The notes under the pieces were generated by a model that did not search any database, had not been told where the DNA came from, and was given only the letters and a program-made list of their open reading frames with translations. This document shows positions 1 to 64,000 of a DNA stretch of 64,000 nt, in pieces. The first letter of the stretch is position 1, and each line of letters opens with the position of its first letter. The DNA is taken from NCBI RefSeq assembly GCF_000373365.1, contig NZ_KB891230.1:1-64000 (forward strand). Reading direction: 5' to 3'. The stretch comes from Parafrankia discariae (GTDB lineage: Bacteria; Actinomycetota; Actinomycetes; Frankiales; Frankiaceae). The position numbers and the translations under genes are program-made.

Positions 1-211
1 TGTGGATCACGTCGCGGACCCGGTCCTCGGACGTGAACGTCACCTCCGCGATCTTGCCTGGGGTCATGGCCTGCGCGGAGAGCAGGATCATCTGCGCCCG
101 CCGCCACGTCACCACCGACCCCGACGAACGGCGCACGATCCGCAACAGCCGCTGCCCCTCGTCCGGATCGATCTCCCGGACCCCCACCCGTTCCGCCACA
201 CCACAGATCAT
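1..211 (-). mobile_element. IS630-family transposase, N-terminal part (cut by window edge)
   Basis: The minus strand reads from ATG at 211 off the left edge as a helix-turn-helix region. It contains RRAQMILLSAQ and later TSEDRVRDVIH, the usual start of IS630/Tc1-type transposases that bind the element ends. Only about 70 residues are visible, so integrity cannot be judged; the DDE catalytic part would lie outside the window. The element abuts a 5'-truncated hydrolase fragment on its right, which suggests that insertion or a later deletion broke that gene. No clear terminal inverted repeat was identified around 212-255. Confidence 0.7.
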
Positions 212-254
212 CAGCCGGACAGCCAGGCCTCTGCGGGACCCGACCCGGCGCGCC

Positions 255-496
255 CTCACAACGGGCAAACCTTCACGGATGCGGCACTAGCTCGGATCAC
301 CGCGCCGACCCTGGTGGTCAACGGCCGCCGCGACATCATGATCCCGACGATCAACTCCTACCTCCTGGCCCAGCACCTCCCGAACGCCCAGCTCATCGTC
401 TACCCCGACTCCGGCCACGGGTCGATCTTCCAGTACCCCGACCTGTTCGTCAGCCAGGCGGCCCGGTTCCTCGACGCCGACCAGCCCTTCAGCTGA
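255..496 (+). pseudogene. alpha/beta hydrolase, C-terminal fragment
   Basis: About 80 in-frame codons match the last third of an alpha/beta hydrolase. A strand with PTLVVNGRRDIMIP carries the acid residue (D), and PDSGHGSIFQYP carries the catalytic histidine, followed by the closing FVSQAARFLD helix. The nucleophile half is absent because the IS630 end lies directly upstream. An open frame continues leftwards, but its composition is not hydrolase-like. This is a 5'-truncated remnant and is unlikely to give a folded enzyme. Confidence 0.7.
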
Positions 497-558
497 GGTC
501 CCCACTCCCGCCGGGCCCAGGCGCGCACGCGAACCGTCCAAGAGGAAGGAAAAGCGGC

Positions 559-1416
559 ATGGACCCGCTGCTCGAATCTGTCCTTGAAGCACACGGCGGC
601 CGGCAACGCTGGGCAGAGATCTCCACCCTGACGGCACGGCTGGCGGTGGGCGGCCCGTTCTGGGGGATACGCGGTTTTCCCGACGCATTCCTCGACGAAA
701 CGCTGACCATCGCCATCGCCACCCGGAACGCCGCTCTCACGCCGTGGACGGCACCCGACCACACCCTGGTCGCGGACCTCACCCACGACCGGGTCACGCT
801 GCGCGGCGCGGACGGTTCCCTCGTCGAGAAACGGGACACCCCGCGCCCGTCCTATGCCGGGTACGACCTCTACTCTCCCTGGGACCGACTTCAGGTCGGC
901 TACTTCCTGGGCTACGCGATGTGGAACTACCTCACCACGCCGCATCTGCTGACCCACCCGGGCATGGTGTCCCGCGAGATCCAGCCGTGGGACGAGAACG
1001 GCCAGCACTGGCGCAGGCTGCAGGTCACCTTCCCCGCCACCGTTCCCACCCACACCGCCGAGCAGGTGTTCTACTTCGACGCCGACGGCCTGCTGCGCCG
1101 CCTCGACTACACGGTCGACGTCAACGCGAACGCCACCGTGGCGCACTACACCGACGGCCACAGGACCTTCGAGGGGCTCGTCTTCCCCACCCGCCGCCGG
1201 GTCTACCCCCGCAGGCCCGACCGCACCCGGATCGGTCCCTTCCCGGCCCGGACGGCTGCGCCATCGCCATCGACCTCCACGACATCGCCCTCGTCTGAGT
1301 CCGCATCGGACGGCCGGCTCCCGGCCGGAGCGATCGCCACGATCGGCCCGGCCGGGGAACACAAGGTGCCCGCCGAGGTCAGGCCTCGGGATGGGAAACG
1401 AACATGGACGACGTAG
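559..1416 (+). CDS. conserved hypothetical protein, probable frameshift near its end
   Basis: ATG at 559 follows a strong purine-rich ribosome site (aggaagg). The first ~215 residues look like a genuine single-domain protein (LESVLEAHGGRQRW start, then strand-rich sequence with FYFDADGLLRRLDY). I do not recognise a named family; it resembles secreted or lipoprotein-like carrier folds but has no signal peptide. After residue ~218 the reading frame turns Ser/Thr/Pro-rich. In the adjacent frame the DNA encodes GPDGCAIAIDLHDIALV and a stop at 1298, which fits the protein much better. I infer a one- or two-base indel between about 1213 and 1250, with the ancestral end at 1298. Confidence 0.6.
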   Translation: MDPLLESVLEAHGGRQRWAEISTLTARLAVGGPFWGIRGFPDAFLDETLTIAIATRNAALTPWTAPDHTLVADLTHDRVTLRGADGSLVEKRDTPRPSYAGYDLYSPWDRLQVGYFLGYAMWNYLTTPHLLTHPGMVSREIQPWDENGQHWRRLQVTFPATVPTHTAEQVFYFDADGLLRRLDYTVDVNANATVAHYTDGHRTFEGLVFPTRRRVYPRRPDRTRIGPFPARTAAPSPSTSTTSPSSESASDGRLPAGAIATIGPAGEHKVPAEVRPRDGKRTWTT

Positions 1417-1720
1417 GCCAGGAGTACTTCGGCGGTCCGGCCGGTGACAGCCACGGCACCGCCGCCGACCGGCCGCCGCTGGTTCTCCCGCACGGCCTGA
1501 GCTATGACCGGCACCAGCGGCTCCGCCACCTCGCGAACTGACGGCCAGCGGCCCCGGCAGGCGTGTCGCCCGCTTCGATCTGCCCGGGCACGGGCGCTCG
1601 CCGCGGTGGGAGTCCTACCACCTGGACGAGACAGCCAGGGCCTGCACACGGCCGTGACGGAGGCCGGCCTCGATACGCCTGTCGTCGTGGGCCACTCCCT
1701 CGGCGGCCTTTTCAGGTCGC
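1404..1720 (+). pseudogene. alpha/beta hydrolase, N-terminal half, multiply frameshifted
   Basis: Three frames carry consecutive pieces of one hydrolase. Frame one gives PPLVLPHGLSYDR (oxyanion-hole strand) and then a TGA at 1539. The next frame gives RVARFDLPGHGRSPRWESYH. The third gives TPVVVGHSLGGL, the nucleophile elbow with the catalytic Ser. The order and spacing are those of a normal alpha/beta hydrolase, so this is a decayed gene rather than chance. It stops abruptly where the convergent sensor kinase ends at 1712. It could be the other half of a hydrolase like the fragment at 255-496, but the two pieces are not collinear. Confidence 0.75.
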
Positions 1721-3355
1721 CGGGAGCGTGAACCACATTCGGGTGCCGTCGGAGTACTGGTCGTCGATCCCTATCCGTCCACCGTGGTACTCGACGATCT
1801 TCTTGCACATGGCGAGGCCGATACCGGTGCCGGGATACTCGTCCCGGGCGTGCAGGCGCTGGAAAATGACAAAAACGCGGTCAGCGTACTGTGGTTCGAT
1901 TCCTATTCCGTTGTCGGTCACGGTGATCCGCCAGAGATCACCGTCACGATCAGCACCGACGTGCACGGTCGGAGCCCGGTCGGGGTGGCGGAACTTGATG
2001 GCGTTGCCGAGCAGGTTCGTCAGCAGCATTTCCAGCTGTGCGGCATTTCCGGTCACCGCGGGCAACGGGTCGCGGGTCAACCGTGCCCCGGCCTCACGGG
2101 CGGCGAGGTCGAGGCTGTCCGCCGCGCCGCCGTAGACCCGGTCGAGCTCCACGGCCCGCATGGGCTCGTCCCCGCGGCCGACCCGGGAGAAGGCGAGCAG
2201 GTCCTGGATCAGTTTCTGCATCCGGGTCGCGCCGTCGATCACGAAGCCGATGTACTGGTCGGCGCGGTCGTCGAGCTGACCGGTGTAGCGACGCTGGAGA
2301 AGCTGACAGAAGCTGACGACCTTGCGTAGTGGTTCCTGCAGGTCATGGGAGGCGACGTAGGCGAACTGCTCCAGGTCGGTGTTGGACCTGCGCAGGTCCT
2401 CGGCCTGGGCGTCGATGCGGCGGCGCGCCTGTTCGGAGGCGTCCAGGGCGTCGACGAGCCGGCTGCGCATCAGCTCCACCGTCGCCGCCAGCGCCTGGAT
2501 GTCCGCCGGGCCACTGCTGCGGATCGCATGGTCGAAATCCCCCGCCGCGACCCGCTCGGCGTCGTCGGCGAGCCGCCCGAGCGGGCTCGACACCGCCCGC
2601 CGCAGTCCGACGAACATCAGGAGCGCGACCGCGAGGATCACGGCCGCGATCGCGCCGAAGGTCCAGTTCCGCTGGGTCCGCACGCGGATCAGATCAGAAC
2701 GTGCCTGCAGACGGGAGGTGGTCAGGTGGTCCTGCAACGCGCCGCTCGCCGCGCGCAACGCGTCGAACGCCGACTTGCCGACGCCGGCCCGCTCCGTCGC
2801 GAACGCCACCGGCGCCCCCGGCGGCGTGGCGACGACCGTGTCGGCATACGTACGGCGCCACGTACCGGCGCGTTCCAGGAGCGTGTCGAGGGTGGGCGTC
2901 GGGTCACCGTCGGCCGCCAGCAGCCGGCGCAGTTCGCGCACCGCGTCGTCCTGCGCACGGATCCCGAGACGGTACGGCTCGAGAAACTCGGTGCGCCCGG
3001 TCATCCCGTAACCACGGACTCCGGTCTCCTGACTCACCAACGCCGCGTCCAGCCGCACCCCCGCGATCAACGCCGGCGTGCTGCGGTCGACCAGCCGGCT
3101 GTTCACCGAGGTCGCGTGCGTCAGCAACCACGTCCCCAGCACCCCGAGCGCGATCAGAACGACCAGCGTGGCGCCCACCCCGGCCGACAACCACCGGCCG
3201 GTCGTCCATTTGGATGTCTTCGTCAGACCGGCACGGTTCGTCGGTGCCCGAGTTTCCGTCCTGCCCGCCTCACCGGATACGGCCTGCCCCGACACCGCTA
3301 CCTCCACCGCGTCATCCTCGCCTCGGACCGCACCGCCGACGCTACGGGACAACAC
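1712..3355 (-). CDS. CHASE3-HAMP sensor histidine kinase
   Basis: A membrane histidine kinase of about 547 residues from GTG 3355. The start is uncertain: GTG 3307 is also possible and the open frame reaches 3517. Visible parts in order are a transmembrane helix (TLVVLIALGVLGTWLL), an extracytoplasmic four-helix CHASE3-like sensor with GVRGYGMTGRTEFLEPY, a second membrane helix (FGAIAAVILAVALLMFVGL), a HAMP linker, a coiled coil, an H-box with FAYVASHDLQEPLRKV carrying the phospho-accepting His, and an ATPase domain with N-box (LLGNAIKF), DNGIGI and GTGIGLAMCKKIVEYHGG. The H-box and ATPase are of the phytochrome/Cph1 type that pairs with Rcp1-like regulators, and such a regulator lies immediately upstream. 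The signal sensed is unknown. Confidence 0.9.
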   Translation of the reverse strand: MLSRSVGGAVRGEDDAVEVAVSGQAVSGEAGRTETRAPTNRAGLTKTSKWTTGRWLSAGVGATLVVLIALGVLGTWLLTHATSVNSRLVDRSTPALIAGVRLDAALVSQETGVRGYGMTGRTEFLEPYRLGIRAQDDAVRELRRLLAADGDPTPTLDTLLERAGTWRRTYADTVVATPPGAPVAFATERAGVGKSAFDALRAASGALQDHLTTSRLQARSDLIRVRTQRNWTFGAIAAVILAVALLMFVGLRRAVSSPLGRLADDAERVAAGDFDHAIRSSGPADIQALAATVELMRSRLVDALDASEQARRRIDAQAEDLRRSNTDLEQFAYVASHDLQEPLRKVVSFCQLLQRRYTGQLDDRADQYIGFVIDGATRMQKLIQDLLAFSRVGRGDEPMRAVELDRVYGGAADSLDLAAREAGARLTRDPLPAVTGNAAQLEMLLTNLLGNAIKFRHPDRAPTVHVGADRDGDLWRITVTDNGIGIEPQYADRVFVIFQRLHARDEYPGTGIGLAMCKKIVEYHGGRIGIDDQYSDGTRMWFTLPAT

Positions 3356-3383
3356 AGGCGTTACGGACGGCGGGCCGGCACGG

Positions 3384-3818
3384 TCAATGCCCGGCGAGCC
3401 GGACCAGATCAAGGTAGAAGTCGTCGATGGACTGGACCGCGCGCAGGAAGGCGTCGAGATCCTGGGGTTTGCAGACGTAGGCGTTGGCGTGCAGGTCGTA
3501 ACTGCTCGCCACGTCACTCGGCGCGTCCGAGGTCGTGAGCACCACCACGGGGATGCCCCGCAGCGCCGGATCGGCCTTGATCGCGGCGAGGGCCTCCCGG
3601 CCGTCCATCCGCGGCATGTTCAGATCCAGGATGATCAGATCGGGCCGCCGGTGGGCCGGATCACGGAGGTATTTCAGCGCCTCAACACCGTCACCGACGG
3701 TATGCAGGGTCTGCCCGAGCCCCCGGGCGAGGAACGCCTCGGCCACGAGCATCGCGTCACCGGGATCGTCCTCGGCGAGGAGGACATCGTAGGGACGACT
3801 CGGCGCGGCGGCAGCCAT
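3384..3818 (-). CDS. Rcp1-like single-domain response regulator
   Basis: A receiver-only protein of about 144 residues from ATG 3818 (MAAAAPSRPYDVLL). The acidic pocket is AEDDPGD, the phospho-acceptor Asp lies in LIILDLNMPRMDG, the Thr switch in VVVLTTSD, and the Lys in YVCKPQD. There is no output domain, as in Rcp1 and related regulators of phytochrome-type kinases, which act by protein-protein contact or phosphotransfer. It lies about 30 bp upstream of the CHASE3 kinase on the same strand, so the two should be co-transcribed partners. An upstream ATG at 3941 is in frame, but its extension is low-complexity and Arg-rich and is unlikely to be used. Confidence 0.9.
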   Translation of the reverse strand: MAAAAPSRPYDVLLAEDDPGDAMLVAEAFLARGLGQTLHTVGDGVEALKYLRDPAHRRPDLIILDLNMPRMDGREALAAIKADPALRGIPVVVLTTSDAPSDVASSYDLHANAYVCKPQDLDAFLRAVQSIDDFYLDLVRLAGH

Positions 3819-4143
3819 CAGGCAGGTATCTCCACAACATCCCGTGCGCACATCCAGTCCCCCGCGCGCGGGGACCATCGTCGCACAGCGACACCGTCCG
3901 AAACGAGACTGTCGCCCGATCAAGACATGTCCGTGGAACATGTGACCTCACCAGCACAACAGGGCCGTGGCACAGCAGCGCCGCGCGACGAGACGTGCAC
4001 CCGTGGGGACCGGCGTAGGCGCGCCGGAGGGTTCTCGCCTGAATTTCGCCGCGCCCTCCGGTCGTTCCGTCACCAGACCTGATCGCTTATCAGCCGTCAT
4101 AAGGGGCACAAGGGGCTTTGTCGGCAGACGAAAAGGGGGGACC

Positions 4144-5238
4144 GTGGGCCTCGTCACCCGAGACGCGCGCAGGGCCGCCGTCCTGTCCGACGTGCGGCTC
4201 TCCGCTGCCCGCGGGGCACGGTGTCCAGGGCGGGCGCGACGCCCGGCGGTCGGACCATCCCGGGTCGCTCCGTCCAGCCCGCGGGTGACCACGGTGATCG
4301 CCTCCGACGGGGTGCCCCTACATGTCACCGAGAACGGGCCGCCCGACGCGGCGCTGACCCTCGTGTTCGTGCACGGCTTCTGCATGACCGCGGACGCCTG
4401 GTCCGCCCCGCGCCAGAACCTCGCCGACCTGGGGCGCACGGTCTGCTATGACCAGCGCGCGCACGGCCGGTCGGGCCCGTCGGACGCCGGGCACTGCACC
4501 CTCGCGCAGCTCGCCGACGACCTGCTCCGGGTCCTCGACGACCGGGTGCCGACCGGCCCGATCGCCCTGGTCGGTCATTCGATGGGCGGGATGACCATCC
4601 TCGGGCTGGCCGAAACGCACCCGGAGCTGTTCGGTGACCGGATCGTCGCCGTGGCCCTGCTGTCCACGAGCGCGGGTGGGCTGGCCCGGTCACTGCTCGG
4701 GCTGCCGGCCCTGGTCGCCACCGCGGCGCGCCGGGCGCTGCCCGGTGTGGCCGCCGCGATGCGGCACTCCCCGTCCGTGCTGGAACGGTCCCGCTGGCGT
4801 GGCAGCCGCCTGTCGAGGGCGCTCACCCGACGACTCGGTTTCGGCACGACGCGCGTCCCGGACGACGTGGTCGACCGCCTCGAGAAGATGATCGCGGACA
4901 CGCCGATGCCCGTGGTCGGCGCGTTCCTGCGCACGCTGCTCGACCACGACCGGCTGGCGGCGGCGGGTGTGCTGCGAGACGTCCCCACGCTGCTTCTCGT
5001 CGGCGACGCCGACCTCATGACCCCCCTGGAGCACAGCCAGGCGCTGGCCGAGGCCGTGCCGGCCGCGGAGCTGTCCGTCGAGGCGGGAGCCGGCCACGCG
5101 GTGATCCTGGAACGCCCCAACGCGGTCAGCGCCCGCATCCGCGAGCTGATCGACCGGGCGTCACCAGGCCGGCGACCTGGTCCGCGGCCGGCTACGCGGC
5201 CATGGGCCACCGCCGCCGCCGGAGACCGACCGCGCTGA
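4144..5238 (+). CDS. alpha/beta hydrolase
   Basis: A probably cytoplasmic serine hydrolase of about 364 residues. GTG 4144 follows the purine tract aaaagggggg. Other in-frame starts reach back to 3967 but add Arg-rich sequence without conserved features. The fold is complete: LVFVHGFCMTADAW (oxyanion region), VCYDQRAHGRSG, the nucleophile elbow VGHSMGG with Ser146, a helical cap of about 110 residues, LLVGDADLMTP with the acid at Asp288 (or Asp290), and AGAGHAVILERP with His318. Substrate cannot be deduced; the family covers esterases, lipases and haloperoxidase-like enzymes. The C-terminal ~25 residues (RRPGPRPATRPW) look disordered. It sits upstream of the DUF72 gene on the same strand with a short gap. 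Confidence 0.88.
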   Translation: MGLVTRDARRAAVLSDVRLSAARGARCPGRARRPAVGPSRVAPSSPRVTTVIASDGVPLHVTENGPPDAALTLVFVHGFCMTADAWSAPRQNLADLGRTVCYDQRAHGRSGPSDAGHCTLAQLADDLLRVLDDRVPTGPIALVGHSMGGMTILGLAETHPELFGDRIVAVALLSTSAGGLARSLLGLPALVATAARRALPGVAAAMRHSPSVLERSRWRGSRLSRALTRRLGFGTTRVPDDVVDRLEKMIADTPMPVVGAFLRTLLDHDRLAAAGVLRDVPTLLLVGDADLMTPLEHSQALAEAVPAAELSVEAGAGHAVILERPNAVSARIRELIDRASPGRRPGPRPATRPWATAAAGDRPR

Positions 5239-5264
5239 GAGCCGAGGAGAAGAAAGGAAGCGGT

Positions 5265-5999
5265 ATGGGTGCGCGGGCGCACATCGGTACGTCTGGCTGG
5301 AGTTACGACCACTGGACCGGCGTGCTGTACCCGCCCGGCACACCGGCGCGTCGACGCCTGGAGATCTACACCCGGGCCTTCGAGACCGTGGAGCTCAACG
5401 CCAGCTTCTACCGCTGGCCGTCGAACGCCGCCTTCCAGCGGCTGCGCTCACGGCTCCCCGAAGGATTCCGGCTCTCCGTGAAGGCGGCACGCGGGCTCAC
5501 CCACGGGAAACGCCTGCGGGAACCGGAGATCTGGGTCGACCGGATCGCCGCCGGCTGGCACGAGCTGGCTGACCGGCGGGCCGTACTCCTGGTGCAGCTG
5601 GCCCCCGGCCAGGCCCGTGACGACGCGCGGCTGGAGTACTTCCTCGGCCGGCTCCCCCGGTGGATGCGGGTGGCCGTGGAGTTCCGGCACCCCAGCTGGC
5701 ATGACGAGCCGGTGTTCGAGATCCTGGGTCGGCGTCAGGCGGCGTACTGCGTGATGAGCGGGGCCGACCTGCCCTGCGTTCTGCGGGCGACGGCCCCGTT
5801 CGTCTACGTCCGGCTGCACGGCCCCGACCGGCGGAATCTGTACGGCGGCTCCTACAGCGAGCACGACCTCCGCTGGTGGGCGGACCGGGTGGGTGAATGG
5901 CTGGAAGCCGGCCACGAGACCTACGTCTACTTCAACAACGACGGCGGTGGGCACGCCGTCGACAACGCCCGTCGGCTGCGGGAGATCCTCGGTCGCTGA
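5265..5999 (+). CDS. DUF72 family protein
   Basis: 244 residues from ATG 5265, preceded by the strong ribosome site gaggagaagaaaggaag. The DUF72 signature is clear: HIGTSGWSYDHW at the start, FETVELNASFYRWP, then VKAARGLTHGKRL, VAVEFRHPSWHD, FVYVRLHGPDRRNLYGGSY and a closing VYFNNDGGGHAVDNARRL. The family has a TIM-barrel fold and no established reaction; members occur across bacteria. The length is normal. The gene overlaps the 3' end of an open frame from the hydrolase region but has its own ribosome site. Confidence 0.93.
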   Translation: MGARAHIGTSGWSYDHWTGVLYPPGTPARRRLEIYTRAFETVELNASFYRWPSNAAFQRLRSRLPEGFRLSVKAARGLTHGKRLREPEIWVDRIAAGWHELADRRAVLLVQLAPGQARDDARLEYFLGRLPRWMRVAVEFRHPSWHDEPVFEILGRRQAAYCVMSGADLPCVLRATAPFVYVRLHGPDRRNLYGGSYSEHDLRWWADRVGEWLEAGHETYVYFNNDGGGHAVDNARRLREILGR

Positions 6000-6050
6000 C
6001 TCCTGCCCGGCGGGCCGGTTTCAGGACTGTTTCCGCCCATGAGGCCCACT

Positions 6051-6086
6051 CCCGGGTGTCAGGCCGGCTCCCGGGTGTCAGGCCGA
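6051..6086. repeat. 18-bp tandem direct repeat
   Basis: The unit ctcccgggtgtcaggccg occurs twice in a row at the end of the convergent YihY/BrkB gene. One copy contains its stop codon. The duplication may have moved the C-terminus by a few residues. Confidence 0.8.
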
Positions 6087-7114
6087 TCTTCCGTGCCGGT
6101 TGGGGAGTGTGGCCAGGTGCGGGTGTCGCGGGGCTCCGCGTAGGGCTCCTCGTCCGCCGGCAGGCCACCGGCGACGGCACGTTCCCGGGCGATCTCGGCG
6201 TCGAACTCCAGACCGAGCAGGATCGCCAGATTGGACAGCCACAGCCAGACCAGGAAGATGATGACTCCGGCGAGAGTCCCGTAGGTCTTGTTGTACGACC
6301 CGGAATTCGCCACGTACAACGCGAAACCAGCGGACGCCGCGAGCCAGATGACGACGGCGAGGACGCTGCCTGGAGTCAGCCAGCGAAAGCCACGCACCCG
6401 CACGTTGGGCGCCGACCAGTACAGCAGAGCGATCATGATGATCACCAGCAGGACCAGCACCGGCCACTTCGCGTATGACCAGGCGGTCAACGCCGCCCCG
6501 CCGAGGCCGAGCGCCTTGCCCGCCTGATCCGCGAGACCGCCGGAGAAGACGACGATGACCGCGCTCGCCGCGAGCAGCACCATGAGCATCACCGTCACCG
6601 CCAGTCGCAGCGGCAGGACCTTCCACACCGGACGTCCCTCGGGAATGTCGTAAACGACATTGGCGGCACGGATGAACGCGGCGATGTAACCGGACGCGGA
6701 CCACAGCGCCCCGGCCAGACCGACAACGGCCAGGACGCCGCCGGCACCGGCGGTGTCACGGATTCCGTTCACCGCGTTGCGCAGAATGTCCCGGGCGGAA
6801 CCGGGGGTGAGCTGCTCCATGTTGCTCAGGATGCTGTCGGTCGCGGACCTCCCGACCACGCCGAGCAGCGACACCAGAACCAGCAGCGCGGGGAAGATCG
6901 CCAGAACGCCGTAGTAGGTCAGTGCGGCCGCGCGGTCCGGCAGCTCGTCGACCTGGAACTCCTTGGCCGTGCGCCGCAGCGCCATGAACCAGGAGCGGGG
7001 CCGCAGCTCGGTGAGCCGGTCCGGCTCCGCCGCCCGGACCGCCTCGTCCGGGCCGGTGCCCAGCATCGGCTCCGCGCCACGCCGACGCCGACGCCGTTTC
7101 CAGCTCGCAACCAT
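6059..7114 (-). CDS. YihY/virulence factor BrkB family membrane protein
   Basis: 351 residues from ATG 7114 (MVASWKRRRRRRG). An in-frame ATG at 7252 would add an Arg-rich tail and is less likely. After a basic N-terminus comes the family core: FMALRRTAKEFQVDELPDRA, LTYYGVLAIFPALLVLVSLL, and five further membrane segments. Conserved SASGYIAAFIRAANVVYD and RGFRWLTPGSVLAV follow, and then the last helices (GVIIFLVWLWLSNLAILLG, where a conserved Glu follows in LEFDAEIA). Members were once annotated as ribonuclease BN but are inner-membrane proteins of unclear, possibly transport, function. The tail is hydrophilic. It is convergent with the DUF72 gene. Confidence 0.9.
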   Translation of the reverse strand: MVASWKRRRRRRGAEPMLGTGPDEAVRAAEPDRLTELRPRSWFMALRRTAKEFQVDELPDRAAALTYYGVLAIFPALLVLVSLLGVVGRSATDSILSNMEQLTPGSARDILRNAVNGIRDTAGAGGVLAVVGLAGALWSASGYIAAFIRAANVVYDIPEGRPVWKVLPLRLAVTVMLMVLLAASAVIVVFSGGLADQAGKALGLGGAALTAWSYAKWPVLVLLVIIMIALLYWSAPNVRVRGFRWLTPGSVLAVVIWLAASAGFALYVANSGSYNKTYGTLAGVIIFLVWLWLSNLAILLGLEFDAEIARERAVAGGLPADEEPYAEPRDTRTWPHSPTGTEDRPDTREPA

Positions 7115-7347
7115 AATCTGGTTTTTGCCAGCTCGGAGCCTACAAATCCTCTTCCGTGCCGGCTTCTGCCGTCTCGCGCTCAGACGTCGGCTCACCGCGG
7201 TGTCTCTCCGCGGTGTCTCTCCGCGGCCGTTCAGGGCACGGGATCGCGGCACGGACGGCAGCGGCGGGCAGGTCCGACCTTCGGAGATCCGCGAGAGGCA
7301 CCGTCGATCAGGCGCGCGTTTTGCCCTCGACGCCTGTCTCGGGCAGC

Positions 7348-7665
7348 GCCGACAACCGGTACGCCCGCCACCTGCGGTTCCGCGGCGACATGCGCGGGTC
7401 GTTGTCGGGCACGCCGGCGGCCATGGGCCCGGGCGTGCCGGACGCGATCGGACCGGCCTGGGACGAGGCGCTGACCGCCGACCGACCGGCCGTCCTCGAC
7501 ATCCGCCGTGACCCCGACGTTCTCCCGATCCCCCCGCATGCCACGTTCGACCAGCCGGTCAGCACCGCCAAGGCCGTCCTGCACGGTGACGAGAACGTCC
7601 GGGGCTTCGTCCGCCAGGGCGCGAAGGACAAGTTCACCCAGCTTCGCCCCGGCGCGAAAAACTGA
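7348..7665 (+). pseudogene. C-terminal remnant of a thiamine-pyrophosphate-dependent oxidase/decarboxylase
   Basis: About 100 codons match the extreme C-terminus of pyruvate-oxidase-like TPP enzymes: IGPAWDEALTADRPAVLDI, then DPDVLPIPPHAT, STAKAVLHGDENV and FVRQGAKDKFTQL. The rest of such an enzyme (about 450 residues, with the GDG-x-NN TPP motif) is not present upstream, where a YihY gene on the other strand begins. It is a deletion remnant. The identification rests on my recall of the family tail and not on a search. Confidence 0.65.
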
Positions 7666-7710
7666 CGTGGATCGCCGTCAGGTACCCGAAGAGGGAGGTA
7701 CTGTGCGGCG

Positions 7711-8223
7711 ATGACGGAGGACGGGGCACCTGACGGGGCCGCCGCCGAGCGAGCCCGCGACGAGACCCCGGCCGAACGGACCGACCGTAACTGGGGCGAG
7801 CTGCTTCAGGAGTTGCGCGTAGCGCAGACCGGTGTGCAGCTGCTGACCGCGTTCCTCCTTTCACTGCCGTTCCAGCAGCGGTTCACGACGCTGAACCACG
7901 AGCAGCGTTCGCTGTACCTGGTCATCGTCCTGCTGTCGGCTGGTGCCACCGGACTGCTCGTGATGCCGGTCAGCATTCACCGAGCCGTGTTCGGCCGCCG
8001 GGAGAAGGGGACTCTGGTCCGCGTCGCGAGCCGGGTCGCCCAGGTGGGTCTCGCCCTGCTCGCGCTGGCCCTCGCCGGCGTCGTGGCACTGATCTTCGAC
8101 GTCGTCGAAGGACGTACGGCCGCGATCGCCGCCGGTACCGCGGCTCTCGCGCTGCTGGTGATCCTGTGGGCCGTCGTCCCGGCGGCCCTCCGGCTGCGCG
8201 GCCGCCGGGACGACGGCCGTTAG
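7711..8223 (+). CDS. DUF6328 family small membrane protein
   Basis: 170 residues from ATG 7711, with a gagggagg ribosome site. A hydrophilic N-terminus of about 30 residues leads into WGELLQELRVAQTGVQLLTA and FLLSLPFQQRF, the DUF6328 signature. Membrane helices follow (LYLVIVLLSAGATGLLVMPV, VGLALLALALAGVVALIF and a third after residue 140), with a basic tail. Its role is unknown; the family is common in actinobacteria beside stress and transport genes. The stop overlaps the end of the convergent LLM oxidoreductase by 4 bp. Confidence 0.85.
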   Translation: MTEDGAPDGAAAERARDETPAERTDRNWGELLQELRVAQTGVQLLTAFLLSLPFQQRFTTLNHEQRSLYLVIVLLSAGATGLLVMPVSIHRAVFGRREKGTLVRVASRVAQVGLALLALALAGVVALIFDVVEGRTAAIAAGTAALALLVILWAVVPAALRLRGRRDDGR

Positions 8224-9188
8224 GCGGTCGTGGCCAGGGCCCGCAGCGGCGACGCCAACGTCGAGCGGAAGAAGTCGAAGAAGCCGTCCGGGTCGGGGCC
8301 GGCGTTCATCAGGACCAGGTGGTCGAAGCCGGAGTCGGTGAACTCGCGGGCGGCTGCCAGATGCCGTGCCGGGTCGGGGCCGCAGGCGAACCGGCCTCGC
8401 ACGTCCTCCTCGGTGACCGTCGTCGTCGCGGCGGCGAAGTTGACCGGGTTGGGCAGCTCGCTCATGACCTTCCAGCCGGTCAGCGCCCATCGGTTGGTCG
8501 CGTGTACCGCCTTGGCCGCCGTCGCCTCGTCCACCGCGTAGGCCAGCGGAACCTCGGCGTAGCGCGCCCCCCTCCCGCCCGCGGCCACATAGCCGTCGAC
8601 GATCCCGGACTTCGGCTCGGTGGCGAACAGGGCACCGCCGCACTCGGCGGCCAACCGAACCGACGGCCCGCCGCTGGCGGCTACGGCGATCTCCGGCAGC
8701 GGGTCAGGCAGATCGAACACCCGCGCGTCCTCCAACTGGAGGTAACGCCCGTCATAGGACTGGTACCCACCCCGCCACAGCAGCCGGATGATCTCGACGG
8801 CTTCCCGCAGCATCGCGTGCCGCCTGGCCACGGCGGGGAACCCACGCCCGACGACATGTTCGTTGAGGCGTTCCCCCGACCCCAGCCCCAGTGTGAAACG
8901 ACCGTCGGACACGAGGGCGACGGTCGCCGCCGCCTGCGCGACCACCGCCGGGTGGTACCGGATCGTCGGGCACGTCACGCCGGTCACCAGCCCGACCCGG
9001 TCGGTGCGCTCGGCGATCGAACCGAGCATCGTCCACGTGAACGCCGAATGCCCCTGGTTGTCCAACCACGGGTGGAAGTGGTCGCTCAGCTCCACGAAGT
9101 CGAAGCCGGCCTCCTCAGCCGCGACCGCCTGACGAATGATCTCCCTGGGACCGAAAGCCTCGGTCGCCAGCTTGTAGCCGACCCGCAT
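8220..9188 (-). CDS. LLM-class F420-dependent oxidoreductase
   Basis: 322 residues from ATG 9188 with a gagaaaaag ribosome site. It is a luciferase-like TIM barrel: YKLATEAFGPREIIRQAVAA, GFDFVELSDHFHPW, the substrate/F420 pocket region GVTCPTIRYHPAVVAQAAAT, and RFTLGLGSGERLNEHVVGRG. It is close to F420-dependent glucose-6-phosphate-dehydrogenase-like proteins (the TIGR03557 group). Such enzymes move hydride between cofactor F420 and an organic substrate in the cytoplasm. The physiological substrate cannot be read from the sequence. A decayed alcohol dehydrogenase lies just upstream. Confidence 0.9.
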   Translation of the reverse strand: MRVGYKLATEAFGPREIIRQAVAAEEAGFDFVELSDHFHPWLDNQGHSAFTWTMLGSIAERTDRVGLVTGVTCPTIRYHPAVVAQAAATVALVSDGRFTLGLGSGERLNEHVVGRGFPAVARRHAMLREAVEIIRLLWRGGYQSYDGRYLQLEDARVFDLPDPLPEIAVAASGGPSVRLAAECGGALFATEPKSGIVDGYVAAGGRGARYAEVPLAYAVDEATAAKAVHATNRWALTGWKVMSELPNPVNFAAATTTVTEEDVRGRFACGPDPARHLAAAREFTDSGFDHLVLMNAGPDPDGFFDFFRSTLASPLRALATTA

Positions 9189-9190
9189 CT

Positions 9191-9266
9191 TTTTCTCCTT
9201 TCCGTCAGTCCGTTCCTTTCCCTCAGTCCGTTCCTTTCCGTCGGTCCGTTCCTTTCCGTCGGTCCG
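9191..9266. repeat. 18-bp tandem repeat, about four units
   Basis: Units related to tccgttcctttccgtcgg follow one another at 9209, 9227 and 9245, with a diverged unit before and a partial one after. They lie in the 5' leader of the LLM oxidoreductase, so copy number could alter leader length or translation. Confidence 0.85.
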
Positions 9267-9504
9267 TCAGCCGCGGGTCGGATTGAGAACGACCTTGGTC
9301 CAGCCGTCCTCGCGGTCGTCGAGGTGGCGGTAGGCATCGGGCGCGTCCGCGAGTCCCAGGTTGTGGGAGACCAGGAACGACGGGTGGCCTTTCCGGCGGC
9401 GATGAGGGTGATCCGCGCGAGCACGTCCGTCGGCCCCCGATCCGGGCGTCCGGCACCTGTTCGACGGTTACCTGCCACGGCCCCTGATACACCAGTGCAC
9501 GCAT
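9267..9504 (-). pseudogene. zinc-type alcohol dehydrogenase with large internal deletion
   Basis: The first ~22 codons from ATG 9504 (MRALVYQGPWQVTVEQVPDA) are the start of a zinc-binding medium-chain dehydrogenase. After a frame change the DNA encodes the normal end of such an enzyme: FLVSHNLGLADAPDAYRHLD and then GWTKVVLNPTRG before the stop at 9267. Some 300 residues, with all zinc and NAD-binding motifs, are missing. It is a clean internal-deletion pseudogene. Confidence 0.85.
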
Positions 9505-10076
9505 GAGATGTCCCTCATCCCGGTGTGGTCGTCCCCAACCGTCGATGCCCTACCCGGCATCGGGCCCCTCATCCGGCCCGGCTGGCCGGGTTTCGGCCCC
9601 GGCGGCCGAGGCGCACCTGATGCCGTGATGCCGTGCGCAGACCCTCACCGTTGATCGACGGCATAATCGACGGCATATCGGTGCTCCTGACCCGGGTCGG
9701 CGGAAGTGTGGTCGCGCGGGGCGGCGGCCGGCCCTGCCGGAGCAGAGCGACGTCGCCGCCCGTCCGGCCTCCTCCGAGATCTCACCGAAAGTGGGCATGA
9801 GGTAGCCGCGTCCCCGTTCACCGATCCGGGCCGGCACCGCCCCGAAGGGGGCCAGAGCCGCGGGCCGCACTCGCGGCACGGGGGCAGGAAACACCCGAAC
9901 CTCGGGAAACGCCCGAACCGCCATCCAAGGATAATCCGGCCAGTATCCGGAGGAGGAATCCCTCACGGGCCGCCGGTTTGCGGCGGCTTCCGCTGGGCAT
10001 TGCGGCCACACGGAGGAATTCTCGTCGGCCGCCACCATGAACCCGAGAAGCGGCCGACAGACCACATGTAGGTGTC
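9505..10076. promoter_or_regulatory. Gene-free leader of the gas-vesicle operon
   Basis: About 570 bp with no convincing gene on either strand; the longest open frames have no recognisable motif. A direct repeat of atcgacggcata lies at about 9654-9676. As the only sizeable spacer upstream of gvpO, this must hold the main operon promoter, but I could not pick a convincing -10/-35 pair. Confidence 0.5.
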
Positions 10077-10382
10077 ATGCCACACGACGATTCGGCCGAT
10101 GACGAAGGACGAACGCGGCAGATGGCCGGAAATGACGGACTCGCCGCTGTCGTCAGCCGTTCACTGGCGGAGTTCGGAACTCTCGTGGGGCAGGATCCCG
10201 AGCGGGTCACCGGGGCACGCCGGACGGACTCCGGATGGTCGTTACTGGTCGATATCACCGAGCTGGAGCGCATCCCGTCGACGACCAGCGTGCTCGCCAC
10301 CTACCGGCTCGACGTCGACGAGAGGGGCTGCCTGGTGGGTTATGAGCGGCTGCGGAGGTTCGTGCGCGGCGCCACCGACTGA
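10077..10382 (+). CDS. gvpO: Gas vesicle protein GvpO
   Basis: 101 residues from ATG 10077. It matches the short GvpO family, with a central VTGARRTDSGWSLLVDITEL, then LERIPSTTSVLATYRLDVD and YERLRRFVRG. GvpO is needed for vesicle formation in archaea and is first in actinobacterial gvp clusters; its mechanism is unclear and a regulatory or chaperone role has been proposed. It is the first gene of a same-strand run reaching 15872, so it probably leads the operon. A weak aggtg is the only candidate ribosome site. Confidence 0.88.
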   Translation: MPHDDSADDEGRTRQMAGNDGLAAVVSRSLAEFGTLVGQDPERVTGARRTDSGWSLLVDITELERIPSTTSVLATYRLDVDERGCLVGYERLRRFVRGATD

Positions 10383-10460
10383 GCACGTGGCACGTAGCAC
10401 GTCCGAGACGGGTCGATAAGCCGGAGACTCGGCACGGCGGAATTCGGAAGAACGTGAGCC

Positions 10461-10985
10461 ATGACGGTCGATCGCGGTTCTCTTGCCGGTCCCCCTCGGT
10501 TACGCGCGTTGAGCGGGCCGCGCTCGGACTCTCTCGCCGATGTGCTGGAGAGAGTTCTCGACAAGGGAGTCGTGATCGTCGGCGACATCGTCATCAGCGT
10601 TCTCGACGTCGAGCTACTCACGCTCAAACTGCGGCTTTTCATCGCATCAGCCGACACCGCGCGCGAAATGGGTCTGGACTGGTGGACCACCGACCCCTTC
10701 TACAGCCGTGAGGCGCGATCGCTGCAGCAGGAGAAGGAGCGGGAACTACGCGACGACACCATGCGGGCGCTCCATGCGGAGAACGAGGAACTGCGCTCCA
10801 GACTCGCCGTTCTCGAGAGCTCGGTGCGGGAGCGCCTTCCGGGACGGGAGGCGGCCGCGGTCGAATCCGGGGCAGAGCCGTCCACCGGAGCCCCGGTGGA
10901 CGTTGCCGCCCGCCGCGACGAGGCACGGCCGTTCTGGGCACAGGACGCGGAACGGAGGCATGACGGTGGCCCCGGAAGACGCTGA
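10461..10985 (+). CDS. gvpJ: Gas vesicle protein GvpJ (GvpA-like minor shell protein)
   Basis: 174 residues from ATG 10461. The GvpA-type core is at about residues 25-80: LADVLERVLDKGVVIVGDIV, then LDVELLTLKLRLFIASADTA and REMGLDWW. The VGDI and MG-DWW features separate GvpJ from GvpA, which has IDAYVRV and SVDTYLRF. After residue 90 there is a long charged coiled-coil-like tail, as in actinobacterial GvpJ. It is a minor structural or nucleating component of the vesicle shell. The 3' end overlaps the next start (10960) by 26 bp. Confidence 0.88.
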   Translation: MTVDRGSLAGPPRLRALSGPRSDSLADVLERVLDKGVVIVGDIVISVLDVELLTLKLRLFIASADTAREMGLDWWTTDPFYSREARSLQQEKERELRDDTMRALHAENEELRSRLAVLESSVRERLPGREAAAVESGAEPSTGAPVDVAARRDEARPFWAQDAERRHDGGPGRR

Positions 10986-11210
10986 CTTCGGCAGCCTCGA
11001 CGAACTGGCGGTCCAGCTCGCGCCGGGCGTCCTGGACGATGCTGTGGCTGAGGCCCGCGAAGCCGTGCGTGGGCGACTCGCCCGACTCCTGGCGCGGGAG
11101 ATCACCAGAGCCGCCCGCGAGCGGGGGGTGGCGAGCGCGACGGGCTCCTCGCCGGCGGGCTCCTCGCCGGCGGGAGCGGGCCGGCGGGAGCGGGCCGGCG
11201 GGAGCGCGGT
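10960..11210 (+). other. N-terminal reading frame that probably belongs to gvpL (frame broken at a G6 tract)
   Basis: ATG 10960 follows aacggagg and opens a well-formed helical segment: SLDELAVQLAPGVLDDAVAE, then VRGRLARLLAREITRAARER. At the G6 run 11123-11128 the frame becomes repetitive and Ala/Ser-rich, and it then overlaps gvpL out of frame to 12081. In the gvpL frame the DNA after the G run has no stop and reads on into gvpL. One extra G would give a single chain of about 455 residues with this segment as its N-terminus. Alternatives are a separate small protein or translational slippage. I know no match for the 60-residue segment. Confidence 0.5.
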
Positions 11211-11240
11211 GAGCACCGCCGGGCCCACCGCGACGGCCCG

Positions 11241-12335
11241 GTGCCAGCCGGCCACGACGGCCCCGGGCCGGGCGGCCGCGAGGGGCGGTCGCCCGGGGGC
11301 GTCGAGCGCGCCCAGGTGCTCTACGCCTATGGGATCGTCCCCGCCGGTACCGACGTTTCGGGACTGCCAGGCCTCACCGAGGGGACTACTGTCCGTGCCG
11401 TCACTCGCGGCCAGGCCGCGCTCGTGGTCTCGACCATCGACCCGGGGCTGCTGCGAGACGTCGAGGAGGACCTGTCGGAGACGGGACGTCTCGCCACCCT
11501 GGCCCGCGGCCACGATCAGGTCCTGCGGGAACTGCAGGATCTCGCGCCCGTGCTGCCGCTTCGGTTCGGAACCGTCCTCCCCGGCGAGAGCCAGGCAGCC
11601 GTCGTCCTCGACGATCCCCACACCGAGCTGCCGCGCGCCCTCGACGCGCTCCGCGACGCGCGCGAGTGGGGATTCCGGATCGACGCCGCGGGACCGGCCG
11701 AATCCCCCACGAGCGACGTCCCGCGGTCCACAGGCGCGGGCGAGTCGACCAGGGCCACGCCTGCGCGGCGCCCGCCCCGCGCGGCGGGCGCCGCGCAGGC
11801 GGGGAAAACCGCTCGTCCGGGTGCGGGCACCGCGTACCTCTCGGCCCGCCGGGACGAGCTGCGCGAGGAGGAGCGACGACGCGAGGAGACAGCCCGGCTG
11901 GTCGAGTGGACGCACCGGGAGCTGCTCGTCCACGCGCGTGACGTGGCCCGCCGTCCTGGCCGGCCGGACAGGGTCTTCGACTGCGCTTACCTCGTCGACC
12001 GCGACGAAGAGGAGGGATTTCTCGACACGGCGGAGCGGCTGGGTCCGCCGCTGGAGGAGGCCGGGTACGTCGCCGCGGTGACCGGGCCGTGGCCGCCCTA
12101 CTCCTTCGTCCAGCTGACACTGGGCGGGGACGGCGGGAGCGGCTCCGACCGCGGGTCGGGTTCCGCCGAGGCGGGCCCGACGGAAGCGCCCCGCGCGACA
12201 GCGACCCCCGCGACAGCGACCCGCGCGGGGACGACCCGCGTCGCGGCGGAAGCGGCGCCCGTCCGGTTCTCCGTCCCGACCGGGGATCGGCCGGGTGACG
12301 ATCCAGAGTTCGAACCGGGTGAGGAGCGTGACTGA
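11241..12335 (+). CDS. gvpL: Gas vesicle protein GvpL/GvpF family, first copy
   Basis: 364 residues from GTG 11241; that start has no good ribosome site, consistent with a lost upstream frame (see 10960). GvpL/F features are VLYAYGIVPAGTDVSGLPGL, a first alpha/beta domain with VLPLRFGTVLPGESQAAVVL, a helical linker (RRDELREEERRREETARLVE), and a second domain ending VTGPWPPYSFVQLTLG. GvpF and GvpL are accessory proteins that bind GvpA and act in early vesicle assembly. Residues after about 295 are low-complexity with Asp/Arg/Thr repeats. The stop overlaps gvpS by 8 bp. Confidence 0.85.
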   Translation: MPAGHDGPGPGGREGRSPGGVERAQVLYAYGIVPAGTDVSGLPGLTEGTTVRAVTRGQAALVVSTIDPGLLRDVEEDLSETGRLATLARGHDQVLRELQDLAPVLPLRFGTVLPGESQAAVVLDDPHTELPRALDALRDAREWGFRIDAAGPAESPTSDVPRSTGAGESTRATPARRPPRAAGAAQAGKTARPGAGTAYLSARRDELREEERRREETARLVEWTHRELLVHARDVARRPGRPDRVFDCAYLVDRDEEEGFLDTAERLGPPLEEAGYVAAVTGPWPPYSFVQLTLGGDGGSGSDRGSGSAEAGPTEAPRATATPATATRAGTTRVAAEAAPVRFSVPTGDRPGDDPEFEPGEERD

Positions 12336-12603
12336 TCAAAGATTCGTCCCGACACCGCGGTACCGGGGCGGTGGCGTCGACGGTACCCGGCGGCGGCCGG
12401 GGGACCGCCCGGGAGGGCGGCCCGCCCGCGACTCGGCTCAGCCGCTCGCGGACCTGCTGGACAGGCTGGTCGACACCGGCGCGGTCGTCAGCGGCGACGT
12501 GGTCGTCGCCCTCGCCGGCGTGGACCTCCTGAGGATCGATCTTCGCCTGCTTCTGGTAGGCGTCCAGACCGCGCTCGAGGGAACCGGCGAGGTCTGGCCA
12601 TGA
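12328..12603 (+). CDS. gvpS: Gas vesicle protein GvpS/GvpM-like
   Basis: About 91 residues from GTG 12328, which has gtgagga just upstream; GTG 12295 is an alternative. A basic Gly-rich leader is followed by a GvpA-like core: PLADLLDRLVDTGAVVSGDV, then VVALAGVDLLRIDLRLLLVG. The SGDV and VDLLRI features fit the GvpS/GvpM subgroup of minor shell proteins and not GvpA itself. It overlaps gvpL (8 bp) and gvpK (4 bp, ATGA), so the three are translationally coupled. Confidence 0.8.
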   Translation: MTDQRFVPTPRYRGGGVDGTRRRPGDRPGGRPARDSAQPLADLLDRLVDTGAVVSGDVVVALAGVDLLRIDLRLLLVGVQTALEGTGEVWP

Positions 12604-13007
12604 CGACCGTCGGGCGCGATGACGACCGGCGCCTGCGGCTCGACGCGGACCCGCAGGACGTGGGGCGCGGGCTTGGCCAGCTCGTGGTGGTCGTCCTGGA
12701 ACTGCTACGCGAGGTGCTGGAACGACAGGCCATCCGCCGGATGGAGGGCGGGGGGCTGACCGCCGCGCAGATCGACGACCTCGGCCACGCGCTGCTGGAG
12801 ATTCGCGCCAGCCTGGTACAGGTCCGTGAGTCGCTGGGCCTGTCGGCGCAGGAGACCGAAGCCGCCTTCGCGCGTGCCGGCCGGCTCCTGGCCGCGGACG
12901 ACGAGCGGGACAACACCAGAACCAGATCAGCCGTCCCGGAGACGGGTGGGCCCAGGGCAACCGTCCGAAGGCCGGACCTCCAGGAGAAGGCGAGGACAGC
13001 GCCATGA
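12600..13007 (+). CDS. gvpK: Gas vesicle protein GvpK
   Basis: 135 residues from ATG 12600. GvpK features: [55 protein letters not shown] and LGLSAQE. GvpK is an accessory protein conserved in nearly all gvp clusters and essential in several. The last 40 residues are polar and probably disordered. ATGA overlaps at both ends link it to gvpS and gvpA. Confidence 0.92.
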
Positions 13008-13435
13008 CCGTCGCCAGCTATCCCATGGGACGGGCGCCCAGGCCGAGTGGACTCGCCGACGTCCTCGACGTCGTACTCGACAAGGGCATCGTCATCGACG
13101 CCTACGTGCGCGTCGCCCTGGTGGGCATCGAGATCCTCACCATCGACGCGCGCATCGTGATCGCCAGCGTCGACACCTACCTCCGGTTCGCCGAAGCCGT
13201 GAACCGGTTGGACATCCAGCCCAAAGAACAGGTGGCAGGGCTGCCGGGGCTCATGCGCGAGGTCACCGACAGCTCGTCCCGGCACCGCGTCAAGGGAGCC
13301 CTGGGCGGGATCAAGGAAACCGCCGAGGACGTCGCCGAGGCGCTGCGCGGATCGTCCTCCTCCGGCCAGGACAGGCGCGGGATGCCTGCCGAGCGGTTCG
13401 CGCCCGCCGAGCGCCGCGGGGGCCGGGAGGGGTGA
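13004..13435 (+). CDS. gvpA: Gas vesicle major structural protein GvpA
   Basis: 143 residues from ATG 13004. The core at residues 15-70 is nearly canonical: [40 protein letters not shown] and [14 protein letters not shown]. This amphipathic beta-hairpin polymerises into the gas-tight ribbed wall. The ~70-residue tail ([20 protein letters not shown] and polar sequence) is longer than in cyanobacterial GvpA but usual in actinobacteria. It is the only gene in the cluster with the full GvpA signature. A 4-bp overlap couples it to gvpK and a 3-bp gap separates it from gvpF. Confidence 0.92.
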
Positions 13436-13438
13436 GGC

Positions 13439-14266
13439 ATGCCTGTCGTGCTGTACGGAATCGTCCGGGCAGACCATCCCCTCCCGGACCCGGACGCGGA
13501 CCCGGACGCGGCGCTCGGCATCGGCCATCCGCGCGCGCCACTGCGGCTGGTGCGTTCAGGCCCCCTCGCCGCGGTCGTCAGCGGGACGGCGGACATCGGC
13601 GAGCTCGGAGAACAGGAGGCCGTCCGACACCTGGAGATCCTCCAGCGGCTGCTCGTCGACGGCCCGGTGCTGCCGGTACGGCTGGGAACGGTAGCGCCGG
13701 ACGACGGCGCCGTCCGGACGGAGGTACTCGAACCGGTCCGTGACAGCCTTCCCGAGCAGCTGGACGCGATCGACGGTCTGGTCGAGCTGCATGTCGACGT
13801 CGAAGAGACGGAACAGACCGAGCTCGCGGAGGTGGTGGCCGCCACCTCGCTGGCCCACGCCCCGCCCCCGAAGGACCTGGACGGCCGGATCCAGCTGGGG
13901 CAACAGATCGCGGAACTCGTCGTCGCGCGCCGCACGGAACAGGCACGGGCGATTCTGGACGAGCTGCGCCCGCTGGCACACGCGGACCGGCCACGCAGGC
14001 ACCACGGGGGGCCGGAGGATCCCGCTCTCAGCTGGGCGTTCCTCGTCCCCGCCGACGCACTGGCCGACTTCGACGCCGCTGTGGAGCGGATCCGGGTGAC
14101 CCGTCCGCACCTGACCGTCGAGTACGTCGGGCCGCTGCCCGCGGTCGACTTCGTCGAGTTCCCCGCCCGAGTACTCACCGAAGCCCGCGAGGCCGCCGCG
14201 GACGGTGGCTCCTTCGGCGGGTCGGGCCGATGGGGCTGGGGCGAGGACAGAACCGGGGCCGGCTGA
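13439..14266 (+). CDS. gvpF: Gas vesicle protein GvpF
   Basis: 275 residues from ATG 13439 with a ggagggg ribosome site. It is the second GvpL/F-family protein of the cluster: VVLYGIVRADHPLP at the start, VLPVRLGTVAPDDGAVRTEV in the first domain, QIAELVVARRTEQARAILDE as the helical link, and the second domain closing with VEYVGPLPAVDFVEF. GvpF contacts GvpA during assembly. The tail is Gly/Trp-rich. It is about as long as usual and intact, unlike gvpL. Confidence 0.9.
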   Translation: MPVVLYGIVRADHPLPDPDADPDAALGIGHPRAPLRLVRSGPLAAVVSGTADIGELGEQEAVRHLEILQRLLVDGPVLPVRLGTVAPDDGAVRTEVLEPVRDSLPEQLDAIDGLVELHVDVEETEQTELAEVVAATSLAHAPPPKDLDGRIQLGQQIAELVVARRTEQARAILDELRPLAHADRPRRHHGGPEDPALSWAFLVPADALADFDAAVERIRVTRPHLTVEYVGPLPAVDFVEFPARVLTEAREAAADGGSFGGSGRWGWGEDRTGAG

Positions 14267-14298
14267 CCGAGCAAGGCCCGGGAGAGAGAGGAGCCTCG

Positions 14299-15018
14299 AT
14301 GATCAACATCAAATGTGCCCTGGCGCTCGCGGGAGGTTATGTCCTCGGCCGGACGAAAAAGGCCAAGGCAGCCATCGGCCTGGGGCTGTGGATCTCCGGT
14401 CGCAACTATCACGCGAAGGACGTCGTGCGCGACCAGGTGGTCCGGCTGTTGCGCTCCGCGGACGGCGAACAGCTGATCAACCAGATCAGGGGGCCGGCCA
14501 CGGAAGCCGGCCGGCGCGCCGCGGTGGCGGTGTACGAGGCCCAGATCGGTCGACTCTCCGATGCGCTGACCAAGCGCACGGAACGGCTGACGGCGACGCT
14601 GGGCGACTCGGAGAAGGTCGTCCGGGACTCAGAGAAGGTCGTCCGGGACTCGGAGAAGGTCGTCCGGGAGGGAGCCGAGGCCGCCACCGAAGGCGTCGAA
14701 GGCCTCGTCGGTGCTGTGACGCCCGGCAAGCCCCGTGATCGCGAAGGCGGCGGTCGGCCGTCCTCGGAACGCGCCGACGAACGTGGCCCGGGCGGCGACG
14801 GCCCGGTAGACGAGGACCACGCTGAAACACAGAACGCCACCGGCCACGACAGGACGGAAGCGGGCCGCGCGGCCGATCAGGACGACAGCGACGAGGGCGG
14901 GACGGAGCCCGCCGCCGAGCGGCGGGTCCCGGACAGGTCCGCCGGACCGCGCCGGGACACCGGCCGCGAACCACTCGAGCGGGCGGCGCGGGGATCCACC
15001 GGTGGAGGTGCGCGATGA
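14299..15018 (+). CDS. GvpY-like gas-vesicle-cluster protein
   Basis: 239 residues from ATG 14299, after gagagagagg. An N-terminal hydrophobic segment (CALALAGGYVLGRTKKAKAA, then IGLGLWISG) is followed by helices (VVRDQVVRLLRSADGEQLIN, then RRAAVAVYEAQIGRLSDAL). The rest is acidic and disordered and contains three copies of a 7-residue repeat DSEKVVR. Similar proteins sit in Streptomyces gvp clusters, named GvpY as I recall. Function is unknown; a membrane-proximal or vesicle-tethering role is speculation. The stop overlaps the next gene by 4 bp. Confidence 0.65.
   Translation: MINIKCALALAGGYVLGRTKKAKAAIGLGLWISGRNYHAKDVVRDQVVRLLRSADGEQLINQIRGPATEAGRRAAVAVYEAQIGRLSDALTKRTERLTATLGDSEKVVRDSEKVVRDSEKVVREGAEAATEGVEGLVGAVTPGKPRDREGGGRPSSERADERGPGGDGPVDEDHAETQNATGHDRTEAGRAADQDDSDEGGTEPAAERRVPDRSAGPRRDTGREPLERAARGSTGGGAR
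14605..14667 (+). repeat. Three 21-bp in-frame repeats in the GvpY-like gene
   Basis: Three head-to-tail 21-bp units (start gactcggagaaggtcg) differ by one base and encode DSEKVVR each time. Because the unit is a multiple of three, copy-number change would lengthen the coiled region without a frameshift. Confidence 0.9.
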
Positions 15019-15872
15019 CCCGGACGACGGAGCAACCGCGCAGCCTGATCGGCACCCTCCTGCGCAGTCCGGCGAGCAAGAAGCTCGCCGACCAGGCGGG
15101 AGACCTGGCGAAGGCGGGCGGCAGCCGGCTGGTCGGGCGGGTCAGTGAGCGACTCACCTCCAGCACGGACAAACTCAACGGTCTCAGCGACTCCGGCGGG
15201 CGGATCTCGTCGCTCGCCGAGGGCGCCGGGAGACTGGTCGAGGGCCAGTCTCCGCTGAAGGCGGCGGCCGGGACGATCATGTCGAACGTCAAGGACAAGG
15301 TGAAGGGGGTCTTCGGCGCGGCCAAGGGAAAGGCCGGTGGGAAGAGCGGGCCGCCCAAGGCGATGAACATCGAGGAGTCGGTGGACATCGGCGTACCGGT
15401 GTCGGTCGCCTACGACCAGTGGACGCAGTACCCCGAGTTCGCCAAGTTCATGAAAGGCGTCGAGGCGGTCGAGGCCAAGAGCGAGACCGAGCAGAACTGG
15501 CGGGTCAAGGTTTTCAAGTCCCGGCGCAGCTGGCAGGCGAAGGTCACCGAGCAGATCCCCGACCGCCGGATCGTCTGGACATCCGAGGGAGCGAAGGGCT
15601 CGGTCAAGGGCGCCGTCACCTTCCACCCGCTCGCCGACGACCTGACGCGCGTGCTGCTGGCGATGGAGTACTACCCCAGCGGATTCATGGAGAAGACCGG
15701 CAACCTCTGGCGCGCCGGTGGGCGACGGGCCCGGCTGGATCTGAAGCACTTCCGCCGCTTCGTCATGTTCAGTGGGGAGGCCACCGGCTCCTGGCGGGGC
15801 GAGATCCGGGACGGAGAGGTCGTTCACTCCCCGGACGAGGACCGATCCGAACCCCGCGAAACCCGGGAGTGA
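15015..15872 (+). CDS. GvpZ-like SRPBCC (START-fold) protein of the gas-vesicle operon
   Basis: 285 residues from ATG 15015. Residues 1-115 are helical and polar (KKLADQAGDLAKAGGSRLVG, then GLSDSGGRISSLAEGAGRLV). Residues ~120-260 are an SRPBCC/polyketide-cyclase-like domain: NIEESVDIGVPVSVAYDQWT, EFAKFMKGVEAVEA, RSWQAKVTEQIPDRRIVWTS and GAVTFHPLADDLTRVLLAME. This fold binds hydrophobic ligands. A comparable protein (GvpZ) closes the variable part of Streptomyces gvp clusters. Lipid or membrane association is plausible but not shown by the sequence. It is the last gene of the operon. Confidence 0.72.
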   Translation: MTRTTEQPRSLIGTLLRSPASKKLADQAGDLAKAGGSRLVGRVSERLTSSTDKLNGLSDSGGRISSLAEGAGRLVEGQSPLKAAAGTIMSNVKDKVKGVFGAAKGKAGGKSGPPKAMNIEESVDIGVPVSVAYDQWTQYPEFAKFMKGVEAVEAKSETEQNWRVKVFKSRRSWQAKVTEQIPDRRIVWTSEGAKGSVKGAVTFHPLADDLTRVLLAMEYYPSGFMEKTGNLWRAGGRRARLDLKHFRRFVMFSGEATGSWRGEIRDGEVVHSPDEDRSEPRETRE

Positions 15873-16169
15873 GGTGAGACCCGTTCTTCGGACGCAGCTC
15901 CAGGGAGGGCCGGATCGCCTCCGGGTCGGAGAAGTCGGCGTCGAGGTAGGACGTCTGTCCTCCCTGTGAGCTGGCGAGCAGGGCTCGGGCGTGACCAGCA
16001 CGATGGGATCGTTGTCGATGTAGCGCCAGAGGTCCCACCAGCCGGCGGGCAGGCCGGGTGCCGATAGGCAGGGGACGCCGAGGTGGCGATGCACCCAGGC
16101 GCGGCAGGACAGGGGAGCACGAGGTACCGGGCCGACCGCGGTGGCCGAAAAACCAGTCGGCCCACTCGT
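15873..16169. other. Degenerate stretch between the gvp operon and tRNA-Met
   Basis: Overlapping minus-strand frames carry gene-like pieces such as WWDLWRYIDNDPIVLVTPEP and SNEWADWFFGH in different frames. This suggests a decayed minus-strand gene of unknown family. No intact gene is supported. Confidence 0.35.
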
Positions 16170-16200
16170 TTGACATCTGACCTCAGTGCCCCTGTATAGT
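16170..16200 (+). promoter_or_regulatory. Promoter of tRNA-fMet
   Basis: TTGACA at 16170-16175 and TATAGT at 16195-16200 with a 19-bp spacer, ending 11 bp before the tRNA. It is a near-consensus housekeeping sigma promoter and stands out in this GC-rich DNA. Confidence 0.75.
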
Positions 16201-16211
16201 AAAAGATACGA

Positions 16212-16285
16212 CGCGGGGTGGAGCAGCTCGGTAGCTCGCTGGGCTCATAACCCAGAGGTCACAGGTTCAAATCCTGTCCCCGCTA
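16212..16285 (+). tRNA. Initiator tRNA-Met (CAT)
   Basis: A 74-nt cloverleaf starting cgcggggtggagcagctcgg. The acceptor pairs GCGGGG with CCCCGC and leaves an unpaired C at position 1. The anticodon stem has three consecutive G-C pairs (tgggctcataaccca), both hallmarks of bacterial initiator tRNA. The anticodon is CAT and the T arm is caggttcaaatcctg. CCA is not encoded. Confidence 0.96.
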
Positions 16286-16294
16286 CTAGAAATC

Positions 16295-16335
16295 ACTTCT
16301 CCCCGGAAACCGCGGTTTCCGGGGAGAAGTTTTTT
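16295..16335 (+). terminator. Rho-independent terminator after tRNA-fMet
   Basis: A perfect 36-bp palindrome (16295-16330; left arm acttctccccggaaaccg) is followed at once by a T run to 16335. It is an unusually strong hairpin 9 bp beyond the tRNA. Confidence 0.93.
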
Positions 16336-16442
16336 GTGTGTTGTTTTTCGGGTTCGGAGCGGTCTCGGTGGGCAGCCCGGAACTGACCGGGTCGATGGAG
16401 CCGATCAGGCCGCCGCTCTACCGGCACCACAGGTGCTGGTCG

Positions 16443-16595
16443 CCCGCCCAGCGCAAGCAGGTCCTCGTGTGTGCCCTGTCAAACGATGTGATCGCCGTCG
16501 AGGACGACGATCCGGCCCAGGGTCGGCAGAGTCGGCGGTCGGGGCGCGATGGCGATTACGTTCCGGCTCGCGCAGAGGTTCTCCAACGCCCTCTG
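16443..16595 (-). pseudogene. ABC exporter ATPase, C-terminal fragment
   Basis: On the minus strand one frame reads NVIAIAPRPPTLPTLGRIVV then LDGDHIV, a stop at 16479, and QGTHEDLLALGG. This is the H-loop to end of an ABC exporter nucleotide-binding domain, where VIAIAHRL-type and QGTHDELL-type sequence is usual. The H-loop His is replaced by Pro and there is an in-frame stop. Only about 50 codons remain. The fragment supplies the out-of-frame last codons of the GT87 gene. Confidence 0.75.
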
Positions 16596-18106
16596 GCCCA
16601 GCGAACCCCCGCGGTGAGCGCGACGGCGGCGGCGCCCAGGACATATCCACCGGGTCGGGCGTAGGTGTCGGAGATGACCAGGTTCCGGAAGAGAGCCATG
16701 TACAGCACGTACGGCCCGATGGCGACCGCGATCCATTCGAGGCGGCCGGCGAGCACGGCCAGCACGGCGAGCAGCACCGCGTACCAGGGCTGGGCCGGCG
16801 TGGCGACGAGAAAGGCCGTCCCGACCAGCCACAGGGCCGCGCGTTCCACGGGTATCCGGGTCGGGTCGGTGCGCCACACCGCGAGGGCCGTCGCGGCGAT
16901 CATCAGCGCGGCGGCCGTCTTCGTCGCCGTCCCGGTCAGGCCCACCAGGCCGAGCAGCAGGAAACGGTGTCCTTCCGCGTAGCCCTCGACCGACAGGTAC
17001 TGGGGCAGGAATCCCAGCACGTCGGTGCCGACCACGGCGACATGCGGCAGGTAGGACAGACCGACGACCGCGGCGGCCGCACCGATGACGACGGGGCGGC
17101 GCCGCGCGGCGGCGGGCAGCAGGAGCGCGGGGTAGAGCTTGACCGCCACGGCGGCTCCCAGCAGTGCCCCGGCCGCGACCGCGACCCGCCGCGACGGACG
17201 CGACCGGAACGTCCGCGCGTCGTCTCGCTCCCGGTCGCCCGCGCCGCCGCCCGCCGGGGGACCGGTCCCGGCTGGGGCTCCTCCCCCGTCGATCGGCCCG
17301 GCCCGCGCTCGGGCGAGCAGCGCCAGCCCGGCGACGACGGCGAGTACGGCGAGCACGTCGACATGGGCGTCCATGCCGACGTCGAGTCCGGCCGCCGGCC
17401 CCCAGGCGTAGACGGCGGCCAGGCCCGGGGGGTGGCCGAACAGGGGAAGCACCCGGATCAGCAGGAGGGTCAGCAGCAGCGACAGCACGGCGGCGTACAT
17501 CTGGATCTTGTTCTCCCGGGGTGGACCGGGCAGGTAGTGCACGGCCGCGAAGTAGGCCTGGGCGACCGGCGGGTAGATCGTGTGGGCCGTCGGATAGTTG
17601 ATCCTCGTGCACCCGGGGCGGCGTCCGAGGTCGGCGCAGCCCGCTGGATCGGGCCACAGCCAGCGGTCCCGCAGCGGTGCCAGTTCCCTGGAGTCGGTGG
17701 CGTGGCGATACGGGTCGATGCCCGCGCTGGACACTTTTCCGTCCCAGGCGTAGCGGTAGAGGTCGTCGCTCATGCGCGGGCCGGACGTGAGCGCCAGGGC
17801 GTGCACCGCCACGGCACCGACCAGCAGCAACACGGTCAGGGCGCGCCCCGGCGCCATCCGCGCCAGCACGGCGACCGCGGCCAGGGCCACCGCCCACCAG
17901 CCGAGGACGAGGTAGAGAACAGCCGGCCCGCCGGGCAGCGGCCCCGGCCGCGTCATCACCGCGACTTCGAGGCCCAGGACGCCGGCCAGCAGAACACCCG
18001 CCCCGGACAACCGCAGGCGGCTGGATCGCGGCCCGCGCGCGTGGGCGCGCGCCGAGAGCTCGTCGCGCGTGGTGTCACGGCGGGTGACGCGGGAACTGGC
18101 GACCAT
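16556..18106 (-). CDS. GT87 (DUF2029)-type polyprenol-phosphate-dependent membrane glycosyltransferase
   Basis: 516 residues from ATG 18106 with about 11 predicted membrane helices, for example GVLLAGVLGLEVAVM and LYLVLGWWAVALAAVAVLA. A GT-C-like acidic loop after the second or third helix (SDDLYRYAWDGKVSSAGIDP) is followed by NYPTAHTIYPPVAQAYFA and, later, AVAVKLYPALLLPAAA, typical of GT87 mannosyltransferase-like enzymes. These transfer a sugar from polyprenyl phosphate to a periplasmic acceptor. The C-terminal ~15 residues read through an ABC-transporter remnant in another frame, so the native end has been replaced. It is divergent from the molybdopterin gene. Confidence 0.85.
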   Translation of the reverse strand: MVASSRVTRRDTTRDELSARAHARGPRSSRLRLSGAGVLLAGVLGLEVAVMTRPGPLPGGPAVLYLVLGWWAVALAAVAVLARMAPGRALTVLLLVGAVAVHALALTSGPRMSDDLYRYAWDGKVSSAGIDPYRHATDSRELAPLRDRWLWPDPAGCADLGRRPGCTRINYPTAHTIYPPVAQAYFAAVHYLPGPPRENKIQMYAAVLSLLLTLLLIRVLPLFGHPPGLAAVYAWGPAAGLDVGMDAHVDVLAVLAVVAGLALLARARAGPIDGGGAPAGTGPPAGGGAGDRERDDARTFRSRPSRRVAVAAGALLGAAVAVKLYPALLLPAAARRRPVVIGAAAAVVGLSYLPHVAVVGTDVLGFLPQYLSVEGYAEGHRFLLLGLVGLTGTATKTAAALMIAATALAVWRTDPTRIPVERAALWLVGTAFLVATPAQPWYAVLLAVLAVLAGRLEWIAVAIGPYVLYMALFRNLVISDTYARPGGYVLGAAAVALTAGVRWARGRWRTSARAGT

Positions 18107-18218
18107 GGGGCGAGCCTGCCGCCTCAGGACCGTCCAGAGACGGTGCCGCCCGGGACATCCGCGAATCGTAAGGAGACGATCAGGGATCTCGCGGGATCCG
18201 TCCCCTTACTGTCCGTGC

Positions 18219-19418
18219 GTGGAACCACGCGTCAGGACGTCGCCCACTTCGCCCGAGCGGTTGCGCCGCGGACCGTTCCGCCCCGGAGCCTTCAGCAGCC
18301 GCCTGCACGATCCGCGGATGGCGTCGCTGCTCGGGATCTGGCTCGGTGTCACGTTCGGGACGGCGTTCGCCACCGGGCTCGTCTCGCACTTCATGCAGCA
18401 TCCGCCGAGCTGGCTGCACTGGTGGTCACGGCCGGTCTGGTTCTACCGGCTGACCCAGGGGCTGCACGTCACGACCGGGCTGGCGAGTGTGCCGCTGCTG
18501 CTGGCGAAGCTGTGGACGGTCTATCCGCGGCTGTGGGAGTGGCCGCCGGTGCGGACCGTCGCGCACGCGCTGGAACGGATCTCGATCGTGCCGCTGATCG
18601 CCGGTGCGGTCTTCCAGCTCGCGACCGGCGTCGCGAACATCGCCCAGTGGTATCCGTTCCGGTTCTTCTTCACCGTCACGCACTACTGGGTCGCCTGGAT
18701 CACGATCGGCGCGCTGGTCGTGCACATCGCGGCGAAGTTCGCCGTCGTCCGGGCCAACGTCGGCCGCGGCCGGGCGGCGCGGGCACAGTTGACCGACCGG
18801 GTCAGCCGCCCCGAGCCCGCCGGCGACGGACTGTCCAGACGCGGGTTCGGCCTGGCGGTGGGCACCGCCGCCGGTGTGATCACGGCGACGACGGCCGGGC
18901 AGTTCGTTCCCGGGCTCGGTGACACCGTCCTGCTGGCGCCCCGCAAACCCGGTGTGGGGCCGCAACGGCTACCGGTCAACCGGACGGCGGCCGCGGCCCG
19001 CGTGCTCGTCGTCGCCCGGGACCCCGGCTACCGGCTCACCGTCGTCGGGCCCCGGCCGTTCTCCCTGTCGCTGGCCGAGCTGAACGCGTGGAGCCGCACC
19101 ACCGTGCGGCTTCCGATCACCTGCGTGGAGGGCTGGGCGGCGGACGCGACGTGGACCGGTGTGCGCCTGACCGACCTGCTCGACCGGGCCGGCATCCCGG
19201 CGGACGCCGGCGTGCGGGTGGAGTCCCTGGAATCCCGGGGGGGCTACCGGACCAGTGAGGTCGGGCCGACGCACGCCCGGGATCCGGCGACGCTGCTGGC
19301 CACCCGGCTCGGCGGCGAGGTTCTCCACCTCGACCACGGCTACCCGGCGCGGCTGATCGCGCCCAACCGGCCGGGGGTCCTGCAGACGAAATGGGTGCAC
19401 CGGGTGGTGATGGTGTGA
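18219..19418 (+). CDS. Cytochrome-b561-like membrane domain fused to a sulfite-oxidase-type molybdopterin domain
   Basis: About 399 residues from GTG 18219. Residues ~35-190 form a four-helix membrane region with spaced histidines (LLGIWLGVTFGTAFATGLVS, then WFYRLTQGLHVTTGLASVPL, AHALERISIV, THYWVAWITIGALVVHIAAK) suitable for haem b. A twin-arginine-like SRRGFGLAVG and a hydrophobic stretch follow. From ~residue 260 a SUOX-type domain has LPITCVEGWAADATWTGVRL, with Cys302 as the likely molybdenum ligand, and then LEVLHLDHGYPARLIAPNRP-like sequence before KWVHRVVMV. It should be a membrane-bound redox enzyme facing outward. The substrate is unknown. It overlaps the next gene by 4 bp. Confidence 0.85.
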   Translation: MEPRVRTSPTSPERLRRGPFRPGAFSSRLHDPRMASLLGIWLGVTFGTAFATGLVSHFMQHPPSWLHWWSRPVWFYRLTQGLHVTTGLASVPLLLAKLWTVYPRLWEWPPVRTVAHALERISIVPLIAGAVFQLATGVANIAQWYPFRFFFTVTHYWVAWITIGALVVHIAAKFAVVRANVGRGRAARAQLTDRVSRPEPAGDGLSRRGFGLAVGTAAGVITATTAGQFVPGLGDTVLLAPRKPGVGPQRLPVNRTAAAARVLVVARDPGYRLTVVGPRPFSLSLAELNAWSRTTVRLPITCVEGWAADATWTGVRLTDLLDRAGIPADAGVRVESLESRGGYRTSEVGPTHARDPATLLATRLGGEVLHLDHGYPARLIAPNRPGVLQTKWVHRVVMV

Positions 19419-19876
19419 ACGGCACCGACCGTGGCCGGATCCTGCGCCGGCTCGCGCGCGGGTTCGCCGCGCGCGGGCTCGCCGCGCTCACGGGTTTGGC
19501 GGTGGCCGGCTACGGCATCGCCGGGCTGATGACGCACACCCGGGCCACCCACCCGGCGAACTCGCTGGCCTGGCTGCTGACAGGGATCGTCGCCCACGAC
19601 GTGGTCGTGGTGCCGGTCGTCGCGCTGATCGGCCTCGTGCTGAGCCGGCTCGTTCCCGGGCCGTACCGCGCGGTGGTCCAGGGGGCCCTGATCGTCTCCG
19701 GATCGGTCGCCCTGGCCAGCCTTCCGCTGTGGCGCGGCTACGGCGGCAGCCCGGGCAACCCGTCGGTCGACGCGCTGCCCTACGGGCGCAACCTGCTGAT
19801 CGTGCTGGGCGGTGTCTGGGCGGTCGCCTCGATGCTCATGGCCTACCGATGGTGGCGGTCGCGCCTCCCGGGCTGA
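19415..19876 (+). CDS. Small four-helix membrane protein
   Basis: About 153 residues from GTG 19415, which overlaps the oxidoreductase stop as GTGA. Four hydrophobic helices are visible: LAALTGLAVAGYGIAGLM, SLAWLLTGIVAHDVVVVPVV, VVQGALIVSGSVALASLPLW and LLIVLGGVWAVASMLMAYRW. A conserved GYGGSPGNPSVD lies in the third loop. I recognise no named family, although it recurs next to b561/molybdopterin fusions in actinobacteria as I recall. It is probably a partner subunit of the upstream enzyme. Confidence 0.7.
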   Translation: MNGTDRGRILRRLARGFAARGLAALTGLAVAGYGIAGLMTHTRATHPANSLAWLLTGIVAHDVVVVPVVALIGLVLSRLVPGPYRAVVQGALIVSGSVALASLPLWRGYGGSPGNPSVDALPYGRNLLIVLGGVWAVASMLMAYRWWRSRLPG

Positions 19877-19892
19877 GACCGACCGCCACCGT

Positions 19893-20594
19893 TCACTCGG
19901 CGGTGCCGGGCCTGGGCCGACCAGCTGGACCGAGCCCGGCGAAGTACCGACCGGCTCGTTCGGACACACCGGTGACGGCCAGCCCGGCGGCCTCGGCGAC
20001 CGGGCCGATCCCGTCCACCCCCACCGCGGCCCACCGGAACGGAGCGCTGGTGACACCCGCCGCTTCCAGCGTCGCCAGGTAGCTCCGCGTCGGCCGGCCG
20101 GGAGCGTCGAGCTCCACCAGGGCACGGCCGTCGCGGGCCAGCAGCGTCGCCACGCGGCTCAGCAGCCGGACCGGATCACCGCCGATGCCGATGTTGCCGT
20201 CCGCCAGCAGGATCTCGCGCCAGTCCCCGGCACCCGGGACGGGCCCGAACACGTCCCGGTGCAGCGCCACCGCCCCGGCGCGCCGGGCCAGCAGGACCGC
20301 ACCCGCCGCGACGTCGATGCCGAGCGCCGGCACGCCGCGGCGGACGAGAGCCGCGGCGATGCGCCCGGGACCGCATCCGACGTCCAGGGTGGGCCCGGCG
20401 CAGGCCTCGACCATCGCCTCGTCGCCCGGGACGAGGCCGCCCAGCCACTGATCCACCGGAAGTAACCCGCGTCCCGCGGGATGCACCGCCCACAGGCCGA
20501 CGGCCGGAGTGCGCAGCGCGACCTCGTAGAGCTCGCTCGGATGAGGCCGGGGGCGAACGTCACGTGGCCGGACCCACGCCGCCTGGGTGGTCAT
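19893..20594 (-). CDS. Class I SAM-dependent methyltransferase
   Basis: 233 residues from ATG 20594, which overlaps the DUF2064 stop (ATGA). Motif I is TLDVGCGPGRIAAALVRRGV, then LGIDVAAGAVLLARRAGA (motif II acid), WREILLADGNIGIGGDPVRL and a C-terminal core of the Rossmann-like fold. The N-terminus (ELYEVALRTPAVGLWAVHPA) is typical of the methyltransferases found in this neighbourhood. Substrate is unknown; the surrounding sugar-modifying genes suggest a glycan or lipid intermediate. Confidence 0.85.
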   Translation of the reverse strand: MTTQAAWVRPRDVRPRPHPSELYEVALRTPAVGLWAVHPAGRGLLPVDQWLGGLVPGDEAMVEACAGPTLDVGCGPGRIAAALVRRGVPALGIDVAAGAVLLARRAGAVALHRDVFGPVPGAGDWREILLADGNIGIGGDPVRLLSRVATLLARDGRALVELDAPGRPTRSYLATLEAAGVTSAPFRWAAVGVDGIGPVAEAAGLAVTGVSERAGRYFAGLGPAGRPRPGTAE

Positions 20595-21328
20595 CCCCAC
20601 TCCCCCGCCGCTCCGACCGGCACCGCGAGTCGCGGTCGGAGGTCGTCGACGACCGCGGCGAACCGGCTGCCGGGTGCGAGGGCGGCCACCGGCGCCACGT
20701 CCGCGACGGTGTCGACGTCACGGAGCACGGCCAGTTCCCCCACCCGCAGGCCCGCCGCGCGCAGCCGGGCACGCTGGTGCGCGCCGGTCTCGGCTGTCGA
20801 CGTCCGCACGCCCCGCACCAGGCTGCCGTCCGACGAGCGCAGTCCCAGCGCCCACCAGCCGCCGTCGAGCGCCCGCCCGAGGACGGCGTCGGAGCCGGCG
20901 CGCATCCGCCGCGCCGCGGCGACCAGATCGTCCTGGTCGAGCTGCGGGGTGTCCATCCCGATCAGCAGGGCGGGCTGTCCGTGCACGGCGTCGAAGGCCG
21001 CGGCGAGACGGACGTCGAACGGTCCGTCGGTCTGACCGACCACGGTGAACTCCGGCGGCAGCCAGGGACCCGGCTGACCGTCGAGGACGACCATCGGCCG
21101 GGCCCTCAGCGTCCGGCTCGCGGCAGCGACCGCGTCGAGGGTGTCCGCGAGCGCGGCAGCCGCCAGCCGGGCGGCCTCGGCCGGGCTGTAAGGAGGCGTC
21201 AGACGGGTCTTGACCCGCCCGGGCACCGGTTCCTTGGCGATGACGAGCAGGTACAGCCCGGCGGCGGACTCCGGCCGCCCGGACACGGCGGCCGGCTGTT
21301 CGTGGTTCTCTTGACCGCGGTCGGTCAT
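20591..21328 (-). CDS. DUF2064 (TIGR04282) glycosyltransferase-like protein
   Basis: 245 residues from ATG 21328. It has a GT-A-like nucleotide-sugar fold: LLVIAKEPVPGRVKTRL, then FDVRLAAAFD, ALLIGMDTPQLDQDDLVAAA (DxD-like region) and DAVLGRALDGGWWALGL. The family is annotated from arsenosugar and cofactor-related loci but is found widely. The 4-bp overlaps with both neighbours indicate one transcript with the GT2 gene and the methyltransferase. Confidence 0.88.
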   Translation of the reverse strand: MTDRGQENHEQPAAVSGRPESAAGLYLLVIAKEPVPGRVKTRLTPPYSPAEAARLAAAALADTLDAVAAASRTLRARPMVVLDGQPGPWLPPEFTVVGQTDGPFDVRLAAAFDAVHGQPALLIGMDTPQLDQDDLVAAARRMRAGSDAVLGRALDGGWWALGLRSSDGSLVRGVRTSTAETGAHQRARLRAAGLRVGELAVLRDVDTVADVAPVAALAPGSRFAAVVDDLRPRLAVPVGAAGEWG

Positions 21329-22152
21329 GGCAGCCGGCGCAGGATCGCCGACATGTCCCGGACCGCGCGGGCGGTTCCGGTGGCCGTTCCGGTGACCTTG
21401 GACCTGCCGCTGCGGGGCAGGTACCGGACGTCGGACTCGGCGATGTGCCAGCCGGCGGCGGCCGCGCGGGCGACGAGCTCCAGTGGATAGCCGAACCGTC
21501 GGTCGGTGATCCCCAGCCTGAGCAGATCGGTCCGGCGGGCCACCCGCATCGGACCCAGGTCACGGATCGGCACCCCGCACCGCCGCCGCACGGCGGCTAC
21601 GACCACGGCGTTTCCGACCCTGGCGTGCACGGGCCAGGCTCCGGCGGCGGCCGGTCGCCGCCGACCGAGGACCAGATCCGCCCGGCCGTCGGTCACCGAC
21701 CGGACGAGCCGCGGGAGCTCGGCCGGGTCGAGGGACGCGTCGGCGTCGCAGCAGCAGACGACGGTGGCGGTGGACGCGAGCAGGCCGGCGTGGACAGCGG
21801 CTCCATAGCCACGCTGGGGCACCGAGACCACCTCGGCGCCGAGTTCCCGAGCCAGGCGCGCCGAGCCGTCCCTGGACCCGTTGTCGGCGACGATCGCCCG
21901 GTAGCCGGCTGGCAGGCGCGAGAGCACCCAGGGCAACGCGGCAGCCTCGTCCAGGCACGGGAAGATCACATCCACCGTGTCGGCGAGGCCGGGGGGAACC
22001 GCGTCGGCGAGGCCGGGGGGATCGGCTGACGGTGCCGAACCCTCCGACTCCCGGGAGACGGCGGATGCTCGCGGACCCGCGGATCCGTCCCCTTCGACAT
22101 GTCCGGCCGGGGGCCGGTGGGCGATGCCCGGCGAACCGCGTTCAGCGACCAT
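21325..22152 (-). CDS. GT2 glycosyltransferase (polyprenol-phosphate sugar transferase-like)
   Basis: About 275 residues from ATG 22152; GTG 22170 is an alternative. After a variable 60-residue leader with a short direct duplication (PPGLAD twice) comes the GT-A core: VDVIFPCLDEAAALPWVLSR, YRAIVADNGSRDGSARLA, VVSVPQRGYGAAVHAGLLAS, the metal-binding CCCDADASLDP, and RFGYPLELVARAAAAGWHI. This is the dolichol-phosphate-mannose-synthase-like type and would charge the polyprenyl phosphate used by the GT87 enzyme nearby. There is no membrane helix at the end. Confidence 0.87.
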   Translation of the reverse strand: MVAERGSPGIAHRPPAGHVEGDGSAGPRASAVSRESEGSAPSADPPGLADAVPPGLADTVDVIFPCLDEAAALPWVLSRLPAGYRAIVADNGSRDGSARLARELGAEVVSVPQRGYGAAVHAGLLASTATVVCCCDADASLDPAELPRLVRSVTDGRADLVLGRRRPAAAGAWPVHARVGNAVVVAAVRRRCGVPIRDLGPMRVARRTDLLRLGITDRRFGYPLELVARAAAAGWHIAESDVRYLPRSGRSKVTGTATGTARAVRDMSAILRRLP

Positions 22153-22315
22153 GGGCCGCACGCTAGTCACCGAACGTGCTCACAGTTCTTACGGAACGAG
22201 GAACGAAGCGGGTAGCGGGGCCGCCCGCGGCGACACCGCCGGCAGAGGTTACGAATCACGAACGTCCGACCGTGCCGCGCGTCCGGGGCGTATCCCCCCG
22301 TCTACCGTGGGCGGC

Positions 22316-23041
22316 GTGGCACGGGTCCTGCTGGTCGATGACGACACCACGGTGGCCGACGTCGTCAGCCGGTACCTGTCCAACGCCGGCTTCGAGGTGG
22401 ACACCGCGGCCGACGGCTGGGCCGCGCTCGCGGCCGCCGAACGGAATCCACCGGACCTGGTCGTGCTCGACCTGATGTTGCCGGGCCTGCCCGGCCTGGA
22501 GGTCTGCCGCCGGCTGCGTGGCCACGGTCACGTTCCGGTGGTGATGCTCACCGCGCTGGGCGCGGAGTCAGATCGGATCACCGGCCTGGAGACCGGTGCC
22601 GACGACTACGTGACCAAGCCGTTCTCGCCCCGTGAGCTCGTCCTGCGGGTCCAGTCCGTGCTGCGGCGCACCCGGGAACCACCGCCGGGGGTCGCCGGCC
22701 GGCCGGTCCTGCGTGGCGGCGGCCTCGTCGTCGACGTCGCCGCCCGGACCGCCACCCGGGACGGGCGCACGCTGGCGCTCACGGTCCGCGAGTTCGACCT
22801 GCTCGCCTTCCTGCTGCGGCATCCCGGCGAGGCGTTCTCCCGGGCGGCGCTGCTGGAACGGGTCTGGGGCTGGACCTACGGCGACACCTCGACCGTCACC
22901 GTGCACATCCGCCGGCTCCGGGAGAAGATCGAGACAGATCCGACCTCCCCCACCGTGCTCACCACCGTGTGGGGCGTCGGCTACCGGTGCGACCTGACCG
23001 TCAGCGCCGTCCCCACCGGCGGGTCGACGGGGGGCGGCTGA
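22316..23041 (+). CDS. OmpR/PhoB-family response regulator
   Basis: About 241 residues from GTG 22316 (VARVLLVDDDTTVADVV). The receiver has acidic VDDD, phospho-acceptor Asp in LVVLDLMLPGLPG, Thr in VVMLTALG and Lys in YVTKPFSPRELVL. A winged-helix DNA-binding domain follows at ~135-235 (TVREFDLLAFLLRHPGEAFS, then VWGWTYGDTSTVTVHIRRLR). The gene lies 3 bp before the sensor kinase, so the pair is an operon. It is divergent from the GT2 gene over a 163-bp spacer, and it may control the glycan/redox genes on both sides; that is inference from position. Confidence 0.92.
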   Translation: MARVLLVDDDTTVADVVSRYLSNAGFEVDTAADGWAALAAAERNPPDLVVLDLMLPGLPGLEVCRRLRGHGHVPVVMLTALGAESDRITGLETGADDYVTKPFSPRELVLRVQSVLRRTREPPPGVAGRPVLRGGGLVVDVAARTATRDGRTLALTVREFDLLAFLLRHPGEAFSRAALLERVWGWTYGDTSTVTVHIRRLREKIETDPTSPTVLTTVWGVGYRCDLTVSAVPTGGSTGGG

Positions 23042-23044
23042 GCG

Positions 23045-24202
23045 GTGGGACCGAAACTGCAGATCGCCGCGATCGCGCTCGCCTGCTCGATCACGGCCCC
23101 GGTCCTCGCCGCACCGGCGCTGCGCCGGTTCCGCCGTGCCTCGCTGGGCGTCTGGGGGGCCGCGGTCATCGCCATCGGGGTGAGCGGCATGGCCGCCGCG
23201 GTCGCCGTCACCGCCCAGGCGATGTTCCTCTCCGACCACGACCTCGACGTCGTACTCCTCGTGGTCGCCGTCTCCGGGACGGTGACCGCCCTGATGATGC
23301 TGTGGCTCGGGTTGCCAGTCGCGCGTGCCTCCAGAGCACTCACCGACGCCGCGGGCCGGCTCGGCGGCACCGATTACCACCCGCTGGCCACACCGCCGCC
23401 CAGCGCCGAACTCGCGGCGATCGCCCACGCCCTCGACGAGACGCACGCGCGGCTGCTGGCCGCGCTGGAACGCGAACGGGCCCTCGAAGCGAGCCGCCGG
23501 GAACTGGTCTCCTGGGTCAGCCACGACCTGCGCACCCCCATCGCGGGAATCCGGGCCGTCGCCGAGGCCCTCGACGACGGTGTCGTCGACGACCCGGAGA
23601 CCGTCGCCGCCTACCACCGGACGATGGTGTCGAACGCCGAGCGGCTGACCACACTGATCGACGAACTGTTCGAGCTGTCCAGGCTGCATTCCGGAGCCCT
23701 GGAACTGACCCTGGAAAACGTCCGGGTCGCCGACGTCGTCTCCGAAGTGATCTCCACCGCCGATCCGATCGCCCGTGCCAAGGGCGTCCGGCTCACCGGC
23801 CAGGTCGATGAGACCGACCGGTTCGAGGTGGACGTCGTCGAGGTCGGACGAGTACTGACCAACCTGGTGGCCAACGCGATCCGGCACACCCCCAGCGACG
23901 GCGCCGTCGCCGTCGCCGCGACGGTGGCGGACGGACGCGCGGAGCTCTCCGTCTCCGACGCCTGCGGCGGCATACCCGCCTCCGACCTCGACCGGCTCTT
24001 CGACACCGGCTACCGCGGCGAGAGCGCGCGGACCCCCCCGAAGACCGGCCAGCACGCCGGTTCCGGCAGTGGCACGGGGGCCGGCGCCGGCATCGGCCTG
24101 GCCATCGTCCGCGCCGTGGTCGAGGCCCACGGCGGCGAGGTGAGCGTCCACAACATCACCGGGGGATGCCGGTTCGTCGTCGGTCTCCCCGCCGCTTCCT
24201 GA
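23045..24202 (+). CDS. Sensor histidine kinase (HAMP type)
   Basis: 385 residues from GTG 23045. Two membrane segments (IAAIALACSITAPVLAAPAL and a pair around VLLVVAVSGTVTALMMLWLG) surround a short loop, followed by a HAMP-like linker and the H-box ELVSWVSHDLRTPIAGIRAV with His160. The ATPase domain has LTNLVANAIRHTPSDGA (N box), SDACGGIP and GAGIGLAIVRAVVEAHGG. An insertion rich in Gly and Ser (GQHAGSGSGTGAG) lies between the F and G2 boxes. It pairs with the OmpR regulator directly upstream. Confidence 0.92.
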   Translation: MGPKLQIAAIALACSITAPVLAAPALRRFRRASLGVWGAAVIAIGVSGMAAAVAVTAQAMFLSDHDLDVVLLVVAVSGTVTALMMLWLGLPVARASRALTDAAGRLGGTDYHPLATPPPSAELAAIAHALDETHARLLAALERERALEASRRELVSWVSHDLRTPIAGIRAVAEALDDGVVDDPETVAAYHRTMVSNAERLTTLIDELFELSRLHSGALELTLENVRVADVVSEVISTADPIARAKGVRLTGQVDETDRFEVDVVEVGRVLTNLVANAIRHTPSDGAVAVAATVADGRAELSVSDACGGIPASDLDRLFDTGYRGESARTPPKTGQHAGSGSGTGAGAGIGLAIVRAVVEAHGGEVSVHNITGGCRFVVGLPAAS

Positions 24203-24271
24203 CCAGACCGCCACGACGCCGTCAGCGGATCGTAAGGTCCAGCGCGTGGGCCCGGCGATACCGTCGCCGAC

Positions 24272-25318
24272 GTGCGCGTACTCATCACCGGCGGGGCCGG
24301 GTTCATCGGCTCCCACATCGTCGACCTCCTGCTCGCGGCCGGCGAGGAGGTACGCGTCCTGGACGCGCTGCTGCCCGACGCGCACCGGCGACAGCCTGAG
24401 ATCGACGACCGCGCACATCTCCTGATCGGCGACGTACGCGACGCGGACCAGGTCCGCGCCGCCCTGGCCGGTGTGGACGCCGTCTGCCACCAGGCGGCGA
24501 TGGTGGGCATGGGCGTCGACCTCACCGACCTCCCGGCCTACGTGTCCCACAACGACCTCGGCACGGCCGTGCTCCTGGCGGAGATGGCCCGCGCCGGAAC
24601 GCCGCGCCTGGTCCTGGCGAGCTCGATGGTCGTCTACGGTGAAGGCGCGTACCGGTGCGCCGTGGACGGCCCGGTGCGCCCGGCTCGCCGGCTGGAGGCC
24701 GACCTGGCCGCGGGCCTGTTCGAACCGCGCTGCCCGGCATGCCGGCGGCCACTCGAACCGTGCCCCGTCACGGAGGACGCCCCGCTCGACCCGCGCAGCG
24801 TCTACGCGGCTACCAAACTAGCCCAGGAGAACCTCTCCGCCGCGTGGGCCGCGGCCAGCGGCGGCAGCGTCATCGCCCTGCGTTATCACAATGCCTACGG
24901 GCCTCGAATGCCGAAAAACACCCCCTACGCGGGCGTCGCGTCCATCTTCCGCAGCGCCCTGGAACGCGGCGAAAGCCCCGCGGTGTTCGAGGACGGCGGC
25001 CAACTTCGCGACTTCGTGCACGTCACCGACATCGCCCGGGCCAACGGGCTCGCCCTGAAATGGCCCGATGCCGAACCTGGCCGGTTGAACGCGTTCAACA
25101 TCGGAAGCGGCCGGGCGCACACGATCGGCGACATGGCGGACGCCCTCGCGCGTGCGCACGGCGGTCCAGAACCGACAACCACCGGCCGCTACCGTCCGGG
25201 CGACGTCCGACACGTGTTCGCGTCCTCCGCCCGGGCCGGGGAAACCCTCGGCTACCACGCGGCGGTCACCTTCGACAAAGGGATGGTCGACTTCGCCGGC
25301 GCGCCACTGCGCTCCTGA
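24272..25318 (+). CDS. NAD-dependent sugar-nucleotide epimerase/dehydratase
   Basis: 348 residues from GTG 24272. The Rossmann start is RVLITGGAGFIGSHIVDLLL; DVRDADQVRAALAGVDAVCH and SSMVVYGEGAYRC follow. The catalytic YAATK (Tyr-x3-Lys) lies in RSVYAATKLAQENLS, then RYHNAYGPRMPKNTPYAGVA. A four-Cys insertion (CPACRRPLEPC, with one further Cys before it) at ~150 looks like a small zinc ribbon and is typical of a sub-branch of these enzymes. The substrate is probably a nucleotide hexose for the neighbouring transferases. Confidence 0.88.
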   Translation: MRVLITGGAGFIGSHIVDLLLAAGEEVRVLDALLPDAHRRQPEIDDRAHLLIGDVRDADQVRAALAGVDAVCHQAAMVGMGVDLTDLPAYVSHNDLGTAVLLAEMARAGTPRLVLASSMVVYGEGAYRCAVDGPVRPARRLEADLAAGLFEPRCPACRRPLEPCPVTEDAPLDPRSVYAATKLAQENLSAAWAAASGGSVIALRYHNAYGPRMPKNTPYAGVASIFRSALERGESPAVFEDGGQLRDFVHVTDIARANGLALKWPDAEPGRLNAFNIGSGRAHTIGDMADALARAHGGPEPTTTGRYRPGDVRHVFASSARAGETLGYHAAVTFDKGMVDFAGAPLRS

Positions 25319-25517
25319 CCGTCGGCTGCCCCTCAGCGCCGGCCCATCGTGCGGCGGCACCGAGCAGCACTCAGAGCTGTCCGTGCCGCGGCGGACGGGT
25401 ACCCGACAACAGCCAGCGGCCGACGTGCTGCACCTTCATCGCGTCGGGTCGTGAAGGGTGTGGGTACGGCCGTCGCGCCGGTAGCGGTCCAGGCCGAGAG
25501 CCGCGGGCCGCCGGGCC

Positions 25518-26981
25518 TCAGGAGAGCCGCTCGATGGCGGGTGGGTGCCAGGAGTCGCGCAGGGCGGCGTCGGTCGGGATGTAGGCCCGGATCATGAGAC
25601 TGAACGGGCCGTCCGGGGCCGGCAGCCAGTTCTGCCGGTGTCCGGCCGGCGCGGTCTTCGACAGGTAGATGTCGATCGACCCGTCCGGGTTCACCGCGAG
25701 GTCGCTGCGGTCCCCCAGCGCGTAGCGGCGCAGCGCGTTCGGCACCAGGAACATCTCGTCGTCGTACATCGTCACCGACCAGAATCCGGCGGACCCGACC
25801 GGCGGCAGCTGACCGGCGGCGAAATGCATGCGGTAGGTGTTGGCACCGTTCAGCGCCTCGCCGCCCAGATCCGGGCCGGACCAGTAGTACAGCGACTCCT
25901 CGGGGACGTTCGCGCCGAGCCCGACCACCGCGACCGCCGAGCGCGGCAGGTACTCGGTGCCGTAGGTGCCGCCCTCGAAGCTCCCCAGCCAGGTCCCGGA
26001 CGGCGTGAGGACGTCCTCGGCCGCGTCCCGCACCTTCGCCTCGCCCGCGGTGACCCCGGCCTGGAGCGCGGCCACCGTCGCCGGGTCACCCGTCGACGGG
26101 GTGGAGCCCGGGACGACCCCGACGCTCGCGAGGGAGGTGAGCGCCGGGGCGTCCGCGGCCGGCGGCGGGTCGGCGGCGAGCACCGCGGCCAGCTCGTCGA
26201 AGAACGCCGCCCCCGCGTCGTCCGGGGTCTGTGGATCGGGCGGGTTCGCGCAGTCCACCGCGGGCAGTGTTGGTGGCACGGTCCCGGACTCGCCGAGGTC
26301 GGTGACCGTCAGCGTGTACCCCGCCTGCACGGCACGGGCCGCGGCCAGGTCGCCGTCGCCGCGCACCAGCGTCCGGCCGAGCGCCCAGACGTCCCAGCTC
26401 GGCGCCGCGACCACGGTGGTGCCCGCGGGCGCCGTCCCGGTCCAGCCCGGCGGGGTGATCAGGTAGGTGCCGGGCTGTGAGCCGTTCTGCCTGGTGCCGA
26501 GGTCGGCGAAGGTGTTCGAGTAGATGTCGAGCAGCTGGAACACGACGTAACGGTCGGTCGTGTCCGGCAGGGTGAGGCGCACCGGGCCCCCGCGCAGGTC
26601 CAGCCAGGCCGACGAGTACAGGGTGTCGACGTTCGGCGCCACCACGCTTCGGCTCAGCGGTGTCGACAGGGTGGGGGCGTTGGCCAGCGCGTCGGTGCCT
26701 CTCGCGCACACGAAGTTCGCCCTGGTCCGGGCCATCGCGACCGGGCTGTAGCCGTAGACGTAACCGTCCGTGGCCGCATCCTCGGGCGAACCGGCGGGCG
26801 TCGACGTCGTCGCGGGCACGGCCGTCGTGGCCGCCCGCGCCGGTGCCACGGCCACCGCCGTCGTCAGCGCGCCGGTCGTCACCAGCGCGACGGCGGCGGC
26901 ACGGGCCGCGCGACGGCGGGCTCCCCCGGCGCCCGGTGTTCTTCTCCGTCCCCCCGACACGACCCTGTTCGGCTTCGACAT
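25518..26981 (-). CDS. Secreted DUF1254/DUF1214 protein
   Basis: About 487 residues from ATG 26981, which has gggag 5 bp upstream; ATG 27008 is in frame. A basic N-region and hydrophobic AARAAAVALVTTGALTTAVA ending near APARA form a long Sec or Tat-like signal peptide. DUF1254 follows (DGYVYGYSPVAMARTRANFV, then LSRSVVAPNVDTLYSSAWLD, RYVVFQLLDIYSNTFADLGT). A C-terminal DUF1214-like part has NTYRMHFAAGQLPPVGSAGF and FSLMIRAYIPTDAALRDSWH. Such proteins are exported or envelope proteins of unknown function. It stands alone. Confidence 0.88.
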   Translation of the reverse strand: MSKPNRVVSGGRRRTPGAGGARRRAARAAAVALVTTGALTTAVAVAPARAATTAVPATTSTPAGSPEDAATDGYVYGYSPVAMARTRANFVCARGTDALANAPTLSTPLSRSVVAPNVDTLYSSAWLDLRGGPVRLTLPDTTDRYVVFQLLDIYSNTFADLGTRQNGSQPGTYLITPPGWTGTAPAGTTVVAAPSWDVWALGRTLVRGDGDLAAARAVQAGYTLTVTDLGESGTVPPTLPAVDCANPPDPQTPDDAGAAFFDELAAVLAADPPPAADAPALTSLASVGVVPGSTPSTGDPATVAALQAGVTAGEAKVRDAAEDVLTPSGTWLGSFEGGTYGTEYLPRSAVAVVGLGANVPEESLYYWSGPDLGGEALNGANTYRMHFAAGQLPPVGSAGFWSVTMYDDEMFLVPNALRRYALGDRSDLAVNPDGSIDIYLSKTAPAGHRQNWLPAPDGPFSLMIRAYIPTDAALRDSWHPPAIERLS

Positions 26982-27118
26982 CCGCGCTCCCGTCGTCGGC
27001 GACGCCATCGCGGCCAGTCTTCGACGAGATCATGTGAGGAACGTGTATACCGGTCGGATTCTCCGACGATCGTGACGAACATGTTCCGGCCTGCATGCGA
27101 TGCTCGCGGTCCGCAACG

Positions 27119-27205
27119 AGAAAAGACCGCTCCCATGCCACCCTGCCCCAGCCGGCGACGGAGGCGGTAACCGCCGGTCTGGCGGGGGTCGTCGTCGTCC
27201 GGCAG
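27119..27205 (-). pseudogene. Ser/Thr protein kinase, N-terminal fragment
   Basis: About 29 codons read DDDDPRQTGGYRLRRRLGQG then GMGAVFS, the typical lead-in and glycine-rich loop of actinobacterial PknB-like kinases. The invariant Lys, HRD and DFG regions are missing, and sequence beyond is unrelated. It is a remnant in the ~400-bp gap between the DUF1254 and GNAT genes, where I see nothing else. Confidence 0.65.
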
Positions 27206-27416
27206 GGGCGACCCGGCCGATGGCTGGTCCTGCTTCGTCCACCCGGCGCCCTGTTGCGCCGAACTCCACGCGCGGGCGTTGGAGAACCTCCGGTGAGAGG
27301 GCCGCGTCCGACGACCCGCGGCGGGCGGCGGCGGTGGACAGCGTCGTCGGCGTGCTCGGCGACGCCCGGCCGTCTCCCTACTCATCGGCGAACTCGCCTT
27401 CCCGGCAGTGGGCTGT

Positions 27417-28373
27417 TCAGGTGTGTTTCACGAGCACGGCCCGGGTGTAGAGCAGGTCGAACCCCTGGCGCTGCGCGTTCTGCTGGGACTTGGAGCCGGG
27501 TTGGGTGGTGACGACCGCGATGTCGCAGCCGGCGGTGACCGCGTCGGCGAGCCGGGCGGCCAGCAGCGCCGACTGCACGCCGCGGCGCCGGTGCGCGGGC
27601 GCCGTCGCCGCGCCGGTGAGCTGCGCGACCCCGTCGGCCGTACGCATGCTGGCGCCACCGGCGACAGATCCGTCACACAAAGCGAGGTAACGCCGGACAC
27701 CGGACGCCGCCATGTCGCGCACGGCGTCCACGAACACCTCGCGCGGGAAGTCCTCGTGCGAGGGCACCCCCTGCGTGTCGGGGTGGGCGACGCCGTCGAA
27801 GACGACGTCGAGCCACAGCTCGAACTCGTCGTCGCCGCTCGGCCGGACCTCGATGCCTGGTGGCCTCGCCTGCTCCGGGCAGCCGTCCAGGACACGGCCG
27901 AGCACGTTCTCGAACGACACGAGCCGGTAACCGCGACCGGTCAGCAGCTCGCCGACCGCCGGGTCGGCGAGATGGGCCAGCTCGACCTGGACCGGGGCGC
28001 CACAGGCCGCGAACGCCCGCTCGACCTCGTCGAGGTCGGCTGCCTCGGGCGCTCCGGCGAAGCCGAGTCCGGCGATTTTGTTCAGCGGTGAGCCCTCGTC
28101 GGCGAAGCTCGCCACGCCGCCGGCAAGGGGCGCGGCGAAGCCGGTCGCACCCGGGCGACGGCGGCGGGCCGCCTCGCTGCCTTCGGTGATGAGCTGGGCT
28201 TCGACCCGCTCGATGCGTTCGGCGAGGGCCATGTCGCAGAACAGCGGCCGCCCGTCAAGGCGGTGTGGCACGGGGACTCCCAGAGCTGAGGCCTGCGGTT
28301 CGCAGGTGGTTGGAGAAGCGAGCACGACCGGGTACGCCAGCGGCGGCATGACACCCAGGTCGCAGGAGAACAT
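27417..28373 (-). CDS. GNAT-family N-acetyltransferase
   Basis: About 318 residues; ATG 28373 is chosen because aaggag sits 8 bp upstream, while ATG 28379 is too close to it. The first half is a degenerate GNAT-like domain (VQVELAHLADPAVGELLTGR, then GYRLVSFENVLGR). The second half has the acetyl-CoA site GVAQLTGAATAPAHRRRGVQ, then SALLAARLADAVTAGCDIAV and a closing QRQGFDLLYTRAVLVK. The substrate is unknown. It is cotranscribed with the EamA exporter, whose stop overlaps its leader, and both are divergent from a CGNR regulator. That arrangement suggests detoxification or efflux of a small compound. Confidence 0.87.
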   Translation of the reverse strand: MFSCDLGVMPPLAYPVVLASPTTCEPQASALGVPVPHRLDGRPLFCDMALAERIERVEAQLITEGSEAARRRRPGATGFAAPLAGGVASFADEGSPLNKIAGLGFAGAPEAADLDEVERAFAACGAPVQVELAHLADPAVGELLTGRGYRLVSFENVLGRVLDGCPEQARPPGIEVRPSGDDEFELWLDVVFDGVAHPDTQGVPSHEDFPREVFVDAVRDMAASGVRRYLALCDGSVAGGASMRTADGVAQLTGAATAPAHRRRGVQSALLAARLADAVTAGCDIAVVTTQPGSKSQQNAQRQGFDLLYTRAVLVKHT

Positions 28374-28375
28374 GA

Positions 28376-29389
28376 TCATGACTCCTTTTCGTGATGTCCA
28401 CGCGCACCGGCGTGGACCTCGACCATGGCCGGGGGTTCGCCGGTGGTGCGACCCGTCAGGTCGTCGAGCGGATGTTGCCGGGCGTGAGCCGAGCCCCTGA
28501 GCAGGAGCAGTGCCAGACCAGCGAGGACGGCTGTGCCGCCCACCAACTGCAGTGTCGTCGGGCGCTCCCCGAGGAAGGCGACGGACGTGACCGTGCCGAC
28601 CACCGGTGTCAGATTCAGCAGCTGACCGGCACGGGCGGCGGGCACCCGGCCGATGCCCCGGTTGAACGCGACCCCGCTCACTACGCCGCAGAGCGCGACG
28701 GCGGCACACGCGGCCCAGGCCGTGATGCCGGCAGTACCCAGCCGGCTGCCTCCCTCGATCCAGGCGACGGCGGCAAACGGTGCCATGCTCAACGCTCCGC
28801 CGGTCGTCTGCCAGGCGCTGGCGTTGACGCCGTCACCGACATCGCCGTAACGGCGGGTGGCGACGAGGAACACCGCAGCCGCGACGACCGCGCCGAGGAC
28901 GAGGAGATTGCCGGCCGTCATGTTCCCTCCGGGTCGGTCGACGCCAGGCTCCAACGCCACGAGCGCGCCGCCCGCGAGACCGACGACGAGCGCGACCACC
29001 CCCCGGCCGGGCAGCCGTTCCCTCAGGACGGCAACAGCCAGCAGCACCGACAGCAGGGGTTCGGCCGCCAGCAGCAGGCTGCCGTTCGAGGCGCTGGTGC
29101 GGGCCAGCCCCAGGTCGCCCAGCAGAAACGCCAGGCCAGGCACCAGCGCGCCGAGCAGCAGGTGCCGCCCCGCCCCGCGCCGGTGCAGCCGCCCGGTCGC
29201 CGCCGCCGTCCCGAGCAGTACCGCGGCGGCCCCGCCGAGTTCGACCGCCAGCAGGTCGGCCGGGCGCACGGCATGCAGGGCGGCCACCGAGACGGTGGTG
29301 CCCACCCCGTCGACGGCGGCGGCGACGATGATCGACAACTCGCCGGCTCGGGCCTGGATGCCGGTCATGGTGCCGTCGTGCGGTGCCAC
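28376..29389 (-). CDS. EamA/DMT-family transporter
   Basis: About 337 residues from GTG 29389, with gggagg 6 bp upstream; GTG 29413 would have no such site. Ten membrane helices form two EamA repeats. The first repeat ends with ASNGSLLLAAEPLLSVLLAV and RERLPGRGVVALVVGLAGG, the second with AARAGQLLNLTPVVGTVTSV, FLGERPTTLQLVGG and VLAGLALLLLRG. Members export amino acids, metabolites or drugs. The hydrophilic tail (HARQHPLDDLTGR) is longer than usual. It is followed directly by the GNAT gene. Confidence 0.88.
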   Translation of the reverse strand: MAPHDGTMTGIQARAGELSIIVAAAVDGVGTTVSVAALHAVRPADLLAVELGGAAAVLLGTAAATGRLHRRGAGRHLLLGALVPGLAFLLGDLGLARTSASNGSLLLAAEPLLSVLLAVAVLRERLPGRGVVALVVGLAGGALVALEPGVDRPGGNMTAGNLLVLGAVVAAAVFLVATRRYGDVGDGVNASAWQTTGGALSMAPFAAVAWIEGGSRLGTAGITAWAACAAVALCGVVSGVAFNRGIGRVPAARAGQLLNLTPVVGTVTSVAFLGERPTTLQLVGGTAVLAGLALLLLRGSAHARQHPLDDLTGRTTGEPPAMVEVHAGARGHHEKES

Positions 29390-29426
29390 CGAAGCCTCCC
29401 GTCCTGACACCACCCCACCGGTGATG

Positions 29427-29453
29427 TAACCGCCGTAACGATTACACCGGTTA
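29427..29453. promoter_or_regulatory. Candidate operator between EamA and CGNR genes
   Basis: An inverted repeat TAACCG...CGGTTA (15-bp centre) lies in the ~70-bp divergent spacer, flanked by another ACCGGT. It is in the right place for autoregulation by the CGNR protein. This is based on symmetry only. Confidence 0.35.
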
Positions 29454-29458
29454 TCCAG

Positions 29459-30049
29459 ATGGTCAACCGATTAATCTCGTACGGTGGTCAGGTGACGCGG
29501 GAGCCGGATTGGCCAGGCCTTTCGGACGAGGAACTCCTCGTAGCGGTGGCCAACACCGGGCACGGCGAGCACGACGAACTCGCCGATCCGCCCGCGATGC
29601 GGGCCTGGTGGGCAGGCCTGGACGCGCCGACCGACCTGGGACCCGTGCGGCTCGACACCCCTGAGGACCTGGCGACGCTTCGCGCTCTGCGCGCCGTGGT
29701 CCGCGGCCTCGCCCTGCGTAACAACGGCATCGACATCCGGGTCGACCCGGCCGGGCTCGACCGTCTCACCCTGCGTCCGGATCTGCGAGGTAGCCCGTCC
29801 CTGCGCGCGGTCGGCCCTGACGGGCTCGTTCGCGACGTCTGCGCGGCCACCGTCACGGCCCTTCTGCGTGCCACGGCGCGACCCGGCTGGCCCCGGCTCA
29901 AGGCGTGCCGGGGGGCGGACTGCCGATGGGTCTTCATCGACAGTTCCCGCAACACCTCGCGGCGCTGGTGCGACATGGCCGCGTGCGGGAACCGCGCCAA
30001 GAGCGCGTCGTTCCGCATCCGCCACCGCGTCTCCGAGGCGGCTGGCTGA
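29459..30049 (+). CDS. CGNR zinc-finger (ABATE-type) transcriptional regulator
   Basis: 196 residues from ATG 29459; GTG 29492 is an alternative. An N-terminal ABATE-like ligand-binding domain (LLVAVANTGHGEHDELADPP, then LRALRAVVRGLALRNNG) is followed by the CGNR zinc finger: RLKACRGADCRWVFIDSSRN, TSRRWCDMAACGNRAKSASF. The four Cys bind zinc and the CGNR/RAK region contacts DNA. It is divergent from the EamA-GNAT operon and is its likely regulator. Confidence 0.9.
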   Translation: MVNRLISYGGQVTREPDWPGLSDEELLVAVANTGHGEHDELADPPAMRAWWAGLDAPTDLGPVRLDTPEDLATLRALRAVVRGLALRNNGIDIRVDPAGLDRLTLRPDLRGSPSLRAVGPDGLVRDVCAATVTALLRATARPGWPRLKACRGADCRWVFIDSSRNTSRRWCDMAACGNRAKSASFRIRHRVSEAAG

Positions 30050-30100
30050 ACCGCCCGGCTCGACCTGGCCGGCCGGCCAGGTCGAGCCAGCCGGGCGGTT
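30049..30100. terminator. Long GC-rich hairpin, probable bidirectional terminator
   Basis: Arms aaccgcccggctcgacctgg and its complement, with one 4-base bulge in the right arm, form a hairpin of about 22 pairs. It begins at the CGNR stop codon and separates it from the convergent SDR remnant. There is no T run. Confidence 0.7.
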
Positions 30101-30140
30101 CCCGCGGCGTTTGCACCCTCTTCCGAGGGCGGCGCCCAGG

Positions 30141-30384
30141 TCAACCAGCCGGCATCTCCTCCAGCCGGACCGGGTCGGCCAGGTACACCGAACCGGCGCC
30201 GGCCGAGGCGTCGTCGGGCCACGCGACGCTGCCGCCGTCGGCGACGCCGTCGAGGACGCGCGCGGCGACGACCTCGGGCGCGGCCTTGTCGGCATCGACC
30301 CCGGCGAGCGGCGGACCAGTCGCCAGCATCGGACCGTTTGCGCAGTTCGGCGCGCTCGGCGCGGGCACGGCCCGCAGGTTACTG
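30141..30384 (-). pseudogene. Short-chain dehydrogenase, C-terminal fragment
   Basis: The minus strand encodes AGVDADKAAPEVVAARVLDG, then VADGGSVAWPDDAS and ADPVRLEEMPAG before a stop at 30141. This pattern is the extreme C-terminus of SDR-family oxidoreductases with an extended tail. The gene is cut at the left end of the IS5-family element, so the catalytic and NAD-binding parts are gone. Confidence 0.6.
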
Positions 30385-31251
30385 TAAGAGGGTGTCTCGT
30401 GTGGCTCTCCGGGTACATCTTTGATCATGGATGTGATGGAGAACAGCCTGGCGGTGCGGCTGGTCCCGGACGATCTGTGGGAGCTGGTGGAACCGCTGGT
30501 GCCACGGTTCGACACGCGCCGCCAGGGCGGTGGGACCGCGCCGATCGCCGATCGGGCGGTGTTCACCGCGGTGGTGTACGTGCTGACCGCGGGATGTTCC
30601 TGGCGGCATCTACCGGCCGAGTTCGGAGTGTCGGTGCCTACCGCGCATCGCCGGTTCCAGGCGTGGACCCGGGCCGGTCTGTGGGCCCGGTTGCACCAGG
30701 CGGTGCTCGACGTCCATGGCGCCGCTGGTGATCTCGACTGGTCTTCGGTGATCGTGGACGCCGCCAGCCTGCGGGCGAGAAAAGGGGGTCTCTGACCGGT
30801 CCGAACCCGGTCGATCGCGGCAAGGCGGGCTCGAAAATCCATGTCCTGACCGACGGGGCCGGGTTGCCCCTGGTCGTGGCGGTCTCCACCGCGAACCTGC
30901 ACGACAGCCAGGTCCTGATCCCGCTGGTGGCCAGCATCCCCGCGGTCCGCTCCCGGCACGGGCCGCGCCGGCGCCACCCGGACACGCTGCGGGCGGACAA
31001 GGCCTACGACCAGCCGGACCTACGTCGTTTCCTGCGTCGCCAGCGGATCAGAACGCGGACCGCCCGACGCGGCGTGGAGAGCACCGAACGTCTCGGCCGG
31101 CACCGGTAGAACCCTGGCCTGGCTGGGTGGATACCGCCGGCTGACCCTGCGCTACGAACACCACGGCCGGAACTTCCTTGGCTTCCTCTGCCTGGCCGCC
31201 GCGCTCACCTGCTGGAAGAAACTCCCGCACCCCACATGAGACACCCTCTTA
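30385..31251 (+). mobile_element. IS5-family insertion sequence, defective
   Basis: The ends are near-identical inverted repeats: TAAGAGGGTGTCTCGTGTGG on the left and the complement of TAAGAGGGTGTCTCATGTGG on the right, one mismatch in 20. The element is 867 bp. No target duplication is visible, and the two flanks belong to different broken genes. This suggests a deletion next to the element after insertion. Confidence 0.9.
30427..31239 (+). pseudogene. IS5-family transposase (orfA/orfB), inactivated
   Basis: orfA runs from ATG 30427 to TGA 30795 with the family start LVPDDLWELVEPLVPRF and GCSWRHLPAEFGVSVPTAHR, and the first Asp region VIVDAASLRARKGG. orfB is in the -1 frame from about 30792 (GSKIHVLTDGAGLPLVVAVS, then TLRADKAYDQPDLRRFLR and VESTERLGRHR). 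The overlap has agaaaaggggg, suiting the programmed -1 slippage used by two-frame IS5 relatives. Around 31108 the conserved WVVER-type residues with the catalytic Glu are missing. The sequence jumps to LAWLGGYRRLTLRYEHHGRN in another frame, so the element is dead without an indel repair. Confidence 0.88.
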
Positions 31252-31717
31252 AATCCTGCGGTGGCCCCAGGTCGGGTTCTCCTGCGCGAGGCGCAGGACC
31301 AGCTCGCGGATCTCCCGGCGGACCGGCGGCCGTCCGGGTGTCTTGCGTGGGTGGGTCCATCGTCGTGCGGGGAGGTCGCGGTGCCAGCGCAGCACGGTGG
31401 CGGGGGTGACGAAGGACGAACCCCGGCGGGCCCGGGGTAGCAGCCGGGACAGGGCTGCGGGGATCACCCGATCCGCCGGTTCCAGCGCTGGGCGGTGGAC
31501 CTGTCGTCGCAGCACCGCCACCTGGTGTCGCAGGACAAGGAGCTCGACGTCCTTCGCGGTGTCCCCACGCATCCGGAGCAACATCGGGCCGAGAGCGTTG
31601 CGTGTCAGGGCGTAGAGCAGCGACCACACCATGACCATCCAGCCTGCCCGACATGGGCCCCGTCCGGCGGGTAAACGCGCAGGTCACCGCCCAAATCGGG
31701 GTTCTGGAGCCCCACAG
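31252..31717 (-). mobile_element. Truncated copy of the rve-type IS (5' part only)
   Basis: On the minus strand from 31717 inwards this matches the full copy at 35314-36536. It has the same outer end (ctgtggggctcca), then the transposase start MVMVWSLLYALTRNALG, LRHQVAVLRRQV, TPATVLRWHRDLPARR and QENPTWGHRRI. It stops where the IS5-family element begins at 31251. The catalytic rve core is absent, so this copy is immobile unless helped by the full copy. Confidence 0.92.
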
Positions 31718-31720
31718 GCT

Positions 31721-31827
31721 GGACGTTCGACTGGGCCGCCTGGTCGCCCGCGCAGGCAGCCGAATGGCGCGGCCTGGTGACCCTGAAAGCCGTACAAATG
31801 CTGCGCGCGAACGGACGTCTGCGCTAA
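31721..31827 (+). other. Unidentified coding remnant beside the truncated IS
   Basis: A short open stretch reads DWAAWSPAQAAEWRGLVTLK then AVQMLRANGRLR before TAA at 31825. It looks like the tail of a real protein but I cannot name it. From 31828 to 32222 no gene is supported on either strand; the DNA there has lower GC and scattered stops. Confidence 0.35.
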
Positions 31828-32222
31828 TACGAGCGGGACCTGCGCAGCATGACTCGCGAAGAGGCCCGACTCAACACCGGTGACCGAGCTCTGGAGCCCC
31901 CCAGGACCTGCCCGAGCGAACCAGGCAGCGGTTCGGATTGTGCGAGCTTTGCACCAAGCAAGAAGTACGACAAAATGCCAGGTCACACCAATAGTCACAG
32001 TGACCAGTGGGCAGGGGCGGGGACAACCCGAACCACCAGCCCACGATCCCCGGGCCCACGATCAGCATCCCCGATCACACGAACAGGCCGCCTACCGGCG
32101 GAGACACACGGCGACGCCGCCGTGCGTCCGCCACCGACCCATCGACGACGGCTGCCGGATTAACTTGCAGGGCCGGGTCGCGGGCACAGCCCAGGGGTAG
32201 GGCGCCCCACGCCTGGGCCAAG

Positions 32223-32798
32223 TCAGGTCAGGTCAGGCAGAGCCCCCCCGTGAGCTGTGCCGTCGGTGCCGTCCTGGAGCGCATCGACGATCTCTTCGAG
32301 GAGGAACTGGACCTTCGCGTCGATCGGGCGGCCGCGGTACACGGACTGGACGAGGTCGAGGCCTTCGTCCACGGTGGTGTAGCCGAGCGTGCGGTACAGG
32401 AACACGATGTCCTCGGCGTCGGCTTCGACGCGGGCCGCGAACAGCTTCATCGCGAGCAGGTACTCGGCGGAGGCGACGTCAACGGTGAGGTGGTCGGCTT
32501 CGAAGTACCTGGTCGCGGCCAGGTCCGGGCCAGGCAGGAAGCCTTTCACCGCATCGTTGAGCCAGTCGGCCGAGAGGCCATGGCGCTCGGCGAGCGCGGA
32601 GGCCGCGGCACGGACGACGTCGGTGGGCAGGAAAACGGCGTCAAGATCGCGGGTTGATCGGGTCGCATCGTAGACAAGGGCGAGCGCGGCGCCGCCGACC
32701 AGGAAAAGGTCCGCCTTCGCGCCGCGCAGGCCCAGTTCGTCGTTGAGTTCCTGGAGCAGGCTGGTGATCGACTCACGGCCGAGACCCGGGCTGGCCAT
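32223..32798 (-). CDS. DUF6036-type nucleotidyltransferase (probable toxin of a two-gene module)
   Basis: About 191 residues from ATG 32798, which lies 1 bp past the upstream gene's stop; ATG 32837 is unlikely. The nucleotidyltransferase core is FLVGGAALALVYDATRSTRD followed by LDAVF: GG, then the D-x-D metal pair. Then come a helical region (LADLLAMK-like EYLLAMKLFAARVEADAED) and an IVFLYRTLGYTTVDEGLDLV segment. Related minimal nucleotidyltransferases act in MNT/HEPN and AbiE-type toxin-antitoxin or defence modules. Gene coupling and an IS-rich setting fit this, but activity is inferred. Confidence 0.75.
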   Translation of the reverse strand: MASPGLGRESITSLLQELNDELGLRGAKADLFLVGGAALALVYDATRSTRDLDAVFLPTDVVRAAASALAERHGLSADWLNDAVKGFLPGPDLAATRYFEADHLTVDVASAEYLLAMKLFAARVEADAEDIVFLYRTLGYTTVDEGLDLVQSVYRGRPIDAKVQFLLEEIVDALQDGTDGTAHGGALPDLT

Positions 32799-32799
32799 G

Positions 32800-33219
32800 T
32801 CACGCCCGCTGGAGCGCGCCACCGGTGATGAACACACCCCGCTTACGGAACGACAGCGGGGACTCGACCAACGCCCGAGGATGCAGACCCTTCAACGTGG
32901 TGACGAACCACCAAGGCACTGCCTCCAGCGCCGGATCGCGCACCCACGGGGGGGGCTGCCAGCCGTCTCTACGGGCGAGGTGTTCTCCGAGCGCGGCGAG
33001 TGCCGCGTCCACTCGACGGTCGCCGGACAGCCGTGGGCGGTCGGCCCACATCGCGCTCGCGGCCTCGAGGCCCTGATGGCGCAGCACGCTGGTGTAGTCG
33101 TCGAGCATCTGAATCACGGCGTGGCGCCAGACGTCCTGCAGGCGGGACTCGGCCGCGACCATGCCAGCCGCGACGGCCGCGGCGTCGTCAACCGTCCGGA
33201 ACGCGCGCAACGAGTCCAC
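32800..33219 (-). CDS. Partner protein of the DUF6036 nucleotidyltransferase
   Basis: 139 residues, immediately upstream of and coupled to the nucleotidyltransferase gene. Helical sequence (VDDAAAVAAGMVAAESRLQD, then VDAALAALGEHLARR) is followed by a conserved PWWFVTTLKGLHPRALVESP and LSFRKRGVFITGGALQRA. As I recall, this second half recurs before similar nucleotidyltransferases in other actinobacteria. No domain name is known to me. It could be the antitoxin or substrate-recognition partner. The start codon is not fixed by a clear ribosome site. Confidence 0.65.
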   Translation of the reverse strand: MDSLRAFRTVDDAAAVAAGMVAAESRLQDVWRHAVIQMLDDYTSVLRHQGLEAASAMWADRPRLSGDRRVDAALAALGEHLARRDGWQPPPWVRDPALEAVPWWFVTTLKGLHPRALVESPLSFRKRGVFITGGALQRA

Positions 33220-33329
33220 GTCACTACAGTACGCCGCTGATCATGTCGCCGGCCTCCACCGGTGACCTCCGGCCAAGCCGTCACCTCCGCCCCCCGACTC
33301 GCCCGCATCTCCGTCCGCTCTCGCGTCAT

Positions 33330-34529
33330 CTACCCGCCCTCGTCGAGACAAAGCGGGCTGCCGGCCGCCCCGAGGCCGGCGCGGTCGAAACGGGCGATCA
33401 GGCTGGGCTTCCGGAGATGCTCCTGGCGCAGGCGCGTGCACCGCCGGGCGAACTCCGCCGTGGTGCCGGCACGTGAGGCCAGCGCCCGCAGATCCCCGAG
33501 GAGGTCGATGGCCGCGTCGTAGTCGCTCTGCCTGCGGGCGTCGATCAGCACGTCGACGCGCCCCCAGGCCATGTCCTCATCGCGGGCCAGAGCGTCCAGC
33601 CGTTTCTCCCGGGCCAGCCCACGCTCCCGGGCATCGCGAGCATCCTGCTCGGCACGAGCAGCCTCGGCGTTCCGCCGGTGTTCCTGGCGGATGTCCGCGG
33701 CGGCGTCCAACAGGTGGGCGACCGTACGGCGGGGACGGCCATCCCGGCGGGGATCGGGCTCGCCACGAAAGCGTCGCAACACTTCCCTCTGGACCCGGGC
33801 CCCGTGGCCCTGCGTGACCTGGAGCAGGAGCTTCTCCTTGTCGCCGGCGGGAAGATCCTTGATCCACCTGGCCAGTGCGCGGGGATCGTCCCTGGCCTGG
33901 GCCGCAGGCGGACTCGCCTGGGCCGCGCTGGCAAGCAGATCGGCGTCGAGACGGAGGAAGTCCGCCAGGGCCCGCTGCGGCGCGGTCAGGGAACCCAGCC
34001 CGGCGGGCAACGGTGGCTCGAGATCGTCCTCGGCCTCGTCGTCGAAGGCCTCCTCGTCGCGTTCCCACACCCCGTAGCCCGCCAGCCAGGCCAGGTAAAG
34101 AGGCCGCAGATCACCGGCGGCGAGTTCGGCACGGACACCGACGATCGCCGACAACGAGTCCTCGGCGCCCTCCACCCAGTCCCCGCCCTCGTCCTCGCTA
34201 CTCAGATCGAGGACGAGATGCTCTCTGGTGGTCCAGGCGGTCACCTGCGGATCGACACAGTACTGCTCGGCGACCTTGAGGCCGAGAAGGGCACGGGGCA
34301 GGCGGAGCATCACCCGGTGGGTGCCCCAGCTGGCAAGATAGAGATGGGCGTCATAGAATCGCTCCACCATCTTCCGAGGATCACCACGGAAGTCACCCCA
34401 GTGGTATTCATTGGTGAAACTGGTGGCGGTGATCCTGGCCCGGGTGGACAGCGCACGGACCTCGTCCTGCTGCCGTGCGTCCAGAGGCCGGTCGACGGCC
34501 AGGAACTCGTAGTACTGGTACGTGGACAT
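33330..34529 (-). CDS. Conserved actinobacterial protein of unknown function
   Basis: 399 residues from ATG 34529. The start YQYYEFLAVDRPLDARQQDE with TRARITATSFTNEYHWGDFR and GDPRKMVERFYDAHLYLASW is highly characteristic of a family often found near SWIM zinc-finger proteins in actinobacteria. None is seen here. Residues ~255-340 are a charged coiled coil (HRRNAEAARAEQDARDARER). No enzymatic motif is visible. It and the next gene are on the same strand with a 28-bp gap. Confidence 0.7.
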   Translation of the reverse strand: MSTYQYYEFLAVDRPLDARQQDEVRALSTRARITATSFTNEYHWGDFRGDPRKMVERFYDAHLYLASWGTHRVMLRLPRALLGLKVAEQYCVDPQVTAWTTREHLVLDLSSEDEGGDWVEGAEDSLSAIVGVRAELAAGDLRPLYLAWLAGYGVWERDEEAFDDEAEDDLEPPLPAGLGSLTAPQRALADFLRLDADLLASAAQASPPAAQARDDPRALARWIKDLPAGDKEKLLLQVTQGHGARVQREVLRRFRGEPDPRRDGRPRRTVAHLLDAAADIRQEHRRNAEAARAEQDARDARERGLAREKRLDALARDEDMAWGRVDVLIDARRQSDYDAAIDLLGDLRALASRAGTTAEFARRCTRLRQEHLRKPSLIARFDRAGLGAAGSPLCLDEGG

Positions 34530-34557
34530 CCTCTACCTGATTTTTGTCACGTCGCCG

Positions 34558-34869
34558 TCAGAGCGCCCAGCGCCGGTAGGCCTCGATCCATTCCGCCCCA
34601 CCCGGAGGAGGGTCGGGCAGCGGCAGATCCAGAATCCCGATTGCCTGGCGGTACCTCCCACGGGCGCAGACCGCGACGATACCGCTCCCAGACAGCAGAT
34701 CGATCCCCATCACCGTCACTTCCACGCCCAGGACGGCGGTCCGGAAGGGAACAGCGAGACTGTCCCCGATCACGGCATGAAACGCCGTGAGCTGTTCGTC
34801 CTCACCATAGGCATCGACGACGGCACGCTCGACCAGCACATCCAGCTCGACGTCACTCAGCTCCGCCAT
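34558..34869 (-). CDS. Small conserved protein (calcium-binding-protein-like family)
   Basis: About 103 residues from ATG 34869; the longer frame to 35019 adds non-conserved sequence. Visible features are VVDAYGEDEQLTAFHAVIGD, LAVPFRTAVLGVEVTVMGID, then IVAVCARGRYRQAIGILDLP and GAEWIEAYRRWAL. Homologues are annotated as calcium-binding proteins, although no EF-hand is evident here. In other actinobacteria it accompanies the type of gene that lies just downstream. Confidence 0.65.
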   Translation of the reverse strand: MAELSDVELDVLVERAVVDAYGEDEQLTAFHAVIGDSLAVPFRTAVLGVEVTVMGIDLLSGSGIVAVCARGRYRQAIGILDLPLPDPPPGGAEWIEAYRRWAL

Positions 34870-35153
34870 GGTCGGCAGCCTACCAACGGCGATGGGCGGA
34901 CAATCCTCGCCGGCTCTCGCCCTGCCTGCATGAAGGTATGACCGGGTCCGTGGCCCGCCCGCCGCCACGACAGTCTGCTCGCGACCGCCCGCGCCCGTCG
35001 ACAGCACAGGGCTTACCACCTACGTGACGCGCATTCCGACAACCGGCGGCGGGAGCTGTCAATCGCTGTGACTCCGGCATCCCTTGGCCGCAACCGCGAG
35101 CCCGTCATCACAGGTGGCCAGGCTGCTCACGCTCCAGCCCCCAGTGGGTTCGA

Positions 35154-35313
35154 ATGATTTCCGAGACCGGGTACATCTGGTCCCCCTTGCCGCTTACGAA
35201 GCCAGACCTACTCCGCGACGGCGGGCCGGTCGATCCGGGCCTGAATCAGGCGTGGCACGAGGACGCCAGCCCGCTCGAGGTACCAATCCCCACTCCCTGG
35301 GCGCGGTTCGAGA
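35154..35313 (+). pseudogene. 5' fragment of an unknown gene cut by the rve-type IS
   Basis: From ATG 35154 the frame reads MISETGYIWSPLPLTKPDLL, then VDPGLNQAWHEDASPLEVPI and TPWARFE, and runs into the left end of the IS. Codon use and composition look genuine. I do not recognise the family and no ribosome site is clear. Confidence 0.35.
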
Positions 35314-36536
35314 CTGTGGGGCTCCACAACCCCGATTTGGGCGGTGACCTGCGCGTTTGCCCGGCGGACTGGGCCTGCGTCGGGCAGGCTGGATAGTCAT
35401 GGTGTGGTCGCTGCTCTACGCCCTGACACGCAACACTCTCGGACTGATGCTGCTCCGCGTGCGCGGCGACACCGCGAAGGACGTGGAGCTCCTCATCCTG
35501 CGACACCAAGTGGCAGTGTTACGACGGCAAGTGAACCGTCCGACGCTGGAACCAGCGGATCGGGTGATCCTCGCAGCCCTGTCCCGGCTGCTCCCCCGAG
35601 CCCGCTGGGGTTCGTTCTTCGTCACCCCCGCCACCGTGCTGCGCTGGCACCGCGACCTCCTCGCACGCAAATGGACCTATCCACGGAAGTCGCCCGGACG
35701 GCCGCCGGTCCGCAGAGAGATCCGCGAACTGGTCCTGCGCCTCGCGCAGGAGAACCCGACTTGGGGCCACCGCAGGATCCAGGGCGAACTGATCGGGCTG
35801 GGCTACCCGGTCGGAGTCGCCACCGTCTGGCGGATCCTGCACCGCGCCGGTGTCGATCCCGCACCCCGGCGGGCCGACGCCTCCTGGCGGACGTTTCTGC
35901 GCGCCCAGGCGTCCGGCCTGCTGGCCTGCGATTTCTTCACGGTGGACACCGTGTTCCTGCAGCGGATCTACGTGTTCTTCGTCGTCGAACACGCCACCCG
36001 CCGTGTTCATGTCCTCGGGGTCACGAAGCATCCGACCACGGCCTGGGTCACCCAGCAGGCACGGAACCTGCTGATGAATCTCGAGGAGCGCAGCCACCGG
36101 CTCCGGCTCCTTCTCCGTGACCGCGACACGAAATTCACGGCCTCGTTCGACGCTGTCTTCACCGGGGCCGGCATCGACGTGGTACGCACACCCCCGCAAG
36201 CCCCACAGGCGAACGCGATCGCGGAACGCTGGGTCGGCACCGCCCGCCGTGAATGCACCGACAGGCTGTTGATCGTCTCCGAACGGCACCTAACATCGGT
36301 CCTCGACAGCTACGCCGAGCATTTCAACACCCATCGGCCTCACCGCTCCCTCAGCCAGCACCCACCCGACTCGCCACCCGTGGTCACCCCGACGTCGAAT
36401 TCCACCGTCCGGCGCACCCGCATCCTCGGCGGATTGATCAACGAGTACCGTAACGCCGCCTGACACCTCCCGCGGAAGATCCTCAACCGCAAAAGGCCAG
36501 CTCACCGGCCGAAACCCGGATTCTGGAGCCCCACAG
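35314..36536 (+). mobile_element. Full-length rve-type insertion sequence (IS3/IS481-like)
   Basis: A 1223-bp element with imperfect inverted ends (ctgtggggctccacaacccc on the left; the right end complements to ctgtggggctccagaatccg). It carries one transposase gene. No target duplication is evident (gaga against gcgc). The right end abuts a decapitated sensor kinase. A second, truncated and inverted copy lies 4 kb to the left. Confidence 0.88.
35399..36463 (+). CDS. Integrase-core (rve) transposase
   Basis: 354 residues from ATG 35399; TTG 35357 is in frame. An N-terminal DNA-binding region (AKDVELLILRHQVAVLRRQV, then FFVTPATVLRWHRDLLARKW and NPTWGHRRIQGELIGLG) precedes the catalytic core. 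The DDE triad is placed as CDFFTVDTVF (D), IDVVRTPPQAPQANAIAERW (D region before it in LRDRDTKF, E in AERW), then GTARRECTDRL. It ends with HFNTHRPHRSLSQ, the usual tail. It is intact, so this copy may still be mobile. Confidence 0.9.
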   Translation: MVWSLLYALTRNTLGLMLLRVRGDTAKDVELLILRHQVAVLRRQVNRPTLEPADRVILAALSRLLPRARWGSFFVTPATVLRWHRDLLARKWTYPRKSPGRPPVRREIRELVLRLAQENPTWGHRRIQGELIGLGYPVGVATVWRILHRAGVDPAPRRADASWRTFLRAQASGLLACDFFTVDTVFLQRIYVFFVVEHATRRVHVLGVTKHPTTAWVTQQARNLLMNLEERSHRLRLLLRDRDTKFTASFDAVFTGAGIDVVRTPPQAPQANAIAERWVGTARRECTDRLLIVSERHLTSVLDSYAEHFNTHRPHRSLSQHPPDSPPVVTPTSNSTVRRTRILGGLINEYRNAA

Positions 36537-36537
36537 G

Positions 36538-37269
36538 CGCGACTTCTCGCGCGACGACGAGGACCTGCTCGCGGACCTGGCCCGCTACGCCGCGATCCTG
36601 GTCCGCTCCGAGCAGCTGAGCGAGCGGCTGCGCGAGTCCCGCAGCCGCATCGTCTCCGGCCGGGAGGAGGAGCGGCGGCGGCTGCGCCGGGACCTGCATG
36701 ACGGGCTCGGGCCGTCCCTGGCCTCGCTCGTGCTGAGGCTGGGCGCCATCCAGTCGCGGACCGAGCCGGTGGAACGGGACGCGCTGATCGTCGAGACACG
36801 CGAGGAGGTCAGGGCGGCGATCGCCGAGGTGCGCCGGCTGGTGGACGACCTGCGCCCACCGGCGATCGACGAGGTCGGCCTGCTGGAGGCGATCCGGCAG
36901 CGCGCCGTCGCGCTGTCCGGTGCCGTCGCGTTCGAGGTGACGGGGCCGCCCGCCCCGCCGCTCCCGGCCGCCGTCGAGGTCGCCGCGTTCCGGATCGCGT
37001 CCGAGGCGATGACGAACGCCGCCCGGCATTCGGGCGCGAGCCGGTGCCTCGTCGGTGTCGAGCTGACGGGCACCTTCGAGCTGACGGTCAGCGACAACGG
37101 CCGCGGCGCCACGCCCGACGCCCACCCGGGGGTGGGCTGGGCGTCGATGCGGGAGCGGGCTGCCGAGCTCGGTGGAAGCTGCACGATCACCAGCAGGCCC
37201 GGGGGCGGCCTGATCGTGCGCGCCGTGCTACCGCTGGGCCAGGATGAGCCCGTGGAGATCGACGCGTGA
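36538..37269 (+). pseudogene. NarL-type sensor histidine kinase lacking its N-terminal half
   Basis: The frame is open from the IS end and encodes the tail of a GAF-like domain (DEDLLADLARYAAILVRSEQ). The HisKA_3 dimerisation region EEERRRLRRDLHDGLGPSLA follows with the phospho-accepting His, then AFRIASEAMTNAARHSGASR, DNGRGATPDAHPG and a HATPase end. The first ATG inside is at 36730, past the H-box. With the sensor half and start removed, this is a broken kinase unless an IS-borne promoter and start drive a truncated form. The stop overlaps the response regulator (GTGA). Confidence 0.85.
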
Positions 37270-37907
37270 TCCGGCTGCTCATCGCGGACGACCACCCGGC
37301 CTACCGCCGCGGCCTGGAGCTCATGCTCGGCCCCATCGCGGACATGGAGATCGCGGGCGCGGCCGCCACCGGCGTGCAGGCCGTCGAGCAGGGCTTGGCG
37401 CTGTCGCCCGACGTGATCCTCATGGATCTGCGGATGCCCGATCTCGACGGCATCGAGGCCACCCGCAGGCTGCGCCACGCCGGCTGCGCCGCCGCGGTCG
37501 TCGTCCTGACGATGTTCGAGGACGACGACTCGGTCTTCGCCGCGATGCGGGCCGGTGCCCGGGGCTACCTGCTCAAGGGCGCCGACCAGGACGAGATCGA
37601 GCGGGCGGTCCGGGCGGCCGCGGCGGGCGAGGCGATCTTCGGCGCGCAGATCGCGCAGCGCGTCATCGCGCACTTCGCCCAGGGTGCCGGATCGCCGGCC
37701 GTCGCCTTCCCGTCGCTCACCGAGCGCGAACGTGAGGTGCTGGAGATGGTCGCCGCCGGAAAGGGCAACGCGACCATCGCCCACGAACTGATGATCAGTC
37801 TCAAGACCGTGCGGAACCACGTGTCCAACATCTTCACCAAGCTGCAGGTCTCCGAACGCTCCCAGGCCATCGTCAAGGCACGCGCGGCCGGCCTCGGCAA
37901 CCCCTGA
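37266..37907 (+). CDS. NarL/LuxR-family response regulator
   Basis: 213 residues from GTG 37266. The receiver has IADDHPAYRRGLELML, phospho-acceptor Asp in VILMDLRMPDLDG, Thr in VVLTMFEDDD and Lys in GYLLKGADQDE. The LuxR-type helix-turn-helix is LTEREREVLEMVAAGKGNAT and SLKTVRNHVSNIFTKLQVSE. It is complete and translationally coupled to the truncated kinase. With that kinase damaged it may be an orphan or be phosphorylated by another kinase. Confidence 0.93.
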   Translation: MIRLLIADDHPAYRRGLELMLGPIADMEIAGAAATGVQAVEQGLALSPDVILMDLRMPDLDGIEATRRLRHAGCAAAVVVLTMFEDDDSVFAAMRAGARGYLLKGADQDEIERAVRAAAAGEAIFGAQIAQRVIAHFAQGAGSPAVAFPSLTEREREVLEMVAAGKGNATIAHELMISLKTVRNHVSNIFTKLQVSERSQAIVKARAAGLGNP

Positions 37908-38491
37908 CGTCCTCGACGGCCGCAGTCATAGACGGCCGTTTCGCAGCCCTTGGGTACGTCACCGCGCTCCGCTGATCGGTTCACGTCTCCCAGACGTCCC
38001 AAGACCGCCCGCCGCTGAAACGGACGGTCCGGCCGCTCCGCTGCGCACGTCGACGCAGGTCACACGGCTGCATCAGCTAGCTCCGTTAGGTTATGCGGCG
38101 CATGTGTAGCTACCGATGTAGCAACAGCCGGCGTCCGTCCCGAGAGCCACGAGGCGAGCTGGACCGCGAGTGTGGACGCGCAGGTCCCACGCCTTCAGCA
38201 GCGCGTCCAACGCGGAGCGGCGCCGAGTCTGGGTCCGGAAGCGGACGCCTGACCAGGACACTTGCGCAACGTCGGACGCGATCGGAGCGGCACCGCGACG
38301 GGCGAGAGCCGGCTTGACCGTGTTGCCCCGAAGCGGACGGTCTGCGGGAAGCATCTGTGCAGGTCAGCGGGGGTGTACGGGTGACCGTCCGCCGCCTGCC
38401 TACGGTCGGCGTTGCTACACCCGTTGCTACATAACGATCTACAAAACACTCTAGATGATCTCTGTTGCGAGGTAAAATCGCTGGTCAGAGG
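37908..38491. other. Gene-free stretch before tRNA-Phe
   Basis: About 580 bp downstream of the response regulator, with no supported gene. A small hairpin (acggccg/cggccgt, 10-base loop) lies at ~37916-37940 and may end the response-regulator transcript. The part at 38395-38470 is noticeably AT-richer (ttgctacataacgatctac), as at the 3' flank of a tRNA that has received mobile DNA. No integrase is present. Confidence 0.4.
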
Positions 38492-38568
38492 TGGTGGGCA
38501 GGGGCGGGGTCGAACCGCCGACCTTCCGCTTTTCAGGCGGACGCTCGTACCGACTGAGCTACCTGCCC
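38492..38568 (-). tRNA. tRNA-Phe (GAA)
   Basis: A 77-nt minus-strand cloverleaf including encoded CCA. The acceptor pairs gggcagg with cctgccc, discriminator A, anticodon loop ctgaaaa with GAA, and T arm ggcggttcgaccccgcc. It lies 42 bp downstream of tRNA-Asp on the same strand, so the two are probably co-transcribed. Confidence 0.95.
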
Positions 38569-38610
38569 ATGTCTTGTGCTGTGTTGCTGGTGCTGCGCTA
38601 CCAACTAACG

Positions 38611-38685
38611 CGGTCCCGACGGGATTCGAACCCGCGACCTCCGCCTTGACAGGGCGGCGTGAACTCCAGACTTCACCACGGGACC
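38611..38685 (-). tRNA. tRNA-Asp (GTC)
   Basis: A 75-nt minus-strand cloverleaf. The acceptor pairs ggtcccg with cgggacc, discriminator G, anticodon loop ctgtcaa with GTC, T arm gcgggttcgaatcccgt. CCA is not encoded. It is upstream of tRNA-Phe. The 333 bp from here to the nSTAND1 gene hold no supported gene. Confidence 0.95.
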
Positions 38686-39018
38686 ATGTGTCAATCTTCA
38701 GTTGTCACTGCGATCATCCCGAGCGGTCGCGCCACCTGTGGTGAGGCCGCTCGGCTGCTCAGGAACTGGAGGTCATGCTACAGGACGATGCGACCCATCC
38801 GGGCTGTGGGGGACAGGAAGTTTTCCCAACACATGATCAATCCGCGAGCCAAGATCCCCTGGACCGTCGAGCTCCGGGCCAGGCCCTCGCGCGGGCGCAC
38901 GAGCGCCGGGTCGACTGTCGACGGTCGCTGTCCGAGTCAGGGAGGCCCGGAGTCAGGGAGGGCCGTCTGTCGCGTAGGTGACTGATGTGCGGTCAAAGTC
39001 GGCGATAGACCACAATCG

Positions 39019-42000
39019 GTGACGTTGTCCGATCGACCCATTGCCCCTGAGACGGGTGAGGTCATGACATCCGAGCGCCCGGAGCGTGGCGGACCGCACG
39101 GTTCCGGTGAGCACACACCGGGCGCCGCGGCCCGGCCGGACCAGCGGACCCCTCACACGGTGGCCGGGAACGCGGCGGAGCTGCGCACGCCGCCGCTGGT
39201 CGAGTCCCAGGCGGCGCCCACGCAGATCATCGACGGGTACCCGGCGAGGCCACCGACCAGTGCGTACTCGGCGGCCTGCCCGTACCCGGGGCTGCGCGGC
39301 TTCGACGAGTCGAGTGAGCGGTGGTTCTTCGGGCGTGAGCGGATGGTCGCGGACCTGGTGGCGCGGGTCGCCTCGGGGGCCTCGCGGGTAGGGCCGTTGG
39401 TGCTCGTCGGCGCTTCGGGGTCGGGGAAGTCATCGCTGCTGCGCGCCGGGCTCCTGCCCGCCCTCGCGCGCGAGGCGCTTCCCGGCTCGCGGAGCTGGCC
39501 GCGGCTGGTGATGACACCGGGCGAGCATCCGCTCGAGGCGCTCGTCCAGCGGGTTGTCGAGGCGACCGGGATGCCGACGATGGCGCGGATGCTGGGTGAC
39601 AGCCTGCGCCGGGAGCCGGAGCGGCTCAGCGAGATCGTCCGTGAGCTGCTCGCCGCCGGCGCCGCGCGCGGCACGCGCGCCGCGGACGCCAAGCCTCGGT
39701 CCGCCCCTGACGGTGACGAGACCACGAAGCAATACGGACGGCACGAACCGCGGATGATGATCGCGGTCGACCAGTTCGAGGAGGTTTTCACGCTCTGCGT
39801 CGACCAGGGCGAGCGGGAGGCGTTCGTCCGGGCCCTGTGCGCGACCGCGGCGGGCGGGGCGGTCGTCGTGATCGGCCTGCGGGCGGACTTCTACGGGACG
39901 TGTGCGTCCTTCCCCGAACTCGTCGAGGTCCTGCAGGTCAACCAGGTCGTGGTCGGGCCGATGGCGGCTGCCGACATCCGCGAGATCGTGGTGAATCCGG
40001 CTCGGGCCGCGGGTGGGGACGTCGAGCCCGGGCTGGTCGAGCTCGTGCTGCGCGATCTCGGCGCCGCCGCCGGCACGGGGATCGCCGGGAGCGACCAGGG
40101 TCCCGGCCACGGCACCAGTCACAGCACCGGCACCGGCACCGGCACCAGTCACAGCCTCGGGTTCGGTTCCGGGTTCGTGGCCGATCCGGGTTCGCTGCCG
40201 TTGCTGGCCCACGCGCTGCGCGCGACCTGGTTCGCCCGGGCGGGCGAGGCACTGACCGTCGCCGATTATCTGCGTGTCGGCGGGCTGACCGGAGCCATCG
40301 CCCAGACCGCCGAGGCGGCCTACACGAGTCTGGACGTGGCCGCCCAGCAGGCCGTCCGGCCGCTGCTGATGCGCATGATCCGGCTCGGGGAGAACGGTGC
40401 GGACACCCGTCGCAGGATGCGGCGGGCCGCGCTGCTCGCGGAGGTGCCGGGGCCGGAGTCGGCGACGGTCCTGGACGCGCTGGTCGCCGCGCGTCTCGTC
40501 GAGGCCGACGCCGAGGGGGACCGGGACACTCTGCAGATCGCGCACGAGGCGTTGCCGCGTTCCTGGCCGCGCCTGCGCGAGTGGATGGACCTGGACCGGG
40601 CCGGCGCTGTGGCGTTGCAGCAGCTCCGCGACGCCGCCGAGGTGTGGGAGCGGGGCGGGCGGGATCCGTCCTATCTGTTCACCGGTTCGCGGCTCGCCGC
40701 GGCCCGCGAGTGGATGGACGACGACCCGAACGGCGACCCCAACGACCGCCGGGATGGCGACCCGAACCGCGATCAGGATCGTAAGCAGGACGTCGACGCG
40801 ACGACCAGGCGGTTCTTCGACGCGAGCGTCCGCGCCGAGGCGGAGCAGCAGCGGGCGGCGGCACGCCGGACCCGGCGGCTGCGCCAGCTCGCGGCGGCGC
40901 TGGCCGTCCTGCTGCTCGTCGCCGCGTCGCTGGCGGGTCTGACGTTCCAGCAGAGCAACGCGTCGGGACGGGCTCGGGACCGGGCGCTCTCGCAGCGGAT
41001 CGCGACCCAGGCGGAGTCCGCCCGGCGGGACAATCCGGCGCTGGCCGCCCAGCTCAGCCTGGTCGCGTTGCGCACGGCGGACACACCGGAGGCACGCGGG
41101 GCCGTCCTGTGGTCATTCAACGGCGGGGGCGGGGTGCCGACGCGGTACCAGGCGCATTCCAAGTCGGTCGGGACGGTGGCCTACAGCCGGGACGGTCGGC
41201 TACTCGCGACGGGCAGCGACGACTGGACGGCCGCGCTGTGGGACGCGACCGATCCGCGGCGGCTCACGCCCCTCGCACGCATCCCGAACGAGCGTGGTGG
41301 CGGGCATGGTCGGGCGGTGAAGGCGGTGGCTTTCAACCGGAACGGGACGGTGCTGGCGACCGGTGGCACCGACGGGCTGGCGAAGCTGTGGGACATCACC
41401 GACCGGGCGAGGCCACGCCTGCTGGCGACGCTGCCGAAGGCGGATTCGGAGGTCTACGGCCTGGCGTTCGATCCGTCGTCTGATCGTCTCGCCGTCGGTG
41501 GCTACGGGAAGTCAGCGTACCTCTACGACGTGTCCGACCCGGCCCATCCGGCGAAGGAGGGACAGCTTTTCCTGCACCTGGCGCAGGTGGTGGCGCTGGA
41601 GTTCAGCCCGGACGGCGCGTTCCTGGTCGCCGGGGACGAGGGTGGCTCGGCCCTGCTGTGGTCGATCAGTGATCCGAGCAGTCCGCGGCCGCTGAAGGTT
41701 CTCGTCGAGGACGGTGGGCCCAGCACGGACGGCGCGGGCCCGATCCGGGCGGTCTCGTTCGGCGGTGACGGCCACACCGTCTACACCGCCGGGGACGGCG
41801 GCTACATCCGCGAGTTCACCGGGCCGGACCTGACGCACCTGGCGTACGCCGGCCGGGCCGGGGCGGGGAACGCGCCGATGACGGGTCTCGGCGTGGACCC
41901 GGTGAGTGGTCTGGTCGCCGTGGGCGGGTTCCGGTACGTGGGAGTTCCGATCTTCGACGTCGACGTCGATCAGTACAGCCTGACCTTCCTGGACGAGGGC

Positions 42001-43158
42001 GCCACGGTCTGGGATGTGGCCTTCAGCCCGGACGGCCACCGGCTCGCCTCGGTGTCGGTGGACGGTTCGCTGCGGATCTGGGAGATACCCGGCCCGGCGC
42101 TGATCGGGCGCGACGGCGCCCAGGAGGACGTCGTGCTGAACCCGGTCACCGGCATTGTCGCGATCACCACCGACAAGGCGGTCGAGCTCTGGGACGTCCA
42201 GGATCCCTACGCCCCGCGCAAGCTGCACGTTCTCACCGACGTGACGAAGGGCGAGAACGACCCGACGGGCTCGTCGGCCTTCAGCCCGGACGGGAACGTC
42301 CTCGCCGTGGGCACGGGCAAGAACATCGTTTTCTACGACATCCGCGACCCGGCGAAGCCGTCCCGGATCTCGGACGTGCCCGGACTACCCGGCGGCACGG
42401 CGAAGGTCTGGTTCAGCCCGGACGGCGGGACTCTCGCGACCGGCGGCCTCAACGCCCCGCCGGAACCCGCCTTCCAGGCCAGGGTCGAGACCTGGGACGT
42501 GACCGACCTCGCCCACCCACGGCGGCTCGCCTCGGTGGTCGCCCACCGGTCCAGTGTCCGTGACCTGAACTTCTCTCCGGACGGGCGGACCCTCCTGACC
42601 GCGGCGGAACGCTCCGTCAAGCTCTGGGACGTGTCGGACCCGCGGCGGCTCCGGCTGATCTCGGAACTGCCCGAGTTCCCGGCCGGGGTCTGGGATGTCC
42701 GCTTCTCCCCCGACGGCAGGACCCTCGCCGCCGGCGGCGCGAACCCGTTCGCGATGCTCTGGGACGTCACCGACCTGCGCGCACCACGCCAGATCGCGGA
42801 CCTGCCGGGCCATTCGACGTCCGTGACCAGCGTCGCGTTCAGCCGGGACGGCTCGCAGCTCGCCACTGGCAGCAACGACAACACCGTGCGGGTGTGGGAC
42901 GTGACGGACCGCGACTCCCCGAAGCTGGTCGAGAAGCTCACCCGGTCCGCGGGCAGCGAGGCCGGCGTCGGGGAGATCATCTACACCCTGGACGGCGAGC
43001 GGCTGGTCGGCGTGACCTTCACCGTGCCCGCGGTGGTGTGGGACCTCGACGTCGACCGGGTGCGGGCCAGGATCTGCGAGCGGGCGGGGGTGGGCATCAC
43101 GGCCGAGGAGTGGCGACGTTTCCTACCTGATCTGCCCTACGATCCGGTCTGTGGGTGA
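39019..43158 (+). CDS. nSTAND1 NTPase with fourteen WD40 repeats
   Basis: 1379 residues from GTG 39019; ATG 39064 with gggtgagg upstream is an equally good start. Residues ~90-120 have YPGLRGFDESSERWFFGRE, the nSTAND1 entry motif. Walker A is at ~129-138 (VGASGSGKSSLLRAG) and Walker B at ~246-256 (MMIAVDQFEEVFTL). A His/Ser/Thr/Gly-rich insertion lies near 365-385. A membrane helix at ~620-640 (LAAALAVLLLVAASLAGLTF) separates the NTPase from a QESARRDNPALAAQLSLVAL-like linker. Fourteen WD40 units, typically FSPDGRTLAAGG then WDVTD, then follow, enough for two seven-blade propellers. STAND proteins are ligand-triggered switches used in signalling or conflict. The C-terminal ERAGVGITAEEWRRFLPD is conserved in the family. 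Confidence 0.9.
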   Translation: MTLSDRPIAPETGEVMTSERPERGGPHGSGEHTPGAAARPDQRTPHTVAGNAAELRTPPLVESQAAPTQIIDGYPARPPTSAYSAACPYPGLRGFDESSERWFFGRERMVADLVARVASGASRVGPLVLVGASGSGKSSLLRAGLLPALAREALPGSRSWPRLVMTPGEHPLEALVQRVVEATGMPTMARMLGDSLRREPERLSEIVRELLAAGAARGTRAADAKPRSAPDGDETTKQYGRHEPRMMIAVDQFEEVFTLCVDQGEREAFVRALCATAAGGAVVVIGLRADFYGTCASFPELVEVLQVNQVVVGPMAAADIREIVVNPARAAGGDVEPGLVELVLRDLGAAAGTGIAGSDQGPGHGTSHSTGTGTGTSHSLGFGSGFVADPGSLPLLAHALRATWFARAGEALTVADYLRVGGLTGAIAQTAEAAYTSLDVAAQQAVRPLLMRMIRLGENGADTRRRMRRAALLAEVPGPESATVLDALVAARLVEADAEGDRDTLQIAHEALPRSWPRLREWMDLDRAGAVALQQLRDAAEVWERGGRDPSYLFTGSRLAAAREWMDDDPNGDPNDRRDGDPNRDQDRKQDVDATTRRFFDASVRAEAEQQRAAARRTRRLRQLAAALAVLLLVAASLAGLTFQQSNASGRARDRALSQRIATQAESARRDNPALAAQLSLVALRTADTPEARGAVLWSFNGGGGVPTRYQAHSKSVGTVAYSRDGRLLATGSDDWTAALWDATDPRRLTPLARIPNERGGGHGRAVKAVAFNRNGTVLATGGTDGLAKLWDITDRARPRLLATLPKADSEVYGLAFDPSSDRLAVGGYGKSAYLYDVSDPAHPAKEGQLFLHLAQVVALEFSPDGAFLVAGDEGGSALLWSISDPSSPRPLKVLVEDGGPSTDGAGPIRAVSFGGDGHTVYTAGDGGYIREFTGPDLTHLAYAGRAGAGNAPMTGLGVDPVSGLVAVGGFRYVGVPIFDVDVDQYSLTFLDEGATVWDVAFSPDGHRLASVSVDGSLRIWEIPGPALIGRDGAQEDVVLNPVTGIVAITTDKAVELWDVQDPYAPRKLHVLTDVTKGENDPTGSSAFSPDGNVLAVGTGKNIVFYDIRDPAKPSRISDVPGLPGGTAKVWFSPDGGTLATGGLNAPPEPAFQARVETWDVTDLAHPRRLASVVAHRSSVRDLNFSPDGRTLLTAAERSVKLWDVSDPRRLRLISELPEFPAGVWDVRFSPDGRTLAAGGANPFAMLWDVTDLRAPRQIADLPGHSTSVTSVAFSRDGSQLATGSNDNTVRVWDVTDRDSPKLVEKLTRSAGSEAGVGEIIYTLDGERLVGVTFTVPAVVWDLDVDRVRARICERAGVGITAEEWRRFLPDLPYDPVCG

Positions 43159-43272
43159 TTGTTCCGCCACCGCTGTGACCGCGACCGCCGCGGTGCCGTC
43201 AGCCGCCTCGGCGGCGACGACAGTCTCGACGGCGGCAGTCTCAGCGGCGACGGCCCCGGCGGCCAGTCGGGT

Positions 43273-44709
43273 GTGATCGTCGACCGCGCGCACATCGAGG
43301 CCGCGCTGCCCGGCTACGAGGTCGGCGACCTGATCGGGACGGGCGGGTTCGGCCTGGTGTTCGCCGCCCGGCACGTCCGGCTCGAACGGCCGGCCGCGAT
43401 CAAGATCCTGGTACCGGAGCTGGCCGACACCGCCTCCGGGCTCGGGGTGGGCCGGGAGGTCTTCGCGGCGGAGGCACGCCTGCTCGCCCGGCTCACCCAT
43501 CCGCACATCATCCGGGTCTTCGACTACGTCGAGCGGCGCGACCTCTGCATGATCGTCATGGAGCTCTGCGACGGTGGGATGCTGCGGGCTCGGGCCGCGC
43601 GCGGGCTGGCGATGGCGGAGGTGGTCGCGCTCGGCCTGGCGATGGCCACCGCGCTGGACGAGGCGCACCGCAGCCAGGTGATCCACCGTGACATCAAGCC
43701 CGACAACGTGCTCTTCACCGCCGACCACACCCTGAAGATCACCGACTTCGGCATCGCGAAGATCGTGGAGACGACGACCGGCCGCGGCAACACGATCGTC
43801 GGCACCCCCGTCTACATGGCGCCGGAGCAGTTCACCGGAGCCCCGCTGCGGCCGGCGACCGACCTCTACGCGCTCGGGACGGTGCTCTACGAGCTGCTGT
43901 CGGGGCGGACACCGTTCTCCCGCCGGCTCTCCCCCGTCGAGCTCGCCGAGCAGCACCTGCGTGGGTTCCGGCCGCCGCCGCCCGGGTCGACACCGCCGGC
44001 CGTCGGCGGGGTCGTGGTGCGGGCGCTCGACCCCGACCCTGCGCGGCGCCAGCAGAGCGCGCTCGACTTCGCGCTCGACCTCGCCGCCGCGGCCGCGCGG
44101 GATTTCGGCCCCGCCTGGCTGTCGGCCTGCCCCGTACCGGTCCATCTGCCGGACGTCGTCCGCGTCGCCGCGACCACGTCACCGCGGGCCGGACCCGACA
44201 CCGCCATCCCCACCAGCACCGCCACCGCCACACCCGCCGGCTCCGCCGTCCCCACCGGCGCTGCCGGCACCGTCGCGCCCACCGCCGCACTCGCCGACGA
44301 CGCCGCCTCCCCCACCGAGGGTCCGGCCATCCTGCCCAAGGGGCGGGGCGCCGCGGCGGATCGGCGAAGCGGCACCGCGGACTCGCCGGCCACCCGGCGC
44401 GAGGGCCTGCTGCGCCGGTGGGCGGGACGGCGCCCGCCCCGTGCCGACCGGCCCGCGCCGGGGCCGTCGGGGCGGAGCGCCCGGCCCGCCCCGACGGCCC
44501 GCGCTGTCGTGCACCTGCGGGTGGAGAGCCCGTTCGGCCTGGCGGTCGGCCCGGACGGCAGGGTCGCCGTCGCCGCGGCGCGGTCGGGCGAGGTGCCCGT
44601 CCTTGACCCGAAGCAGGTCGCCGTCGGCCCCGACGGGACGCTCTACATCGCGCAGCCAGGCCGGCATCGGATAACCGCCGTGCCCTCCGCGTATCTCCCG
44701 CGCTTCTGA
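43273..44709 (+). CDS. PknB-like Ser/Thr protein kinase with NHL-type tail
   Basis: About 478 residues from GTG 43273; the open frame starts directly after the nSTAND1 stop at 43159. The kinase domain is complete: LIGTGGFGLVFAARH, AAIKIL (Lys), VIHRDIKPDNVLFT (HRD), ITDFGIAK (DFG) and VYMAPEQF (APE). A ~130-residue Pro/Thr/Ala linker follows, then SPFGLAVGPDGRVAV and KQVAVGPDGTLYIAQPGRHR, two NHL/beta-propeller blades. No membrane helix is present and a full propeller needs more blades, so the sensor end looks shortened. Adjacency suggests that it works with the STAND protein. Confidence 0.88.
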   Translation: MIVDRAHIEAALPGYEVGDLIGTGGFGLVFAARHVRLERPAAIKILVPELADTASGLGVGREVFAAEARLLARLTHPHIIRVFDYVERRDLCMIVMELCDGGMLRARAARGLAMAEVVALGLAMATALDEAHRSQVIHRDIKPDNVLFTADHTLKITDFGIAKIVETTTGRGNTIVGTPVYMAPEQFTGAPLRPATDLYALGTVLYELLSGRTPFSRRLSPVELAEQHLRGFRPPPPGSTPPAVGGVVVRALDPDPARRQQSALDFALDLAAAAARDFGPAWLSACPVPVHLPDVVRVAATTSPRAGPDTAIPTSTATATPAGSAVPTGAAGTVAPTAALADDAASPTEGPAILPKGRGAAADRRSGTADSPATRREGLLRRWAGRRPPRADRPAPGPSGRSARPAPTARAVVHLRVESPFGLAVGPDGRVAVAAARSGEVPVLDPKQVAVGPDGTLYIAQPGRHRITAVPSAYLPRF

Positions 44710-44710
44710 C

Positions 44711-44771
44711 CGTCTCCCAGCTAAATCCGACTGTCTCCCAGGGAAATCCGGCTGTCCCCCAGGGAAAAAGG
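44711..44771. repeat. Three ~20-bp tandem repeats after the kinase gene
   Basis: Units start at 44711 (cgtctcccagctaaatccga), 44731 and 44752, differing at a few positions. They fill the gap just past the kinase stop. They might be relics of duplication; no hairpin is obvious. The remaining ~200 bp to the next gene hold no gene. Confidence 0.8.
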
Positions 44772-44974
44772 CACGACTCGGACCACGGTGGCTCTCCTTC
44801 AACCCTGCCCCGGAACAGAGCAGGATGAGGTGCCGTGGGGGAGTCCATCACCAGAAGTACCTATTCAAGTACTCAAACAGCATGCAATGCAACCCGATGT
44901 GACCTCATGTCAACGATTCACGTCCCGAGAGCCGCCGTCCGCGTACCCGAGAACCGGGAATCCGGCCCGGCCCG

Positions 44975-47374
44975 GTGGCCGACGTTCCAGGACCACAGTC
45001 CGTGAACGGCTCGGCGACGGCGACCCTGGCCAACGCCGCGACGACGGCCGCCTACCTCGCGATCTGCCTGTCGATCGCGCGCGGCCTGTGGCGGTCGGGC
45101 CAGTGGCGCAACAACCCGCTCGGCCTGGCCACCGCCGCCATCTTCTTCACCTGCGCGATCGGGCACGGCTCGCACATCTTCCAGCTCCCGCACGCCACCG
45201 GCCCGGCCACGCACGGCGGCGGCCACGGCGGCGGACCGGCCGGCGGGCTGGGCGGCGGTGGGTATGGCGAGGCCCCCGTTGGGCCGGCCGACCGCAGACT
45301 GATCGACGTCCAGTTCCTCACCACCGCCTGGGACGTCGTCACCGCGACCGTCGGTGTCTGGTACTGGACGCTGCGGAGCCGGTTTCCGGCGCTCGTCCGC
45401 GGTACCGCGCTCTTCGAGGATCTTCGCCTGCGGGAGGCCACCCAGCGGACCCTGCGGGAGAGCGAGGAGCGCTACCGCGGCATCGTCGAGACGACGGCCG
45501 ACGGCGTCGTCCTGCTCGGCCCGGACGGGCACATCACCTACCGCAACGCGCGGTTCGCCGCGATCGTCGGCGGTACACCGCTGGGCACCCGGTTCACGGA
45601 CCTGGTGTCCGACACCGACCGCGCCGAGATCACGGCCGCACTGGACGCGGTGCGCGCCGGCGCCGTCCGCCGCCTCGAGATCGCGCTGCGGCACTCCGAC
45701 TCCCGCAAGGTCTGCGCCCAGGTCGCGCTCACCGCCCGGCTCGGGCCGGCCGGCGCCGCCGACGGGACGCTCGCGATCGTCACCGACATCACCGAGCAGA
45801 AGAACATCGAGGCGCAGCTGCGCCAGGCCCAACGACTGGACGCCCTCGGCCAGCTCGCCGGCGGCATCGCGCACGACTTCAACAACCTGCTCACCGTCAT
45901 CGACGGCTACGCCACGCTCGTGCTGGCACGCGGCGACCTCGACGACGGTGTCCAGCGGGACCTGACCGCGGTGCGCGACGCGGCCGCGCGCGCCACCGGC
46001 CTGACGACCCAGCTCCTCGCCTTCTCCCGCACCGTCGACGTCTCCCCGGGGCCGGTCGACCTCAACGACCTGGTGCGCGGGCTGGAGGAGATGCTGCGCC
46101 GCCTCATCCGCGAGGACATCGAACTGGTCGTGATGCCCTCGGTACGGCCCGCGACCGTCCGCGTCGACCGCGGGAAGCTCGAACAGGTACTGGTCAACCT
46201 GGTCGTCAACAGCCGAGACGCGATGCCCGACGGCGGACGGCTGTTCATCCGGGTGGTCGTCGTCGACGACATCCCCGCCGCGGGCCGGCCCGACGCCGCG
46301 GCGCGGCGGCGCGTGCGGCTGACGGTCGCCGACACCGGGCAGGGCATGCCCGAGCACGTCCGGGCCCGCATCTTCGAGCCGTTCTTCACCACCAAGGACC
46401 CCGGCAAGGGAACCGGCCTCGGGCTCGCGACCGTGTACGGGATCGTGCGCCAGGCCGAGGGCACCGTCGAGGTCGACTCCGTCCCGGGGCTCGGCGCCAC
46501 GTTCCGGGTCGACCTCCCCGCGTTCGTCGAACCCGCACTCGTCGAACCCGCCCTGACCGAGCCGCCCGTCCTGACCGAGCCCGTCCGTGCTGAGCCGACC
46601 CGCGCCGCGCCGAGCCGCGCCGAGCCCGCGCTCATCGGAGCGGCACACACCGAAGCCACGCACATCGAGACCACGTTCACCGCGCCCGGCCCTGCGGTCA
46701 GGCCGGCCGGCGGCACGGTCGAGGACCACGCCCGAGGCGACACCGGCGCCGACCTGAGCGGCCGGCCACGCGACGCGGCGCGGACCAACCGCCCCGCCCC
46801 GGTGGCGCCGGCGAGCCTGGCGGGTCTGGCGGGGCGACCGGACGTCCCGGACGGCCGGCACCGGCCGGACACCGCCCGGCCGGCCTGGGGCTGCGCGACC
46901 ATCCTGCTCGCCGAGGACGACGACGCCGTCCGCCGCCTGGCCGAACGGGTCCTGCGCGGCGCCGGCTACCGGGTGATCTGCGCGGCCGACGGTCGGGCCG
47001 CGCGGACGCTCGCCCGCCGGCTGACCTCCATCGACCTGCTCGTCACCGACGTGATCCTCCCCGGCCGCAACGGCCGTCAGCTCGCCGAGGAACTGACCCG
47101 GATGTTCCCGGACCTGCCCGTCGTCTTCACCTCCGCCTACAGCCGCGGGATGCTCTCCGACGGCGGTGGTGACCTCGGCGTGGCCTACCTGCCCAAGCCG
47201 TTCACCCCCACGAGCCTGACCGAGACCGTCCGCGCCGCGCTCGCCACCCGCCGTCCCGCCATCCTCGCTCCCACCGGATCGGTACGGCTCCCCGCCGTCC
47301 CGCCCGCACCCCCACAGGTGACCGGGGCACCCGCGGGCCGGCACCGCGAACGCCGGCCGCGCCGAGGTTCCTGA
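44975..47374 (+). CDS. Hybrid histidine kinase with ethylene-receptor-like membrane domain, PAS and receiver
   Basis: 799 residues from GTG 44975. Residues ~10-140 hold three membrane helices: TAAYLAICLSIARGLW, then GLATAAIFFTCAIGHGSHIF, and FLTTAWDVVTATVGVWYWTL after a Gly/His-rich loop. Cys60 and His64 (CAIGH) have the spacing of the copper ligands in plant and cyanobacterial ethylene receptors. A PAS domain (ESEERYRGIVETTADGVVLL), an H-box LAGGIAHDFNNLLTVIDGYA with His at ~299, and the ATPase follow (VNLVVNSRDAMPDG, DTGQGMPE, GKGTGLGLATVYGI). A Glu/Pro-rich linker with repeated EPAL/AEP units leads to a receiver with Asp ~691 (LLVTDVILPGRNG) and Lys in YLPKPF. No separate regulator is adjacent. 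Confidence 0.85.
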   Translation: MADVPGPQSVNGSATATLANAATTAAYLAICLSIARGLWRSGQWRNNPLGLATAAIFFTCAIGHGSHIFQLPHATGPATHGGGHGGGPAGGLGGGGYGEAPVGPADRRLIDVQFLTTAWDVVTATVGVWYWTLRSRFPALVRGTALFEDLRLREATQRTLRESEERYRGIVETTADGVVLLGPDGHITYRNARFAAIVGGTPLGTRFTDLVSDTDRAEITAALDAVRAGAVRRLEIALRHSDSRKVCAQVALTARLGPAGAADGTLAIVTDITEQKNIEAQLRQAQRLDALGQLAGGIAHDFNNLLTVIDGYATLVLARGDLDDGVQRDLTAVRDAAARATGLTTQLLAFSRTVDVSPGPVDLNDLVRGLEEMLRRLIREDIELVVMPSVRPATVRVDRGKLEQVLVNLVVNSRDAMPDGGRLFIRVVVVDDIPAAGRPDAAARRRVRLTVADTGQGMPEHVRARIFEPFFTTKDPGKGTGLGLATVYGIVRQAEGTVEVDSVPGLGATFRVDLPAFVEPALVEPALTEPPVLTEPVRAEPTRAAPSRAEPALIGAAHTEATHIETTFTAPGPAVRPAGGTVEDHARGDTGADLSGRPRDAARTNRPAPVAPASLAGLAGRPDVPDGRHRPDTARPAWGCATILLAEDDDAVRRLAERVLRGAGYRVICAADGRAARTLARRLTSIDLLVTDVILPGRNGRQLAEELTRMFPDLPVVFTSAYSRGMLSDGGGDLGVAYLPKPFTPTSLTETVRAALATRRPAILAPTGSVRLPAVPPAPPQVTGAPAGRHRERRPRRGS

Positions 47375-47430
47375 CGACCTCCACCCCGGAGACCCCGCTG
47401 GAAGCGAACCCGGACGACGAAAATGGAACC

Positions 47431-48273
47431 GTGACCGACGGGAAGACAGGCGACGGCACCACCCGGGACGAGGCGGCGCGGGAGCGGTCCGGCGAGCGGG
47501 GCGCGGCCGTGCCGGGCTTCCTCCCGAGCACCCACGCCCTCGGCTTCACCAACTCCTTCCCCCGCCAGCCCGTCCTGCGGATCCCGGTCGCGGGCCTCGG
47601 CGCGGTGCCGATCGGGGACGCCAGCCGTGGTCTGTGCGGCGGGATGGTCTACGCCGTCCGCGACCTGTTCGAGTTCGGCGTCGAGCCCCCGGAGATCACC
47701 AGCCCACCGGCCGCCGGGACCCCCCTCTACCGCTACATCGTGCGCAGGCTCTTCGACAGCTTCGACATCCCGCGCGGGGTCTACCGCTACTACCGCCTGA
47801 CGAGCGCGGCCGACACCGATCTGACCCGCGGCCCACTGACCCGCCCCGGCGTCGGGCGGATCAGCGTCGAGCGGGAGTGGCCACGGATCCGCCTCGACCT
47901 GGAGCGCGGACTGCTCAGCCCGCTCGGCGTCATCACCACCCGCTCGGCGGACCCGCTGCGCCTCGGCCTGAACCACCAGGTCCTCGCCTACGCCTACGAG
48001 CAGCGCGGAAACCGGGTCAGGCTGCGGGTCTACGACCCGAACACATCCCGAGCGAGCTCCGACGACGTCACGCTGTCGTTCGACGTCACGCCGTCGCTGG
48101 AGGTCGCCTCCCGACGCCCGGCGGCCCCGGGGCCCATCGAACACACGATCTCGATCGGCGGACGTCCGGTGCGGGCCTTCTTCCGGTCGCGTTACCGCCG
48201 GGCCGACCCACGCCCCGCGCTCGGTCCGCCCCCGGGACGCGCGGTCGCCCCATCACAGTCTCCGCCCGCGTGA
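47431..48273 (+). CDS. Unknown protein with a possible papain-like Cys-His-Asp site
   Basis: 280 residues from GTG 47431. I do not recognise the family. The central 170 residues are well conserved in style: LRIPVAGLGAVPIGDASRGL then CGGMVYAVRDLFEFG (Cys69 at a helix start), DIPRGVYRYYRLTSAADTDL, RGLLSPLGVITTRSADPLRL, and GLNHQVLAYAYEQRGNRVRL (His182) followed by VYDPN (Asp202, Asn204). Cys at a helix start, then His after a turn, then a strand with Asp/Asn is the order of papain-like peptidases. The ends are disordered. There is no signal peptide. Confidence 0.55.
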   Translation: MTDGKTGDGTTRDEAARERSGERGAAVPGFLPSTHALGFTNSFPRQPVLRIPVAGLGAVPIGDASRGLCGGMVYAVRDLFEFGVEPPEITSPPAAGTPLYRYIVRRLFDSFDIPRGVYRYYRLTSAADTDLTRGPLTRPGVGRISVEREWPRIRLDLERGLLSPLGVITTRSADPLRLGLNHQVLAYAYEQRGNRVRLRVYDPNTSRASSDDVTLSFDVTPSLEVASRRPAAPGPIEHTISIGGRPVRAFFRSRYRRADPRPALGPPPGRAVAPSQSPPA

Positions 48274-48313
48274 CCGGCGGCGCGGCCTCCGGCCACCCAC
48301 CGGCGGCACGCGT

Positions 48314-48343
48314 TTGTCGGCGGAGCGGACGATCCCCTATGCT
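48314..48343 (+). promoter_or_regulatory. Probable promoter of tRNA-Glu
   Basis: TTGTCG at 48314-48319 and TATGCT at 48338-48343 with an 18-bp spacer, about 60 bp before the tRNA. Both boxes match sigma-70-like consensus moderately. Confidence 0.55.
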
Positions 48344-48403
48344 TGCCCTGTTCTGAAGCCCGGCGCTGTGGTGGATCATCCGCCGCCGCATCTCCGGTCC
48401 GCT

Positions 48404-48476
48404 GCCCCCATCGTCTAGCGGCCCAGGACGTCGCCCTTTCAAGGCGGTAGCACGGGTTCGAATCCCGTTGGGGGCA
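48404..48476 (+). tRNA. tRNA-Glu (TTC)
   Basis: A 73-nt cloverleaf. The acceptor pairs gccccca with tgggggc, discriminator A, anticodon loop ctttcaa with TTC, T arm cgggttcgaatcccg. CCA is not encoded. No mobile-element remnant with a matching duplicated 3' end was seen downstream. Confidence 0.96.
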
Positions 48477-48569
48477 CACAGAGTGATTAATCAACTACCT
48501 TACATGGTTGGTTGAACTACCTTTCTACCGGCGACGATGACGGTAGGTCAGCTAAGCATTCACCTCAAG

Positions 48570-49052
48570 TCATCGACTGCGCGCCTTTGAAATGCCCGGT
48601 ATGCGGCCTTCATCCGGCACGGGTTCGTCCCCAGGGGGCCAGCGGGTCGCGCGGCTGATCCGCACAACCACGATCCCCTGCCCGATGACGACGACCGGGA
48701 TCCCATGCGTGACGGTCCGCACCGCCGGCCAGCGCGCGTTCGCGGCGGAGAGAGCGATCGCGAGAACTGCGAAGACGCTGACCGCGAGCACTCCGGAGGT
48801 GACCGAATAGTCCTGCTGAGTGATGGCCTGCCGCACCAGGTCACCCATGGTCACATAGATCAGGAGCTGGAAGGTGCTGAGCTCGCCGAGGGTCGAACGC
48901 CCGACCACCCTGGTGATGAGCCGGACGACCGCGAGTTCACCGCCGCGGCCGAGCTGGCTGGACGGCTGGACGGCTGGACGGCTGGACGGCTGGACGTAGG
49001 CGTCATAATCAAGGACGGACTCCCGAACGTCGTGTCTCAGGAAGTCAGCCAC
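48570..49052 (-). pseudogene. DUF421-type membrane protein, degraded
   Basis: The core VVGRSTLGELSTFQLLIYVT then MGDLVRQAITQQDYSVTSGV and a membrane helix (LAVSVFAVLAIALSAANARW) match DUF421 (YetF-like) proteins. The usual first membrane helix is replaced by sequence derived from 8-bp repeats, and the DUF421 C-terminal domain breaks down after VIGQGIVVVR. A GTG at 49052 opens the frame. It is probably a decaying gene; slippage in the repeats would be needed to reach a different upstream frame. Confidence 0.6.
48953..48995. repeat. 8-bp short tandem repeat, about five units
   Basis: The unit acggctgg is repeated head to tail through 48961-48992, with partial units on both sides. Eight is not a multiple of three, so each gain or loss shifts the frame of the overlapping DUF421-like gene. 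Confidence 0.92.
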
Positions 49053-49083
49053 ACTTCGTGATCTCCTCCGTGACGCTGCCGGA

Positions 49084-50279
49084 TCACGGGCCCGTACCGC
49101 TCGTCGTACGAGGCCATGCGGCCTGCTCCAGGCTGGTGACCTCACGCAGGACCTGATCGACGGTGAGCGCGAGCAACCCCGGGGCGGGTGTCCCGCTCCG
49201 GGGATCACTGTGGTGCCCGGCCCACAGGGCGCGGTGCTCCTGCCGTTCGGGGGGCGGTCCCCACTCGGCTGGCGAGACGGGCCCGAACAGCACTACTGAA
49301 GGTTTCCGGTAGGCGGTAGCGAGGTGCGCGACTCCGGTGTCGGCACTCAGCACCAGGTGGGAACGCGCGACGAGGGCACAGAGCGCGACGAGGTCCAGCC
49401 TTCCGGCCAGCACCGTGGATGGGGAAGTCCGGCGGCCGTGGCCACCCGCAGGGCGAGGCCATGTTCCGCCGCGGAGCCCGTGAGAGCGATCTGGTGGCCG
49501 TCACGGGCGAGCTGCCGGGCCACGGCCGCCCATCGGCGCCCGGGCCACCGCCGGGCGGGAGCCGCACCGCCTGGATGGATGACAGTCGGACAAGGCGCGC
49601 TCCCTTCTCCGCGACCAGTGGTTTCTCTGCGTCGAGCGGCGCGGGTGGCGGTCGGGTCTCGCGCCCACCCGCCGCGAACCGGCGGCAGGCCAGGCGGCAC
49701 CTGTAGCCCGAGTTCCGTGGGATCACAACTCACCCCGTATGCCGCCAGCAGCCGGCACCATCGAGACACCTCATGCTCGTCCGCGCTGCCGGCCCGCGCG
49801 AGCGTCGGTGGCTCCCAGGGGCACCCGCCTGGCAGGTCGAAGGCCCACAAGGAGGATGGACCGGTCTGCCTCAACGTCTCCGTGGACTCAGGCCCTCGCC
49901 CGTGCAGGTTCACCGCCAGCGTGGGTGCCGTTACCGCCACCGGTCCGAGTGGGTCTGCCGGCACCAGGCCGTCGACAGCTTCGGAGAGCATGGCCACGGG
50001 TTCGAGCCAGGCCGGTCCGGCGAGCAGGAGCCGGTGCCCGGGCAGTTCGGAAACCAGGTGGCGGCGCAGGCCGCGGAGCGTGGGAAGGGCGGTGAGAAGG
50101 TCCCCCAGTCCCAGGGCGCGCAGGGCGACGACGGTGCCCGCGGCCGGTTCGCAGGCTGCCGGTTCGCAGGCTGCCGAGACCGAGGACAGCGCGCCGGGAG
50201 CCCGGGGCGGCCGGGCGCGGCGCTCGGCCAACCGCCGGCCGCGCCCCGCCGGCCGCGGTGCCTGACGCTTTCGGCTCAC
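49084..50279 (-). CDS. GT9 heptosyltransferase-like glycosyltransferase, frameshifted
   Basis: The protein starts at GTG 50279, overlapping the SDR stop (GTGA). It has TVVALRALGLGDLLTALPTL, the GT-B N-terminal domain of GT9, then PTVIHPGGAAPARRWPGRRW, the typical interdomain entry. Its frame ends at 49347 after ATAAGLPHPRC. The rest is in the next frame: VLAGRLDLVALCALVARSHL, VLSADTGVAHLATAYRKPSV and VLFGPVSPAEWGPP, the nucleotide-sugar pocket of GT9. Adding one C to the C4 run (plus-strand G4 at 49421-49424) restores a single chain of about 398 residues. It is either a recent mutation or a sequencing error. It is the last gene of the left heptose arm. Confidence 0.85.
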
Positions 50280-51085
50280 GGGTAGGACGTCTCCCACGAC
50301 GACGTGATCACGATCTCTCTGATCTCACATCCCGGTGGCTGCCCCAGCGCGAACACGACGGCGGCGGCCACGTCCTCGGGACGGTTCAGCTTCGCGTCGG
50401 GCCCGGGCTTGTACTGCTCGTCGCGGTCGTCGAAGAAGGCGGTCGACATGCCGCCCGGTACCAGGAGGGTGACCCCGACCTGGCCCTTGAGCTCCTCGGC
50501 GAGGGCCCGGGTGAGGCCGACCACGCCGAACTTCGAGGCGCAGTACGCGGAGGCGTCCCCCGCGACGCGGAGACCAAGGGTCGACGCGCAGGTCACGATC
50601 CGGCCGGTCGCGCCGTTGCCGCTCGTGCCGTCGCCGGCCCGTTGGTCGCGGCCGGGGCGCAGATAGGGGAGCGCCGCGCGTACCACGGCGGCGGTTCCCA
50701 GCAGGTTCACCGCCACGATGCGTTCCCAGGCGGCACCGTCCAGTTCATCCAGTGGTGCGGGCGTGTCAATTCCCGCGGCGGTGAAGACGCCGTCCAGCTG
50801 TCCGCCTGTGCGGTCGACGAGGGCGCGTACCGCCGCCTCGGCGTCACGGGTGGCGGCGAGGTCGACGACTTCGTGATCGGTTTCCGGCACGCCCGGTGTC
50901 GGGATCCGGTCCAGGACCAGGGGGCGCCCGCCGGCCGCGCGGACCGCGGCGACCGTCGCCGCGCCGAGCCCGGACGCCCCGCCGGTGATCAGGACTGTGC
51001 CCGGCCCAGCGGGGTCCGATCCCACCCGTGTTCCGGCTGCTCCCGGTGTCTCCGGGATCTGCTGGTCACCGTCAGCTGCTGCCAC
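50276..51085 (-). CDS. Short-chain dehydrogenase/reductase in the heptose locus
   Basis: About 269 residues from GTG 51085, overlapping the fusion gene's end. It is a classical SDR: TVLITGGASGLGAATVAAVR (NAD(P) site), VFTAAGIDTPAPLD, NLLGTAAVVRAALPYL, catalytic Ser in RIVTCASTLGLRV and Tyr-x3-Lys in DASAYCASKFGVVGLTRALA. The tail (CEIREIVITSSWETSYP) is typical. It may modify a sugar or an acceptor, or serve another pathway; the tight packing argues for a role in this locus. Confidence 0.88.
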   Translation of the reverse strand: MAAADGDQQIPETPGAAGTRVGSDPAGPGTVLITGGASGLGAATVAAVRAAGGRPLVLDRIPTPGVPETDHEVVDLAATRDAEAAVRALVDRTGGQLDGVFTAAGIDTPAPLDELDGAAWERIVAVNLLGTAAVVRAALPYLRPGRDQRAGDGTSGNGATGRIVTCASTLGLRVAGDASAYCASKFGVVGLTRALAEELKGQVGVTLLVPGGMSTAFFDDRDEQYKPGPDAKLNRPEDVAAAVVFALGQPPGCEIREIVITSSWETSYP

Positions 51086-53336
51086 GGCGCACCGCCTCTC
51101 TGATGAGGGTCGAGGTGGAACGGCCGGCCAGGTACGGCAGGACGACCGCCTGGCCACCCCAGGACGCGACGATTCCGGCTTCCGGGAGGTGGGTCACCGC
51201 GTAGTCACCGCCCTTGGCGAAGATGTCCGGGCGCAGGTCGGCGAGCAGCCGCGCGGGCGTCTCCTCGTCGAAGATCATCACAGCGTCGACGCTGTCCAGC
51301 CCCCGGAGCACTGCCGCGCGGTCCGCCGCACCGACGAGCGGGCGGCCCGGGCCCTTGAGCCTGCGCACCGAGTCGTCACTGTTCAGGCAGACCACCAGGC
51401 AGTCGCCCAGTGAACGGGCGGCACGCAGGACTTCTACGTGACCGGCGTGCAGGAGGTCGAAGCAGCCGCCTGTCGCGACGACGGTGCCGCCCCGCGCCCG
51501 TACCGCGGCCGCCACGGCGCGCCCGTCGCTCCTCCCCCGCGGCGGACCGCCGTCTGTCCGCCGGGGCGATGGCCGCCAGCGGTCCGCGGGCCCACCGCCG
51601 GGCGGATGGACGGACGCGGAGCCCCCGGCGGCGACGAACTCGCCGGCCTGCCGGGTCGCGGCCGCCACCGCTTCGGAGGGAAGCCGCCCGGCGGCGAACG
51701 CCTCGGCCGCGCTCGCGGCAAACCGGTCCCCGGCACCGCAGGCGTCGCCGCCGCTGACCGGAAGGGCCGGAGTGAGAAGCGGGGGCGCGCTGCCCCCGGT
51801 CACCAGCATCGCGCCGCGTTCGGCGAGGGTGATCGCCACAGCACCGACGTCCCAGTGAGCCGTCAGTGCCCGTCCCCGTGCGCAGACGGCGGACAGCGAC
51901 GCTCCGTCGATGCCGGGGGCCGCGCCGGCCGCCTCCGCTGCGTTCGGCGTCGCCAGGGTGGCGCCGGCCAGGGGCGCGGCACCGCGCGGATGTGGGTCCC
52001 ACACCAGTGGGACTCCGCCCCGCCGCGCGAGCGCGGAACGCAGCGGCGGCGAGGCGGCGACTCCGCGACCGTAGTCCGACACGAGCACTGCGGCGGCCCG
52101 GTCGAGCGCGGTGCGCACCGCGAGGGGAAGGGTACCTTCCACCTGGCCTTCCCCGCCCTCGTCCAACCGGACCAGCGACCGTTCCCTGGCCCGGATCCAG
52201 ATCTTGCTCGGGGTGTTTCCGGTGAGGCCGAGGTCGACGAGTTCCACCCCCGCCTCGGTGAGCATCGCCGCCAGCCGATGTCCGGCGCTGTCCCGGGCCA
52301 GTGCGGTGATCAGCGTCACCGGCGCGCCGTCACCTGCGAGCAGGATCGCGGCGAGGCCGGCGCCGCCGGGGCGTTCGGTCACGTCGAGGGCGTCGAGCAC
52401 GGGCACCGGCGCGTCGGGAGCGAGCCGGGCGGCGTGGCCGCTGATGTCGCGGTCGAGCAGGGTGTCGCCCACCACCACGATGGGTCGCCCGGCGCCCCGA
52501 CTCCCGGACCTGCCCTTACCCGGTGCCGTCGACGGATCACCCTCCGTCCGGAGTGTTTGCCCCGGTCGCCGGACACCAGATGTCCGCTGGCCCGAGGGAC
52601 GCTTCCCACCACGTCCCGGAAAGCCGTCTTCGGCGGCGGTACGGCCATCCTCCGCTACGGCTCGGTCGGCGCCTCGCACCGCGCCCAGTGCGCCGTCGAA
52701 CGCCGCGCACAGCAGGTGCACGGCCACCAGATGCACCTCCTGCACGGTGGAGGTGGGGACGGAGGGAGTCGGGCGTGATCCGGCGATGCCGGCTTCGGCG
52801 GTCTCGCCGACGCCGACAGTCTCGTGGCACAGTCCGGCCAGAGGGCTGCCCGGCGGGCCCAGCAGGGCCCAGACGGTCAGTCCCAGCCTGTCGGCGGTCG
52901 TGGCGGCCCGCAGCAGGTTGGCGCTGCGCCCGGAGGTCGACAGCAGCATCAGCACATCGCCGGGTCGGCCGTGCGCGCGTACCTGGCGGGCGAAGACCTC
53001 GTCGTAGCCGTAGTCGTTGCCGATCGCGGTGAGCGACGAGGTGTCAGCGTGCAGGGCGATGGCCGACATCGCCGGTCGCTCGTCCTGGAAGCGGCCGACG
53101 AACTCGGCTGTCAGGTGTTGTGCCTGGGCCGCCGAGCCGCCGTTGCCGGCCACCAGGAGACGTCCGCCGTTGGGCAGCAGGCCGGCCAGCCGAGCGCCCC
53201 ACCGCTCCAGGCGGGTGACGTCGAGCGTGGGCAGCGTCGCCGCCAGCTCCCGGACGTGGCGATCAGCGTCGCCGGGGCGGTAACCAGGAGAGTCGTCGCG
53301 GCGGGAGCGGTCGCTGTCGACGGGGCCCCGGCTCAT
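51072..53336 (-). CDS. Trifunctional heptose enzyme: GmhA isomerase + HldA kinase + HldC nucleotidyltransferase
   Basis: 754 residues from ATG 53336. Residues ~25-215 are a GmhA-like SIS domain (RLLVAGNGGSAAQAQHLTAE, LTAIGNDYGYDEVFARQV, LLSTSGRSANLL, VQEVHLVAVHLLC) for sedoheptulose-7-phosphate to heptose-7-phosphate. A Gly/Arg-rich linker leads to a PfkB kinase at ~284-580 (VVVGDTLLDRDISGHAARLA; GDACGAGDRF with the catalytic Asp at ~537) for position 1. Residues ~606-754 are a cytidylyltransferase-type domain (GGCFDLLHAGHVEVLRAARS, CLNSDDSVRRLKGPGRPL) making the nucleotide heptose. In Gram-negatives GmhA is a separate protein and only the kinase and transferase are joined (HldE). All motifs look intact, so one protein could carry out three of the four early steps. 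Confidence 0.9.
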   Translation of the reverse strand: MSRGPVDSDRSRRDDSPGYRPGDADRHVRELAATLPTLDVTRLERWGARLAGLLPNGGRLLVAGNGGSAAQAQHLTAEFVGRFQDERPAMSAIALHADTSSLTAIGNDYGYDEVFARQVRAHGRPGDVLMLLSTSGRSANLLRAATTADRLGLTVWALLGPPGSPLAGLCHETVGVGETAEAGIAGSRPTPSVPTSTVQEVHLVAVHLLCAAFDGALGAVRGADRAVAEDGRTAAEDGFPGRGGKRPSGQRTSGVRRPGQTLRTEGDPSTAPGKGRSGSRGAGRPIVVVGDTLLDRDISGHAARLAPDAPVPVLDALDVTERPGGAGLAAILLAGDGAPVTLITALARDSAGHRLAAMLTEAGVELVDLGLTGNTPSKIWIRARERSLVRLDEGGEGQVEGTLPLAVRTALDRAAAVLVSDYGRGVAASPPLRSALARRGGVPLVWDPHPRGAAPLAGATLATPNAAEAAGAAPGIDGASLSAVCARGRALTAHWDVGAVAITLAERGAMLVTGGSAPPLLTPALPVSGGDACGAGDRFAASAAEAFAAGRLPSEAVAAATRQAGEFVAAGGSASVHPPGGGPADRWRPSPRRTDGGPPRGRSDGRAVAAAVRARGGTVVATGGCFDLLHAGHVEVLRAARSLGDCLVVCLNSDDSVRRLKGPGRPLVGAADRAAVLRGLDSVDAVMIFDEETPARLLADLRPDIFAKGGDYAVTHLPEAGIVASWGGQAVVLPYLAGRSTSTLIREAVRRGSS

Positions 53337-54586
53337 GGCCGCGTTCCGACGGGTCGACGTGCACCGGTCCGGATCCCGGCGCGCTTCCCACCCTGGCCGT
53401 GCGCCTCGCGCAGCCGCCGGTAGACGTTCATCGTCAGGGCACTGACGCGATCCCAGGAGAACAGCGCCTGGGCCCGTCGCGCTCCGGCGGCCCCCAGCCG
53501 CGCTCGCTCGTCCGGGTCGGCGGCGAGTTCGGAGAGCGCCTCCACGATCCGTTCCGGGCAACGGGGTGGCACGTGCAGCCCGGTCCCGCCGTCGACGACG
53601 GTGTCGATGAGACCGCCCACGGCACTGGCCACCACCGGCACCCCGCAGGCCATCGCCTCGACTGGGACGATCCCGAAGGGCTCGTACCACGGGACGCAGG
53701 CGACCACGTCGGCCGACCGGTAGAGCGCCGGCAGCTCGGCCCGCCCCACCCGGCCGAGCAGCGTTACCCGGTCACCGGCGCCGGAAAGCCGGGCCAGTCG
53801 GCGCAGCCGGCCGGCCTCGGCGTCGTGGTCCAGTTCGGAGCGGTCCGAGCCGCCGGCGATCAGCAGCTCGGTCCCCGGCAGCGCGGCGACCGCCTCGATC
53901 AGGTTCCCGATGCCTTTGCGCTCGACGAGGCGGCCGACGAACAGGACCCGAAACCGGCCGGGAGCGCGTGCGGCGGCTGGTCCGTGCGGCGTGAACGCAG
54001 CCAGGTCCACCCCGGATGGCACGACGCTGACGCGGTTGCCGGGCGCGCCGAGACGGACCAGCTCGAACAGCTCGTCGGTGCAGGTGGCGACGATCGCGTC
54101 GACCTCCCTGACCAGGCTTGCCTCGGTCTGCACCCGGTCCGGGGGCGAAGTGTCCCTGGAGCCCTGGTGCCGGCGCTTGACCACGCCCAGCGCGTGGCTG
54201 GTGAACACCACGGGGATCCCCAGGGGCCGCGCGGCGGCCAGTGCAGCCGTTCCCGACATCCAGAAGTGGGCGTGCACGACGTCGGGCCGTTCACGCGTCC
54301 ACTGGTCGCGCAGGTCCGCGGCGAAGCCGCCCATGTAGGGCGGGAGGTCGTCCTTGGGAACGGGACGAGTCGGCCCCGCCGGGACATGGTCGACCTCGAC
54401 GCCGTCCGTCAGCGGAACCCGGCGCGGCGGCCCGGGCGAGTCGCGCCGGGTGTGTACGACGACCTGTGCCCCGCGCCGCGCCAAGGCGCTGGACAGGGCC
54501 GCGACGTGGACGTTCTGGCCGCCGGCGTCGACTCCGCCCAGGAGCGCGAGGGGGCTGGCGTGCTCGGAGACCATGCAGATCTTCAT
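53333..54586 (-). CDS. GT4-family glycosyltransferase
   Basis: 417 residues from ATG 54586; ATGA overlaps at both ends bind it to the GT9 gene upstream and the fusion downstream. It is a GT-B fold: MVSEHASPLALLGGVDAGGQ (N-terminal donor/acceptor loop), DVVHAHFWMSG, then RFRVLFVGRLVERKGIGNLI and ELLIAGGSD. The E-x7-E site is YEPFGIVPVEAMACGVPVVA. The GGVDAGGQ start resembles sucrose-phosphate-synthase or MshA-type enzymes. It retains alpha-configuration and probably uses a nucleotide hexose or heptose in the cytoplasm. Confidence 0.88.
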   Translation of the reverse strand: MKICMVSEHASPLALLGGVDAGGQNVHVAALSSALARRGAQVVVHTRRDSPGPPRRVPLTDGVEVDHVPAGPTRPVPKDDLPPYMGGFAADLRDQWTRERPDVVHAHFWMSGTAALAAARPLGIPVVFTSHALGVVKRRHQGSRDTSPPDRVQTEASLVREVDAIVATCTDELFELVRLGAPGNRVSVVPSGVDLAAFTPHGPAAARAPGRFRVLFVGRLVERKGIGNLIEAVAALPGTELLIAGGSDRSELDHDAEAGRLRRLARLSGAGDRVTLLGRVGRAELPALYRSADVVACVPWYEPFGIVPVEAMACGVPVVASAVGGLIDTVVDGGTGLHVPPRCPERIVEALSELAADPDERARLGAAGARRAQALFSWDRVSALTMNVYRRLREAHGQGGKRAGIRTGARRPVGTRP

Positions 54587-55632
54587 GCTGTCGCCTCCAG
54601 GGGCCGGTTCCCACCGGCGGCGTCGCGGGTTACCGCCTCGACCGCGGCAAGCACGTCGCTGACGGTGACGGTCGACAGGCAGGGGTGGCCGGGCACCGGG
54701 CACAGACGCGCTCTGCACCCGGCGCAGTCGATGTCGAGATCGCCGAGGACGACCCCGCGGTCGGAGTAGGCCGCCCAGCGTTCGGCCGGCACTGTGGGCG
54801 CGAACAGCGAGATGACCGGCGTCCCGACGGCCGCGGCCAGGTGCGCCGGCCCGGTGTTGCCGACGACGGTGGCGCGAGCGCCCGCCAGCACCCCGGCGAG
54901 CGTCACCAGGTCGGTCGCCCCGCCCAGGTCGCGTCCAACGGCACCTGCGACATACGCCGTCAGAGCGGTCTCGTCGGCAGCTCCGGTGACGACCACCCGA
55001 TGGCCGTTCCCGGCCAGCGCCGCGGCGAGAGCGGTGAAGCGGCTGGGCTGCCACCGCCGGGCGGGAACCGACGCTCCGGGATGCAGCACAAGGTAGGGCT
55101 GGGAGCCGGTCAGCCGCTGGGTGTCCGGAATCGGCCCGCGGACGCGGGGGCGTCCGTCATCCCCCGCGGGCAGCGGGTATCCGGCCGCGGCCGCGGTCGA
55201 CAGCGCACGCTCGACCTCGTGCAGGCCACTGTCCGGCAGCCGGTGGCGGACGTCGAGCAGGGAGCCCGGATAGTCCTCACTCGCCGCCGCGACTCGCCGG
55301 ATCCCGGCCAGGCGCAGCAGCAGCGCCAGGGGCAGCGGACTCTGATGGGACGACGTGAGGATCAGCGCCTCGTCGAACGCACCCGCGCTCAGTCGCCGGA
55401 CGAGCCCGTCGATGTCGGCTCGTCCGACGGGCGGCGGCTCGGGGTCGATCCAGGGGCAGCGCCAGACGATGAGGTCGTCGACGCCGGGCAGCAGACCCGC
55501 CGCCGCGCGGCCGCGCGGCCCGACGAGCATGGTCACCTGTCCCGCGCCCGCCCGCACCGCGCGCACCGCCGGTCCGGACAGCAGGACGTCACCGTCGCTG
55601 TCGAGCCGCGCGACCAGCACCCGCGTACTCAT
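54583..55632 (-). CDS. GT9 heptosyltransferase-like glycosyltransferase
   Basis: 349 residues from ATG 55632. The N-terminal domain has RVLVARLDSDGDVLLSGPAV and VTMLVGPRGRAAAGLLPGVD, the C-terminal domain YLVLHPGASVPARRWQPSRF, VVTGAADETALTAYVAGAVG, VVGNTGPAHLAAAVGTPVIS and LFAPTVPAERW. These are WaaF/WaaC-like ADP-heptose-using features. A Cys-rich tail (DCAGCRARLCPVPGHPCLS) recurs in the other GT9s here and may bind metal. Four-bp overlaps connect it to neighbours on both sides. Confidence 0.9.
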   Translation of the reverse strand: MSTRVLVARLDSDGDVLLSGPAVRAVRAGAGQVTMLVGPRGRAAAGLLPGVDDLIVWRCPWIDPEPPPVGRADIDGLVRRLSAGAFDEALILTSSHQSPLPLALLLRLAGIRRVAAASEDYPGSLLDVRHRLPDSGLHEVERALSTAAAAGYPLPAGDDGRPRVRGPIPDTQRLTGSQPYLVLHPGASVPARRWQPSRFTALAAALAGNGHRVVVTGAADETALTAYVAGAVGRDLGGATDLVTLAGVLAGARATVVGNTGPAHLAAAVGTPVISLFAPTVPAERWAAYSDRGVVLGDLDIDCAGCRARLCPVPGHPCLSTVTVSDVLAAVEAVTRDAAGGNRPLEATA

Positions 55633-56201
55633 GCGGGACCGCGGGGAGCTGAGAACGCCTGGGCGAGCGCGGCCAGCAGGTCGGGGGCGACCTCAGGCGC
55701 GGCGGCGATCTCCTCCCGCCTGGTGGCCGGGGTCGGCACCAGCACTCCGCGGGCGCCCACGGCGGCCGCGGCGGCCATGTCCGCGCCGATATCACCGATC
55801 ATGACCACGCGCGGCGGTCGCACGCCGAGGGTGTGGCAGGCCGTCACCAGCAGGCCGGGCGCGGGCTTGCGGCAGCCGCACCCGTCCGCCGGGACGTGCG
55901 GACAGACGTGGAAGGCCACCGCGCCGCCGAGCACCGCCGCGAGCCGGGCGTTGACCGCGTGGACGGCCTCCCAGGTCAGCAGGCCGCGCCCGATGCCGCT
56001 CTGGTTCGACACGACCGCCGTGGGAATCCCGCGCTGTCGCAGCTGGCGCAGCGCGGCCGCGGCGGCGGGCATGGGGACGACCCGCTGAGGATCGCCGTTG
56101 TAGGGGACGTCACGGCAGAGCGTCCCGTCCCGGTCGAAGAGCACGGCCTCCGGCCGGGCCGGAACGGCCGCCGCCCTTCGTGCCGGCCGGGGTGCCTCCA
56201 T
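55629..56201 (-). CDS. gmhB: HAD-IIIA phosphatase, GmhB-like (heptose bisphosphate phosphatase)
   Basis: About 190 residues from ATG 56201; GTG 56216 is also possible. HAD motifs: EAVLFDRDGTLCRD (motif I), TAVVSNQSGIGRGLL (motif II), CGCRKPAPG (motif III Lys) and VVMIGDIGADMAAAAA (motif IV). The zinc site HVCPHVPADGCGCRKP (Cys-x-His, Cys-x-Cys) is the hallmark of GmhB and HisB-N enzymes. It would remove the 7-phosphate of heptose-1,7-bisphosphate between the kinase and nucleotidyltransferase steps. The stop overlaps the GT9 start. Its presence beside the fusion strongly supports a heptose pathway. Confidence 0.9.
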   Translation of the reverse strand: MEAPRPARRAAAVPARPEAVLFDRDGTLCRDVPYNGDPQRVVPMPAAAAALRQLRQRGIPTAVVSNQSGIGRGLLTWEAVHAVNARLAAVLGGAVAFHVCPHVPADGCGCRKPAPGLLVTACHTLGVRPPRVVMIGDIGADMAAAAAVGARGVLVPTPATRREEIAAAPEVAPDLLAALAQAFSAPRGPA

Positions 56202-56276
56202 CACGTCGAGACTCACGCACCCCGTGGTGCCCGACCTCAACCAGGGAAAACGGCTCTACACGGAGAAGCGGCCCTA

Positions 56277-57488
56277 TCACCGAGAGTCAACTAGGTCGCG
56301 GACGGAATCCAGGACATCCCGCACCGTGATACCAGCCAGGCAGGCTGGCTCGCTGGTGTCCAGCGGGCAACGCCCGGACCACCAGCATTCCTGGTCGGTG
56401 ATCGCGGTCGGTCGGCGCACGGAGCAGCCCGGCAGGCCCTGCAGATCGACCGTCCAGCCGCGGTGAAGTCCGTACCTGGTCGCCAGCGTCGGTCCATACA
56501 GAGCCACGGTTCTCGCGCCCATCACGGCGGCGAGACGGCACGGCCCGGTGTCGCCGCCCACCACGAGGCCGCCGCGTTCCGCGAGCGCCGCGAACATCCC
56601 GGCCGCCTCCCGCAGGCCCATGGCCGGCAGCACCGCCACCGGAGGCCAGGGCTCGGCCTGCGGCTCCCCCCGCTGCACCGTGGGCTCCGCCGACGGAGGC
56701 TCCGGCGACGGCAGCCGTGCCACCGGCCAGCCAGCGGTGAGCAGCCGGTCGGCCAGCTGCCGCCAGCGGTGGACGGGCCACCGCTTGATCGCCATGCCTG
56801 CCCCTGGAACCAGGACAACCGGTGGGTGCCCGCCGGGTGGACAGTCCTGCGTGGCCAGGCCGGCTGACCGTCTCGCCGCGTCCAGGCCGCGAGGGCCGGT
56901 GCCGCGGAGCGTCCCGCGCCGGGTGAGCGCCTGGGCGAGTGTTTCCCTGCCCCGCGCCCGTTCGGCGGCGGTGAGCCAAAGAGGCCCTGACCGCGCACGG
57001 TCGAGTTCGGCGGAGGCCGCGTCGATCACACCGTCGACGGCGAGCAGCCGGACGAAGCGGGCGTCGACCGCCTCGTCCGGCGGCGGCACGCGCCACAGAT
57101 CGTCGACGGCGGCCACCCCGAGATCGGACAGCAGGCGCGGGATGCCACTGTGCCGGGTGGTCGTGACGGCGAGATCGGGGCGGCGCCGGGTGATCTCGGC
57201 GCGCACGGCGGCCCGGACGCCGCCACCGCTGTGGTCGGTCACTCCGACCACGCGGTCCAGCCGATCATCGGCTGCCAGCAGGTCGGCTCCGGGCAGGAAG
57301 GTCACGACCCGCGTCCGGGCCCGCGGATGCGCCGCCAGGAGGGCTTCCAGGGCCGGTAGCGCCAGCAGCAGGTCGCCGAAGCCACCGAGCAGCTCGATGA
57401 CCAGGATGTCGCGGGCGGCGCCAGGCGCGGGAAGCGCGGCCCGCGACCCGCGGGCCGGCCGCTCAGTCACCGTGACCAGGACTGTCAT
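56277..57488 (-). CDS. GT9 heptosyltransferase-like glycosyltransferase
   Basis: 403 residues from ATG 57488, with 26 bp inside the end of the GT4 gene. N-domain: DILVIELLGGFGDLLLALPA and TRVVTFLPGADLLAADDRLD. C-domain: PVVLVPGAGMAIKRWPVHRW, GLVVGGDTGPCRLAAVMGAR and TVALYGPTLATRYGLH, with the GGDTGP nucleotide-sugar loop. A Cys-rich end (GCSVRRPTAITDQECWWSGR, then CPLDTSEPACLAGITV) matches the other GT9s here. An extra ~45-residue linker between domains is present. It is followed 75 bp later by gmhB. Confidence 0.88.
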   Translation of the reverse strand: MTVLVTVTERPARGSRAALPAPGAARDILVIELLGGFGDLLLALPALEALLAAHPRARTRVVTFLPGADLLAADDRLDRVVGVTDHSGGGVRAAVRAEITRRRPDLAVTTTRHSGIPRLLSDLGVAAVDDLWRVPPPDEAVDARFVRLLAVDGVIDAASAELDRARSGPLWLTAAERARGRETLAQALTRRGTLRGTGPRGLDAARRSAGLATQDCPPGGHPPVVLVPGAGMAIKRWPVHRWRQLADRLLTAGWPVARLPSPEPPSAEPTVQRGEPQAEPWPPVAVLPAMGLREAAGMFAALAERGGLVVGGDTGPCRLAAVMGARTVALYGPTLATRYGLHRGWTVDLQGLPGCSVRRPTAITDQECWWSGRCPLDTSEPACLAGITVRDVLDSVRDLVDSR

Positions 57489-58797
57489 GGCCGCCCGGAG
57501 GCGCCGCGCCGGCAGGAGACCGGGCGTGGAACCGCGCTGGCCGCCCCCGGCCCGTGCCTCCGTCCCGGCATTCCCGGTAGAGCTCCAGATGAGCGTCGGC
57601 TATCCGCGGCCAGCCGCGGTCGGCCAGCAGTGTCGCCAGACCGGCCCGGACCCGGGCGCCGAGGTCCGCGTCGACCAGCAGTCGTCGGATGCCCACGGCC
57701 AGCGCCCCGGCATCGCGGACCCGGGGCACGACGACCGCGGTCCGGGCGTCGACCAACGCCGGATCGGGGGGATCCGCCGCGGTCACCACGACCGGCAGGC
57801 CGTGCGCCGCGACCGCGGCCAGCGCGCCGCTTTTCGCCGTCACGCCGGCGGTGAAGGGCAGCACGGCGATGTCCGCCGCGGTCAGCACCTCGGAGGCTTC
57901 CGCGGCCGGCAGGTGACCGGTCATCAGCACCCGGCCGGCCACACCCGCCTCGCGGGCTCCGTCCTCGAGCTCGCGTCGGAAGGCGTTGGCCTCGGGCTCA
58001 CGCAGCGCCAGGGAGACGAATCCGCCCGCGATCACAAGGCGGACGCCGGGGTGCTCGGGAGCCAGCATCGCGAGCGCCTCGATGAGATATCGCAGGCCCT
58101 TCGCTGGATGGGCGAAGCCGAAGAACGCCAACACGGGCGCCTCCGGTGGCAGCCCGAGCCGCGACCGCGCCACCCGCCGCACCGCGGGGCGGTCCGCGTG
58201 CGAATCCGGAATGACATTCGCGCCCACCGGAACGGATCGCGGGCTGATTCCCAGCCTGCCTCGGACCGCCCTCGCATGCGCGCCGTTCGTGACGATGACG
58301 CGGCTGCTTCGCGGCGCCAGGGCGAGGGTCTCGCGGTCCCACCAGCGACGCCGCTCGACCAGCCGCCACAGCCGGTCCGGTACGTGCGCCGGCCAGCTCC
58401 ACCAGTCGTATTCGTGCAGGGTCGTGACGAGTCGCGTGCTCGCGGGGAGCAGGAGGGGAAGCAGGCCGACGGCCGGTGAGTAGCCGAACGCGGACGGCGC
58501 GAACTGGACGTGGACGACATCCGGCGCAAGCCGGCGCAGCGCGCCCGCCAGTGCCGCGACGCCACGTGCGTTCCATCCGTCCGCCACCTTTATCAGCCGT
58601 GGGCCGGCGGCCGGTTCGGCGGCACCGGCCGGGCCGGCCGTGGCCAGCCAGACGTCCGCCCGGTGCCCGAGAGCCTCGCGCAGGTGCAGCGTGTAGTCGG
58701 CCACTCCGTCCCGCGCCGGCTCCAGGTTGCCGCAGATGAGCGCGATCCTCGGCCGGTCCGTCCGCTGCGACGTGGGCGCGGCTCGGGTCACGGGCAC
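57463..58797 (-). CDS. GT4-family glycosyltransferase, first gene of the left arm
   Basis: About 444 residues from GTG 58797 (gaggg 6-10 bp upstream); TTG 58827 is in frame. GT-B fold: RIALICGNLEPARDGVADYT, DVVHVQFAPSAFGYSPAVGL, STRLVTTLHEYDWWSWPAHV, VLAFFGFAHPAKGLRYLIEA, LVIAGGFVSLALREPEAN and VLTAADIAVLPFTAGVTAKS, with the conserved Glu position replaced by Thr/Ala-rich sequence as in some GT4 subgroups. The tail after 425 is basic. It sits at the divergent promoter, so it heads the left transcript. Confidence 0.86.
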   Translation of the reverse strand: MPVTRAAPTSQRTDRPRIALICGNLEPARDGVADYTLHLREALGHRADVWLATAGPAGAAEPAAGPRLIKVADGWNARGVAALAGALRRLAPDVVHVQFAPSAFGYSPAVGLLPLLLPASTRLVTTLHEYDWWSWPAHVPDRLWRLVERRRWWDRETLALAPRSSRVIVTNGAHARAVRGRLGISPRSVPVGANVIPDSHADRPAVRRVARSRLGLPPEAPVLAFFGFAHPAKGLRYLIEALAMLAPEHPGVRLVIAGGFVSLALREPEANAFRRELEDGAREAGVAGRVLMTGHLPAAEASEVLTAADIAVLPFTAGVTAKSGALAAVAAHGLPVVVTAADPPDPALVDARTAVVVPRVRDAGALAVGIRRLLVDADLGARVRAGLATLLADRGWPRIADAHLELYRECRDGGTGRGRPARFHARSPAGAAPPGGHDSPGHGD

Positions 58798-58932
58798 CGT
58801 GTGCCCTCGTCCGAGCCGTTCAAGCAACCCGCCGGGAGCGGCCTGGGCGCGCTGACCGAGCTGGCGACGTGCCGATTACCGAGGTATCGGCACGCCGGTT
58901 TGGCTCGCGACCACCCGGGCAGCCCGCTCACG
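58798..58932. promoter_or_regulatory. Divergent promoter region of the two heptose arms
   Basis: A 135-bp spacer between two divergent operons. No clear consensus boxes or operators were identified, but this is the only place where promoters for both arms can lie. Confidence 0.55.
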
Positions 58933-60024
58933 ATGCGTCCTCACCCGCCTACCCACCCGGCCGCCCTGCGGGGCGCGCCGATTCAGTGGGCCGGGCTGGA
59001 GCGAATTTTGCTTGTCCGGCCTGACAATCTCGGCGACGTCCTGATGATGGGGCCCGCGTTGCGTGCGCTGAGGGCGGCGGCACCCCGCGCGCGGCTGGAG
59101 CTGCTCGCGTCCCCTTCGGGGGCGGCCGCCGCACCGCTGCTGGACGGGCTCGACGCCTGCCTCGCCGAATCGGTGCCGTGGCAGGACGCGTCCGGGGGCT
59201 CGGCGACGCCCGAATCCCTGCACCGCCTCGTCGCCCGGCTCACTGCGAGGTCCTACCAGGCCGCGGTGGTGTTCACCTCGTTCTCGCAGTCACCGTGGCC
59301 GGCCGCGTACGCTTGTGCGCTGGCGGAGATCCCGGTCCGGGCGGGGGCGTCCCGCGAGTTCGGTGGAGCGCTGCTCACGCACTGGATCGACGACCTTCCC
59401 GACGAGGCGCACCAGGTCGACCGGGCCGCGGAGCTGCTGACCCGGCTCGGCGTGCCAGTGCCCGAACGCGCACTGCGAGTGAAGATCCCCCGGCAGGCCG
59501 AGCAGGACGCCCAGGCCATCGCCGGGCCGCGCCCCTATGCCGTGCTGCTGCCCGGCGCGTCCTGCGCGTCTCGGCGCTGGCCGCCGCGCCGGTTCGCGGA
59601 GCTGGCCGGCCGCCTCGGATCCGCCGGCCTTCGCGTCCTCGTCGCCGGCACCAGCCGGGAGCGCGACCTGGTGCGACAGGTCTGTGCCGGCGCCGGCCCA
59701 GCCGGTGTCGATCTTGCCGGGGCGCTGGACCTGGGGACCCTCGCCGCGCTCCTGCGCCGCGCCGAGATCGCGGTGACCAACAACTCCGGCGGCATGCATC
59801 TCGCCGACGCGGTCGACGCGCCCCTGCTCGCACTGTTCGCCGGGACGGAGCGGGAGTCCGAGTACCGCCCGCGGTCCACGCGCTCCCGCGTGCTGCACCG
59901 CCCCACCCCCTGCGCGCCCTGCCGGGCGTTCGACTGCCCGCTGGGCCACCACGAGTGCCTCGACATCACAGCGGCGCGGGTCGCGGACGCGGCGCTGGCA
60001 CTGCGCGCCCGGAGCGCCACGTGA
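58933..60024 (+). CDS. GT9 heptosyltransferase-like glycosyltransferase
   Basis: 363 residues from ATG 58933. N-domain: LERILLVRPDNLGDVLMMGP and LELLASPSGAAAAPLLDGLD. C-domain: YAVLLPGASCASRRWPPRRF, LRVLVAGTSRERDLVRQVCA, AVTNNSGGMHLADAVDAPLL and ALFAGTERESEYRPR. The NNSGGMHLADA loop is the classic GT9 nucleotide-heptose pocket and is the best match among the four. The Cys-rich end (CAPCRAFDCPLGHHECLDIT) is the family's usual one. It is the first gene of the right arm and overlaps the GT2 gene by GTGA. Confidence 0.92.
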   Translation: MRPHPPTHPAALRGAPIQWAGLERILLVRPDNLGDVLMMGPALRALRAAAPRARLELLASPSGAAAAPLLDGLDACLAESVPWQDASGGSATPESLHRLVARLTARSYQAAVVFTSFSQSPWPAAYACALAEIPVRAGASREFGGALLTHWIDDLPDEAHQVDRAAELLTRLGVPVPERALRVKIPRQAEQDAQAIAGPRPYAVLLPGASCASRRWPPRRFAELAGRLGSAGLRVLVAGTSRERDLVRQVCAGAGPAGVDLAGALDLGTLAALLRRAEIAVTNNSGGMHLADAVDAPLLALFAGTERESEYRPRSTRSRVLHRPTPCAPCRAFDCPLGHHECLDITAARVADAALALRARSAT

Positions 60025-60950
60025 ACGCCGCGGGTGAAGGCGGAAGCACCCGGGAGGCGGACGCCGCCCGCGATCTCGATGTCCTGGTGCCCACCTGCGG
60101 CCGACCGGACGCCCTGGCGGTCACTCTGGGCGGTCTGGCGGCACAGACGGTGCGCGGTTTCCGGGTGGTCGTGTCCGACCAGACCCCGGCGCCGGACGAG
60201 CTGTCCGTGGACCGCCCGGCGTGCCGCGCGGTAACGCGCGTCCTGCGGCTGCGCGGAAGCGAGGTGGAACTGCACCGCGGGCGGCCGTGGCGTGGCATGG
60301 CCGAGCAGCGGGATTTCCTGCTGTCCCGGGCGCGAGCGACCCGGGTGCTCTTCCTCGATGACGACATTCTGTGCGAGCCCGGCGCCCTCTCCCGGATGCT
60401 GGCGGCTCTCGGCACGCTGCGCTGCGGCTTCGTGGGAGCGGCGCCGCAGGGACTCAGCTTCCTCGACGACGTGCGGCCCGCCGAGTGGGCCGCGTTCGAG
60501 CCGGTCACCGGTCCACCCGGCCCGGAACGGGTACGCAAGGGGATGCCGTCCTGGCAGCGGTGGCGTCTGCACAACGCGGCGAACCTCACCCATCTCACCC
60601 ATCTCGCCCAGATAGCCGGCGCTACCGCCCGGCGGCGGGAGTGGACCGCGTACCGGGTCGCCTGGATCGCCGGATGCGTCCTCTACGACCGCGTCAGGCT
60701 CCAGGAGGCCGGCGGCTTCGGTTTCTGGACGCGCCTGCCCCCGGGGCACCGTGGTGAGGACGTCGTGGCTCAGCTCCGCGTTCTCGAACGGTCAGGCGGA
60801 GTGGGCATCCTGCCTCCCGGCACCGTCCATCTGGAACTGCCCACCACGCTGACGGATCGCCGGGTGGACGCCTACGCGGAGATCATCGAGGCCGACGACG
60901 CCGGCCGCAAGGCCCGGCGCGGTCGCCGATCCGGAGGAGAGGGCCCATGA
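60021..60950 (+). CDS. GT2-family glycosyltransferase
   Basis: 309 residues from GTG 60021. GT-A core: LDVLVPTCGRPDALAVTLGG, FRVVVSDQTPAP, RGMAEQRDFLLSRARATRVL then FLDDDILCEPGALSRMLAAL, with the DDD metal site, and RVAWIAGCVLYDRVRLQEAG and PPGHRGEDVVAQLRVLERSG (ED acid-base region). It is inverting and cytoplasmic or membrane-associated; no membrane helix is present. Four-bp overlaps connect it to the GT9 and hldE genes. Confidence 0.87.
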   Translation: MNAAGEGGSTREADAARDLDVLVPTCGRPDALAVTLGGLAAQTVRGFRVVVSDQTPAPDELSVDRPACRAVTRVLRLRGSEVELHRGRPWRGMAEQRDFLLSRARATRVLFLDDDILCEPGALSRMLAALGTLRCGFVGAAPQGLSFLDDVRPAEWAAFEPVTGPPGPERVRKGMPSWQRWRLHNAANLTHLTHLAQIAGATARRREWTAYRVAWIAGCVLYDRVRLQEAGGFGFWTRLPPGHRGEDVVAQLRVLERSGGVGILPPGTVHLELPTTLTDRRVDAYAEIIEADDAGRKARRGRRSGGEGP

Positions 60951-62503
60951 ACGCCGTGTCGGCCTTGCCCGCGACGCGGGATCCGTTCGCCAGGCGGGAC
61001 GCGCTCGACGCGCTCGCTTCCCTCTACGCCCTTGACCTCCTGGTTGTCGGTGACGTCATGCTCGACAGCTGGGTCTGGGGCCCGTCTCGAGGCCTGTCCC
61101 GGGAGGGCCCGGTGCCGGTGGTCGCGGTCGCCGGGAGGTCCGAGGCCCCGGGCGGTGCCGGCAACGCGGCGGCCGCGGCGGCCGGGCTCGGTGCCCGCGT
61201 GCGACTGGTCGCCACCGTGGGCGACGACCAGGACGGCGCCCGGCTGCGGGAGCTGCTGAACGATGCCGGTGTGGACACCGCCGCGGTCCTCGATGACCAG
61301 GGCCGGCGAACCGTCCACAAACAGCGGATCTGCTCCGGCGAGCATCTTCACCTCCGTGTAGACAGCGGTGACGAGGCGCCGCCCGGGCCGGCGGCCGGCG
61401 CCGGGGTCAGGAGCCGGCTGTTCGACGCCGCGGCGGGAGCCCTTGGCCTCGTCGGCTCCTGCGCCGCCGTGCTCGCCTGCGACTACGGCACCGGTCTGTT
61501 CTCCCCGGAGCTGGTGCGCCGGCTGGGCTCGGCCGCCCGGAGCGCGGGTCGGCCGCTGGTCGTGGACGCCCACGACCCCCGCCGCTGGGCCCCCGCGCGG
61601 CCGGACATCGTGACACCGAACGCGGCGGAGACGGCCAGCCTGCTGCCCCCCGATGCGGCCGGTCCGTTCCTGGCTGACCGGCCGCGCACCGTGGCGGCCC
61701 ACGCGGAGGCGATCCTCGCCGCGGCCGGAGCCCGTGTCGTCGTCGTCACGCTCGACCGCGACGGGCTCGTCGTGCTCGACGGCGAGCGTCCGCCGCTGCA
61801 CCTGCCGGCCGAGCCCGCCCCGGACGGCCACACCGCCGGCGCCGGCGACACCCTCGCCGCCACGCTCGCGACCGCGGTGGGTGGCGGGGCGGCGCTGGAG
61901 CCGGCCGTCATCCTCGCCGCCGCCGCCGCGAGCGTCGTCGTCCGCAGGCCCGGTACGAGCGTGTGCACCGCCGCCGATCTCCGCGCCTGCCTGGCCCCGA
62001 AGCCCCCGGGAGCGATCGACCTGCCCGCGCTCGCCGAGCAGGTACACGCCGAACACCGCCGCGGCAGCCGGATCGTCCTCACCAACGGGTGCTTCGACGT
62101 CCTGCACCGCGGCCACATCGCCTACCTCGCCGCCGCCCGGGCGCTCGGGGACGTCCTGATCGTGGGAGTCAACAGCGACGCCGGCGTGCGGCGACTCAAG
62201 GGCCCCGAGCGTCCGGTGAACACCTTGGAGGACCGGCTGGCGGTACTCACCGCCCTCACCGACATCGACCATCTCGTCGTCTTCGACGAGGACACCGCGA
62301 CCGATCTGATCACCGCGCTGCGGCCGGACGTGTACGTCAAAGGCGGCGACTACACGGAGTCGATGCTGCCGGAGGCAGCGCTCGTCCGCGCCCAGGGCGG
62401 GCAGGTGCGTTTCGTCGACTACGTACCCGACCACTCCACCAGTGGGCTTCTCGACCGGATCCGCGGCGGTCAGACCCCCGCCCTCGTGCGGAGGCGGCCA
62501 TGA
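60947..62503 (+). CDS. hldE: Bifunctional heptose kinase/nucleotidyltransferase HldE
   Basis: 518 residues from ATG 60947. The PfkB domain at ~20-345 has LLVVGDVMLDSWVWGPSRGL, SEAPGGAGNAAAAAAGLGAR and DGHTAGAGDTLAATLATAVG with the catalytic Asp. The nucleotidyltransferase at ~375-510 has IVLTNGCFDVLHRGHIAYLA, GVNSDAGVRRLKGPERPVNT and DVYVKGGDYTESMLPEAALV. It is close to Gram-negative HldE in order and length. It is the second such enzyme in the locus, besides the fusion at 51072-53336. The two may serve different heptoses or nucleotides, or one may be a duplicate. The ATGA overlap is with the next gene. Confidence 0.92.
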   Translation: MNAVSALPATRDPFARRDALDALASLYALDLLVVGDVMLDSWVWGPSRGLSREGPVPVVAVAGRSEAPGGAGNAAAAAAGLGARVRLVATVGDDQDGARLRELLNDAGVDTAAVLDDQGRRTVHKQRICSGEHLHLRVDSGDEAPPGPAAGAGVRSRLFDAAAGALGLVGSCAAVLACDYGTGLFSPELVRRLGSAARSAGRPLVVDAHDPRRWAPARPDIVTPNAAETASLLPPDAAGPFLADRPRTVAAHAEAILAAAGARVVVVTLDRDGLVVLDGERPPLHLPAEPAPDGHTAGAGDTLAATLATAVGGGAALEPAVILAAAAASVVVRRPGTSVCTAADLRACLAPKPPGAIDLPALAEQVHAEHRRGSRIVLTNGCFDVLHRGHIAYLAAARALGDVLIVGVNSDAGVRRLKGPERPVNTLEDRLAVLTALTDIDHLVVFDEDTATDLITALRPDVYVKGGDYTESMLPEAALVRAQGGQVRFVDYVPDHSTSGLLDRIRGGQTPALVRRRP

Positions 62504-63468
62504 ACATCCTGCTCTGGCACGTGCACGGCTCCTGGACGACCTCCTTCGTCCAGGGCGGCCACCACTACCTGGTGCCGGTGACACCGGAACGCGGCCCGGA
62601 CGGCCTGGGCAGGGCCCGGACATACCCGTGGCCGCCCTCGGTCGAGGAGGTGCCGCCCGCCGAGCTCGCCGACAGGCCGGTCGACGCCGTGCTCCTGCAA
62701 CGCCCGCACGAGATCGAACTCGCCTCCCGCTGGCTGCGCCGACGAGTCGGGCGGGACGTGCCCGCCATGTACGTCGAACACAACACCCCTCGCGGCGACG
62801 TTCCGCTGTCCCGACACCCGGTCGCCGACCACGAAGACGTCGTTCTGGTGCACGTGACCCACTTCAACCGCCTGTTCTGGGACAACGGAACCGCCCGGAC
62901 CCGCGTCATCGAACATGGGATCGTCGATCCCGGGCCCCGCTACACCGGCGAGCTGCCCCGGATCGCCGTGGCCGTCAACGAGCCGGTCCGGCGCGGGCGG
63001 ATCACCGGCACCGACCTGCTCCCAGCTTTCGCCGCCGCCGCGCCCGTCGACGTGTACGGCCTGGGCGTGCGCGGGCTGCCGGAGGCCACCGGCCTGCCGC
63101 CCGATCGGCTCACGGTGCTCGACGACCCCCCGCAGGCCGAGCTGCATGCCCGGATGGCCCGCCGACGGGTGTACGCGCACCTGCCCCGCTGGACGTCACT
63201 GGGCCTGTCCCTGCTGGAGGCGATGCACCTGGCGATGCCGGTGGTCGCGCTGGCCACCACCGAGGCCATGGCGGCGGTCCCGCCCGGTGCCGGGGTGCTC
63301 TCCACTGACCCGGCGGTACTCGTCGACGCCGTGCACGCGTACGTCGAGGACCCGACGCTCGCTGCCGACCACGGCCGCCGCGCGCGTGAGGTCGCGCTCG
63401 CGCGCTATGGGCTGGAGCGCTTCCTAGGGGACTGGGACGAGCTGTTGAGCGACATCGTGACCAGCTGA
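62500..63468 (+). CDS. Glycosyltransferase (GT-B, GT4-like) of the heptose locus
   Basis: 322 residues from ATG 62500. Visible features: NILLWHVHGSWTTSFVQGGH then HYLVPVTPERGPDGLGRART, VDAVLLQRPHEIELASRWLR, VPAMYVEHNTPRGDVPLSRH, VVLVHVTHFNRLFWDNGTAR, then HGIVDPGPRYTGELPRIAVA, a GT-B linker. The end has VYAHLPRWTSLGLSLLEAMH then LAMPVVALATTEAMAAVPPG, the donor-site region of GT4 enzymes. It is short for the class. It ends the right-arm overlap chain. Confidence 0.8.
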   Translation: MNILLWHVHGSWTTSFVQGGHHYLVPVTPERGPDGLGRARTYPWPPSVEEVPPAELADRPVDAVLLQRPHEIELASRWLRRRVGRDVPAMYVEHNTPRGDVPLSRHPVADHEDVVLVHVTHFNRLFWDNGTARTRVIEHGIVDPGPRYTGELPRIAVAVNEPVRRGRITGTDLLPAFAAAAPVDVYGLGVRGLPEATGLPPDRLTVLDDPPQAELHARMARRRVYAHLPRWTSLGLSLLEAMHLAMPVVALATTEAMAAVPPGAGVLSTDPAVLVDAVHAYVEDPTLAADHGRRAREVALARYGLERFLGDWDELLSDIVTS

Positions 63469-63522
63469 GCGAGAAGCGCCAGAGCGATTCGAAGCACGCG
63501 CCGAGCCGACGGGAGGCCACTC

Positions 63523-64000
63523 ATGAGCTCATCCACATTCACCTCCACATCCGACGACGCAGCCGTCCCGGCCGCGCGACGGGTCGTCGTGGTGGGCGCT
63601 TCCGGCAACGTCGGCACGAGTGTCGTGGCCGCCCTGACCCGCTCGGCTGGAATCTCCCAGGTCACGTGCGTGGCCCGCCGGCCACCGGCCGCCGCGGCGG
63701 AGAAGACCAGCTGGGTGTCAGCCGATGTGGCCCGGGAGGATCTGGTCCGGGTGTTCGACGGCGCGGACGTGGTCATCCACCTCGCGTGGCTGTTCCAGCC
63801 CACGCACGACCCGAGGACCACCTGGCGGACCAACGTCCTCGGCGGCATCCGCGTCTTCGACGCCGCCGCCCGAGCGGGTGTGCCGGCTCTCGTCTGCGCC
63901 TCGTCGGTCGGTGCCTACTCCCCCGGCCCGAAGGACCACACCGTGGACGAGAGCTGGCCGACCCACGGCTGGCCGGGCGCGGCCTACACCCGGGAGAAGG
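63523..64000 (+). CDS. NAD-dependent epimerase/dehydratase (cut by window end)
   Basis: ATG 63523 follows gggagg and the frame is open to the window edge (159 codons). RRVVVVGASGNVGTSVVAAL is the nucleotide-binding start; WVSADVAREDLVRVFDGADV, VVIHLAWLFQPTHDP, ALVCASSVGAYSPGPKD and YTREK (start of the Tyr-x3-Lys site) follow. It is an extended SDR acting on a nucleotide sugar or similar. It lacks the features I expect of HldD, and its missing half prevents a firm call. It lies 54 bp after the transferase gene, probably in the same transcript. Confidence 0.82.
   Translation, partial: MSSSTFTSTSDDAAVPAARRVVVVGASGNVGTSVVAALTRSAGISQVTCVARRPPAAAAEKTSWVSADVAREDLVRVFDGADVVIHLAWLFQPTHDPRTTWRTNVLGGIRVFDAAARAGVPALVCASSVGAYSPGPKDHTVDESWPTHGWPGAAYTREK

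Follow-up and report, generated by a model that had tools for sequence, protein, structure and literature searches.

Gene content of the locus

The window analysed here is the whole 64,000-nucleotide stretch of contig NZ_KB891230.1 from Parafrankia discariae. Its minus strand carries, at 53336..51072, an unbroken frame of 754 codons plus a stop; the plus-strand frame is closed. Pfam finds three domains in the product, SIS_2 at residues 40–160 (E 3e-24), PfkB at 286–574 (E 2e-15) and CTP_transf_like at 622–715 (E 7e-17), and the nearest NCBIfam models for the three parts are GmhA, HldA and HldC, respectively. Isomerase, kinase and nucleotidyltransferase domains are found in a single chain, and both model sets agree with the domain order given in a preliminary description of this DNA. 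The HldC-type domain scores above its curated cut-off (rfaE_dom_II TIGR02199, 183.0 versus 181.5 bits). The remaining models score under theirs: gmhA TIGR00441 (144.6 bits, cut-off 209.45), GmhA PRK13936 (157.7, cut-off 276), rfaE_dom_I (142.1, cut-off 345) and HldE PRK11316 (294.6, cut-off 521). By curated score the SIS part is not an equivalog of TIGR00441 or PRK13936.

Solved structures matched by sequence include phosphoheptose isomerases, the putative cytidylyltransferase 5x9q, which we take to be an HldC, and Burkholderia cenocepacia HldA. An AlphaFold model, computed from an alignment of 87 sequences of the window and the loci, reaches a mean pLDDT of 85 and a pTM of 0.63, with pLDDT <50 in the linkers at residues 237–277 and 582–599. 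The top 50 Foldseek matches of this model in the PDB comprise HldA, other PfkB-fold kinases and GmhA/DiaA structures, with no nucleotidyltransferase structure among those 50.

The fusion gene lies in a cluster rich in glycosyltransferase genes. Its start codon overlaps, as ATGA, the stop of the upstream GT4 gene GT4a (53333..54586, minus strand), which is preceded on the same strand by the GT9 heptosyltransferase-like gene GT9b (54583..55632), a GmhB-like HAD phosphatase gene (55629..56201), the GT9 gene GT9c (56277..57488) and the GT4 gene GT4b (57463..58827, start codon uncertain). The best NCBIfam match of the phosphatase is heptose 1,7-bisphosphate phosphatase, at 112.5 bits against a cut-off of 178. 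It had been described as adjacent to the fusion; it does belong to the same cluster, but two glycosyltransferase genes intervene. Downstream of the fusion on the minus strand are a short-chain dehydrogenase gene, SDR (50276..51157, start codon uncertain), and the GT9 gene GT9a (49087..50297). The latter is frameshifted relative to the homologous gene of Parafrankia sp. EUN1f (locus L010), having near 49422 one base fewer than the L010 gene, which stays open there; it is either a pseudogene or the product of a sequencing error. On the plus strand lie the GT9 heptosyltransferase-like gene GT9d (58933..60024), a GT2 gene (60021..60950), an unfused kinase and nucleotidyltransferase gene termed HldE-2 (60947..62503, 518 aa) and the GT4 gene GT4c (62500..63468). 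HldE-2, 8 kb from the fusion and 41% identical to the fused HldE, is the only other match to the fusion protein in this genome, and L010 and L017 carry it in this cluster too. The preliminary description mentioned neither HldE-2 nor the cwg-type operon discussed below.

Fused and split forms among relatives

The three domains share one frame in five further Frankiaceae sequences, six with the window's own. Identity to the window protein is 86–87% for L004 and L010, about 60% for L005 and L105, and 55% (best segment) for L017. Besides the window, the fused carriers are Parafrankia sp. EUN1f (L010; L003 is the same contig and not independent), genomes G002, G005 and G137, and Pseudofrankia asymbiotica. 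A search of six genomes of the genus, the window's own included, gave matches in four, all of them fused (G000, G002, G004 and G005), and no match at E 1e-20 in G001 and G003. Because the same frame is kept in six Frankiaceae sequences, chance and an assembly or frameshift artefact are ruled out; frame, Pfam domains and the five relatives confirm the single three-domain chain of 754 residues that had been described.

The fusion gene is under purifying selection. Compared with L010, dN/dS is 0.40 for the SIS domain, 0.31 for the kinase and 0.12 for the nucleotidyltransferase, and near neutral for the two linkers (1.03 and 0.86). Measured between fixed anchors, the first linker varies from 36 to 64 codons across the six Frankiaceae sequences, and codons 221 to 286 of the window gene include no ATG, GTG or TTG, leaving no internal start at the joint. 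From these linker properties we expect one polypeptide, with joints that resemble plain tethers.

Loci were picked for their similarity to the window protein, and close relatives are over-represented in the best 80 of at least 250 confirmed. Among the matches listed, 83 loci have both parts: seven rows are fused (one contig accounts for both L003 and L010) and 76 are split. A start–stop overlap of the form ATGA, GTGA or TTGA joins the two genes in 53 of the 76 split loci among these matches. For the split relatives, programmed frameshifting or read-through of the stop was considered and set aside: hldE is in the +2 frame in 54 of the 76, all but one of these (L077) with the ordinary overlap, and among the remaining split loci in these matches it is in the +1 frame in 17 and in the same frame, with a stop between, in five.

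Two samples of genomes give a broader view. Of 98 genomes of the class, searched with a match threshold of E 1e-40, 24 match, the window's own included. Three of these are fused (the window's own, G002 and G137), all from its family, and 19 are split into neighbouring gmhA and hldE genes; in G188 and G140 there is no isomerase beside the gene in the stretch examined. Of 100 genomes of the phylum (threshold E 1e-20), 33 match, again counting the window's own, and 14 others have an isomerase adjoining the HldE of the fused type (HldE-1). Thirteen of these 14 side-by-side pairs proved to be split when examined at the DNA level; the fourteenth, in G083, gives two matches in different frames by coordinates. 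The two samples overlap in seven matching genomes besides the window's own. As expected earlier, the fusion is not commonplace in these samples (three fused versus 19 split in the class); the fusion as the usual actinobacterial form finds no support in them. The title of Tang et al. 2022 suggests that tridomain forms are widely conserved, more so than the samples here show.

Outside the Frankiaceae, fused genes were found in Nocardia abscessus (L016), a MAG (L021), Embleya sp. NBC_00888 (L099) and the Streptomyces FR1 and F8 plasmids (L100 and L101). A quick tree, with SH-aLRT support only, was made from all 11 fused rows, 62 of 107 split rows chosen by a similarity filter and 6 of 19 HldE-2 rows. 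In it the fused rows occupy three places, namely the six Frankiaceae (SH-aLRT 98), the four rows from Nocardia, Embleya and the Streptomyces plasmids (99), and the MAG, with the HldE-2 rows on a branch of their own (96). The tree suggests that the fusions likely arose independently; by parsimony there are three fused groups, of which the starred branches force only one. The plasmid-borne tridomain genes, at 8980–10950 of L100 and 5980–7941 of L101, are annotated only as rfaE2 and sit among P450, carbamoyltransferase and serine hydroxymethyltransferase genes.

Correspondence with the cwg operon and with known tridomain enzymes

Gene order was compared in 59 loci of at least 20.5 kb, drawn from the best 80 of at least 250, with genes named by best match so that paralogues may be mixed: GmhB is present in 54 of these loci, GT9b in 57, GT4a and GT4c in 58 each, GT9a in 54, SDR in 46 and HldE-2 in 12. 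The exact order GmhB-GT9b-GT4c-GT4a-GmhA/HldE-SDR-GT9a occurs in 23 of the 59 loci listed, and the same order without SDR in nine. This cwg-type order is seen across several actinobacterial families, and the HldE-2, GT2 and extra GT9 and GT4 genes of the Frankiaceae cluster are additions to it.

The name is that of an operon of Streptomyces coelicolor. In the accessible text of PMC5839063, cwgG, cwgH, cwgI and cwgJ (SCO6185-6188) are annotated as transferase, phosphoheptose isomerase, bifunctional synthase/transferase and transferase. The part of PMC6767563 available to us describes a 12-gene cwg operon with a predicted role in cell-wall glycan synthesis, induced by vancomycin and partly sigma-E-dependent. 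The same succession of transferase, isomerase, bifunctional enzyme and transferase occurs in the window, the S. coelicolor side of this comparison coming from annotation. CwgH and CwgI (SCO6186, SCO6187) have by annotation the same two functions as the fusion, and the same neighbour order, but they are encoded by two genes where the window has one; the window also adds a second HldE, a GT2 and further GT9 and GT4 genes. This match in gene order makes the window gene look like cwgH and cwgI joined. We therefore regard it as probable, from sequence and gene order, that the gene is a fusion of the normally separate, translationally coupled gmhA/cwgH and hldE/cwgI of a conserved actinobacterial cell-wall-glycan operon, and that its product is a tridomain NDP-heptose synthetase.

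The architecture itself is not new, because the tridomain class is already in print. The passages seen of PMC11573728 and PMC11461863 (2024) describe heptose nucleotidyltransferases in mono-, di- and tridomain (isomerase/kinase/nucleotidyltransferase) forms, so the novelty earlier attributed to the three-domain arrangement falls away; those of PMC10948575 cite Tang et al. 2022 and name a BL21 strain of E. coli that lacks gmhA, gmhB and hldE. These tridomain NDP-heptose synthetases, or HENases, and the window protein have in common an isomerase, a kinase and a nucleotidyltransferase in one protein, and the fusion is a well-placed further example of the fused enzymes described rather than a surprise. 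Our literature search found no text on the Parafrankia fusion gene or on its match to cwgH-cwgI, which is not proof of absence.

Catalytic residues, proposed role and alternatives

The window protein has counterparts of Escherichia coli GmhA H61, E65, Q172 and H180, and so do 114 of 114 SIS rows. According to the portion of PMC5387315 available, the side chains of E65 and H180 are the crucial ones in E. coli GmhA, and the zinc ligands of the gonococcal enzyme are H61, E65, H183 and Q175. With all GmhA catalytic residues in place, the earlier assignment to the GmhA-HldA-HldC pathway is borne out. All 117 rows, of which L081 and L118 are identical, have the kinase GAGD motif, which is intact in the window; both histidines of the nucleotidyltransferase HxGH motif are likewise kept in all of them. 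E. coli GmhA and HldE thus resemble the fusion in domains, catalytic residues and presumed reactions. They differ in that E. coli GmhA is a separate protein, and in that the fusion, besides falling below the model cut-offs, has Leu and Gly in place of E. coli HldE Asn55 and Asn346, as do all 117 rows; the HldE-2 rows keep both asparagines (18 of 18), and so does the window's HldE-2. Within the PfkB GGxxN motif, the Asn is a sugar contact.

At the nucleotidyltransferase motif (F/L)XXGRSTT the window reads YLAGRSTS, with the Arg kept and the first and last positions off; the strict form occurs in 10 of the 117 rows and a relaxed form in 83. In the available text of PMC11573728 and PMC11461863 this Arg marks heptose nucleotidyltransferases that also use CTP and UTP. 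The motif marks the NTP-promiscuous members only, not the tridomain class.

We infer the activities of the fusion, the nucleotide it uses, its end product and its regulation. Most likely this CwgH-CwgI fusion makes nucleotide-heptose for a cell-wall glycan and covers three of the four steps that lead from sedoheptulose 7-phosphate to NDP-heptose. The PfkB domain would phosphorylate C1; the separate GmhB-like phosphatase would remove the C7 phosphate between the second and third steps of the fusion, the bisphosphate leaving the chain and the monophosphate returning; and the C-terminal domain would join heptose 1-phosphate to a nucleotide, from ATP and possibly also CTP or UTP. The neighbouring GT9 and GT4 enzymes would then add the heptose to the surface glycan. 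Since the phosphatase step falls on a separate protein between kinase and nucleotidyltransferase, complete channelling is not expected, and the linkers, low in model confidence and fast-evolving, argue against a rigid tunnel. Channelling of every step, as first proposed, was an overstatement, and full channelling by the fusion protein is unlikely; simpler advantages are that the parts are produced equally and loosely tethered. Gonococcal GmhA is a tetramer, as stated in the part of PMC5387315 at hand, so by analogy the fusion may gather several kinase and transferase domains.

Several other readings bear on this one. The fused kinase domain might no longer act on heptose 7-phosphate, with HldE-2 supplying the kinase and the fusion contributing only isomerase and nucleotidyltransferase. 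Trp380 is peculiar to the window protein, since all 117 rows have Arg at this position, and it could be kinase-domain decay or a sequencing error; nearby there are Gly-to-Arg and Gly-to-Glu changes relative to L010, and HldE-2 keeps both Asn55 and the Arg. We nevertheless find kinase loss improbable, as the kinase dN/dS against L010 is still purifying, the GAGD motif is intact, and many class-sample genomes with this type of HldE have no HldE-2 match at the threshold used. A DiaA-like identity for the SIS part, or that of another non-GmhA protein with the isomerase fold, is hardly credible: a DiaA model does reach 113 bits and the GmhA models stay below their cut-offs, but the latter score higher than DiaA, the four GmhA zinc and catalytic residues are conserved throughout, and the pathway partners are fused or adjacent.

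It is quite improbable, too, that the cluster makes a secreted natural product, such as a heptose-bearing antibiotic, rather than a wall glycan. The two Streptomyces plasmids do carry fused genes in natural-product-like surroundings, but their rows belong to a different branch of the tree, and the Frankiaceae cluster keeps the cwg-type order. An extension of the wall-glycan reading that we regard as doubtful, though less so than these alternatives, is that cwg-type HldE, fused here, is a separate kinase/nucleotidyltransferase branch whose sugar pocket (Asn55 to Leu) and nucleotidyltransferase motif (TNG to TGG) are altered in all 117 rows, and that where it occurs beside an E. coli-type HldE, as in the window, the two might make differently activated or configured heptoses for one wall glycan.

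The wall-glycan reading connects the tridomain heptose enzymes already known with a conserved operon, vancomycin-induced in S. coelicolor, and it offers a handle on possible heptose in actinobacterial wall glycans; the two HldE types in one locus raise the question of sugar and nucleotide specificity. NDP-heptoses are strong innate-immune agonists, according to the accessible text of PMC11461863, and knowing which soil bacteria can make them is of some general value.

Elsewhere on the plus strand of the window are gas-vesicle genes (10461–14263; two PF00741 and one GvpL/GvpF), a transposase in two pieces, first DUF4096 (IS4/5-type) and then DDE_Tnp_1 (30421–31109), an integrase-core (rve_3) transposase gene (35357–36463) and, at 39019–44709, two consecutive genes, the first for a 1379-residue nSTAND1-WD40 protein and the next for a protein kinase.
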